NCBI GenBank assembly: GCA_016934825.1
Contig: JAFGSB010000174.1
Location: forward strand, 1 to 42,331
From: Candidatus Zhuqueibacterota bacterium
Lineage (GTDB): Bacteria > Zhuqueibacterota > Zhuqueibacteria > Residuimicrobiales > Krinioviventaceae
Length of the DNA stretch: 42,331 nucleotides
Direction: 5' to 3'
This document shows, piece by piece, positions 1 to 42,331 of the stretch (the stretch's first letter is position 1; each line of letters begins with the position of its first letter). The notes under the pieces were generated by a model, which was not told the DNA's origin, made no database searches, and saw nothing but the letters and a program-made list of their open reading frames with translations. A program made the translations under genes and the position numbers.

Positions 1-1589
1 AATGATATGAAGGAACAAATTAATGAATAAAAAATATAAACCATAATTGCTAGAAACGTATGATATAAAATTAAAACAACCGCAAAGATTATGATCCCGA
101 ATATCATATATAACATGACAATAATGTTTAAAGTAATATTACCGGTTTCGTTCAGCATTTGTCTTGGATTTTCCCAGTCAAAATTCGCGAAAACCGACCC
201 CGCGAAAAGACCTATCGACGTTGATCCCAGAATGTTAAAGATATTCAATAATAGAATATTCAACACAATATAAACGGGGATTTGTTTGTTCATAAAATTT
301 ATCAGTAAGCCGATCAATGATGCGGCCAGTGTTAAAGAAAATCCTGTGAAAATTTTGGAAAAAATATATCCCCTTGTTGGCTGCGGTAAAATTTTTGTGT
401 AACTGAATGAATATTTTTCCAACGGGATCAACCGCGATGTCAGACCGCCTGCCATTAGGGAAGATGCAAATGCCAAATTAATAAACGGCTGGTAAAGTAT
501 AAAAGTTTCATTAATATTTGGAACGGGAATTTGGAATACAAACGGTAAAACAATAAAAAGACCTGCGTAAAAGAAGATCAGGGTAACAAATCTGCTGTCC
601 CGTAACAGACATTTTAAATCCCGTTTCATAATTGCAACAAGAATATGAAACCTGTTGACCCGGACTGTTGAAACGTTTTTATTGCCGGCCGTTTTTGAAT
701 TTTTTTGAATGGGCTGGTTCAATACGGGAACGAAATCTTTGGTGTAGATACGGCATAAAAACCAGGAAGATACCTGTAATAATAATAATGATACAGACAC
801 GAGAAGAGCAAAACTTATCAATATTATACCCACATTCCCCTGCACGAACCCTTTGATGATGTTCACCAGCCAGTTGGAAGGCAGCAGGAAACTTGAATAA
901 GTAGCGTCGGTTTCGGCAAGCTGGTTAAACAGGATGTTATCAAAATCGGTTGAATATGGGTCCAGTCTTGACAATTTGAAAAATTGTAATCCACCCCAGA
1001 TAACGATAAAAAAGACTCCCATAATAATCGAAGTCAAATTTCTGGTCCGTTTGACAGGCAGGATTATCGCGAGGGCAATACTGATTAAGGAGGCCAGCCC
1101 GGAAGGAACGGCTAAAAAAACCAGGGAGATACAAATAATCAGGGAAAACGGCAGCAGTGATATTTTAAAGACGACCAAAGCGGCGATTATAACGGGCAAT
1201 CCAATTAAAATATAAAGCATGCTGTTTGAAAACACAATTTCAAAAAATTTATTGGAGAATAAAACGGATTTTTTTATCGGCAGAGACAGCAGTAACGGCA
1301 GATCACTCGACAAAAAATTGTAATGAAGAGAAAGAGTGATACCGCTGATGGTTAATAAAAAAAACAGGCCGGTTATTGTGAAAGAGACAAAATTTAAAAT
1401 GATATCAAAATTAAATCCGGGGACCATGAACCACGAGGAAAACATTTTGTATGTGGAAATGTAAAACCAGTAGGGGACCAGCAGTAAAATGAAATACCTT
1501 AACAGCTTACCTTTGACAAAGGATGTGTTCAAATTGCGGAAATGATAAACTAATATCAGCAGTTTGTTTTTGAGCAAATGAATCAACAT
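1..1589 (-). CDS. ABC transporter permease, partial (C-terminus beyond window edge)
   Basis: Reading the minus strand from an ATG at 1589 gives one uninterrupted frame of 529 codons to base 1, with no stop, so the gene is cut by the window edge. It begins MLIHLLKNKLLILVYHFRN and is rich in long hydrophobic segments (for example around residues 33-45, 65-85, 120-175, 190-200 and 255-275, and again past residue 340), with short polar loops between. That is the layout of large ABC-2 type exporter permeases with two repeated halves. The ATG lies two bases after the stop of the ATPase gene, so the two are surely translated as a pair. It would form the membrane channel of an exporter; the substrate cannot be told. 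The family assignment rests on topology and the ATPase partner, not on a diagnostic motif. Confidence 0.8.
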   Translation of the reverse strand, partial: MLIHLLKNKLLILVYHFRNLNTSFVKGKLLRYFILLLVPYWFYISTYKMFSSWFMVPGFNFDIILNFVSFTITGLFFLLTISGITLSLHYNFLSSDLPLLLSLPIKKSVLFSNKFFEIVFSNSMLYILIGLPVIIAALVVFKISLLPFSLIICISLVFLAVPSGLASLISIALAIILPVKRTRNLTSIIMGVFFIVIWGGLQFFKLSRLDPYSTDFDNILFNQLAETDATYSSFLLPSNWLVNIIKGFVQGNVGIILISFALLVSVSLLLLQVSSWFLCRIYTKDFVPVLNQPIQKNSKTAGNKNVSTVRVNRFHILVAIMKRDLKCLLRDSRFVTLIFFYAGLFIVLPFVFQIPVPNINETFILYQPFINLAFASSLMAGGLTSRLIPLEKYSFSYTKILPQPTRGYIFSKIFTGFSLTLAASLIGLLINFMNKQIPVYIVLNILLLNIFNILGSTSIGLFAGSVFANFDWENPRQMLNETGNITLNIIVMLYMIFGIIIFAVVLILYHTFLAIMVYIFYSLICSFIS

Positions 1590-1591
1590 GT

Positions 1592-2350
1592 TTATTCACT
1601 CTGCAAGAAAAGATCAACTCCCCTGACCGCGCCGGAATCTGTCAAGTTAAGGAAAATATCTTCGAGAGAAGCGGCGCCGGATTTGCTGGTTTGTTTTAAT
1701 TCGTCCGGTGTACCCAAAGCCACAAGTTCTCCCTTGTGGATGATGCCGATCCGGTCGCACATATTTCCCGCAATTTCCAGAATATGCGTGGACATGAATA
1801 CTGTTTTACCTTTCTTGATTAAACCGCGCAACAGGTCCCGAAGATTTCGGACGGCTTTCGGATCCAATCCGACTGTCGGTTCGTCAAGAAATAATACGCT
1901 TGGATCGTGTGCCAGTGCAGCGATCAGGGCAATTTTTTGTTTCATGCCGTGTGAATAGTCCTCAATAAAATCATCTATCCGCTCCTCCAATTCAAAAATT
2001 TCATACAACTGGGCAAGTCGTTTTCTTGCGATTTGAGGCGGCACCCGGTAAATTGTGGCGATAAATTCCACAAACTCCCTGCCTTTGAGTTTATCGTATA
2101 GAAAAACCTGTTCCGGGACGATCCCCAGAGAGCTTTTGGCGTTAATCGGGTCTTTTAAAAGGTCAAAGCCGTTAATAAACACGGATCCGGAAGAAGGGAC
2201 CAGCAAACCGGTCATCATTTTGATGCTGGTTGTTTTTCCGGCGCCATTCGGGCCGAGGAATACAAATAATTCGTTCCGGATGTCGAGGTTCAGGTTGTTA
2301 ACGGCGGTAATTGAGCCGTATCTTTTGCTTAGATTTTTGACCGATATCAT
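1592..2350 (-). CDS. ABC transporter ATP-binding protein (ABC-2 exporter type)
   Basis: This 252-residue protein is a single ABC nucleotide-binding domain. Visible motifs are Walker A GPNGAGKT (33-40), a Q-loop near PEQ (79-81), a signature region YSHGMKQK (132-139), Walker B LFLDEP (153-158) followed by a D-loop GLDP, and the H-loop STH (187-189). The signature departs from LSGGQ; SHGMKQ-type signatures are common in ABC-2 exporter ATPases. The C-terminal SLEDIFLNLT segment is also typical of that group. It hydrolyses ATP in the cytoplasm to drive the permease encoded immediately downstream. It starts 7 bases after the lepA stop, so lepA, ATPase and permease appear to form one minus-strand transcription unit. 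The substrate is unknown. Confidence 0.93.
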   Translation of the reverse strand: MISVKNLSKRYGSITAVNNLNLDIRNELFVFLGPNGAGKTTSIKMMTGLLVPSSGSVFINGFDLLKDPINAKSSLGIVPEQVFLYDKLKGREFVEFIATIYRVPPQIARKRLAQLYEIFELEERIDDFIEDYSHGMKQKIALIAALAHDPSVLFLDEPTVGLDPKAVRNLRDLLRGLIKKGKTVFMSTHILEIAGNMCDRIGIIHKGELVALGTPDELKQTSKSGAASLEDIFLNLTDSGAVRGVDLFLQSE

Positions 2351-2357
2351 ATGATCT

Positions 2358-4151
2358 TTATGCTTTTAAAACAGCGAGGAAAGCTTCCTGGGGTACCTGC
2401 ACAGTACCTAACTGTTTCATGCGTTTCTTACCCTCTTTTTGTTTCTCGAGGAGTTTTCTTTTACGTGTTATATCTCCCCCGTAACATTTTGCCGTTACAT
2501 TTTTACGTAAAGCCTTTACGGTTTCCCGTGCTATGACTTTACTGCCAATGGATGCCTGAATGGCAATCTGGAACATTTGCCTGGGGATCAGGTCTTTTAA
2601 TTTTTCACAAACCTTGCGGCCCCATTCATACGCTTTGTCTTTATGTACAATAATAGACAGCGCATCCACCGGGTCGCCGTTAAGAAGAATGTCCAGCCGG
2701 ACCACCTCGCCGGGACGGTAATCCTTGAATTCGTAATCAAAGGATGCATATCCCCGGGATATGGATTTTAACCGGTCGTAAAAATCAAAAATCACTTCCG
2801 AAAGCGGGAATTCATAATGTAAATTGGCCCTGGTCTTGTCAATATATTCCGTGTTCTGATAGATGCTGCGGCGTTCCCGCGCAAGGGACATGATACTGCC
2901 GATAAATTCAACAGGTGTGAGTATGCTGGCCTGAATGAATGGCTCTTCAATACGATCAATATCTCCGACTGAAGGCAGATTGGATGGATTATCTACAATC
3001 AGTTTTTCACCCTGTTTGGTAAAGACGTGAAATTCCACATTTGGAACAGTTGTTACCAGGTCCAGCAGATATTCACGTTCCAGCCGTTCCTGGATGATTT
3101 CCATATGTAAAAGTCCCAGAAATCCGCAGCGGAATCCGAAACCGAGTGCAATAGACGTTTCCGGTTCAAAGAACAGCGCCGAATCGTTTAGTTTCAGTTT
3201 ATCCAGAGCGGCCCGCAGATCTTCGTACTGATCGGTATCGGATGGGAACAGACCGCTGAATACCATAGGCTTTACTTCACGATAGCCGGGTAAAGGTTCT
3301 GTTGACGGGTTGTTTGTGGTGGTAATAGTGTCACCCACCTTGGTGTCTTTGACTTCTTTGGCCCCGGCTATGATATAACCGACTTCCCCGGCGGACAAAG
3401 AATCCCGTTTGATCTGCCCCATGCGTAAAATCCCGACTTCCTGGGCTTCGAATACTTTGCCGGTGGAGAAAAATTTTATATTCTGACCGGAAATGATTTT
3501 CCCCTCTTTTACGCGGACATAGGCTACGGCCCCGCGGTATGAGTTAAACATGGAATCGAATATCAACGCACGGGTCGGGGCATTCGGATCACCCCGGGGC
3601 GGCGGCACCTGCCTGACGATCGCATCCAGAATTTCATCAATTCCCCGGCCGGCTTTGGCGCTGGCGAGCAGGATCTCCTCTTCTTTGCAGCCAAGAATGT
3701 CGATGATCTGTTGTTTAACTATCTCCGGCTGAGCGCTCGGAAGATCAATTTTATTGATAATGGGGATAATTTCAAGGTCATTTTCAATTGCCATGTAAAG
3801 GTTGCTGACAGTTTGCGCCTCGATCCCCTGGGCAGCGTCGACTATCAGCAGGGCCCCTTCACATGCCGCCAGACTTCTGGAAACCTCGTAAGTAAAATCG
3901 ACATGTCCCGGTGTATCTATAAGATTTAATATATATTTTTCTTTGTTTTGAGATCGATACTCCATGGTAATCGCATGCATCTTGATTGTAATTCCGCGCT
4001 CGCGCTCAAGGTCCATACTGTCCAGCACCTGATCTTTCATCTCCGCTTTACTCAAAGTTCCGGTCGCTTCAAGAAGCCGGTCGGCTAATGTGGATTTACC
4101 ATGATCAATATGTGCGATGATGCAAAAATTTCTGATATTACTTTGGTTCAT
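2358..4151 (-). CDS. lepA: Elongation factor 4 (LepA), ribosome back-translocase GTPase
   Basis: The protein has 597 residues, the usual LepA length. GTPase motifs are G1 AHIDHGKS (13-20), the switch I segment RERGITI (50-56), G3 DTPGH (79-83), G4 NKID (133-136) and G5 SAKAG. The LepA-specific C-terminal domain is present: [19 protein letters not shown], then a basic stretch and [15 protein letters not shown] at the end. LepA binds stalled or mistranslocated ribosomes and acts in the cytosol or at the membrane. The start [19 protein letters not shown] fits the family, although the ribosome binding site is weak. It is the first gene of a minus-strand run with the ABC exporter and is divergent from bshA across a 206-base AT-rich gap that must hold both promoters; no clear consensus promoter stands out there. 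Confidence 0.98.
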
Positions 4152-4357
4152 TTTTTTATATTCATATCCTGAACGTGGATATTTTCTCCAAAAAAATTAT
4201 TATATACAAATTATAATAAAGATTATTAATTTATTAAAAAAAAAGCAAGAAAGCAATAGGCAAGACATTTCAATAATACAGTCATTATACGTAAATATTT
4301 GGAATAATAATGAATATGTTTTAAGTTTAAATTAAAAATAAACTTTTCGAGGAACGT

Positions 4358-5479
4358 ATGAAAATAGCTATTATTTGTTACCCTACTCACGGAGGAAGCG
4401 GTGTAGTTGCAACCGAGTTAGGAGTAAACCTTGCAAAAAGGGGACACGAAATCCATTTTATCAGTTACAGTTCCCCTTTTCGTCTTCAGGGATTTCAGCA
4501 AAATGTCTATTATCATGAGGTGAACGTATCGGCTTATCCGTTATTTAAATATCCTCCTTATGATTTGAGTCTGGCGACAAAAATTATTGAGATTGTCCGT
4601 GAATACGAGCTCGATATCGTCCACGCCCATTACGCCATTCCACATGCGATAAGCGCTTATCTTGCGAAACAAATATTGCACGGCAAGGGGCCAAAAACCA
4701 TAACCACTTTGCACGGAACAGACATAACATTAGTTGGAAAAGATGCCTCTTTTTATGAGGCGGTTAAATTCAGTATAGAAAATTCTGACGGTGTAACGGC
4801 CGTATCAAAATACCTGACTGATCGTACCCAAAAAGAATTTTCAATAAAAAATTCCATAAAAACGATTTATAATTTTGTCGATACGAACAAATTTAACGGT
4901 ATCGTCTCCAATTGTGATACCAGACAATTTAAACCGAATAACGAAAAGCTGCTGATCCACGCATCTAACTTTCGAAAAGTAAAGCGGTTGACTGATGTAA
5001 TTAATATTTTCGCGAATGTGCAAAAGGTCGTGCCGTCCAGATTGCTGCTGATAGGCGAGGGGCCCGAACGCCAGGCTGCTCATGATCTGGCAGTGGAGTT
5101 GGGTGTACATAAGGATGTGCTGTTTTTGGGTACGCAGGATTATATTGAAAATTTACTCGGCTGCGCCGATGTTTTTTTGCTGCCAAGCAGCGAGGAAAGT
5201 TTCGGTCTTGCCGCACTGGAAGCCATGAGTTCCGAAACCCCGGTTGTCGGATCAAATGCAGGCGGAATACCTGAAGTTGTGGACCATAATATTAATGGCT
5301 TTTTACATGATGTGGGCGATGTAAAGTCAATGGCCGACAGTGTTATCGATCTGTTAACGAATGACGGAATGCTGAATGATTTTAAAAAAGAGGCGCGCAA
5401 AGCGGCAGTAGAAAAGTTTGATTCGCATATTGTTGTACCGGAGTATGAAAAATATTATCATGATGTATTGACTTTTTAG
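4358..5479 (+). CDS. bshA: N-acetyl-alpha-D-glucosaminyl L-malate synthase BshA (bacillithiol biosynthesis)
   Basis: This is a 373-residue GT4-family, GT-B fold glycosyltransferase. The N-terminus [20 protein letters not shown] matches BshA, with the glycine-rich [11 protein letters not shown] loop at 12-22, the HAHYAIPHA segment at 89-97, [12 protein letters not shown] at 116-127 and, near the C-terminus, [18 protein letters not shown] followed by GGIPEV, which binds the UDP part of the donor. BshA joins UDP-GlcNAc and L-malate in the first step of bacillithiol synthesis. A GAGG ribosome binding site precedes the ATG. No bshB or bshC is present in the window. The genes that follow at short spacing (SDR, peroxiredoxin) suggest a thiol-redox neighbourhood, but that link is inferred from position only. 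Confidence 0.95.
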
Positions 5480-5508
5480 TTTTATTTGCTATATAGGAAA
5501 GGCTGCCA

Positions 5509-6411
5509 ATGAAAATTTTTCTAACGGGCGCAACGGGATTTGTTGGCTCACACATATTAAAACGTCTTGTTAATGAGGGCCACTTTGTATACTGCCTGGC
5601 ACGCAAAAGCGGAACAGACAATATAATGAATCATAAACAGGTAAGGGCGGTTACCGGGGATGTGACCAAACCGGAAACCCTGGAAAAAAGATTGTCCGGT
5701 TGTGATGCCGTCATTCACCTGGTTGCCGTTATTAAAGAGAAAAAAAATAAAAACATTACCTTTGAAAGGCTGAATTATTTATCCACAAAGAATATGTTAG
5801 AATCGGCCGTTCGTCAGGGAGTAAAAAGGTTTATTTATATGAGCGCCCTCGGTGCTGATGTAAATGGCGAGACCCCTTATTTTCGAACCAAGGGCCGGGC
5901 CGAAATTGCCGTAATACAAAGCGGATTATTATATACCATATTCAGGCCTTCTTTCATATTTGGTCCGGGAGATGGAGTTTATTCCATGCTGGCAAATGTG
6001 ATCAGAAAAAGTCCGTTTGGACTTTTTCCGGTATTCGGCAGCGGCGATTATTTGCATCAACCGGTTTCGGTTTATAATGTGTCGGACGCATTTGTTTCCT
6101 GTATACAAAATCCCAAAACGATTAATAAAATTTATGAAATCGGCGGACCGAAACCGTTGTCCTATAACGAGCAGTTACAAATTTTAGGAAAAACTGTTGG
6201 CAAAAAAATCCGTAAAGTCAATATACCTTTATTCCTGGCAAAACCAGTCGTTAAAATTGCCGGGACATTCCCGTTTTCTCCTATAGATGCCGACAGATTA
6301 AAAATGCTTGTTAAAAACAATGTAACCGATAATGCTTTATTTTTAAATGATATTCCTGTGGAACTTTTATCTTTTGATAAAGGCCTGACGGAATATATAC
6401 ATAACTCGTAA
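5509..6411 (+). CDS. NAD(P)-dependent epimerase/SDR, complex I NDUFA9-like
   Basis: This 300-residue protein is an extended or atypical short-chain dehydrogenase/reductase. The Rossmann glycine motif GATGFVG is at 7-13 and a YxxxK pair is at Y124/K128 (TPYFRTK). The sequence also has DAVIHLVAVIKE and FRPSFIFGPGD, which are common in NDUFA9-like (atypical SDR) proteins and mNAD-binding oxidoreductases. It would bind NAD(P) in the cytoplasm; the substrate cannot be deduced. It begins 29 bases after bshA and ends 22 bases before the peroxiredoxin gene, so it is very likely co-transcribed with both. An alternative label is a generic nucleoside-diphosphate-sugar epimerase, but the C-terminal half lacks features that would point to a specific sugar. 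Confidence 0.88.
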   Translation: MKIFLTGATGFVGSHILKRLVNEGHFVYCLARKSGTDNIMNHKQVRAVTGDVTKPETLEKRLSGCDAVIHLVAVIKEKKNKNITFERLNYLSTKNMLESAVRQGVKRFIYMSALGADVNGETPYFRTKGRAEIAVIQSGLLYTIFRPSFIFGPGDGVYSMLANVIRKSPFGLFPVFGSGDYLHQPVSVYNVSDAFVSCIQNPKTINKIYEIGGPKPLSYNEQLQILGKTVGKKIRKVNIPLFLAKPVVKIAGTFPFSPIDADRLKMLVKNNVTDNALFLNDIPVELLSFDKGLTEYIHNS

Positions 6412-6433
6412 CAAAAATATTTTTGGAGGATAA

Positions 6434-6913
6434 ATGACAACAGAAAAAAAATTAACCGTTGGTGATATAGCGCCTGATTTTACATTACCGGCGAATACGG
6501 GTGAAACCATTTCACTGCAAAATTATCTGGGGAAAAAACGTGTGGTACTCTATTTTTATCCCAAAGACAACACTTCCGGCTGCACAAAAGAAGCCTGCTC
6601 ATTCCGTGATAATTTGAAAAATATTAAAGCAAAAGACACTGTTGTTTTTGGGGTGAGCGCCGACAGTTTGAAATCACATGAAAAATTTACGCTTAAATAT
6701 GATTTGAATTTCCCTTTACTGTCCGATGAAAATCACCAGGTTGCCGAAGCCTATGGCGCCTGGGGAGAGAAGAATATGTATGGGAAAAAATACTTTGGTA
6801 TGATACGTAAAACATTTGTTATTGGCAAGGACGGCAAATTGGAACATGTTTTTCATAAAGTCAGGGCCGACGGCCACGGAGAGGAAATTTTAAACTTGCT
6901 GAAGGAGAAATAA
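6434..6913 (+). CDS. bcp: Thioredoxin-dependent peroxiredoxin, BCP/PrxQ type
   Basis: The protein has 159 residues, the size of atypical 2-Cys PrxQ/BCP enzymes. The active-site motif PxxxTxxC reads PKDNTSGC, with the peroxidatic Cys at 50 and a resolving Cys at 55 in SGCTKEAC, the arrangement in which the two cysteines form an intramolecular disulfide. The usual Pro before Gly (TPGC) is Ser here, which is a minor variation. The enzyme reduces H2O2 and organic peroxides in the cytoplasm using thioredoxin, or possibly a bacillithiol-linked reductant given bshA two genes upstream (inference). A strong GGAGG ribosome binding site lies just before the ATG at 6434. It belongs to the same plus-strand run as its neighbours. 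Confidence 0.95.
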   Translation: MTTEKKLTVGDIAPDFTLPANTGETISLQNYLGKKRVVLYFYPKDNTSGCTKEACSFRDNLKNIKAKDTVVFGVSADSLKSHEKFTLKYDLNFPLLSDENHQVAEAYGAWGEKNMYGKKYFGMIRKTFVIGKDGKLEHVFHKVRADGHGEEILNLLKEK

Positions 6914-6953
6914 TTTTTTATTTTTTGGTTTATATTAAACTATAAAGGATAAG

Positions 6954-8213
6954 ATGAAATTAAAATTCGGAAGACAGGAGATCAGTTTCGAGCCGCCATC
7001 GAATATAAAATGGCAGGTTTTACAAAAAGAAACGACCTCTCAAATTGCACCAGAAACGACAATCATTCAAAATGCCGTTACCCGGCTTTTGGCTGTTTTA
7101 CAGGACAAAGTTTCTCCCGGATCAAAATTATTGTTAATTGTACCGGACCATACGCGTAAATGCAGGTTACCCATTGTTTTGCCTCTGTTACTGTCTCAAT
7201 TAAAAAAGTTACAACTGCACATCGAAATCCTCGTGGCAAATGGCAGCCATGTTTTACAACCGGAGCATGTTATTAGAGATCTGGTCGGAGAGGAGGTATA
7301 CACCTCATATCCTGTTTTCCAGCATGATTGTCATGATAAAAAAGGGCTTGTTTTTTTTGGCACATCTTTAAACGGTACGGTAATTTATCTGAATAAAAAG
7401 GTGAAAGAAGCCGATTTTATTATAACGATCGGCGGAATTTTGTTTCATTATTTTGCCGGATTCGGCGGGGGACCTAAAATGTTAATGCCGGGCGTTGCCG
7501 GGTATGAATCAATAAGACAAAACCATCGCCTGACTATTGACAATAAAACAGGTCTTTTTCATAAAGAGTGTTTTGAAGGAAATATAAAAACCAATCCGGT
7601 ATATCTGGATTTATCGCAGATCATACCGTTTGTCCCTCAGTGCACTTCTTTGCAGTTCGCATTGAATTCCCGGGGAAATGTCGTACAGGCAGAGACAGGG
7701 CCGATATTGGAAACACAGGGGAGAATATGCCCTACTGTATATGATCTTTATACCACTCCTGTTGAGGAGAAAGCGGAAATTGTTATAGCCAGCGCCGGAG
7801 GATTCCCCGCCGATGTAAACCTGATACAATCACATAAATCGATTCATCATGCTTATCAGGCTGTGAAACCGGGAGGAATGATTGTTTTACTGGCGGAATG
7901 CCCCGAAGGTGTGGGCTCAGAAACATTCATGCCCTATTTTGAGGAAAATTCTTCGGCCGATATTGGCCGCTGTTTACTGAACGATTATAAAATTAACGGC
8001 CATACCGCGCTGTCGTTAAAAACCAAAACAGAAAATTCCCGGATTTATTTTGTGTCAAAACTTGATAAAGAGATTGTGCGGAAAACAGGAATGCTGCCTT
8101 GTTCAACAATAGAAGAAGCATTGTCTTTCGTTTTAAAGGAATTAAAAGCAGTTAATCCAAAAGGTTATATATTACCTTTTGCAAACCTGTATCTGCCTTT
8201 AGTAAGGAATTAA
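6954..8213 (+). CDS. LarA-like nickel-pincer racemase/epimerase family protein (DUF2088)
   Basis: This 419-residue protein matches the LarA family. Conserved segments are VPDHTRK (63-69), NGSHVL (96-101), FHYFAGFGGGPKMLMPGV (164-181) and QNHRL (189-193). The key residues of Lactobacillus plantarum LarA (His108, His174, Lys184 that carries the nickel-pincer cofactor, His200) fall here on His99, His165, Lys175 and His191, a constant offset of nine. So the cofactor-attachment and catalytic set looks intact. LarA uses a nickel-pincer nucleotide to racemise lactate, and homologues act on other 2-hydroxy acids, so the substrate is open. No larB, larC or larE maturation gene is in the window. It sits 40 bases after bcp, last in the bshA run, and is convergent with the flavodoxin gene. 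Confidence 0.88.
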   Translation: MKLKFGRQEISFEPPSNIKWQVLQKETTSQIAPETTIIQNAVTRLLAVLQDKVSPGSKLLLIVPDHTRKCRLPIVLPLLLSQLKKLQLHIEILVANGSHVLQPEHVIRDLVGEEVYTSYPVFQHDCHDKKGLVFFGTSLNGTVIYLNKKVKEADFIITIGGILFHYFAGFGGGPKMLMPGVAGYESIRQNHRLTIDNKTGLFHKECFEGNIKTNPVYLDLSQIIPFVPQCTSLQFALNSRGNVVQAETGPILETQGRICPTVYDLYTTPVEEKAEIVIASAGGFPADVNLIQSHKSIHHAYQAVKPGGMIVLLAECPEGVGSETFMPYFEENSSADIGRCLLNDYKINGHTALSLKTKTENSRIYFVSKLDKEIVRKTGMLPCSTIEEALSFVLKELKAVNPKGYILPFANLYLPLVRN

Positions 8214-8234
8214 AAAATGGGGCTAGTAAAATTT

Positions 8235-8765
8235 TCAGACCGTTAAAAGTTTTTGCCGAATATCAATAGCCCAGCTATCAATAAAATCCCAATCCCGTGT
8301 ATCGATGCTTCCCTCGGTTGGCAGGCCTGTTTTTTTGAGAACTTTTTTCATGAGGTTTTTCATCACGGGATTCAGTTTTTCAAAATCGATTTTACCGCCA
8401 AAAGCTTCAGCCGCTAAAAGTTTTATTTTAGGATAGTTTTCAAATATTGGCATGATAAAATTTTTCTTGATTTTCTCGCGTCCTTCTTCACAATTTGCCG
8501 CCAGGCAAACTGCAAAAAAAGCAACTTTTTTCCCGGGTAATACAAATCGTTCTCTGGCAAAAAAGTCTCTAACATTTGCGAGGGGTAAATCTGCCCTTAC
8601 GGAGCTCCCGACAATGATGCCATCATATTCCAAAATGGATGAAACAAGATCAATTGATGACATTGTTATTTCAAAGGATTTTTCCTCTCCCAGTAATTTG
8701 CCAATTCTCTCCGCTACTTCTTTTGTCGATCCGTATCCGCTGCTGTATACGATTAGAATTTTCAT
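8235..8765 (-). CDS. Flavodoxin-domain protein, HemG-like (menaquinone-dependent protoporphyrinogen oxidase family)
   Basis: I chose the ATG at 8765, giving 176 residues that begin MKILIVYSSGYGSTKEVAE, the canonical flavodoxin FMN-phosphate loop (SSGYGST, about residues 8-14). An in-frame start 11 codons upstream at 8798 adds a segment that does not fit a flavodoxin fold. Later segments are GIIVGSSVRADLP, AFFAVCLAANCEE and, near the C-terminus, AFGGKIDFEKLNPVMKNLM, which match the HemG/flavodoxin_5 family. Members bind FMN and either oxidise protoporphyrinogen IX or act as general FMN reductases; no heme genes lie nearby, so the role is not settled. It is transcribed alone, convergent with the LarA-like gene, 21 bases away. 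Confidence 0.85.
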   Translation of the reverse strand: MKILIVYSSGYGSTKEVAERIGKLLGEEKSFEITMSSIDLVSSILEYDGIIVGSSVRADLPLANVRDFFARERFVLPGKKVAFFAVCLAANCEEGREKIKKNFIMPIFENYPKIKLLAAEAFGGKIDFEKLNPVMKNLMKKVLKKTGLPTEGSIDTRDWDFIDSWAIDIRQKLLTV

Positions 8766-8810
8766 GTTAAAACCTAAATTTGATGAATTAAACAGCAATA
8801 TATCACTTCT

Positions 8811-8821
8811 GTCCGGTTAAA
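8811..8821 (+). repeat. Copy 1 of the recurring GTCCGGTTAAA motif
   Basis: An exact GTCCGGTTAAA lies 45 bases upstream of the flavodoxin start. Its reverse complement recurs exactly at 9402-9412, so the two form an 11-base inverted pair about 600 bases apart. Confidence 0.6.
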
Positions 8822-9401
8822 GGGCTTTTCCACCTGATCCACCTTATATATACAAAAAAATCAAGTGAAATAATAAAAGAAATTATTCTTTCAAACAAAC
8901 CTGGTAACCATTTCGTACCTGAAAACGTTATAGAAATTAATGTTTTAGATATGTGTCAGGTAATTAAACGGGCACATGTGATAATATATAATTTATTTTT
9001 AAAAATCCAGCAAATATTTTAAATTTTAAAAAATCAATTTCATCTATTTACTTGTGTTATTCAGGCCAAAAGTATGTAAGAAAATTTGTTCAAATTAATT
9101 GTATCAATACTATTGAAAGATGTAATGTGCCTGTATTATCAGGGTTTGTTTAATTGTATTTTATTAACACGTCTTTATTATTTATGTGCAAGAACTATTG
9201 AAAAGTTGCAAATAATCGGCCAAAGATATGTACGAGTAATGTTAACTATATTATTATTATTATGTTTTGTAAATTTATTGCTCTAATTTTTAACTTTAAC
9301 TCAACAACATTTCAACAAACAGTTTAATATTTCCTTGTTCAGCGATTTTTCTGGTTAATTAAAAAGAATAGTTGTGTATTTTTAATATTTTCTATTTCGT
9401 G

Positions 9402-9412
9402 TTTAACCGGAC
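9402..9412 (-). repeat. Copy 2 of GTCCGGTTAAA, inverted
   Basis: TTTAACCGGAC on the plus strand is the exact inverse of the motif at 8811-8821. It is followed at once by CCCAAA-AA-TTTGGG (9412-9425), a small perfect hairpin. Confidence 0.6.
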
Positions 9413-9527
9413 CCAAAAATTTGGGCAAATAGTAATAATTCTTTTTGAAGTCATAAACAATCGTTTCCCTGAAAAAAATCCTTTTTTCAACAAAAAAGTA
9501 ATTTTTTTTTTGATATTTTGATTCACT

Positions 9528-9548
9528 GGTGTCCGGTTAACGGACACC
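9528..9548. repeat. Copy 3: perfect hairpin with GTCCGGTTAA core
   Basis: The arms GGTGTCCG and CGGACACC are exact reverse complements around a GTTAA loop. The left arm plus loop contains the GTCCGGTTAA motif. No T-run follows, so a simple intrinsic terminator is unlikely. Confidence 0.65.
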
Positions 9549-9550
9549 GC

Positions 9551-9587
9551 AACCTGTTTCGGCTTACAAGTTCAATAAAAACAGGTT
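9551..9587. repeat. Inverted repeat AACCTGTTT / AAACAGGTT
   Basis: Nine-base perfect arms at 9551-9559 and 9579-9587 are separated by 19 bases. The hairpin follows directly after the one at 9528-9548. It is followed by ATTTAATT rather than a clear T-run, so its role is open. Confidence 0.5.
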
Positions 9588-9677
9588 ATTTAATTGTAAA
9601 AGTTCATTTTTTCCAAACAAGTCAATTGATGAATTGATCTCCGAAAACATTAATAAAGTAATATATAAGTGTGTCGT

Positions 9678-9695
9678 GTCCGGGTTTAACCGGAA
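9678..9695. repeat. Copy 4: CCGG-flanked palindrome
   Basis: GTCCGGGTTTAACCGGAA contains TCCGG and CCGGA arms around GTTTAA, a variant of the GTCCGGTTAA motif seen at 8811, 9402, 9531 and 42307. Confidence 0.5.
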
Positions 9696-9944
9696 ATTTT
9701 TGATTTTGAATACTATTTTATAATTTATGACCGGTGTTACCTAATTCTGCGGAAACCGGGTTATATGAATTATTCAAAAATGCGCTTTGTTCAAATCATT
9801 TTTTTAAATTTGTAAACCGCGTCTGGAAGAATTTTCCATTAACCGTATATTGGAGTGATTATTTTTCTTAATGATAAGTAAAAATAACAATTATAAACGT
9901 ATATTTTTGGTATTATATTTGAGACATAGTATGGGAAAAAAGAA

Positions 9945-9973
9945 TTGACTTTGCAGGCAAAATTCAATATATT
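9945..9973 (+). promoter_or_regulatory. Sigma70-type promoter for tRNA-Leu
   Basis: TTGACT (9945-9950) and TATATT (9968-9973) are separated by exactly 17 bases. The -10 box ends 12 bases before the tRNA 5' end, leaving room for a short 5' leader. Spacing and sequence match the classic bacterial housekeeping consensus. Confidence 0.65.
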
Positions 9974-9985
9974 TATCTTTTGTAT

Positions 9986-10068
9986 GCGAGAGTGGCGAAA
10001 CTGGCAGACGCGCTAGATTTAGGATCTAGTGTCCACAGGACTTGGGGGTTCGACTCCCCCCTCTCGCA
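9986..10068 (+). tRNA. tRNA-Leu(UAG)
   Basis: The acceptor stem GCGAGAG (9986-9992) pairs with CTCTCGC (10061-10067), with discriminator A at 10068. The anticodon stem CTAGA/TCTAG encloses loop TTTAGGA, giving anticodon TAG at 10020-10022, which reads CUA-type leucine codons. A long variable arm (GTCC ACA GGAC, 10031-10041) marks a class II tRNA. The T arm is GGGGG/CCCCC around TTCGACT. The 3' CCA is not encoded in the DNA (the next bases are CAG). It lies about 100 bases upstream of the trigger factor start. Confidence 0.97.
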
Positions 10069-10169
10069 CAGATTAAATGGATCAGAGTCAGTCGACGAGC
10101 AGGAAAATATATCTGGTTCGTCGATTTTTTTTTAATTTTTTAATTAAAATAAATATTAAGGATAACGGT

Positions 10170-11480
10170 TTGAACTATAACATCACGAAACAGAAGAACT
10201 GGCATACAGTTATCGATATCGCTGTTCCCGCGGAAAAGATAAAACCCGAGATGGATTTGAATTTTAAAACATATCAAAAAAATGTAAAACTGGGAGGTTT
10301 TCGTAAAGGAAAGGTACCTGCTCCACTTGTGAAGAAAATGTTTGGAAAACAGATCGAGAGTGATACTTTTCAACCATTTATTTCCGAGGCCTGGAAAAAG
10401 GTATTTGAAGAAAATAAATTTGAAATTATTAATGAACCAGTTGTTACGAATATTCAATATGCCGAAGCTGATGGTTTGAAATTTAATATAGAATTTGATG
10501 TCCGCCCGGATTTTGAGGTTACCGGTTATGACGAAATGCCCGTAGAAAAACCTGTATATGAGATAAAAGATAAAGATGTTGCGGATACACTATCTGATTT
10601 ACAACAAAGAAACGCCATGATTTATACCGTAGAAGGCGAAGCGAAAGAAGACCATTTTCTCAAAGTCGATTTGCAGGAATTGGATAGTACCGGTATCCCT
10701 GTTATCGGCAAAAAGTACACTGATCAACAGATTTGGTTGTCCAGGGATAATGAAGAAATCACCCGGCAGTTGGTGGGTATAAAAGTTGGCGAAGAACGTA
10801 AGATCATTTTAACTCCTCAGCAAAGTGAGCAGGAAGAGGAATCGGAGTCCATACCGCAGCCACAAATGTTTCTTGTTACCGTAAAAGAAATCAAAGAAAG
10901 AAAATTACCTAAACTGGATGACGAGTTTGCCAAAGATCTCGGTTCTTTTAAAACGCTTGGCGAATTAAAAAAAGATATAAAAGAAAAATTGATTTCCCAG
11001 GCCGATACAGAGTCAAAAATTCAATTTAATAACGCATTGGCCGATGAATTAATTAAAAGGATGGATATCGAAATTCCGCCTTCTATGTTAGAAAACTATT
11101 TAAATGCTGTGGTGAAGGATTTTAAGAATAAAAATAAACAGAGCGATAAAATCAACGACAACCAAATTCGGGAATATTACAGGACGTCTGCTATTCGTAC
11201 AATTAAATGGATTTTGATTCGCGAAAAAATGATAGAGCAGGAAACAATTTCCGTAAATGATGAAGAGGTCGAAACAAAAATAAAAGAATTGGAAAGCGGC
11301 AATGAACATTCTCAGCAATATGCCAAAGAGATAAGAGAGAATGAGGAAACAAAGCAGGACTTGAAAAATCAATTAGTAGAAGATAAAGTATATGAATTTT
11401 TGGCAAACAAAGCAAAAATTAAAAAGGTCAAAAAAAGTTTAAATAAAAATCCCGACGAACAAAAAGTAGTAACTAAATAA
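10170..11480 (+). CDS. tig: Trigger factor (ribosome-associated chaperone, peptidyl-prolyl isomerase)
   Basis: I place the start at TTG 10170, giving 436 residues (MNYNITKQKNWHTVIDI), because AAGGA lies six bases before it and trigger factors begin with such a segment. The frame stays open back to an ATG at 10077, but that ATG is 8 bases after the tRNA, has no ribosome binding site and adds an atypical Phe-rich stretch. The ribosome-docking signature GGFRKGKVP is at 42-50 of the short form. An FKBP-like PPIase domain and a long, charged C-terminal helical chaperone region follow. It binds nascent chains at the ribosome exit. It leads a tig-clpP-clpX order that is conserved in many bacteria. 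Confidence 0.95.
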   Translation: MNYNITKQKNWHTVIDIAVPAEKIKPEMDLNFKTYQKNVKLGGFRKGKVPAPLVKKMFGKQIESDTFQPFISEAWKKVFEENKFEIINEPVVTNIQYAEADGLKFNIEFDVRPDFEVTGYDEMPVEKPVYEIKDKDVADTLSDLQQRNAMIYTVEGEAKEDHFLKVDLQELDSTGIPVIGKKYTDQQIWLSRDNEEITRQLVGIKVGEERKIILTPQQSEQEEESESIPQPQMFLVTVKEIKERKLPKLDDEFAKDLGSFKTLGELKKDIKEKLISQADTESKIQFNNALADELIKRMDIEIPPSMLENYLNAVVKDFKNKNKQSDKINDNQIREYYRTSAIRTIKWILIREKMIEQETISVNDEEVETKIKELESGNEHSQQYAKEIRENEETKQDLKNQLVEDKVYEFLANKAKIKKVKKSLNKNPDEQKVVTK

Positions 11481-11556
11481 AATAAATCCTTTCAATTATT
11501 TGTTAAATGAATAGTCTGTAAATTTAAATGAAAAAATACTTACGGAGTAGAATTTT

Positions 11557-12174
11557 ATGGCATTAGTACCAATGGTAGTCGAGCAAACCGGCCGCGGAGA
11601 GAGAGCTTATGATATTTTTTCTCGTCTGTTAAAAGAAAGAATTGTATTTCTTGGTACGGCGATTGATGATACGGTTGCCAGTTTAGCGATAGCACAGTTG
11701 TTGTTTTTAGAGGCCGAAGATCCGGAAAAAGATGTGTATTTGTATATCAACTCACCCGGAGGTTACGTCTCCGCCGGACTTGCAATATATGATACCATTC
11801 AATATATAAAGCCGGATGTCGCGACGATATGTATGGGCCAGGCGTCAAGTATGAGTGCATTATTGCTGTCGGCGGGCACAAAAGGCAAAAGATCGGCGCT
11901 TCCGCATGCGCGGATAATGATTCATCAACCGTTAGGCGGCGCACAGGGTCAGGCAAGTGATATCGAAATTCAGGCTAAAGAGATTCTGGAACTACGCGCA
12001 CAGTTAAATGAAATCCTGGTTTTACATACCGGCCAGTCTATCGAAAAGATCGAGAAGGATACTGAACGAAATTATTTTATGAGCGCGCAGGAAGCCAAGA
12101 ATTATGGTATTATCGATGAAATTATGGTCAGGAAAACACCTAAAAAAACCAAAATAAGTAAAACTAAAAATTAA
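11557..12174 (+). CDS. clpP: ATP-dependent Clp protease proteolytic subunit, Asn in place of catalytic Asp
   Basis: The 205-residue protein is a full-length ClpP. The nucleophile Ser98 lies in GQASSMS, His123 in MIHQPLGG, and the oxyanion region INSPGG is at 64-69. The third triad position is unusual: the segment [11 protein letters not shown] aligns with the E. coli segment RDTERDRFLSA, so the expected Asp is Asn172 (codon AAT at 12070-12072). A Ser98/His123/Asn172 triad is known from Listeria ClpP1, which has weak activity on its own. ClpP forms a double-heptamer barrel that degrades unfolded proteins fed by ClpX. A GGAG ribosome binding site precedes the ATG, and clpX starts 12 bases downstream. 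No second clpP is in the window. Confidence 0.96.
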
Positions 12175-12185
12175 GGTAATAGTAA

Positions 12186-13460
12186 ATGGAACAAAAGGGC
12201 AAAAGTGATAACAGATTTGCGATTTGTTCGTTTTGCGGGAAAAATTCAAATCAGGTCGAAACAATTGTCACCGGGCCGGATGTAAGTATTTGTAATGAAT
12301 GCGTAACTATTGCCAATAAAGTCATTGCCCGAGAAAAATCCAAAATTCCTTTTATCCTTCACGGAGGTATCCCGACTCCCGAGGTAATAAAAAATGAACT
12401 GGATAAATACGTCATCGGGCAGGATTATGCGAAAAAGACGATTTCAGTGGCGGTTTATAATCATTATAAACGTATTGAAGAGAAAGAATCGGAAGACGAT
12501 GTAATTTTGGAAAAGAGTAATGTGTTGTTGATCGGCCCGACCGGCACGGGGAAAACATTACTGGCGCAAACGCTGGCAAATTTTTTAAAAGTCCCGTTTA
12601 CTATTGCGGATGCAACGACTTTAACCGAAGCCGGATATGTAGGCGAGGATGTGGAAAATATTTTAGTCAGATTATTACAGGCGTCTGAGTACAATATTCA
12701 GCGTGCCGAGCGGGGTATCGTATATATCGATGAATTGGACAAAATTGCCAGAAAGGGAGGAAATCCGTCAATTACAAGAGATGTGTCCGGCGAAGGTGTG
12801 CAACAAGCCTTATTAAAAATGCTGGAAGGAACAATTGCGGCTGTACCGCCAAAAGGAGGCCGCAAACATCCGGAAATGGATTTTATTAATTTAAACACGA
12901 AAAACATACTTTTTATCTGCGGCGGGGCTTTTTCCGGTTTGGAAAAAATTGTTTCCGCGCGAATCGGTAAAAAATCTCTGGGTTTTGGCGCCGAAATAAA
13001 CCGAAACAAACTGAACGAAGAAGATGTTTTGCCCCATGTCGAGCCTGAGGATTTATTACAATATGGTTTAATTCCTGAATTAATCGGCCGGTTGCCGATA
13101 ATTTCGACTTTATCAGATCTGGATGATGAAGCGTTACTTAAAATATTGACCGAACCAAAAAACGCCTTAATAAAACAATATAAACACCTGTTCAAACTGG
13201 ATAAGGTCGACTTGAAATTTGATCAGGCTGCTTTACTGGAAGTGATTAAAATTGCCAAAAAACGTAAAACAGGCGCCCGTGGTTTAAGATCGGTTATGGA
13301 AGATGTGATGCTGGATATCATGTACAAATTGCCTTCAAGAAAAGATGTTGTTTCATGCAGCATTACAAAAGATACTGTTTTGAAAAAGAAAGAGCCCGTT
13401 TTTAGTTATACAGATGAAATTTCTCAAGAGCCACCGACAATCAGAGATGATGCTGCCTGA
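12186..13460 (+). CDS. clpX: ATP-dependent Clp protease ATP-binding subunit ClpX
   Basis: The 424-residue protein has the N-terminal zinc-binding domain with Cys14, Cys17, Cys36 and Cys39 (CSFCGK and CNEC). The AAA+ core shows Walker A GPTGTGKT (117-124), pore loop GYVGEDVE (150-157) and Walker [10 protein letters not shown] with Asp182-Glu183. The ClpP-docking loop is LGF at 265-267 (IGF in E. coli). ClpX unfolds tagged substrates and feeds them to ClpP; it also remodels complexes without proteolysis. It lies directly downstream of clpP and is the last gene of the tig-clpP-clpX unit. The retained docking loop suggests it still engages ClpP despite the Asn substitution there. Confidence 0.98.
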
Positions 13461-13488
13461 TTAAAATCACGGTTTTGAAATATATAAG

Positions 13489-13511
13489 CCCGGTTTCCCT
13501 TTTTTACCGGG
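13489..13511 (+). terminator. Weak terminator-like hairpin after clpX
   Basis: CCCGGT (13489-13494) and ACCGGG (13506-13511) pair around an 11-base pyrimidine-rich loop, 28 bases after the clpX stop. The T-run is in the loop, not after the stem, so termination by this hairpin is uncertain. Confidence 0.4.
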
Positions 13512-13960
13512 TAATAAATATTATATTGCCTGGCGATATGATTCCGGTTGATTCCCCACATGATCATAGTTTCCTTTAGAAGTTGAAATTCAATTTTGTT
13601 AAAAAATATTTATTACTATTTTCCGAATATGTTATTTTGTTTGGAGAACAAATTCTTGTGATATATAAAGTTTTTATTTACCCTGCATTTTTATTTGTGT
13701 TGACGAATATTATTTTATATATTGAAATATTAGTATGCGACAAAACGCAAACATTTAACAGCAATTTATGTATTATTAAATTTTCGTTTATTTAATCTAT
13801 ACCTGATAATTCAAAAAAACGATATTAACAATTATTTTATTTCAAAATATTCGGTTTTAATCCGGGCAGGCGTATCTGTCGTTTGCCGGTATCTATTCGG
13901 TAACTATTAATGTTTTAGACTTAACATCGAAAAGAAAAACCAGGAAGCCGTCATAAAAAA
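13512..13960. other. AT-rich intergenic region between clpX and engB
   Basis: No supported gene is visible in these 449 bases. A frame at 13583-13795 would encode a 70-residue hydrophobic peptide from a TTG start but lacks a ribosome binding site and family features. The segment just upstream of engB is less AT-rich and presumably holds its promoter, though no clear -35/-10 pair stands out. Confidence 0.4.
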
Positions 13961-14563
13961 ATGAAAATTACCTCAGCAGAATTTATAAAAAGTATTGCCG
14001 ATACCGGACAAATGCCACGCGATGATTTCCCGCAAATCGCATTTGCCGGACGTTCAAATGTCGGGAAATCCAGTTTGTTAAATTCATTACTTAATAGAAA
14101 AAAGCTCGTGCAGGTCAGCTCTACACCGGGGAAAACCCGGTTGATCAATTTTTTCCTTATCAATAACAAATTTTATTTTGTGGATTTACCCGGATATGGT
14201 TATGCCAAAGTATCGAAACAGATATATAAAAACTGGCAAATTCTTTTAGAGAATTATTTGATGCAATCAAAAAAATTACAGGGTGTTGTCGTGCTGATTG
14301 ATCTGCGGCATTTAATAACCGAAGCGGATTTACAATTAATCGGGTGGCTCGAAAATAACAAAATACCGGTATTAACCGTCGGCACAAAATCCGACAAATT
14401 ATCCAAAAACAAAATAATACATCAAAAGATGCAAAATGAAATCCTGTTGGGTGGATTTAATAATCCAAAGATAGTGCCTTATTCATCTGTAACAGGTCTT
14501 GGAAAAAGTGAGTTATGGTCTGATTTGATGTTATTACTTGATAAAAAAAGACTTGCAATTTAA
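13961..14563 (+). CDS. engB: Ribosome biogenesis GTP-binding protein EngB/YsxC/YihA
   Basis: The 200-residue protein is a complete EngB GTPase. Motifs are G1 GRSNVGKS (30-37), switch I SSTPGKTR with Thr55, G3 DLPGYGYAK (75-83) and G4 TKSD (142-145), with G5-like YSSVTGLGK near the C-terminus. EngB assists assembly of the 50S ribosomal subunit in the cytoplasm. The ribosome binding site is weak: AGGA is about 15 bases upstream of the ATG. It stands alone between two AT-rich gaps, downstream of the Clp genes. Confidence 0.97.
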   Translation: MKITSAEFIKSIADTGQMPRDDFPQIAFAGRSNVGKSSLLNSLLNRKKLVQVSSTPGKTRLINFFLINNKFYFVDLPGYGYAKVSKQIYKNWQILLENYLMQSKKLQGVVVLIDLRHLITEADLQLIGWLENNKIPVLTVGTKSDKLSKNKIIHQKMQNEILLGGFNNPKIVPYSSVTGLGKSELWSDLMLLLDKKRLAI

Positions 14564-14796
14564 CAAAAAAGGTGTAATAATAACCCTATAGTGGGATATA
14601 TAGTGTCAGGCAACGAGTGAAAGATAAGGCGATGAAGAATTCTAATATTTTAATTTTACAGTAGTTAAAAGTTTATTTTTAATATTTGGTACATTTTTAT
14701 AATAATATATTAATTACCACAAACAATATAATACGAAAAATATTATTGTAAGTTACAAATTTTGTAATTATATTGCTTTATATTGAGAAAAAATTC
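14564..14796. other. AT-rich gap upstream of the surface-cluster promoter
   Basis: This is the first part of a 418-base gene-free interval. It has long A/T runs and no coding frame. A short CCC-TATAGT-GGG hairpin near 14584-14595 is too weak to call a terminator for engB. Confidence 0.4.
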
Positions 14797-14825
14797 TTGA
14801 CAATATTTTCAAAAACGGTTATATT
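14797..14825 (+). promoter_or_regulatory. Consensus sigma70-type promoter for the surface-protein cluster
   Basis: TTGACA (14797-14802) is a perfect -35 box, followed after exactly 17 bases by TATATT (14820-14825). Transcription would begin near 14832, giving a 5' leader of about 150 bases before the TonB-dependent receptor ATG. Confidence 0.6.
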
Positions 14826-14910
14826 TCAAATTACAAACAGATATTTTGAAAAAGTTGAACAGAATTCATGTACTGGTATTGTATATATAAAGAAAATTTT
14901 TTATTTAACA

Positions 14911-14937
14911 AAGGGCGCAGCATCGCCCTTTTTTATT
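14911..14937 (+). terminator. Intrinsic terminator inside the leader of the TonB-dependent receptor gene
   Basis: AAGGGCG (14911-14917) pairs perfectly with CGCCCTT (14924-14930) around CAGCAT, and a T-rich run follows. It lies after the consensus promoter at 14797 and 45 bases before the receptor ATG. It could act as an attenuator, or end a short RNA of roughly 100 nt starting near 14832. Confidence 0.75.
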
Positions 14938-14944
14938 TCTATAT

Positions 14945-14965
14945 AAAATGAATACCGTTCATTTT
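14945..14965 (+). promoter_or_regulatory. Hairpin next to the receptor ribosome binding site
   Basis: AAAATGAA (14945-14952) and TTCATTTT (14958-14965) are perfect complements around TACCG. The hairpin ends three bases before the AAGGAG ribosome binding site (14969-14974), where it could affect translation start. Confidence 0.45.
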
Positions 14966-14981
14966 TACAAGGAGAAGTATT

Positions 14982-17900
14982 ATGTGTAAAAAGATATTAT
15001 TTGTAGCAGTTTTTATCATGTTTGTTCCCATTTTATTATTTGCCGGGACAACAGGGAAATTAGTGGGAAAAGTAGTGGATAAAGACACCAAAGATCCTTT
15101 GCCTGCTGCAAATGTAATTATTGAAGGCACTACAATGGGAGCGGCAACCAATTTGGAGGGTGAATTTTTTATCATCAATGTACCCGCCGGTACGTATACG
15201 ATTCGCGGTGAGATGATCGGGTATACATCCATGGTGGTCCAGGACGTGAGGGTAAAAGTTGATCTGACCGCCAAAGTCAATTTTGAACTGGAACCGACCG
15301 TTCTTGAAGCCGGTGAAACGGTTACCGTAACTGCCGAACGTCCGTTGATTCAGGTTGACCAGACGTCAAGCCGTACAATTACAGGCAGTGATGAAATAGA
15401 CAAAATGTCCGTTGACTCATTTCAGGGAGTTGTTGCGACGTCTGCGGGTATTGTTGTGGAGAACGGTCAGATGCACGCGCGTGGTGGCCGAACCCAGGAA
15501 GTTGCTTATTTACTGGACAACTCGACTAATATTATGGATCCAATGTCCGGCGCTTTTGATACAGACATACCGGAATTGGCCATCGAGGAAACATCTGTTA
15601 TGACCGGTGGATTTAGCGCAGAATATGGAAACGCCCAATCCGCGGTTGTTAATGTCGTTACAAAAGACGGCGGCCCTGTGCTCACCGGTACAATACGGTA
15701 TACGACCAGTGCTTTAGATGGCTGGGCTTCGACCATCAGGACCGACGAGGTCAATGAAAATCGTCATAATCCGGAATTTTCCTTAGGCGGTCCCGTGCCG
15801 TTTTTTAAATCCCTGGGCGCCCCCGGTGACTTGAGATATTTTGTTTCCGGCTGGTATGAAAATACGGACGGCAGGTTTTTAAACCAGCATAGTGAAGGCG
15901 GTACTTATCAGGGTAAATTGACTTATAAAATAACACCCAGTCATACATTGAGAATAAAAGGTTTGTACCATAACCAGGATTATGACTATTTTGATAACCT
16001 GTGGAAGAAAACAACCTACGAGGATCTGAATGAAACGTACAAACCATATGGAGATCTGAATAATGACGGAATAGATGATAATTCTTTTTATATCCACGAT
16101 CCGCTTACCGGTGACTGGTTCAAAAATGGTATTCTGGATACTGAAGACAAAAACGGCAATAACTTTTTGGACCCGGGTGAAGACCTGAACGGTAATAATA
16201 TTCTGGATCGGGAGGATTTGAATTTCAACGGTTCCCTTGATTCTTTTAATATGCTTGACCATCTTTCCAACAATGAACAAAATAGCAATCAAATTGCTAT
16301 TACCTGGACGCATCAGTTAAGTTCAAAAACATTTTATGAATTACATTTGGACCGGTATTACACCAAATTTTTTATGAACGCGAATGAATATATTAATGAA
16401 GATCGTGATGGTGACGGCAAACTGGACAATATAAGTGAAAATGTGGATATTAACGGCGACGGAACAATTGATGCATGGGAATGGCTTGATTTTGACAACG
16501 ATGGTTATTTCGACAAAACCCCGGAAGATTTAAACGGTAACAATAAGCTTGATCCTTTTGGTGTGGACCTTTATACAGATTGGGATTCGGATGGTTTTGT
16601 TGACGCTTCACAAAAAGCATTCCCGAATGACCGCAGTAAATGGATGTCCACATCCGATATCCCGTATAAAGGGGAGAAAAGTACGGATGGTTTTTATACA
16701 TACGGTTCAGGATTAACCTGGGACCGCCGTTACTGGTATGTCGATGAATCCACCAACTGGGGTGTGAAATTTGATGTTGAAAGCCAGGTTACCAGTAATC
16801 ATAATCTCCGGGCCGGTGTCGACGTAAAGTATCGTGAAATTTTCCGTTATGACGCCACAGACAGATACGGCTATGGGGAAAAATTTACAGTATATCCCAA
16901 CAGCGGCGCTTTTTATATTCAAGACAAAATGGAATACCAGGGCATGATACTTAATATCGGCATGAGGTACGATTATTTTGATGCCAACTGGGACAAATAT
17001 CCAAATAATCTTTATGATCCGACATGGTCAACAGATGACAAAGGCCATGAAGACCTGAACGGAAACGGTATGCTGGATGCGGGCGAGGATACGGATGGCG
17101 ACGGATATCTGGATCAGGCCTGGGATCCTAATATATACAATTATCCGGATGCGCCCCAAATTGGGGATATTAAAAATCCTATTTCAATACAATTTAAAGA
17201 TTATTGGAGCCCGAGATTTGGAATTGCTTATCCCATCACTGAGCGTGATGTATTGCACTTTAGTTACGGAAGTTATTTCCAGGAGCCACTGGGCGGTTAT
17301 CTGTTCAGAAATCTTGAATTTGATCTTGGAGGTGGTTTCCCGATTATCGGTAATCCGAACTTAAAGCCGGAAAGAACGACCGCCTACGAAGTCGGTTTAA
17401 ATCATCAGATTTCAAATTCATCTAAAATAAAATTGACCGGATTTTATAAGGATATTTCCGATTTAACAGATACAAGACCGGTATATTTTACTGTAAGAGA
17501 CTGGTATGGGTTTTACTATAATGCCGACTATGGTAATATTCGCGGATTTGAACTGGAAGTTTTGAGAAGACCTGAAATAATAGGCTTTTTGTATGTGAGC
17601 GGACGTGTAAACTACACATATCAGGTTGCCAAAAATAAAAGTTCCCAGGTTGGTCAGGGCTACCTGACGGAATGGGCCGGTCAGGTTCTGCCCCGGTTTG
17701 AGTCCTATACGGACTGGGACCAGCGGCATACCATTAATGCCAACCTCGATTTGCGTATTCCGCAAAAGCAGAATCTGTTTGGCACATCCCTTTTTAATGA
17801 TCTGGGCGTAAATCTGCAATGGTATTACGGCAGCGGTACACGCTGGACGCCGCCCAAAGGTCAGGACAAAGCCGCGCCGGACAATACCGGTCTGCTGCCG

Positions 17901-18125
17901 TCCCGGTCTTATCTGGATTTACGGGCCAGTAAACGATTTCATGTTGGACGCCTGATACCATCGATTTATCTTGATATTCGTAATGTATTTGATACTAAAA
18001 ATATTATTGCTATTGCGGATCCGGAATGGTATAATGCAAAAGATGATCCCGAAGGCAAATATAATGATCCATCGGTATATGATCGCGGACGTTTAACAAG
18101 GTTAGGCCTTCGTATCGATTTTTAA
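14982..18125 (+). CDS. TonB-dependent receptor with CarboxypepD_reg-like domain and EF-hand-like loops
   Basis: The 1047-residue protein has a signal peptide (MCKKILFVAVFIMFVPILLFAG). A carboxypeptidase-regulatory-like beta sandwich follows (about 25-105: GKVVDKDTKDPLPAANVII, then GYTSM). A plug domain follows (about 110-235, with ARGGRTQEVAYLLDN and GGFSAEYGNAQSAVVNVVTKDG), then a barrel ending in LGLRIDF. Odd is a set of about eleven acidic DxNxDGxxD-type loops near residues 358, 388, 400, 410, 474, 489, 502, 515, 532, 690 and 702. These resemble calcium-binding EF-hand or dockerin loops and would lie in extracellular loops. The receptor would import a ligand across the outer membrane with TonB energy, or serve as an export or assembly pore; the ligand is unknown. 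AAGGAG precedes the ATG. It heads the surface-protein cluster. Confidence 0.93.
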   Translation: MCKKILFVAVFIMFVPILLFAGTTGKLVGKVVDKDTKDPLPAANVIIEGTTMGAATNLEGEFFIINVPAGTYTIRGEMIGYTSMVVQDVRVKVDLTAKVNFELEPTVLEAGETVTVTAERPLIQVDQTSSRTITGSDEIDKMSVDSFQGVVATSAGIVVENGQMHARGGRTQEVAYLLDNSTNIMDPMSGAFDTDIPELAIEETSVMTGGFSAEYGNAQSAVVNVVTKDGGPVLTGTIRYTTSALDGWASTIRTDEVNENRHNPEFSLGGPVPFFKSLGAPGDLRYFVSGWYENTDGRFLNQHSEGGTYQGKLTYKITPSHTLRIKGLYHNQDYDYFDNLWKKTTYEDLNETYKPYGDLNNDGIDDNSFYIHDPLTGDWFKNGILDTEDKNGNNFLDPGEDLNGNNILDREDLNFNGSLDSFNMLDHLSNNEQNSNQIAITWTHQLSSKTFYELHLDRYYTKFFMNANEYINEDRDGDGKLDNISENVDINGDGTIDAWEWLDFDNDGYFDKTPEDLNGNNKLDPFGVDLYTDWDSDGFVDASQKAFPNDRSKWMSTSDIPYKGEKSTDGFYTYGSGLTWDRRYWYVDESTNWGVKFDVESQVTSNHNLRAGVDVKYREIFRYDATDRYGYGEKFTVYPNSGAFYIQDKMEYQGMILNIGMRYDYFDANWDKYPNNLYDPTWSTDDKGHEDLNGNGMLDAGEDTDGDGYLDQAWDPNIYNYPDAPQIGDIKNPISIQFKDYWSPRFGIAYPITERDVLHFSYGSYFQEPLGGYLFRNLEFDLGGGFPIIGNPNLKPERTTAYEVGLNHQISNSSKIKLTGFYKDISDLTDTRPVYFTVRDWYGFYYNADYGNIRGFELEVLRRPEIIGFLYVSGRVNYTYQVAKNKSSQVGQGYLTEWAGQVLPRFESYTDWDQRHTINANLDLRIPQKQNLFGTSLFNDLGVNLQWYYGSGTRWTPPKGQDKAAPDNTGLLPSRSYLDLRASKRFHVGRLIPSIYLDIRNVFDTKNIIAIADPEWYNAKDDPEGKYNDPSVYDRGRLTRLGLRIDF

Positions 18126-18208
18126 TATTGTTTTTATTAAAGATACAATTAATAATTTAAAATTATTTAACGCTAATGAATATTTTTTAAAATGTGGAGG
18201 TGGCTTTG

Positions 18209-20494
18209 TTGGTAAAAAAATACAAGCTGGAAATTATCCTCGCTGTTCTTTTGTTTTTTACTTTTTCTTTTGTTTATGCAAAAGTAAATCCTGATAAATT
18301 ATCCGGAAGAAAAACGAGTTTAAGAAAGACTGCAACCAGGCCGGACAAAGAATTCAAAGCGCATACCATTGGCACAATGTGGAATGTCATTACAAATTAC
18401 GGCAGCTTTGGTGACCCAAATTTTTCAACTTCCGGCAGGCCCTCGATTCAGTGGCCGGGCGGTACCAGAAATGATTATTTGTATGACGCGGCGATCTGGG
18501 TTTCAACTATTTTAAATGGTGAAAAACTTTGCAGCTCATATTTTTACTATTATGAAGAGTGGGAACCGTCTGACGGATCTCAATTCCTTATGGGAAATGA
18601 CGAGGTGGCGGCCGTAGGAACACCCAAATCTATTCATGATAGTTATTGCGTGTACGATGACCTGGAGCCCAAGACTGAGCATGTCCCGCTTGGGCTGAAA
18701 GTTGTTGAACGCGGGCTTACCTGGAGTATGCCGGAATTTGATGATTTTGTTGTTTATGAATTTGATATTATCAATACCGGTTTGAACGGTTTTCTTAAAG
18801 AGGTTTATATAAGCTGGTGGTCGGATCTCGACGTGTCTTCTATTGATGTAAGCGATACCAATATAGACGACCTTGTTGATTATGACGGTTATGATGGCAG
18901 CGATACAAAAACCGATGAGATTGATATTGTCGACCCGTTGGATCTGGATGGCGACGGTTTAACAGGATATGATGATTATGGAATCCCATATGGACATAAA
19001 ATGGGAGGATTTAATGATAATTATGATGAGACGCAGATTGAAGGGGATGGAATATTTGATGAATATACATTAATTGAGGATGAGCGCGGAGACCCCGTAT
19101 TTGCCGACGCGGATATCGTTATTGGCGATTACGAAATTGCCGCCGGTGATTCGCTTCGCCGCGCCGACGGGACGGTCATGGTCGGATGGAAGGTACCCCG
19201 AAGTATGTCTTATATTTATGATGGCGATAACCCGACGTCGTCCGAAAATGATTTTGGAGAAAGATCATTAAAACCAGATTGTGCCGGATTCGTCGGCGGC
19301 CGGATTATTTATGCCGATTCCACTGCTACAGATTATTTTTTCCCAGTCCAGGACAGTTCTCATTCAAGGATTATTCGGGCTTTTTCGCATCAATGGTGGA
19401 ACTGGGAGAGCGATCCTGATAACGATATTGAACAATACGATTATCAAAAGGGACAACATGAGTTCAGCAAGGGTTACAAATTTTTACCCAATCCGCTTGA
19501 CGTTGGCGCTCCGACCTTTGATTATCGCTATCTTTTAACTGTCGGCCCCTACGATATTGCACCCGGCGATACAGTTCGTGTCGTTTACGCCGAAGCTATT
19601 GGACTTGGATTACAGGGTATGCGTGAAAATGCGGATAATGCATTAAAAGCGTACTACGCCGGAAGTTTAAAGAGCAGCCCATACAACCCGTTGCCGCCTC
19701 ACAAGGACACGCACTGGTTGCTGCCGGCGCCTCCGCCGGCTCCCAATTTGCGATACAGTCCTTCAGACCGTTCCGTTAAATTGGTATGGGACAATATTGC
19801 CGAGATTACCCCGGACACGAAAACAAAAGAAATTGATTTTGTCGGCTATAAAATATACAGAGCCAAGTATACCCCGAGCAACTGGACGATGATTGCGGCG
19901 TTTGATAATGTTGATGGTTCGGTCAAAGTCGTAAATACTGAAAGAGATTCTCTGGGTTTTGTGGATCTTCCGAATATTGTCAATGAATTTGTAGATGAAG
20001 GTGGGAAGACGCCATGGGGTGATACTGTTGAACCCCCCATTAATGGTATCCCTTATTTCTATTCCGTTGTTGCCTTTGACACCGGTGACGAGACAATCAA
20101 TTTACCACCCTCAGAGAGCGGAAAATCAAATTATAGTAAAACCGAAAGCGGCGCCCCGCTGGCCGTCATTCCAAAAGGGATGTATGAGGATGAAGTGAAA
20201 AATTTTGATATGTCAAAAATCAAGGTTGTCCCCAATCCATATAAAGCAACGGACGTATTTGAAGATATTTATGAAAATGCGATACTGTTTACAAACCTCC
20301 CGCCGGTATGCAAGATATCTGTTTTCACGTTAAGCGGTGATCTTGTTATTGCAATTGATCATACCGACGGAAGCAGTATGGAAAAATGGGATTTGATTTC
20401 ACGTAATGTTCAATCGGTAGTAAGTGGTTTATATATTTATGTCGTCGAAACCGATGATGATAAATTTATCGATAAATTTGTTATCATGATGTAA
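18209..20494 (+). CDS. Exported protein with FN3-like region and C-terminal PNPY sorting-like tail
   Basis: The longest frame opens at GTG 18194, but GGAGGTG (18196-18202) is a strong ribosome binding site that overlaps it, so I choose TTG 18209, six bases after the site. This gives 761 residues and a clean signal peptide (MVKKYKLEIILAVLLFFTFSFVYA). I recognise no catalytic domain. There is an acidic calcium-loop-like stretch (DLDGDGLTGYDDYG, about 250-265). An FN3-like segment follows (PAPNLRYSPSDRSVKLVWD, around residue 510). The end, KVVPNPYKATDVFE up to GLYIYVVETDDDKFIDKFVI, resembles type A sorting or FlgD-like tails. It lies between a TonB-dependent receptor and a PorV-like gene and does not look like SusD. 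Confidence 0.82.
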   Translation: MVKKYKLEIILAVLLFFTFSFVYAKVNPDKLSGRKTSLRKTATRPDKEFKAHTIGTMWNVITNYGSFGDPNFSTSGRPSIQWPGGTRNDYLYDAAIWVSTILNGEKLCSSYFYYYEEWEPSDGSQFLMGNDEVAAVGTPKSIHDSYCVYDDLEPKTEHVPLGLKVVERGLTWSMPEFDDFVVYEFDIINTGLNGFLKEVYISWWSDLDVSSIDVSDTNIDDLVDYDGYDGSDTKTDEIDIVDPLDLDGDGLTGYDDYGIPYGHKMGGFNDNYDETQIEGDGIFDEYTLIEDERGDPVFADADIVIGDYEIAAGDSLRRADGTVMVGWKVPRSMSYIYDGDNPTSSENDFGERSLKPDCAGFVGGRIIYADSTATDYFFPVQDSSHSRIIRAFSHQWWNWESDPDNDIEQYDYQKGQHEFSKGYKFLPNPLDVGAPTFDYRYLLTVGPYDIAPGDTVRVVYAEAIGLGLQGMRENADNALKAYYAGSLKSSPYNPLPPHKDTHWLLPAPPPAPNLRYSPSDRSVKLVWDNIAEITPDTKTKEIDFVGYKIYRAKYTPSNWTMIAAFDNVDGSVKVVNTERDSLGFVDLPNIVNEFVDEGGKTPWGDTVEPPINGIPYFYSVVAFDTGDETINLPPSESGKSNYSKTESGAPLAVIPKGMYEDEVKNFDMSKIKVVPNPYKATDVFEDIYENAILFTNLPPVCKISVFTLSGDLVIAIDHTDGSSMEKWDLISRNVQSVVSGLYIYVVETDDDKFIDKFVIMM

Positions 20495-20556
20495 TTACTT
20501 TATAAACCGAAACATACTAATGGATTGCAAATTTTATAATAAAGAGGTTTAGACTG

Positions 20557-21588
20557 ATGAAGAAACTAATTGTTGCTTTTATTAGCATTACTTTAATATT
20601 TGGACTCTTTCAGGTCACAATGGCGCAGCAATTTGCCAAGGTTGGAACAGCCGGGACTCAATTTTTAAAGATCGGTACCGGCGCAAGAAATGTCGGGCTT
20701 GGGAATGCCTGTGTAGCCATAGTTGATGACGCTTCGGCTGTCTTTTGGAATCCCGGAGGTTTGGCTAAAGTTGATAATTATAGTGTAATGGTGTCTCATA
20801 TACGATGGTTTGCAGATATACAGTTAAATTCTGTCAGTATTGCCAAAACATTACCGGGTATAGGTACAATCGGTTTGAGTGCTTTATTTCTTGGCTCCGG
20901 TGAAATGGATATCACCACTTACCAGTTTCAGGAAGGGACCGGAGAAACGTTTTCAAAGAATGACATGATGGTGGGCATTTCTTTTTCCAGGTATTTAACC
21001 GATAAATTTTCTTTTGGCGGTACGTTGAAATATGTCCGTGAAGATTACGGGACGATCAATGAGATAACCGGGGATGACGAGATCACTAGCGCCCTTGCTT
21101 TTGATGTCGGCGCTGTTTATCAAACCGGATTCAAATCGTTAAGGATGGGAATTTCTATTCAGAATTTTGGTCCGGAAATGCAAATACCCGGAAAATATAA
21201 AGATATTATTGGTTTCGATTCCAAAACCCAGGAATATGTAACCGAACCGGAGGATAATTACAGACCTTATCATATACCCCTGCTGTTCAGAGCCGGTGTG
21301 GCTTATGATTTACTTGAAACGGCAGCAAACAAGATTACTGTTGCAGGAGATCTCGTACATTTGAATGATAATGTGGAACAGGTCAATCTTGGCGGGGAGT
21401 ACTGGTTCAACAACCTCATATGCATACGAGGAGGATATATCGGTAATCACGATTCCGCTAATTTCTCAGTGGGTGGAAGTTTGAATTTATCCCTGAGCCA
21501 GTTAGGCGCAGCCAGTCTGGATTACAGTTATACTGATTTTGGTATTTTGGATTTTGTACACCAGATGTCAATGACATTTTCTTTTTAG
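20557..21588 (+). CDS. PorV/PorQ-like outer-membrane beta-barrel protein
   Basis: The 343-residue protein starts with a signal peptide (MKKLIVAFISITLIFGLFQVTMAQ). The next segment, KVGTAGTQFLKIGTGARNVG, and DDASAVFWNPGGLA are the N-terminal signature of the PorV/PorQ (UPF0164) family. The remainder alternates hydrophobic beta strands with short turns and ends MTFSF, with the terminal Phe typical of barrel proteins. In Bacteroidetes, PorV escorts type IX secretion cargo to the surface and PorQ is an accessory component. Here the gene sits next to genes for proteins with sorting tails, which fits a similar shuttle role (inference). No core T9SS gene is in the window. Confidence 0.85.
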   Translation: MKKLIVAFISITLIFGLFQVTMAQQFAKVGTAGTQFLKIGTGARNVGLGNACVAIVDDASAVFWNPGGLAKVDNYSVMVSHIRWFADIQLNSVSIAKTLPGIGTIGLSALFLGSGEMDITTYQFQEGTGETFSKNDMMVGISFSRYLTDKFSFGGTLKYVREDYGTINEITGDDEITSALAFDVGAVYQTGFKSLRMGISIQNFGPEMQIPGKYKDIIGFDSKTQEYVTEPEDNYRPYHIPLLFRAGVAYDLLETAANKITVAGDLVHLNDNVEQVNLGGEYWFNNLICIRGGYIGNHDSANFSVGGSLNLSLSQLGAASLDYSYTDFGILDFVHQMSMTFSF

Positions 21589-21656
21589 AATATGACTTTA
21601 GATAAATTAAATTAATCCGTAATATGAATGCTTTGTCTCTACCGGAGGGATGATAT

Positions 21657-24600
21657 ATGTTTAAAAATTTAATGAAAGTATTATTTATTTTCATTCTTAT
21701 ATGTGGAACTCTAAACGCACAGAATTTAGGTGATTCAAAATTTTTATGGGTTCACAATTTTCAATTTTTTCAATTTGATTACAAGATCGGTGCAACCCTT
21801 CAGGCAACAGGTGATAAATGCAATGTCTGGGTGGAAAATAATCTTGTGACTGCCATTGCCGTTGATGAAACAAATTCAATTGTTTATGCCGGCACCAAAA
21901 ACAGCGGCGTTTTACAGAAAAAGCTTGATGAGGATAAATGGATTCGAATAACCAATGGTTTACCCAGAAGTTCTCGTGTTCTGGGACTGGCGCCGATTCA
22001 TGATCTTTTAATAACAAAGGATAATTTGGTTTTGGCAGGAACGGATGACGGCTTATTCAAATACGATACCCAAATCGAAAGATGGAGAAAAGTATCCATC
22101 GGCGATCCGGTATTTGCAATTGTGGAAAACGAGGGGCTGATTTACGCCGGGATAGGCGGTCATTTATGGGCTGACGATGACGATGACGATAGTGATATCG
22201 ATTTCGCCATGGGTGTATTTGTCAGTAAAGACGGCGGCAACAGTTTTACAAGGAAATCTCGTGGTTTGCCTTTCGACAATGATGATGAATATCTTGCTGT
22301 ATATCATCTTGAAAAATCAAATGGGAGCGTTTTTGCGACAACCGATGCTGGAATTTTTAAAACCAGCAATGGAGGCGAATACTGGGAAGCTATTGAGAAA
22401 AATATTACCGCCGAGGCAGCCAATATTAAAGTAAAGGTATGGGATTCTACTCTGGATGAAGCGGAGATGGCAGCCCTGGGTGAATCAATAGGTCCGCAAT
22501 ACGATAATTGGTTGGCTGTTGAAGGTATCAGTAATGAAGATAGTGTTGTTGTTGTTCAATATGACAGTTCGGATCAGATAATCAGAAAATGGATATGTCC
22601 TGCGAATAATACCCCGAACACCGATCCGTTATATCCTGTAAGAAATGTTCCCGGGATCGTTGGTGATAACGGTAAATATACAATAAAAGTGAATTTTTAT
22701 ACCAGAGATCCCTTGACAGCTTACTTACCCGATTATTCGCAATTGGATATCAACGATTTGAAATACCGCGGCGAAGCGGCCACGGCCACAATAGTGGATC
22801 CGCAAAAAGAGTTGTTACTTGTGGTTTCATACCCCGATGATCCGAATTTTGAAGTCGGCGGAAAATTCATTACGGTAAAATATATAACAAACAGCGACAC
22901 CCTGGTATGGAGTGATAAATCCATTACCCTCCGTGGATTAAATAAGGATAAAAAGGGTATTCTTTTAAGAAATGAAAAATTGATTTATGGTAAACCGATA
23001 GATAATTATGATGTGTTGAATAATGATGATACTATTTCAAAAATGGAATTTACCACGGCAAGTGGAATTGTTTTTACAAAATTTGCTTATTCCGAAAAAG
23101 AAGATGTATTATTTGCCGGAAATGAAAATGGCGTTTACAGGACAATTGATCAGGGAAAACAATGGAGCCTGATAGGTTCGACAACCGAAGGATTGGAAAA
23201 TATTGATATTACCAGCCTGTTCGTTGCCGATGACGGTAAAATTTATGCGGGCACAAAAGACGGTGTCTTCATGAGTGAAAACAACGGCGCCTCCTGGATT
23301 TCATTATCCGTCATAGACCCGGAAACGGAAATTAACGCCTTAACTATTGTAAATTCGATTCTTTACGTTGGCTCACCTTATGGCTTTTTCACCTCAGTTG
23401 ACAATGGGAATACCTGGGACAGTGAAAATTTGGGTATGTCTGCTTTTGTAACCGACACTGATATTGATAATATTATTACGATTTATGAAAAATCAACACC
23501 GAAAGATCCCAGCAAGGGTATTTATCAATTAATAACTGAAGAATTCGGGGCAGAGAGGCTGCCGGATTTTGACAAGCAGGGGAAAATAAATATTGTTTTG
23601 CATAATATTGTAGAAAAAGGCGAGACGGAAAATACAACTTCAAACGGGAATAATGGAACAACCAAATTGAACGGTTATTTCCGGGCCGAAGATCAAAGTT
23701 TGGTTGGAAATACCAATAAAGGTGAATATATCTATATAGACAGCAAGGAATCTACCGAGGCGGAACGGGGAAGCGCTCTTGCCCATCAATTATTAAGATT
23801 AATGATTTGGAACAAAGATTATAATGAGGAAAGATGGTTAAGCGAGAGTATTGCATTTTTCGCGGAAAAAACATGCGGATACTCCTTACCGACCGCTATG
23901 CCTAATTTTCAAACATTAACCGGGGCAAATAAAGTTTTTACCCTGATTGCCGGCACGCCTTTAAGTCCATGGGCGGTTGACCCCAAGGACGGAGATATGA
24001 ATAACCGGTTTACAATGGTATCGATGTTTTCCACATTTTTATTTGAAAATTTCGGTGGATATGATTTCCTTAACAAAGTAATAGATGAACCGGAAAACGG
24101 CTGGGTTGGTATTCAAAAGGTATTAGATGAACAAGATATAAAATTTGCAGATATTTTTGCTGCCTGGACGGTGGCCAACGCTGTTAATGATGTTACTGTA
24201 AAAGATCCAATTACCGGCGCCGCTTTTGGTTACCAGGATTCCACCTATTCTACAGTATTGAATAATTATATTGCTTCAAAAGGATTAGGAATGAATTATG
24301 GTAATCTTTTTGGACATAATACATCATTATCCAATATAAAGGAATATTCAGTAAATGCCGAATATAAAGAAGGCTTAAATAACTGGGCATCCATGATTCG
24401 TTACTTTTTCCCCAATCCGGGTTTGTCTGATCCGGTTAAATCTGTTGTGAGTTACTGGGGCAAAGATCTTATAACCGGCGAACCGATAAGTTATAAAATG
24501 AATGCCGGCGATAATACGAATTTACGCGTGCAATTAATTAAAGTCAAAGAGGACGGAAAAAAAGACGTTGAAGATTTAACCCCCTTATTCAATGATGAAA

Positions 24601-25781
24601 AAGAGTTGTCTTTTAATGTTTTATCCAAATATGAGCCCAACGCGGATACGACGCAACTGAAATATCACGAAATGTATGTTTTAATCAGCAACCAGGACTC
24701 ATTAGGCGGAGCTGCAAAATTTGTACAGGTGAAAGACGTTACACCGCCGGAAGTAAAATATCAACTTGTGCAAAATCCGTTATATCCGGAATTCCTCGAC
24801 ATTTTTATATCTTCAAATGAAAAAACCTTTTCGGATGTCGGCGAACAGTATGAAAATCCGACTGTTGAAATGGTATTCTTTACCGATACGACTAAGGTAG
24901 AAGTTGATACTTTTGCCACAGCTTTTAACAGCGCCAATAAGGCACAATACTATATTTATAAGGGCCGGTATCATTTAACTGAAGAAGGTGAAGTAAATCT
25001 TGTTATCCGAAAATTACAGGACCTTCCGGGGAATGATACGGATTTGATCATTACACCGCTTTCTGTTCAAAAGGCAAAACCACAATACGTCAATACAATG
25101 ATCAGTCCCGATAAAAATGCAAGGGTCTTTTTACCTGAAAATTCGTTAAATAATTTTACTTACCTTACTTCCATGGCAAGTAAACCGGAAAGCAGCGACG
25201 CTCTTAGAAAAATTGATCCTCAAAAAGCAATTTCTTATATCGGTAATATTTATCAGTTTGGGCCGGTGGGTCAGGAGCTCCTGAAAAATGCGACTTTAAC
25301 AGTCAATTATGATAATGAATTTAACGGGAATGAGGACAATATAGGACTTTATATTCTTGAAAATAATAACTGGACAAAAGTTCCCGCTGTTTTGGATAAA
25401 AAACAAAACACTTTTACCGCAAATGTAAACAAACTTGGTGTTTTTGCGGTTATTGAAGGATATGTTGATGATACCAATAATCAAAATACTACTCAATTGC
25501 CGGTAACTTTTGCAGTATCTCAAAACTATCCGAATCCGTTCAACCCGACAACAGAAATAAAATATCAACTGCCGAATGCTGAATTGGTAAGTCTTAAAGT
25601 ATATAATATGAACGGCCAATTAGTGACAACCCTGGTAGATGGGCAAATCAATGCCGGATATCATAACGTTCGATGGGATGGAATGAATTCAGCCGGTATA
25701 AAAGTAAGCAGCGGTGTTTATTTGTACGAAATTAAAGCCGGTAATTTTAGAGAAACAAAGAAAATGATTTTGTTAAAATAA
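21657..25781 (+). CDS. Large secreted protein: BNR-type propeller, degenerate M30-like peptidase domain, type A sorting tail
   Basis: The 1374-residue protein has an N-terminal signal peptide (ending near LNAQN). Repeats of the BNR/sortilin type follow, each reading like GVFxSxDGGxxW, for example VFVSKDGGNSFTRKS, IFKTSNGGEYWEAIE, VYRTIDQGKQWSLIG and VFMSENNGASWISLS. Around residues 640-740 there is an M30-like peptidase domain whose zinc site is degraded: AHQLLRLMIW near 710 occupies the place of an AHEFQHLI-type motif, so the catalytic Glu is Gln and the second His is Arg. A WLSESIAFFAE segment follows at 725. The C-terminus from about 1288 is a sorting tail: SQNYPNPFNPTTEIKYQ, then GVYLYEIKAG and TKKMILLK. 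A GGAGGGATGAT site precedes the ATG. Confidence 0.87.
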   Translation: MFKNLMKVLFIFILICGTLNAQNLGDSKFLWVHNFQFFQFDYKIGATLQATGDKCNVWVENNLVTAIAVDETNSIVYAGTKNSGVLQKKLDEDKWIRITNGLPRSSRVLGLAPIHDLLITKDNLVLAGTDDGLFKYDTQIERWRKVSIGDPVFAIVENEGLIYAGIGGHLWADDDDDDSDIDFAMGVFVSKDGGNSFTRKSRGLPFDNDDEYLAVYHLEKSNGSVFATTDAGIFKTSNGGEYWEAIEKNITAEAANIKVKVWDSTLDEAEMAALGESIGPQYDNWLAVEGISNEDSVVVVQYDSSDQIIRKWICPANNTPNTDPLYPVRNVPGIVGDNGKYTIKVNFYTRDPLTAYLPDYSQLDINDLKYRGEAATATIVDPQKELLLVVSYPDDPNFEVGGKFITVKYITNSDTLVWSDKSITLRGLNKDKKGILLRNEKLIYGKPIDNYDVLNNDDTISKMEFTTASGIVFTKFAYSEKEDVLFAGNENGVYRTIDQGKQWSLIGSTTEGLENIDITSLFVADDGKIYAGTKDGVFMSENNGASWISLSVIDPETEINALTIVNSILYVGSPYGFFTSVDNGNTWDSENLGMSAFVTDTDIDNIITIYEKSTPKDPSKGIYQLITEEFGAERLPDFDKQGKINIVLHNIVEKGETENTTSNGNNGTTKLNGYFRAEDQSLVGNTNKGEYIYIDSKESTEAERGSALAHQLLRLMIWNKDYNEERWLSESIAFFAEKTCGYSLPTAMPNFQTLTGANKVFTLIAGTPLSPWAVDPKDGDMNNRFTMVSMFSTFLFENFGGYDFLNKVIDEPENGWVGIQKVLDEQDIKFADIFAAWTVANAVNDVTVKDPITGAAFGYQDSTYSTVLNNYIASKGLGMNYGNLFGHNTSLSNIKEYSVNAEYKEGLNNWASMIRYFFPNPGLSDPVKSVVSYWGKDLITGEPISYKMNAGDNTNLRVQLIKVKEDGKKDVEDLTPLFNDEKELSFNVLSKYEPNADTTQLKYHEMYVLISNQDSLGGAAKFVQVKDVTPPEVKYQLVQNPLYPEFLDIFISSNEKTFSDVGEQYENPTVEMVFFTDTTKVEVDTFATAFNSANKAQYYIYKGRYHLTEEGEVNLVIRKLQDLPGNDTDLIITPLSVQKAKPQYVNTMISPDKNARVFLPENSLNNFTYLTSMASKPESSDALRKIDPQKAISYIGNIYQFGPVGQELLKNATLTVNYDNEFNGNEDNIGLYILENNNWTKVPAVLDKKQNTFTANVNKLGVFAVIEGYVDDTNNQNTTQLPVTFAVSQNYPNPFNPTTEIKYQLPNAELVSLKVYNMNGQLVTTLVDGQINAGYHNVRWDGMNSAGIKVSSGVYLYEIKAGNFRETKKMILLK
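25527..25552 (+). repeat. Conserved DNA block in sorting tail, copy 1
   Basis: These 26 bases encode the YPNPFNPTT part of the tail. They are identical to 33525-33550 and match 29864-29889 at 24 of 26 positions, including wobble positions. Confidence 0.8.
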
Positions 25782-25849
25782 TAAATGGTTTTTGATCGTT
25801 GTATTATATTTGAATGATTTCGGATATATTGAGTGTAAAGGAGGCATTA

Positions 25850-27166
25850 ATGACCCATATAAAGACAAGTACAAAGAAGATATGCTTTTTTGTGTTAATC
25901 AGTCTGGTATTTTTAATTTTAATGATATCAGGATGTTCTCATAAATCTGATAATATTCCCACTAAACCGGAAAGTGTGGAATCTTTAATAAATGACGGCT
26001 GGGAAGCATTTCAGGCAGGTGATTATAACAAAGCTATCCTCAATTTTGAACAAACCCTAAAAAGAAATGTAGATCCGGAAATTTCTATAAACGCTTATCG
26101 TGGTTTGGGCTGGACTTATAGCCGAATTGAAAAATATTCTCAGGCAATTACTAATTTTAGTTTTGTAATCAGTCTTGAAACTGTTCGAACAAAAAGACTC
26201 CCGGTAATCAATTCGGAAAAAGTACCGGCTTTTGCCATACCCGACACGGCAGATGTTCGATTTAATGGTAACTGGCAGATGACAACCGATGCTTATATTG
26301 TAAATGTTGAAGATGTCGAGAGTTATAATACCAGAGTAAACCAAAAACTGGGTCCGGCCCCCGCATTTATTCTCGATCCGGGAATAGAATCGATCAATCT
26401 TCCCAAATCAGAAATAAGTAACAAAGCCGGTACAGATTTAGGGAGCCCGCTTGACAATTCATTATCGTTCAGTCCGGACAGTCTGAAAACTGCAGTGCAT
26501 TCGGTGGAAGATATGGCATCTCTCTATGATTTTTATCTTGATGCGCAAAAGGGTGTTGTTGAAATACTGCCGAGGATATATAAACTTGAAAACATAACCG
26601 CCAATTTTAAGTACCATGAAAAAGGATATATTATTAAAAGAACTGAAAATCAATTCGTTTCCCTGGAAAAAACTCTGGACGACCTGACCAAGACGCCGCC
26701 TGACAGCGTTGGAGATATTTATTATTTGAAAGGCAGTTTTTATAATAAATACAATCCGGATGATCCAACATCCGGTGGAACATTTTTGCAGGCGGATGCT
26801 TATGCCGGTATGTCTGCGGTTTATCTCGCACAGGGCGAATTCCAGTTGGCTATTAATGCCGCACGGGCTCTAATTTATATTAACCAGGATTTAAAAACGA
26901 TGGATGAGACGCATTTTCCATATAAACGATCTTTATATGAAAGTGATAACAGTTTTGATCTGTGGGATTTTTATAAAATATTAGCCATTAGTTGTTTTAA
27001 TGTGAATGATTATTTAGGTGCGGAAAAAATTGTTGAAATAAATATGGATCAGGGTAAAGATGCTGTTGATAATAGCAAAGCAGAATTCATTTTTGATTTA
27101 TTAACCAAAATAAATTCATTGCCGGATGACGCACCGGGCGGTTGGATGCCCGTTGATATTTGGTAA
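25850..27166 (+). CDS. TPR-containing outer-membrane-type lipoprotein
   Basis: The start is ATG 25850, five bases after AAGGAGG; an in-frame ATG at 25814 adds 12 residues that spoil the signal peptide. The 438-residue product has a lipoprotein signal (MTHIKTSTKKICFFVLISLV, then LMISGC with Cys29) and Ser at +2, which suggests outer-membrane retention. Residues about 45-110 contain tetratricopeptide-like pairs, for example GWEAFQAGDYNKAILNFEQ and GLGWTYSRIEKYSQAITNF. A second TPR-like part lies near AGMSAVYLAQGEFQLAINAAR. The function is unknown; TPR lipoproteins often scaffold outer-membrane complexes. It stands between two genes for secreted proteins with sorting tails, 68 bases after the first. 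Confidence 0.85.
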   Translation: MTHIKTSTKKICFFVLISLVFLILMISGCSHKSDNIPTKPESVESLINDGWEAFQAGDYNKAILNFEQTLKRNVDPEISINAYRGLGWTYSRIEKYSQAITNFSFVISLETVRTKRLPVINSEKVPAFAIPDTADVRFNGNWQMTTDAYIVNVEDVESYNTRVNQKLGPAPAFILDPGIESINLPKSEISNKAGTDLGSPLDNSLSFSPDSLKTAVHSVEDMASLYDFYLDAQKGVVEILPRIYKLENITANFKYHEKGYIIKRTENQFVSLEKTLDDLTKTPPDSVGDIYYLKGSFYNKYNPDDPTSGGTFLQADAYAGMSAVYLAQGEFQLAINAARALIYINQDLKTMDETHFPYKRSLYESDNSFDLWDFYKILAISCFNVNDYLGAEKIVEINMDQGKDAVDNSKAEFIFDLLTKINSLPDDAPGGWMPVDIW

Positions 27167-27240
27167 TAATTGTGTTTAATAATTATAAAATTTAATACAG
27201 TTATTCAAATTTAAAGACCAGAACAATTAAAATATCAATG

Positions 27241-27250
27241 AGGAGGTGAT
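27241..27250 (+). promoter_or_regulatory. Orphan perfect Shine-Dalgarno sequence in leader
   Basis: AGGAGGTGAT fully complements the usual 16S rRNA 3' end but no ATG follows at normal spacing. The next gene starts 76 bases on with its own GGGAGG. An in-frame GTG at 27246 opens a 27-codon frame whose TGA (27327-27329) overlaps that gene's ATG. Confidence 0.35.
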
Positions 27251-27325
27251 AAATAAAAGCATTCATATTTTTAACACATTTAAATTATTATTAATAGTGC
27301 GTTCACCCTTTATATGGGAGGAAAT

Positions 27326-30103
27326 ATGAGAAAGCAAAAATCAATTTGGTTACTGTTTTTAATTGTAGCTTTACTTTTTTCAATGGTTAGTTATGTAAGC
27401 GCTCAGAAAAAAGTTGTAAAAAAGTATGAGCCTTTAACTCCGCAAAGAAATGTTGCCGATTATACAAAACCGGGTGGTATCGTTATCGGTGATGCAATGC
27501 CGAGAGCATTCCATTACGGTGGTCGTAACAGTGCAAGGACATCTGATGGATTAATGCATGTTTCATGGGAAGATCCTACATATACATTCCCTTATTACGC
27601 ACATTCTTTAGATGTTTTAGGACTTGAATGGTCCGAACCGATCAACATTCCGGAAACGATTGGCTATGAAAACTGGGATCGTTGTTTGATGTCCAGAGTG
27701 TCTGTTGATCCAACCAATGACGATATATACCTTGTAACCGCCCCGCAAGTTTCCGGAGGCGTCTGGAGAACTCAAATAGCCCGTTCCACCGACGGCGGCG
27801 CGACATGGTCGCCTTTTATGGATCTGGGTTCAAAAATTAACGTACCGACAGCGGAAGTGTCATGGGCAACATGTGCAATTGGAACGGATCGTGTACTGCA
27901 TATCACATACGCGTACCAGAACCAGGATATGTTCTATACCAAAACAGATCTATCTCTTGCCGATGGAAAAGCGGACCTGGCGGACCTTGTTTTTACAACT
28001 TCTGATGGCGTAACAGTCGGCGCCGAAGCGATCTCTTTTGTGCCGAGCGGTGTTGTATTTCAGGGAACCATAGTTCTTGACCGGAACAATGATCCGCATA
28101 TCATTTTCTCCGGTGACGGTGGGTCAGATACTTTTGGCGATAAAACTCCTTACCATATTTATTATAAAACTGCTGTCCACCAGTGGGGTCCAATTCCGCC
28201 GACACGTCTGCAGGAAGAGTTGGAAGAATGCTGGGGAATGCCTGAAATGGTATTCGACAAGAACAACAGAGGTTATTATTTTATGGATGCAACCGCAGAC
28301 GGTTTATGGTTTGGTACCTGGGAACCGCCGGTAGATCCTGAAAGCCAAACGGATTTTGGTACCCTGAATAACGGCGAGGGTCCTGAAGGCGCCTTAAATT
28401 TGACAACAGATAATTATCCTGAAGTTGAAGTCATTCCTGACGATCAGGGTTATTTACCCAACGCAGATGTTGACGATGTAAATGATATCGTTTACGTTGT
28501 TGCAAGCACCGGAAGTTTTAATGACGCAACCGGCGCCGGCGGCGATATTTTTGCCTTGAAACTGGAAAACGCTTCGACTTTAACAGGTGTTGCTCCGGCT
28601 GATATGCCCTGGAAATTACATCGATGGATAACCAAAGACGGTGATTCTCCACTGGGCGATGTTGGGCCGGATGTGATCTATGATCCCGCTTCAACAACAC
28701 TGGATATTTTCTGGTCGGGCGCCGGGGCTTTGAATAACGAAGCCAATTACCTGGATGGTACGGCCGTTATTCCAGCCATTGATGCGAAACCACAATCTCT
28801 GGATATCGGTAAAACCGTTAATAATCCGATAAACAAAGGTGAAACCATCTTGATCAAGGGAACTGTAAAAAATAATGGTACAAATCCTTTGGGTCCGGTA
28901 GATGTAATTGTAACTGTTACTGATTCACTTGATGCCGTTTTATGGTCTAAAGAATTAAAAACTCCACCACTGCTTGCTGATCAGTTAAGTACTGTCTTAA
29001 CATTTGGTGAATGGACAGTTCCGGATGAAAAGCAGAATTACAGTGTTACCCTGGTTACAGCTTATGAAGGCGATGAAGCGGCTTATAATAATTCGGTAGG
29101 AGCGGGATTTTATGCTTATCCTGCTTTAGATGAAGTAACTTATGTTGAAATCTTTCAAGATTCATCATACTGGTATACCTTTGCGAATGGTACAGGCGTC
29201 GGTATGTTCCCGACAACATACAGCGGCGGCGTATTATATGAAGAACAAAATGTTGGCGGCTGGACAGTTTATGATAGTACCCACACCGATGCCGATCCTT
29301 ATTTGAATACCTGGTATCTTTCCGGTGATGCTATTGACGATGATCTTGGCGCCTATATTCGTCATTTAAGCGGTACAACATTAATCACCGACAGTTTATA
29401 CGGCGATATGAACACCGGTTGGCCGGCTTTACCGCAAAACGAGCTCCTCATCAGTCCGGTTATTGATATATCCGGTCATGTTGGCGGGGAAGATAAAGCA
29501 GTATATCTCGAATATTCGGAAAATGTTGACGGCACCGATGGTGATGATAATTATCCGATTTATGCTACCGTTCAGGTTGCCGTTGATAATGGTGATTGGC
29601 AGACTGTTCAGGAAATGGCTAAAACTGTTGCAGGTGGAACCGAAGCTTTTAGTCATTCAGTAGACTTTATGTCTTTTGATATTACCAATTTGGTTGCCGG
29701 CGGCAGCACAATGCAGGTCAGGTATTGGTGGCGCAACCCGAACAACAGCGGAGAATTTGCTACCTGGTGGATTGATAATGTGACCGTAATTGAACGTGAT
29801 GCTCCAACCAACGCAATTGAGGATAATTTAAATGTTGCCAGTACTTTTAAATTATCACAAAACTATCCAAATCCGTTCAACCCGACTACAGAGATCAGTT
29901 ATACTTTGCCGGAATCCGGGAAAGTTAAACTTGTTGTATACAATGTTACCGGTCAGCAGGTTGCAACATTGGTTAATGCGTGGGTAAAATCCGGATCACA
30001 TAAAGTCAGTTTTAACGCTTCCGAATTGCCGACGGGCGTTTATTTCTATAAATTAACAACCGATAATATGGAAGCTGTCAAGAAAATGGCTTTAATTAAG
30101 TAA
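27326..30103 (+). CDS. Secreted protein with BNR/sialidase-like fold, CARDB-like domain and type A sorting tail
   Basis: I start at ATG 27326, which GGGAGG precedes, rather than at ATG 27314, which lies in that site. The 925-residue product has a signal peptide (MRKQKSIWLLFLIVALLFSM, cleaved near VSAQ). The first half carries BNR-like motifs (RSTDGGATWSPFM) and repeated propeller-type strands. A CARDB-like segment follows (IKGTVKNNGTNPLGPVDVIV, about 508-600). A jelly-roll domain then ends RYWWRNPNNS and WWIDNVTVIE, like cleaved-adhesin or choice-of-anchor modules. The C-terminal tail is SQNYPNPFNPTTEISYTLP, ending TGVYFYKLTTDN and VKKMALIK. It is probably exported through the sorting-tag route and may act as a surface adhesin or glycan-binding protein; no catalytic residues are identified. 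Confidence 0.85.
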   Translation: MRKQKSIWLLFLIVALLFSMVSYVSAQKKVVKKYEPLTPQRNVADYTKPGGIVIGDAMPRAFHYGGRNSARTSDGLMHVSWEDPTYTFPYYAHSLDVLGLEWSEPINIPETIGYENWDRCLMSRVSVDPTNDDIYLVTAPQVSGGVWRTQIARSTDGGATWSPFMDLGSKINVPTAEVSWATCAIGTDRVLHITYAYQNQDMFYTKTDLSLADGKADLADLVFTTSDGVTVGAEAISFVPSGVVFQGTIVLDRNNDPHIIFSGDGGSDTFGDKTPYHIYYKTAVHQWGPIPPTRLQEELEECWGMPEMVFDKNNRGYYFMDATADGLWFGTWEPPVDPESQTDFGTLNNGEGPEGALNLTTDNYPEVEVIPDDQGYLPNADVDDVNDIVYVVASTGSFNDATGAGGDIFALKLENASTLTGVAPADMPWKLHRWITKDGDSPLGDVGPDVIYDPASTTLDIFWSGAGALNNEANYLDGTAVIPAIDAKPQSLDIGKTVNNPINKGETILIKGTVKNNGTNPLGPVDVIVTVTDSLDAVLWSKELKTPPLLADQLSTVLTFGEWTVPDEKQNYSVTLVTAYEGDEAAYNNSVGAGFYAYPALDEVTYVEIFQDSSYWYTFANGTGVGMFPTTYSGGVLYEEQNVGGWTVYDSTHTDADPYLNTWYLSGDAIDDDLGAYIRHLSGTTLITDSLYGDMNTGWPALPQNELLISPVIDISGHVGGEDKAVYLEYSENVDGTDGDDNYPIYATVQVAVDNGDWQTVQEMAKTVAGGTEAFSHSVDFMSFDITNLVAGGSTMQVRYWWRNPNNSGEFATWWIDNVTVIERDAPTNAIEDNLNVASTFKLSQNYPNPFNPTTEISYTLPESGKVKLVVYNVTGQQVATLVNAWVKSGSHKVSFNASELPTGVYFYKLTTDNMEAVKKMALIK
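29864..29889 (+). repeat. Conserved DNA block in sorting tail, copy 2
   Basis: Matches the blocks at 25527 and 33525 at 24 of 26 bases, encoding the same YPNPFNPTT core. Confidence 0.8.
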
Positions 30104-30114
30104 ATTTTATTCTG

Positions 30115-30138
30115 GAGGCGGTTTTATAAAACCGCCTC
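30115..30138. terminator. Perfect 24-base palindrome between two secreted-protein genes
   Basis: GAGGCGGTTTTA pairs exactly with TAAAACCGCCTC, starting 11 bases after the stop at 30103. The transcript would form a strong GC-tipped stem. A short pyrimidine-rich stretch, not a clean T-run, follows, so it could be a partial terminator or an RNA-stabilising stem between cistrons. Confidence 0.5.
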
Positions 30139-30151
30139 TATTGTTACTCTC

Positions 30152-30167
30152 CTTTAATTAATTAAAG
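30152..30167. repeat. Perfect AT-rich palindrome
   Basis: CTTTAATTAATTAAAG is a perfect 16-base palindrome, 13 bases after the previous one. Symmetry of this kind could be a dimeric regulator site; no regulator is identified. Confidence 0.35.
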
Positions 30168-30203
30168 TGAATTCTTTTCATTGACTTATACAAGGAGAAC
30201 AAT

Positions 30204-33200
30204 ATGGTCAATAAAAAATTACTAATAATCTTGTTTAGTTTGACGCTGCTATTTAGTTTTATAGCTGCATCGTTCGCTAAAAATGCGTCAACTGATGTAC
30301 AGAAAAAAGACAAAGCTTTTAAATCTGTTATTAACATGCCAAATGTCAACTCTGTCGAGGCTCGTAATGCCGCGAAAAAGGCTTTAATGAAAAGCAGAGG
30401 GTTGACAAGTCAGCAGGTTATCAACAAGGCCAAAAACAGGAACGCGGTAAAAGCCAACCAGGAACTGGCGCCCGTAACAATTGATGATGTACCGGGCGGC
30501 GGCGATATTTTCCCGGTTTTGGAAAATACGTTTGATTCCCAGGAAGATTTCGATCAGTTTGATCTGCTCGATTTAAGTACGGAAGGCTGGGGTAACGACT
30601 GGTTCTGGTTTAAAGGCTCTGATTATGGCTGGCCAAATTCGGCTTTCGCGCCCGAACCGGGCGGCGATTTTGGCGGAAATGTCGAACCGAGAGACGAAGT
30701 TATGCAGATAAGACTTGGAATCCCAAAAGTTGCGGATAACGGTCTGCCTTATCGTGTAGCAAGTCTGGCCATGAACTTTTATGTCGGCGAACCCGATCCG
30801 GATGATTCTCTGGGCATAGATTTAATGGAAGCCCCCAAATGGCATGTTGATAATGACGTTTGGGTTATGACAAGCAATCAATATGGCAGTCAAACTTATG
30901 GCGCACAATGGGTTGATGATTTAATAACTGCTCCTATTACTTTGGGATCGGGTCCTATCACTCTTAGTTTCAACCATTTGATAGTATCGGAAATTGATTG
31001 GGACGGCGGTAATGTTAAAATTTCAACCGATGCCGGTGCAACCTGGACTGTTATCGTACCGAATGAAGGTTATGATATTGATGATTTATATGCGTTCAAA
31101 TATCATGGAGGTCTCGCCCAGGGTTTAACCGAAGATGATTTTGATTTTGGTGTACCAACAGCCTGGGATCAACCCGGTTACAGTACCGACAGTATGCATG
31201 ATTTTGCTGCCGCAACATTTGATTTGTCAGCCTATGCGGGACAGACAGTTCAAATAAAATGGGAATGGGCCTCTGACGGCGGGTATCAGGAACCGGGCGG
31301 CGGTTGGTGGATCGATGATATCGTTATTACCGACGGCGGGACAGATATTTTTGCAAATGACGGTGTCGACAACGGCGATCTTGTTGCCAAACGTCTGGGC
31401 ATTGGATTTGCCCCCGAACGCTGGGAATATCTTGCCTCAATAAGAGGTTACGGCGCCGCATTATTGACGGGAAGCGTTAATCTGACCGAAAACCTCATCG
31501 GCGCGCCCGGCGATTCCGTTACGCTTCGTTTCCGCGCCGTTTATGATGACAATGACGAAGGCACAAGCGCTGATCCGAACTGGGGTTTTGAAGTGTATGA
31601 CGCGACTTTAACCGTTTACACCCGGTTGGCCGAAGATATTGGTCCTACTTTTGTGGATTTGGATTCAACTTTCACAAACGGCGGAACGGTAACTGTTGGC
31701 GAAACTTATGATCCCCAGGTTGTTATCAGTAATTTCAGTCTGAGTGATTTTACCATATATAACACCTTTGTCAAAATTATGAACCAGTTCGGTTCGCCCG
31801 TTTATGAGCGCTATATTTATACCTACGCTCCGGCGCAGGGCGACACACTGTTTCTGTATCCCGGTTATCAGGAGTTTAACGACGATCAGGGTTTTTACAA
31901 CTTTCCTGATTGGACGCCCGAGTATGAGGGAGATTATACCTTGCTGGCTTATACCGAAGTGTTCGGCGGCGATGATGAGCCGCTGAATGATTCATTGCTT
32001 GTTAATTTCCATGCATATACGGAACAGCCTGTTTATATGGAAAATTTCGAAGGCATGACCGACGATGAATTAAATGCTGAATGGACACAAACCAACGGCA
32101 CATTTTTTATCGGTGATGTTATCGGAAACGGCGATGATGAACTTTCTGCTTTCGAGTGGCCGTCCGCCACACCGGTTAGTGATCTAATCATGTCTCCCTC
32201 GATTGATTGTTCGGCATTAACAAATACCGGTTTAAGAATGGATCATTGGTGGCGGGCTGCTCAGTTGGACCCGAACAACCTTTTTAATATACTTGTCACA
32301 ACCGACGGCGGCGCAACCTATGATACGGTAATAACAATGGGAAGTGATGCTGTTACTCCTTCAAGTGTTCGTTACGGTATTCATTTATACGATATATCGG
32401 AATTTGCAGACGGTCAAAGTGATGTTCGTATTGCCTTTGATTATTCGATCGTGGCCGGCGTTAACTTTTTCCTCCAGGTTGATGATATCGAGGTATACGG
32501 CGGCGCGGATTTTGTACCCACCGATGCAGCTGCCAATTTTACCGGCGTATCGGGAGATATGAAAGTTGACCTGAGCTGGGATGCTGTTGCCGGCGCTTCA
32601 TATTATACGGCTTGGGTTGCACCGGATGCCGATTTGGACAACGCTGTAGCAGCAGTTGAAGTTTCTGCGAAAAAATGTACCGTTACAGGACTAACCAATG
32701 ATGACGATTACTATTTCTGGTTGACCGTAACTGATTTTAATAACAACATCAGCGACCCGGTTGGCCCGATTATGGTTACCCCAAAGGACGTAACCGCTCC
32801 GACAAAGATTACGGACCTATTAGCTGAAGAATTGGATGCACCGGTTAAGAAGATCACGTGGTCTGCTCCCGCGGAATCAGTTCCTGCTGAAGGCAGTACA
32901 TATGATATCCGTTATGCTTATGAACCGATCACGGCAGAAAACTGGGCAACCGCTACACCTGTGACCAACGACCTTGAAGTTGCCGCGGAAGGCACCGAAC
33001 AATCATTGGAAGTTTCGGTTGCACGTCCGACATTTGATGTTTGGTTCGCTATTGTGACAGTTGATGAGGCCGGAAATGCTTCTGAAATGTCCAATGTTGC
33101 TCTGGCTGATGATACGCCTCCAGGGAAAATTACCGATCTTGAGGTTGTCGAGGTGACGGCAACAACGGTGACCCTGAAATGGCATGCCAAGGGTGATGAT

Positions 33201-33779
33201 GGTGTTCAGGGCGGTCCAGCGGATCATTTTGATATCCGTGTAGCTTATGAAGAATTGGACCAGGCAGGCATGGAAGCAACATGGGAGAAAGCGGCCAAAA
33301 TGACAGCGCTTCCCAAACCTGCTGATCCGGGAGAAGAACAGGTTTACACGGCTTCCGAGTTTGTATACACAAGTTCAAAAATGACGTTCATCATGAAAGT
33401 TATCGATAATAAAGGTACGGAATCCGAATTTTCAAATATTGTTGTTTCGGATGTTTGGGAAGATAATGGTAATTCTGTTGAACAGGAACAAAAACTGCCC
33501 GAAACATTTGATATGGCACAGAATTATCCGAATCCGTTCAACCCGACAACCGCTATTTCGTATCAATTACCAAAAGCATCTTTTGTCAAACTGACCATTT
33601 ACAGCGCGACCGGTCAAAAGATCCGTACGCTTGTAAACGGTACAAATTCAGCCGGTTATCATCACATCAACTGGGATGCAATGGATGACGCCGGTCATAA
33701 AGTTGCCAGCGGTATTTACTTCTATCGTATTGAAGCGGATGATTTTATCAGTATCAAGAAAATGACCCTGATGAAATAA
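30204..33779 (+). CDS. Secreted multidomain protein: cleaved-adhesin-like modules, FN3 repeats and type A sorting tail
   Basis: The 1191-residue protein has a signal peptide (MVNKKLLIILFSLTLLFSFI, cleaved near SFAK). Two jelly-roll modules of the cleaved-adhesin/choice-of-anchor kind end WWIDDIVITDGG (about 370) and FLQVDDIEVYGG (about 757). Three fibronectin type III-like repeats follow between about 770 and 1090 (AAANFTGVSGDMKVDLSWD, then APTKITDLLAEEL, then PPGKITDLEVVEV). The sorting tail is MAQNYPNPFNPTTAISYQL, then SGIYFYRIEADD and IKKMTLMK. AAGGAGA precedes the ATG. It is the last gene of the surface cluster, followed by a strong terminator. It is probably displayed or released at the cell surface; whether it binds cells, glycans or other cluster proteins is open. 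Confidence 0.87.
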   Translation: MVNKKLLIILFSLTLLFSFIAASFAKNASTDVQKKDKAFKSVINMPNVNSVEARNAAKKALMKSRGLTSQQVINKAKNRNAVKANQELAPVTIDDVPGGGDIFPVLENTFDSQEDFDQFDLLDLSTEGWGNDWFWFKGSDYGWPNSAFAPEPGGDFGGNVEPRDEVMQIRLGIPKVADNGLPYRVASLAMNFYVGEPDPDDSLGIDLMEAPKWHVDNDVWVMTSNQYGSQTYGAQWVDDLITAPITLGSGPITLSFNHLIVSEIDWDGGNVKISTDAGATWTVIVPNEGYDIDDLYAFKYHGGLAQGLTEDDFDFGVPTAWDQPGYSTDSMHDFAAATFDLSAYAGQTVQIKWEWASDGGYQEPGGGWWIDDIVITDGGTDIFANDGVDNGDLVAKRLGIGFAPERWEYLASIRGYGAALLTGSVNLTENLIGAPGDSVTLRFRAVYDDNDEGTSADPNWGFEVYDATLTVYTRLAEDIGPTFVDLDSTFTNGGTVTVGETYDPQVVISNFSLSDFTIYNTFVKIMNQFGSPVYERYIYTYAPAQGDTLFLYPGYQEFNDDQGFYNFPDWTPEYEGDYTLLAYTEVFGGDDEPLNDSLLVNFHAYTEQPVYMENFEGMTDDELNAEWTQTNGTFFIGDVIGNGDDELSAFEWPSATPVSDLIMSPSIDCSALTNTGLRMDHWWRAAQLDPNNLFNILVTTDGGATYDTVITMGSDAVTPSSVRYGIHLYDISEFADGQSDVRIAFDYSIVAGVNFFLQVDDIEVYGGADFVPTDAAANFTGVSGDMKVDLSWDAVAGASYYTAWVAPDADLDNAVAAVEVSAKKCTVTGLTNDDDYYFWLTVTDFNNNISDPVGPIMVTPKDVTAPTKITDLLAEELDAPVKKITWSAPAESVPAEGSTYDIRYAYEPITAENWATATPVTNDLEVAAEGTEQSLEVSVARPTFDVWFAIVTVDEAGNASEMSNVALADDTPPGKITDLEVVEVTATTVTLKWHAKGDDGVQGGPADHFDIRVAYEELDQAGMEATWEKAAKMTALPKPADPGEEQVYTASEFVYTSSKMTFIMKVIDNKGTESEFSNIVVSDVWEDNGNSVEQEQKLPETFDMAQNYPNPFNPTTAISYQLPKASFVKLTIYSATGQKIRTLVNGTNSAGYHHINWDAMDDAGHKVASGIYFYRIEADDFISIKKMTLMK
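33525..33550 (+). repeat. Conserved DNA block in sorting tail, copy 3
   Basis: Identical over 26 bases to 25527-25552, although flanking tail sequence has diverged. Confidence 0.8.
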
Positions 33780-33808
33780 TCGTATCGTTTCAATCGAACT
33801 TGCTATTT

Positions 33809-33844
33809 GGGCATACCCTTAACGGGTATGCCCTTTTTTATTTT
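33809..33844 (+). terminator. Strong intrinsic terminator ending the surface cluster
   Basis: GGGCATACCC (33809-33818) pairs perfectly with GGGTATGCCC (33824-33833) around TTAAC, followed by TTTTTTATTTT. It lies 29 bases after the stop of the last surface gene. Confidence 0.95.
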
Positions 33845-33993
33845 AAAATAATTCTTGACTTATTTTTTTTATTTATTATTTTTATATATCCCTTTTCTTA
33901 AATATTCCGATTAGAAATTTCTTTGCTTGTTCACGGGACAACTTGGTGAATTTACTTTTATTGTTATGAATCTTTCGTCATGAGGGAAATAAT

Positions 33994-35106
33994 TTGTTCA
34001 CACAAAATCCCAGGTTACATAAAATTCAGGATAATTTATTTCGGGTCAAAACAGCACTTGATCATGCCAGTGATGCCATTCAAATTGTAAATGAATTGGG
34101 CAAAAGCCTTTATCATAACAAAGTCTTTATTCATTTATTCGGGTATACAGTTGAACAACTCAACGAAGCCGGGGGTATTTTTGCCGTTTTTGCAGAACCC
34201 GATATACCCCAACAAATTTTGTCAAGTCTGGAAGAAAAAAATTCCTGGAATGGGTCAGTAAAAATATACTCATTATCCGGCGAATTAAAACTGTTATATT
34301 TGAGAATTTATAAAGTGATGGACAATCATTCGACAAGTGTGGGGAATATATGTATGTTTAATGAAAAAAATTCTCAATTATATGTTTATTCTGATAGAGA
34401 GAAATATCTGAAAAAAATTGAAGACGCTGAAAAGCTTGCCCGATTGGGATATTTTTCATCTGCAATTTCGCATGAGTTAAATAATCCTTTGAATATAATC
34501 CAAACAAAGTTGTTTTTGCTTAAAAGAGGTTTGTCTGAAATTCATATGGATGAAAGCCATGAAACCTGGGAACATATTGACAAAATAAATCAACAGATAA
34601 TCCGGCTTTCCAACCTGGCGCAAAGTATCTTACAATACGCAAAACCAGCCTTAAAAAAGGATTACCTGGTTAATATTAATCAACTTTTATTGCGAACTCT
34701 TGGATATTTTGAAGATTTTTTTTCTGAGACAATTCACCTGCAGAAAAAGTTCGATCCAAATTTGTCCATGATACCCGGAGATGAAACCGGCCTGGAAATA
34801 GTTTTTAAAAATATTATTTTAAATGCCATTGAATCCATTCATAGTAAAGGGATGATTGAAATTACAACAAAAAATTTTGACGACAAGCATATTCATGTCA
34901 TAATCAAAGATACCGGCATCGGTATTACCCAGGAGAATATAAATAAGGTATTTGATCCGTTTTACACAAATAAGGAAAAAGCAGGCGGTTACGGCCTGGG
35001 ATTAAGTCTTTGTGAAAATATAATCGAAGAACATAATGGATTTATTTCCATTAAAAGCAAAGAAAATATTGGCACAATATTTGTCATTCATCTTCCCAGA
35101 GTATGA
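33994..35106 (+). CDS. Soluble PAS-domain sensor histidine kinase
   Basis: Translation starts at TTG 33994, preceded by GAGGG at 33982-33986; no ATG fits. The 370-residue protein has no signal peptide or membrane segment, so it is cytoplasmic. Residues about 15-120 form a PAS domain (ASDAIQIVNELGKSLYHNKV, then FGYTVEQL). The H-box is ISHELNNPLNII with phospho-acceptor His160. The ATPase part shows the N-box ILNAIESI, G1 DTGIGI, F-box FDPFYTNK and G2 GYGLGLSLC. It would autophosphorylate and pass phosphate to the response regulator that starts 27 bases downstream. A TTGACT box at 33855 may belong to its promoter. The PAS ligand or cofactor is unknown. Confidence 0.92.
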   Translation: MFTQNPRLHKIQDNLFRVKTALDHASDAIQIVNELGKSLYHNKVFIHLFGYTVEQLNEAGGIFAVFAEPDIPQQILSSLEEKNSWNGSVKIYSLSGELKLLYLRIYKVMDNHSTSVGNICMFNEKNSQLYVYSDREKYLKKIEDAEKLARLGYFSSAISHELNNPLNIIQTKLFLLKRGLSEIHMDESHETWEHIDKINQQIIRLSNLAQSILQYAKPALKKDYLVNINQLLLRTLGYFEDFFSETIHLQKKFDPNLSMIPGDETGLEIVFKNIILNAIESIHSKGMIEITTKNFDDKHIHVIIKDTGIGITQENINKVFDPFYTNKEKAGGYGLGLSLCENIIEEHNGFISIKSKENIGTIFVIHLPRV

Positions 35107-35133
35107 TTTAGTAGATTTAGAAGGGGATTTTTT

Positions 35134-36519
35134 ATGTTCAAAGTTTTATTGGTCGATGACGAGGTCGAAATTCTTCGTGATAATTGCAGGTTAATAGTGG
35201 AAATGGGTTATGAATGTTTCATTGCTCATAACGGCAAAGAAGCGTTAACTCTTATACGACAGGAACATCCTGATGTTATATTGACCGATCAAAAAATGCC
35301 GGTTATGGGAGGTATGTCATTACTTGAAGAATTAAAATTGATTGATAAAACGATACCGGTTATATTTTTTACCGGATACGGAACAGTGGATACCGCTGTT
35401 AACGCTATGAAATCCGGTGCATTTGATTATCTGCAGAAACCTTTTCCGCCGGAAAAACTGGAATCTTTGTTAAAAAAGGCATTTGATTATAGAGAAGCAA
35501 TTTTAGAAAATAAGGACAATCATGAACCAAACGGGAAAAAAATCAAACTTGAAGGTGTAATTGGTAAAAGTAAAGTGATCGAAGCTATCACCAGTTCTGT
35601 TTTTAAAGTTGCGCCGACTGAGTCAAATATATTTATATACGGTGAATCCGGCACAGGGAAAGAGTTGGTTGCGCGGAATATTCATATTTACAGCAAGAGA
35701 AAAGACCAGCCGTTTATTCCTTTGGACTGCAATGCCTTGCCAGGGAATTTACTGGAAAGTGAAATATTTGGTTACGAAAAAGGCGCTTTTACTGGTGCAG
35801 ATAAAACCAAACCCGGAGTGATAGAATTAGCGGACAAGGGAACATTATTTCTGGATGAGATTATAGAGATGGACATTAATTTACAATCCAAATTATTGAG
35901 ATTCATACAGGAAAAAAGCTATCGTCGGCTTGGCGGACAGAGAACAATCCGGGTAAATGTGCGCATTATATCCGCCACAAATCGAAATCCGATGGAAGCA
36001 GTTAAGCAGAATAAATTAAGGCATGATCTTTATTATCGTTTAAATGTTGTTCCCATTTATATCGCCCCTTTGCGGGAACGGAGTGAAGATATTCCATTAC
36101 TCGCCAAACATTTTATTAACAAATTCAACCCCTCCTTAAGCCGTGAAATTAAAGGGATCACCTCTGATGCCTTGCTTTGTTTAAAAAAATACAACTGGCC
36201 CGGGAATGTACGGGAATTACAAAATATTATCGAACAGGCTATGTCCTTAACAGAACAGAATATTTTAGACCTTGCTGATCTTCCGCAAAATATCCGTGAT
36301 AATTATGAGTTTTATATTGATGAAAAAACGAATGGTTTAACGTTTAAGGATGCCAAAGATAAAGTCCTGAAACAATTTGGGAAAAAGTATTTTGAGGATT
36401 TACTCAAAAAATGTGAATGGAACATATCCAAAACCGCGCGTGAGGCAGGGATCAGCCGTAGTTCTTTTTATCGGATACTTGATGAATTCAATATTACCAT
36501 TCCGGAACAAAAAAAATAA
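35134..36519 (+). CDS. NtrC-family sigma54-dependent response regulator
   Basis: The 461-residue protein has three parts. A receiver domain (1-120) carries Asp8-Asp9 and the phospho-acceptor Asp52 in VILTDQKMPVMGG, with a KPF motif (LQKPFPP) after FDY. An AAA+ domain (about 140-370) has Walker A GESGTGKE near 169-176, the sigma54-contact loop GAFTGA near 217-222 and Walker B TLFLDEI near 241. A C-terminal Fis-type helix-turn-helix is WNISKTAREAGISRSSFYRI (about 428-447). Phosphorylated protein would activate sigma54 promoters. It pairs with the upstream kinase. It is convergent with the lipoprotein operon, whose last gene ends 50 bases away, and that operon is an obvious but untested candidate target. 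Confidence 0.96.
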   Translation: MFKVLLVDDEVEILRDNCRLIVEMGYECFIAHNGKEALTLIRQEHPDVILTDQKMPVMGGMSLLEELKLIDKTIPVIFFTGYGTVDTAVNAMKSGAFDYLQKPFPPEKLESLLKKAFDYREAILENKDNHEPNGKKIKLEGVIGKSKVIEAITSSVFKVAPTESNIFIYGESGTGKELVARNIHIYSKRKDQPFIPLDCNALPGNLLESEIFGYEKGAFTGADKTKPGVIELADKGTLFLDEIIEMDINLQSKLLRFIQEKSYRRLGGQRTIRVNVRIISATNRNPMEAVKQNKLRHDLYYRLNVVPIYIAPLRERSEDIPLLAKHFINKFNPSLSREIKGITSDALLCLKKYNWPGNVRELQNIIEQAMSLTEQNILDLADLPQNIRDNYEFYIDEKTNGLTFKDAKDKVLKQFGKKYFEDLLKKCEWNISKTAREAGISRSSFYRILDEFNITIPEQKK

Positions 36520-36568
36520 AAAATTAACCTTGTTTAAAATATACCATTTTAAGTTGAAGCAAATTATT

Positions 36569-37579
36569 TCAGGGTAACGAAATCCATAATGCCCCATATC
36601 CGTCAAAACTCATATCAAATATATTAAAAACTTGAGCATTTGATAAAGAATTTATCAACGCAAAAGTTGTGAGAACATTCATCTCTTCATCGTATTGTCT
36701 GAGTAAAAATTCATTATTATCATAAGCGTAAATGTATCTATAATATGCCATGGCGCTTAAATTCGGAAAATCAAAATTCCAACTTTGCAGGATATTTCCA
36801 GGATTATCCGGTTCATGCTGGTAAATATTACTATTCGAACAGGAATATATACAATTTTTTTTGGGGTAAAATGTTATGCCGGAAATGTTCTGAGACAACT
36901 GGTATTTTCCGGTGAGAGTACCGTCAGTTGTGTTGATAATATACAAAGTATCTGGGGCGACACAAGCATATAATCCGTTTCGGCCAAAGGCCATTGAAGT
37001 TAGGTTTTTCCTGTAAAAGGGAGAAATATAAAAATTTTCATAATTCCACATTTTATTCGTTTGTTTGTAGATACGGAAAAGATCTGCGTCAATAAATGGG
37101 TAAGTATCATTTGCCGGAGAGGAGCCAAACCAGAATTCGTTACACCATGCTTTTGATCCAGAGATGGCCAAAGCCGGATTAGTTGATATCGTATGCTTAA
37201 ATTCCTGAGCGAAATAAACCTGAGGTACTTTAATGATAGTTGTTGTATCCTTGTGGTGGATTTCAATCCTTTTATTGAAAAGCCAATAGCCATCCTTTTG
37301 AAAGCTGTAAAAATAGTAACCGGGATATACAGGATCAAATTCAAAAAACCCGTTACTGTCCGTGGTGTCTATTTGTATTCCGAATTCAACGTCATACAGC
37401 ATTTTATATTCCGATAGTTTTATCGGCACATGTGCTAATTTCTCCCCGGAATCGTAATCCATCGCCGTACCATTGAATATGTAATTTGGAATAACGGGAC
37501 GTGTTATATCATGAGATTGTTTTTTCCAACAGCCAAAAATCAGGAGAAGGATAAATAAGAGTAAAATAATTTTTTTCAT
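36569..37579 (-). CDS. Lipoprotein of a three-member paralogous family (member C)
   Basis: This 336-residue protein has a lipoprotein signal MKKIILLLFILLLIFGC with Cys17. The mature N-terminus is CWKKQSHDITRPVIPNY, shared with its two upstream neighbours. Residues about 35-115 look like a carboxypeptidase-regulatory-like beta sandwich (GTAMDYDSGEKLAHVPIKL, then DTTDSNGFFEFDPVYPGYY). The remainder has repeated short beta-strand units with propeller character (LTSMAFGRNGLYACVAPDTL, SGITFYPKKNCIYSCSNSNI and, at the end, FDMSFDGYGALWISLP). I do not recognise the family and see no catalytic residues. It starts 14 bases after the stop of member B and is last in the operon. It is clearly closer to member A than to its neighbour B. 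Confidence 0.88.
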   Translation of the reverse strand: MKKIILLLFILLLIFGCWKKQSHDITRPVIPNYIFNGTAMDYDSGEKLAHVPIKLSEYKMLYDVEFGIQIDTTDSNGFFEFDPVYPGYYFYSFQKDGYWLFNKRIEIHHKDTTTIIKVPQVYFAQEFKHTISTNPALAISGSKAWCNEFWFGSSPANDTYPFIDADLFRIYKQTNKMWNYENFYISPFYRKNLTSMAFGRNGLYACVAPDTLYIINTTDGTLTGKYQLSQNISGITFYPKKNCIYSCSNSNIYQHEPDNPGNILQSWNFDFPNLSAMAYYRYIYAYDNNEFLLRQYDEEMNVLTTFALINSLSNAQVFNIFDMSFDGYGALWISLP

Positions 37580-37593
37580 TTGCCCAACCAGAT

Positions 37594-38622
37594 TTATTTT
37601 ATCATTACCCAGAGATTATCATTACTATCAATATCAAAATCGTAAATATTTTGTATCTGATATTCAGTATCCCGGTTTATTAATACGAATGTTGCTGTAA
37701 CATTCATGTTTTCATCATGGAGACGGAGCAGATATTCATTATTATCATAAGTATATATCTTTTTATTAAAAGCCATAGCGTTAAGATACTGGGATGGCGC
37801 CGGAAATGTATTAATTATTGAATAATCATCAGGATCGAGAGTGTATATTTCGGTATGTGAACAGGCATACAAATTTTTATCTGTTGTATTAAAAGTCAGA
37901 CCGAAGAGATTGATGGAAACTTTTTTAGTCCTTTCCGGGTAACCGGTCCATCTGTTTAATGTTAACATGGAATCATCCTTTGTGGAGATATAAATTTTAT
38001 CCAAACCGATAGTCATTTTACGAATGTTAATATAATTTATGACAGGAGTAAACGGTTTTTCAAAATACCAATTATTCCATTTTGAATAAAAAACGGCAAT
38101 CGCCGGATTTGTTACGTATCCAAACACCCGGTTGCAATTGATAAAACATTTGCTCCCGTCAATAGCAAAAGCGCCATTTTCCATGGGAAAGTAAAATTCG
38201 TTTGAGCTGTGTCCCGTATATTTGTTTAATAAAATATTTGCATAGATAGTTTTGGGTACTTTGATCGTCATGGTTCTGTCCGTATGAGCGATCTCGATTT
38301 TTTTGGTGGAATGCCAGGAATCTCCCGATTTCAGGGTTATAATATAATTTCCGGGATAAATTGGATCTATAAAAAAATAACCGTTGCTGTCCGATTCAAC
38401 AATGGTCGTGTTAAATTCGACATCGTATAGTAATTGTCCCGCCTGAATTTTAATTGTCGTTTTGGGCAGGATTTCTTGCGTGTCAATATCGATCGTTTTA
38501 CCGCTCAAAATATAGCGCGGAATTTCAGGCCGGTTGATATCATGTTCCTGCTTTTGCCAGCAATTGAAGAACTGTATTCCTATGAATATGAAAAGGATTT
38601 TTTTAAAATTTTTGCGTATCAT
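37594..38622 (-). CDS. Lipoprotein of the same paralogous family (member B, divergent)
   Basis: I start at ATG 38622, giving 342 residues and a compact lipoprotein signal MIRKNFKKILFIFIGIQFFNC with Cys21; in-frame TTG 38640 and ATG 38637 are alternatives, and none has a good ribosome binding site. The mature start CWQKQEHDINRPEIPRYI is the family signature. A beta-sandwich region follows (IDIDTQEILPKTTIKIQAG, then ESDSNGYFFIDPIYPGNY). A propeller-like half follows that contains MAFNKKIYTYDNNEYLLRLH and ends DSNDNLWVMIK. Identity to members A and C is clearly lower in the second half, so it may have a distinct ligand or partner (inference). Function unknown; probably outer-membrane anchored. 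Confidence 0.85.
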   Translation of the reverse strand: MIRKNFKKILFIFIGIQFFNCWQKQEHDINRPEIPRYILSGKTIDIDTQEILPKTTIKIQAGQLLYDVEFNTTIVESDSNGYFFIDPIYPGNYIITLKSGDSWHSTKKIEIAHTDRTMTIKVPKTIYANILLNKYTGHSSNEFYFPMENGAFAIDGSKCFINCNRVFGYVTNPAIAVFYSKWNNWYFEKPFTPVINYINIRKMTIGLDKIYISTKDDSMLTLNRWTGYPERTKKVSINLFGLTFNTTDKNLYACSHTEIYTLDPDDYSIINTFPAPSQYLNAMAFNKKIYTYDNNEYLLRLHDENMNVTATFVLINRDTEYQIQNIYDFDIDSNDNLWVMIK

Positions 38623-38678
38623 AAATTGTAAGAACATCAAAAATAGTTTACAATCTCATCAAGCCGGAAAAAATTTTA

Positions 38679-39698
38679 TCAGGGGATAGAAACCCACAGG
38701 TTACCATAGCCGTCAAAACTCATGTCCCAGATTTTATTTATTTGTGTTTCAGTTTGTTCATTGATCAGGGCGAAGGTTTCAAGTATGCTCATGTCAGTAT
38801 CATGTTTTCTCAGCAAAAACGAGCTGTTGTCATAAGAATAAATATTTCTGTAATAGGCTATGGCGCTCAAATCCGGGGTGTTTATTTCATAAGTATTTTC
38901 AATTTTTTCAGGCAGGTCCGGCTCATGTTTATATATTGAGTTCTTTGAGCAGGTATATATACATTTTTCTGACGGATAAAATGCTATACCATTTACAGTC
39001 ACCGGGAGGACATAATTTCCGCTTAACGAGCCGTCCCAGCGGTTCAGCACAAATAACGTATCAGGAGGGACACAGGCGTAAACACCGTCCCGGCCAAAAG
39101 CCATTGATTTAATTACTTTTTTATTTAGCGGCGACCGCAACCAATCTGTTATTTCCCAGTGATAATTTATATATTTGCTGATGGTGAACCAGTCTCTTTG
39201 AATATCCGGCCAGGGTGGATGTAACAGATCTTTTGCCCTGGTGATCTTCCACGCCTCCGAGCCGGTAATGGCGAGCGCCGGGTAAGCGGAACCGCCGCGG
39301 GAAAATTGTCCGCCGATAAAAATTTTCGGCACTTCAAGCAGCGCGGAGGTATCTTTATGACCAATGGTGATGCGTTTTTCATTTATATAAAAACCGTCTC
39401 TTTCGAAACTGAATGTATAATTTCCAGGATAGACCGAATCAAACTGAAAAAAACCGTTGCTGTCCGTTTTTACAATTCGCGTCGCGAAATCCACATCGTA
39501 CAGCATGTATTCTTCAACCATTTTGATTGAAATGTCATGCAGGTTTTCCCTGCTGTCGATATCGACCGCCGTACCATTGAAAACATAATTGGGAATTAGG
39601 GGTCGTGTGATATCATGGTCCTGCTTTTGCCAGCAATTGAGGAACTGTACAGTAACAAGAATGATCAGTAATGTTTTTATTTTTTTAGGCATAGTCAT
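38679..39698 (-). CDS. Lipoprotein of the same paralogous family (member A)
   Basis: The best start is ATG 39698, one base after the receptor stop codon (TAA-A-ATG), which implies translational coupling; an in-frame start at 39743 would overlap the receptor and bury the signal peptide. ATG 39692 is also possible. The 339-residue product has signal MTMPKKIKTLLIILVTVQFL and then NC with Cys22; the mature start is CWQKQDHDITRPLIPNYV. It has the family beta sandwich (KTDSNGFFQFDSVYPGNYT) and the propeller-like half (KSMAFGRDGVYACVPPDTLF, FYPSEKCIYTCSKNSIYKHE). The end, WDMSFDGYGNLWVSIP, nearly matches member C. Its place right after the receptor is the one that SusD-type partners hold, though no SusD homology is seen. 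Confidence 0.87.
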   Translation of the reverse strand: MTMPKKIKTLLIILVTVQFLNCWQKQDHDITRPLIPNYVFNGTAVDIDSRENLHDISIKMVEEYMLYDVDFATRIVKTDSNGFFQFDSVYPGNYTFSFERDGFYINEKRITIGHKDTSALLEVPKIFIGGQFSRGGSAYPALAITGSEAWKITRAKDLLHPPWPDIQRDWFTISKYINYHWEITDWLRSPLNKKVIKSMAFGRDGVYACVPPDTLFVLNRWDGSLSGNYVLPVTVNGIAFYPSEKCIYTCSKNSIYKHEPDLPEKIENTYEINTPDLSAIAYYRNIYSYDNSSFLLRKHDTDMSILETFALINEQTETQINKIWDMSFDGYGNLWVSIP

Positions 39699-39699
39699 T

Positions 39700-42192
39700 T
39701 TAAAATTTAGCGTTAAAACCCAAACGAATCCTGTACCGCTCATCCCAGGCGCCGGGATCGCTCAAAATACCGCCTTTCCGGCCTTCGGAATCCATCCAGA
39801 GCAGATTTTTCCGGTCAAATATATTCAATAATTCACAAAAAACGGTCACCGGTAATCCGGCAATTTGAAAGTCCTTGTTCGCCCGTAAATCCAGTGTAGT
39901 TACCACATACAGGCGCGCGTTATTCGGTTCCGTTGCAACACCCCTATATTCCGTGTATGGCAGTGGACTGTTCCATCTCCATAACAGGTTCAGCCCCCAG
40001 TTGTTCGGTTTACGGATGTCGACATTGGCAACCAGGGTGTGGCGCTGGTCCCAGCTCAGATAATATTCATTAATGGGCACTTTGGTGTCCTTGGTCAGCC
40101 AATTGAATTTTTCCGTATTTTCCGAGCCGGTCCCTTTAGCGGTCATATATGTATAACTGATTTTCCCGGAAAAAAACTGGCTGACATCCCGTTTTAGATA
40201 TATTTCTGTTCCCCAAACATTCACGTTTTCCAGGTTCACGTAACGCGAATAACCCGTTCCGGCAAGTGAATTCTTTTGAATATCGAGGTAGGTGTTGTTA
40301 TCCACCAGATTGCTGACTTCTTTGTTGAAAACTGTAAAATCAAACAAAGTTTTTTCACCGATCTGGTTTTTATAGCTGACTTCATAAGATATTGTTTTTG
40401 CGGGTTCCAGGTCCGGGTCGCCAAGCGGTGAAAATCCTTCCGCCAGATTAAGGTTCGAATTTGTGTACAGATAATCAAACAGCGGCATTTGAAAGAACCA
40501 GCCGTAATTCACGTGCAATTCCTGATCCGTCCCCATAGGAATTGCCAGGCCAACACGCGGGCTGAACTGATGTTTCATTTTCGCTTTATATTTATTATCC
40601 TGATTGATGATCCACTGTTGCCGCTGTCCATAAACTTTTTCTTCAAGGGCCGGTCTTTCGGCTTTCGGGTCTAAAAAATCGTAACGCAGGCCGATGTTGA
40701 CGATCATACCGTCGTAATCGATTTTGTCCTGAATATAGTACGCCCCGCGAATTGGATAGTATTGATATTCCGTATCATAGGAGATATATTGCGGGAAATC
40801 GGGATCATAGGTTTTTACTTCCAGTCTTTGTACATTTTTTTTGTACAGATCATAATATACAAATTCGCCCCCGGTTTTTAGCTGATGATAGTTAGTCAAT
40901 TGTGAGGTAAAGTCGATTTTGGCCGTGTTATGAATTTCCTGATGGTCCAGCCACCAGGGATAATCACCGGCAGTGACCCAGCTTAAGGGATTGTTATTTT
41001 CATATTCCACCCCCGCCATATCAATTGATGAAGCGCCGTAAATGGATTTTAAAACATTGTACTGGCTTAATCTGATTTCGTAAAATGTTTTAGGGTTCAG
41101 CGTATGAGTTGCTGTCAAACTGATCCGGTAACTTTTTTTGGAACGGTCCGGCAGTCCCTCGAGGTTTTTGCTCCATTTGTGATCGTACTCTTTCCAGTCC
41201 CACAGGGATAGCAAACCCTGCAGTCTGATCTTTAAAGATTTTAACGGCGACCAGGATAGTTTTCCGTTCAGGTTTAAATTTTGACTTGACATATTGTTAA
41301 ATATCATCAGTCTCTGGCCAAAATCTTCTCTCCGCCAGCGGGTATTGGGAGCGCGAAGATCGGCCGCAATATAAAATTTCAGTTTTTTTGTCAACAGAGG
41401 GCCGCCGAGGTACATTTCCGTTATCCAGTCCAGGTCCTGTTCCCTGTCCCTGAACGGATTACGCATGGCCTGGTATTTTTGTGTTGAAATTTCCGCCATG
41501 GCGTTCAATTTGTCGTTGCCGTCCTGTGTCAGAATGTTAACCACTCCCGACATGGCATTGCCGTATTCCGCGTTAAATCCGCCCGTTTGTACAGTCATAT
41601 CGATGATCGAACTCATGGGCAGTTCGGAGCCGACCCGTCCTTCAATCACTTCCTGGATCGGGAAACCGTCCACCAGATACAGCACCTCGCTCTGCCTGCC
41701 GCCGCGAATATGACCCGCTGCCACACCGGGCTGGATATTGACGATCTCGGTAAAGGACTGAACAGGCAGCTGGTTGACTTCCTGGCGGCTGATAAAATGA
41801 GTCGTTGCGGTAACATCTTTCTGGATCATCGACGCGTTTGCCGTTACGGTTATCTCCTGCATTTCCAGGACCCTGGGATCCAGTTCAAATACCAGGGTGG
41901 TTCTTAGATCCATGAGGATTGTCACATCTTCTATGATCATGGATGTATAACCGATCATTTCAGCTTTGACTATATATCTGCCGGCGGGGATATTATTTAT
42001 GAGAAAAAAACCCTTTATGTCCGCCGCCGCACCAAGATAAGTGTCCACCAGGGTAATATTGGCCCCCGGCAGAGGTTCATTTGTGTTTTTATCCAGTACC
42101 TTCCCGGCCAGCGTTCCCGTTATACCGGCAAAAGACATGTTTACGAACAGGAGCAGGCAAAAGATCAGAAAAATATGTATCGGCTTTTTCAT
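39700..42192 (-). CDS. TonB-dependent receptor with CarboxypepD_reg-like domain (lipoprotein operon)
   Basis: The 830-residue protein has a signal peptide (MKKPIHIFLIFCLLLFVNMS, cleaved near FAG). A carboxypeptidase-regulatory-like domain follows (about 25-105: GKVLDKNTNEPLPGANITL, then GYTSM). The plug domain (about 110-235) has IRGGRQSEVLYLVDGFPI and GGFNAEYGNAMSGVVNILTQ. A barrel ends RIRLGFNAKF with terminal Phe. It resembles the receptor at 14982 in the first 230 residues but lacks its acidic loops, which explains its shorter length. It would transport an unknown ligand across the outer membrane. Three paralogous lipoprotein genes follow without a visible terminator. A TATAAT-like box lies upstream on the minus strand without a good -35 partner. 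Confidence 0.93.
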   Translation of the reverse strand: MKKPIHIFLIFCLLLFVNMSFAGITGTLAGKVLDKNTNEPLPGANITLVDTYLGAAADIKGFFLINNIPAGRYIVKAEMIGYTSMIIEDVTILMDLRTTLVFELDPRVLEMQEITVTANASMIQKDVTATTHFISRQEVNQLPVQSFTEIVNIQPGVAAGHIRGGRQSEVLYLVDGFPIQEVIEGRVGSELPMSSIIDMTVQTGGFNAEYGNAMSGVVNILTQDGNDKLNAMAEISTQKYQAMRNPFRDREQDLDWITEMYLGGPLLTKKLKFYIAADLRAPNTRWRREDFGQRLMIFNNMSSQNLNLNGKLSWSPLKSLKIRLQGLLSLWDWKEYDHKWSKNLEGLPDRSKKSYRISLTATHTLNPKTFYEIRLSQYNVLKSIYGASSIDMAGVEYENNNPLSWVTAGDYPWWLDHQEIHNTAKIDFTSQLTNYHQLKTGGEFVYYDLYKKNVQRLEVKTYDPDFPQYISYDTEYQYYPIRGAYYIQDKIDYDGMIVNIGLRYDFLDPKAERPALEEKVYGQRQQWIINQDNKYKAKMKHQFSPRVGLAIPMGTDQELHVNYGWFFQMPLFDYLYTNSNLNLAEGFSPLGDPDLEPAKTISYEVSYKNQIGEKTLFDFTVFNKEVSNLVDNNTYLDIQKNSLAGTGYSRYVNLENVNVWGTEIYLKRDVSQFFSGKISYTYMTAKGTGSENTEKFNWLTKDTKVPINEYYLSWDQRHTLVANVDIRKPNNWGLNLLWRWNSPLPYTEYRGVATEPNNARLYVVTTLDLRANKDFQIAGLPVTVFCELLNIFDRKNLLWMDSEGRKGGILSDPGAWDERYRIRLGFNAKF

Positions 42193-42306
42193 TTTTTAAT
42201 CCGTTTTATTTTAGTCAGGAATATTTGTATAACCAGATTTTCCTTTAACGTGTGTTTGCAGCAAAATAATTGGCAGGAATTATATACCATACAATTTAAT
42301 ACAGTT

Positions 42307-42321
42307 GTCCGGTTTTAACCG
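42307..42321. repeat. Copy 5: GTCCGGTTTTAACCG palindrome upstream of the receptor gene
   Basis: The motif contains CGGTT-TT-AACCG arms and shares GTCCGGTT with the copies at 8811-9695. It lies 115 bases before the receptor ATG, just upstream of the region where a -35 box would be expected. Confidence 0.5.
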
Positions 42322-42331
42322 TATACATGTA

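Follow-up and report, generated by a model that had tools for sequence, protein, structure and literature searches.

A TonB-dependent receptor kept together with tandem sandwich-propeller lipoproteins: a candidate outer-membrane peptide importer

The stretch of DNA analysed here (the window, 42,331 nucleotides) encodes a TonB-dependent receptor followed by three paralogous lipoproteins, which are predicted to combine a β-sandwich with a small β-propeller. Receptor and lipoproteins are retained together in related genomes and recur as pairs in other phyla, and secreted peptidases are associated with the receptor loci. On balance, we lean slightly towards a propeller-lid transporter that would import the products of co-encoded type IX-secreted proteases, a role like that of RagAB but with a different lid fold.

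An operon of one receptor and three lipoproteins

All four open reading frames were confirmed on the minus strand, the receptor gene preceding those of lipoproteins A, B, and C with intergenic gaps of 1 nt (receptor–A), 56 nt (A–B), and 14 nt (B–C). These short gaps give the locus the operon-like layout claimed in the first-pass annotation. The single-transcript reading is based on gene spacing, since in a promoter scan promoter-like sites were barely above shuffled sequence and terminator-like sites were below it. Translation of A is placed at ATG 39698 (alternatively 39692) rather than at 39743, the start of the mechanical reading frame, and that of B at ATG 38622. The features are as follows.

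42193..42331, no strand: upstream region, 139 bases 5' of the receptor, ending at the contig end
39700..42192, minus: TonB-dependent receptor, 830 aa, with signal peptide, CarboxypepD_reg-like N-terminal domain, plug, and barrel of about 22 strands (ORF, Pfam, AlphaFold2)
41845..42108, minus: CarboxypepD_reg-like N-terminal extension, receptor residues 29-116 (Pfam)
41839..41862, minus: putative TonB box MQEITVTA, residues 111-118, read from the sequence and and from its position between N-terminal extension and plug
41542..41823, minus: receptor plug domain, residues 124-217 (Pfam, family alignment)
38679..39698, minus: lipoprotein A (ORF, start ATG 39698 or 39692)
39585..39635, minus: conserved anchor linker of A, CWQKQDHDITRPLIPNY (alignment of 32 members)
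37594..38622, minus: lipoprotein B, second type, orthologue of sister-species lipoprotein 5 (ORF, tree)
38512..38562, minus: conserved anchor linker of B, CWQKQEHDINRPEIPRY (same alignment)
36569..37579, minus: lipoprotein C, of the type that has multiplied to four tandem copies in the sister species (ORF, tree)
37481..37531, minus: conserved anchor linker of C, CWKKQSHDITRPVIPNY (same alignment)
37226..37483, minus: β-sandwich of C, residues 33-118, CarboxypepD_reg-like (AlphaFold2; Pfam CarboxypepD_reg at 5e-4, below cut-off)
36572..37222, minus: small β-propeller of C, residues 120-336, 19 strands (AlphaFold2; VIA-align to 3nol)

The receptor matches CarbopepD_reg_2 (6e-17) and Plug (1.6e-07) in Pfam, in which no STN signalling domain was found. 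Across the receptor family, the plug motifs DVTATTHF and GHIRGGR are invariant, as are several histidines, among them H132, H161, H363, and H718. The AlphaFold2 model, at a pLDDT of only 66, resembles solved TonB transporters with Z-scores of up to 33.4; its nearest fold matches are transporters of siderophores, colicins, and cobalamin, the BtuG-partnered BtuB among them, and neither RagA nor SusC entries are among the best 50 structural matches. Among profiles, the hemin TonB subfamily (TIGR01785) scores best, at 99.4 bits versus a cut-off of 316.85, and the SusC/RagA profile TIGR04056 gives 49.8 bits versus a cut-off of 368. The Oar-type combination of CarboxypepD_reg extension and plug is present, a weak test because it is common to very many TonB receptors.

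The mature lipoproteins begin with CWQKQDHDITRP (A), CWQKQEHDINRP (B), and CWKKQSHDITRP (C), and share the motif C[WF]xxQx[HN][DE][IV]xxPxxPxY from the lipid cysteine onward. Positions C1, Q5, and P15 of this linker are invariant in 32 members from four nominal phyla, and the family is likewise found in other genera and families. A and C are 52% identical, while B shares 35% with A and 36% with C; searched against its own genome, C retrieves A at an E-value of 6e-114 and B at 9e-57, far beyond what chance would give. In the tree, B groups with its orthologue in a sister species, lipoprotein 5 (support 100/100), and C is sister to lipoproteins 1-4 of that species (98/95). The five tandem lipoproteins of the sister species are under purifying selection, with a dN/dS of about 0.18 between recent copies, and its paralogue 4 is a mosaic in which the sandwich of 1/2 meets the propeller of 3 at the domain boundary. 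The first-pass annotation had noted the shared N-terminal motif and the closer likeness of A and C, both of which hold, and its idea of two functional types agrees well with the tree.

Neither Pfam nor NCBIfam has a named lipoprotein family that matches A, B, or C. At E ≤ 1, neither a SusD model nor DUF4374, to which XusB belongs, is among their Pfam matches, and a 14-member lipoprotein profile detected no BtuG chain among PDB sequences. The AlphaFold2 model of C (mean pLDDT 89.3, pTM 0.82) is all β after the signal peptide, with strands at residues 33-118 and 120-334. Membership of the SusD family can thus be rejected on both the profile search and the fold. That the lipoproteins belong to no recognised family, are not SusD-like, and consist of a β-sandwich and a propeller-like half had all been proposed from the sequence, and the searches and this confident model bear the proposals out.

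VIA-align superimposes the propeller of C on the five-bladed 3nol with a Z-score of 18.3 and an rmsd of 3.2 over 201 residues. With the blade number read from the strand count (19 in about 215 residues), the modelled propeller appears closest to five-bladed rather than seven-bladed ones. BtuG and XusB are not among the best 50 fold matches to C, which leaves room for a likeness to them. The comparison with known propellers that had been suggested thus led to the glutaminyl cyclotransferases (PF05096; 3nol, 3mbr) as the closest solved structures, which have the fold alone in common with C. Cyclotransferase activity was rejected, there being no Pfam match, hhalign probabilities of 0.9 and 19.5, and 10-12% identity; nor do these enzymes carry a lipid-anchored sandwich in front of the propeller. 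Profile matches to NOMO and a cellulosomal scaffoldin cover the sandwich domain alone, a common fold, and a 533-aa propeller-transglutaminase protein was matched through its propeller repeats alone.

Conservation of the receptor-lipoprotein pairing

Partnership between receptor and lipoproteins is well supported by their distribution among genomes. Of the 63 genomes of the class, 7 encode close receptors (56-79% identity), and exactly these 7 also encode true lipoproteins; none has lipoproteins without a close receptor. In two genomes (G034 and G054) both are present though unlinked, and adjacent pairs are found at loci L032, L039, L041, L043, L044, L114, and L118, as well as, in a tier of 44-45% identity, at L084-L086. 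Lipoproteins outnumber close receptors per genome. Relatives were collected by a contig scan with the receptor alignment; a query with a single lipoprotein confirmed none. SusD-like_3 is absent from the window's genome (G000) and present in 11 of the 63 genomes.

The pairing recurs in metagenome-assembled genomes of Marinimicrobia and Gemmatimonadota. One single-contig Gemmatimonadota genome has a first receptor without an adjoining lipoprotein and four lipoproteins elsewhere, one of which adjoins a second receptor. The neighbourhood check suggested in the first-pass annotation thus found receptor and lipoprotein kept together in relatives and in other phyla, and neither of the outcomes it had named as refuting its reading, a match to a named family or a lack of neighbourhood conservation, was encountered.

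Secreted peptidases beside the receptors

A secreted peptidase of family S8 or M6 adjoins the receptor at five of the seven testable tier-1 loci, while the other Plug receptors of G000 and the sister species (G001), 69 in all, have none within 10 kb (p 1.1e-6, for families picked after some loci had been seen and for loci that are phylogenetically non-independent). Among the more distant pairs, two of three tier-2 loci have a gene for a sorting-tailed M28 peptidase next in line. No peptidase lies nearby at the third, nor at the remaining two tier-1 loci, both on short contigs. The adjoining proteases have Sec-like N-termini, judged by eye, and type IX sorting tails (Por_Secre_tail or FlgD_ig), and the SprA translocon is present in 10 of 10 genomes tested. 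Other receptors in these genomes also adjoin type IX cargo of other kinds; cargo adjacency alone is therefore not specific.

In the genome of the window, contig C60 starts with an island of M6, M6, S8, C25, a non-peptidase gene, and S8, divergent from the operon and collinear with the island that abuts the receptor in the sister species. By this synteny, the protease island probably begins just past the window's end (beyond 42331); the join rests on synteny because the window contig and C60 have no overlapping bases. No cobalamin or other riboswitch was found at gathering threshold in the window, which includes 139 bases 5' of the receptor, or at nine related loci, and cobalamin uptake is for this reason not favoured. 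Cultured Caldithrix abyssi (Calditrichaeota) is a peptide fermenter (PMC5317091).

Proposed function and alternatives

We propose that the three lipoproteins, each anchored by its lipidated cysteine and presumably exposed at the surface, would serve one TonB-dependent transporter as alternative, interchangeable lids that capture substrate. The 17-residue conserved linker would either attach the lipoprotein to the transporter as a docking element or, like the BtuG linker, serve as a hinge; the sandwich would carry the small propeller, and the propeller, which differs between paralogues, would select the ligand. The cargo may be peptides or other products freed by the large S8, M6, C25, and M28 peptidases encoded beside the receptor.

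Precedents exist for parts of this scheme. BtuG is a β-propeller lipoprotein lid on the Bacteroides cobalamin transporter BtuB, and its linker is a proposed hinge (PMC10404256). As there, a TonB transporter gene adjoins that of a propeller-ending lipoprotein with a linker after the lipid cysteine, and our receptor model has receptor chains of BtuBG among its structural matches; unlike the seven-bladed BtuG, however, the lipoproteins here have a smaller propeller after a CarboxypepD_reg-like domain, form tandem arrays, and are found with adjoining secreted peptidases and no detected cobalamin riboswitch. XusB is a seven-bladed DUF4374 propeller that sits as a lid on the xenosiderophore transporter XusA of Bacteroides (PMC13142918); that system shares the CarboxypepD-like N-terminal extension of the transporter and a propeller lipoprotein, and differs in propeller size, in its DUF4374 match, and in the peptidase neighbours seen here. 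RagA-RagB of Porphyromonas gingivalis is a SusCD-like peptide importer (PMC11817032). It resembles the present system in a possible role, the import of type IX-secreted protease products, a gingipain-type C25 protease being encoded in the neighbouring island, whereas the lid RagB is a SusD-family TPR protein, the lipoproteins here are all β, and the receptor scores far below the SusC/RagA cut-off.

The ligand of a complex of the same kind might instead be a metal complex or small cofactor, such as heme, a siderophore, or a corrinoid, which the proteases would help to free from proteins. The hemin subfamily as best receptor profile, the closest receptor folds, and the four invariant histidines named above speak for this ligand, but the hemin cut-off is far from reached, riboswitches were not found at threshold, and FQMP/DPDL-like motifs are found in TonB transporters generally; we regard it as rather unlikely. 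We think it improbable that the lipoproteins are not lids but surface proteins that give the secreted peptidases a docking site or keep them close to the receptor, or that bind polymeric substrate there. This would suit the excess of lipoproteins over close receptors and several solo lipoprotein genes that adjoin type IX cargo without a receptor gene (at L036, the genes flanking one of them encode a C10 peptidase and a PKD protein); that lipoproteins within the class always occur in a genome with a close receptor is nevertheless easier to reconcile with a receptor partner than with an adhesin acting on its own.

The receptor could also work outward, secreting the adjoining proteases. Oar of Myxococcus xanthus has the same CarboxypepD_reg extension and is needed to secrete the subtilisin-like PopC (PMC6434023), and subtilases adjoin several receptors here. 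Yet PopC is reported to lack a signal peptide by sequence analysis (PMC6434023), whereas the proteases here have Sec-like N-termini and type IX tails, the genomes encode SprA, such extensions are very common among TonB receptors, and the Oar system as described has no paired propeller lipoproteins, so that we consider export very unlikely. Scarcely any weight is given to a sensing complex, in which either the receptor or the histidine kinase and sigma-54 regulator encoded directly downstream (33994-36519) would pass on the signal of ligand binding by the lipoproteins: the receptor lacks an STN domain, and the genes of the kinase-regulator pair run convergently to the operon and do not adjoin it in the sister species. 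Of the uptake or sensing function first suggested for the locus, the peptidase adjacency thus favours uptake, and sensing finds no support.

Returning to the peptide-importing lid transporter, we suggest more tentatively, as a possibility that we hold in some doubt, that it represents an undescribed class of outer-membrane peptide importer in Calditrichota, KSB1, Marinimicrobia, and Gemmatimonadota. A modular propeller lipoprotein (docking linker, sandwich, small propeller) would take the place of the SusD-type lid of RagAB, and one transporter would be served by tandem lids, whose specificity would be reshuffled through domain-boundary recombination.

Most knowledge of Calditrichota and KSB1 bacteria comes from metagenomes, and we are aware of no description of peptide uptake across their outer membrane. 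If the proposal is true, a conserved transporter, interchangeable propeller lids, and type IX proteases would give a concrete and testable answer. To our knowledge, the pairing of a TonB transporter with a propeller lipoprotein has so far been known for cobalamin and siderophores in Bacteroides; it would then reach several further phyla and perhaps another nutrient class, and several lids per transporter, one of them a mosaic, would make a natural testing ground for the way in which specificity is shared between lid and transporter.

The receptor operon and its lipoproteins

The operon lies on the minus strand at the contig end, in a draft genome of 5.39 Mb, and comprises four closely spaced genes:

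39700-42192, minus: TonB-dependent receptor of 830 aa, first gene
38679-39698, minus: lipoprotein A, second gene, 1 nt gap after the receptor
37594-38622, minus: lipoprotein B, third gene, 56 nt gap after A
36569-37579, minus: lipoprotein C, fourth gene, 14 nt gap after B

The receptor carries a CarbopepD_reg_2 extension and a plug (Pfam). Its predicted model, only moderate at a pLDDT of 66, resembles siderophore, colicin and cobalamin transporters in structure comparison, including BtuB chains bearing BtuG lids. Related receptors are labelled in databases as Calditrichota or candidate division KSB1 bacteria, which places this genome in their vicinity. A PAS histidine kinase and a sigma-54 response regulator (33994-36519, plus strand) are convergent with the operon and are absent from that place in the sister species.

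The shared mature N-terminus CW[KQ]KQ.HDI[TN]RP proposed by the first-pass annotation is exact in A, B and C. Their first halves give a weak CarboxypepD_reg-like signal in Pfam, and NCBIfam holds no real match for them. The AlphaFold2 model of C, built with 14 family members as input, has a mean pLDDT of 89.3 and shows two parts:

residues 33-118: beta-sandwich
residues 120-334: propeller half, 19 strands

Among solved structures, the second half of C best matches the five-bladed glutaminyl cyclotransferases (Z 18.3, rmsd 3.2, 201 residues), followed by NHL and WD propellers. Because a sequence match to the cyclotransferases is absent, we take this as a shared fold and reject membership of that family. 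Elsewhere in the class, a 533-aa protein (L128:1414-3015) joins NHL-like propeller repeats to a transglutaminase-like second half, as judged by eye, and open frames of some 500-670 codons with similar profile matches recur across the class.

The stretch of highest conservation in the family alignment is the 17-residue linker starting at the lipid cysteine, as would be expected of a docking or hinge segment. All 32 members compared keep Cys1, Gln5 and Pro15 and have an aromatic residue at position 17; in 31 of them position 2 is aromatic too.

Pairing across genomes and history of the tandem copies

In the sister species, the receptor (79% identical; locus L032) is followed by five tandem lipoproteins, and one lipoprotein adjoins a receptor in G002 (L039), in G013 (L041) and, at two loci, in G046 (L043, L044). 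A profile search found true family members in 7 of the 63 genomes of the class, the same seven that hold close receptors (p ~2e-9 for chance overlap, before allowing for relatedness); in two of these, G034 and G054, the genes co-occur though unlinked. Adjacency persists where the receptor is only 44-45% identical (G015, G017, G044): the gene right next to it there encodes a more distant lipoprotein (CF[QK].Q...). Outside the class, two MAGs, one from Marinimicrobia (L114) and one from Calditrichota (L118), have the lipoprotein immediately upstream of the receptor, and a single-contig Gemmatimonadota genome has one lone receptor, a second with its own lipoprotein, and three further full-length lipoproteins elsewhere. 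A close receptor (48%) also occurs on a 3351-base contig (L115) of a Spirochaetales MAG, in whose genome no lipoprotein was found; the contig is possibly mis-binned, and this bin shares its series of isolate names (Zod_Metabat) with several KSB1 bins.

Receptors that are more remote within the family adjoin other small lipoproteins (CEEKIPEGP..., ~260 aa; CEESLPPR..., ~200 aa; L087-L091, L095, L096, L100, L102), so partners may have been exchanged. Within a single family of the class, related receptors repeatedly neighbour a folylpolyglutamate synthase-like gene (MNETDTLEFLNNLQRFGW..., identity by eye; L093, L094, L098, L099, L101, L103, L106), and no lipoprotein was seen in the short flanks of these receptors.

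In the lipoprotein tree, B is the orthologue of lipoprotein 5 of the sister species (support 100/100), C is sister to its lipoproteins 1-4 (98/95), which were duplicated within that lineage, and A forms a separate branch. At least two types are therefore older than the species split, and one has expanded. Purifying selection is reflected in a dN/dS of ~0.18 between recent copies. Copy 4 of the sister species is a mosaic, with a sandwich half like copies 1 and 2, a propeller half like copy 3 and a changeover around codons 95-100, close to where the two domains meet; propellers have thus been swapped between anchors by recombination.

Peptidase genes beside the receptor

Divergent from the receptor of the sister species, 200 nt away, lie genes for M6, M6, S8 and C25 (gingipain-type) peptidases, a non-peptidase gene and a further S8 gene, in that order; both M6 proteins end in type IX sorting tails. 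This set is repeated, gene for gene, at the start of contig C60 of the window's own genome, collinear at 43-70% identity (tblastn), and all four copies checked with Pfam have sorting tails. As C60 opens with this island and the sequence upstream of the receptor in the window contig breaks off after 139 bases, the two contigs very likely adjoin, with no base overlap between them. The receptor pair is followed by two S8 peptidases in G002 and by S8 peptidases in G013 and G046 (contig C90). In G054 the sole M6 comes after the receptor, and in G015 and G017 the lipoprotein gene is followed by one for an M28 peptidase that bears a sorting tail.

An S8 or M6 neighbour was present at 5/7 close-receptor loci, leaving out the window's own, versus 0/69 other Plug receptors (p 1.1e-6), where the controls come from the window's genome and the sister species only, screened within 10 kb for S8, M6 or C25, the families were chosen after some loci had been seen, and the loci are related to each other. 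SprA, the type IX translocon, is encoded in 10/10 genomes examined.

Several lipoproteins with no receptor gene nearby (L035:1320-3496, L036:8581-15117, L037:7616-12923) are paired or adjoin large type IX cargo, namely C10 peptidase, PKD and BNR proteins. Some solo copies may be in decay, since one (L037, 11843-12923) is split across two frames and another (L036, 14296-15117) is shortened. Near a solo lipoprotein of the sister species are tandem curli-like repeat proteins (NSATISTTGSGNTASASQTG..., identity by eye; L033:1-2405). The window itself holds a second receptor operon (14982-33779, plus strand), encoding a 1047-aa TonB receptor, a protein of 766 aa, a PorV-like protein (20557-21588), three large proteins that bear type IX sorting tails, and a lipoprotein of TPR type; locus L137 has a similar set of receptor, cargo, PorV-like protein and lipoprotein.

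A putative propeller lid in a proteolytic setting

The propeller lipoproteins BtuG (PMC10404256) and XusB (PMC13142918) cap TonB transporters as lids, and for BtuBG the hinge has been proposed to be the linker of the lipoprotein (PMC10404256). RagAB, with a SusD-type lid, imports peptides made by gingipains (PMC11817032). We propose that the lipoproteins described here would be surface-exposed, form a complex with the receptor and move as lids in the manner of BtuG and XusB, and that the cargo would be peptides, as in RagAB. Because the receptor resembles small-ligand transporters, uptake of heme, a siderophore or a cofactor keeps some probability, in our estimate a low one. The main outward-going alternative, in which the receptor exports the proteases as in Oar (PMC6434023), is disfavoured since the proteases carry sorting tails of their own.

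The system is real, conserved and unnamed; under the preferred reading of lid-assisted peptide import, it is a new variant of the TonB transporter with a presumed surface lipoprotein lid. It combines an unusual modular construction of this putative lid with a proteolysis context.
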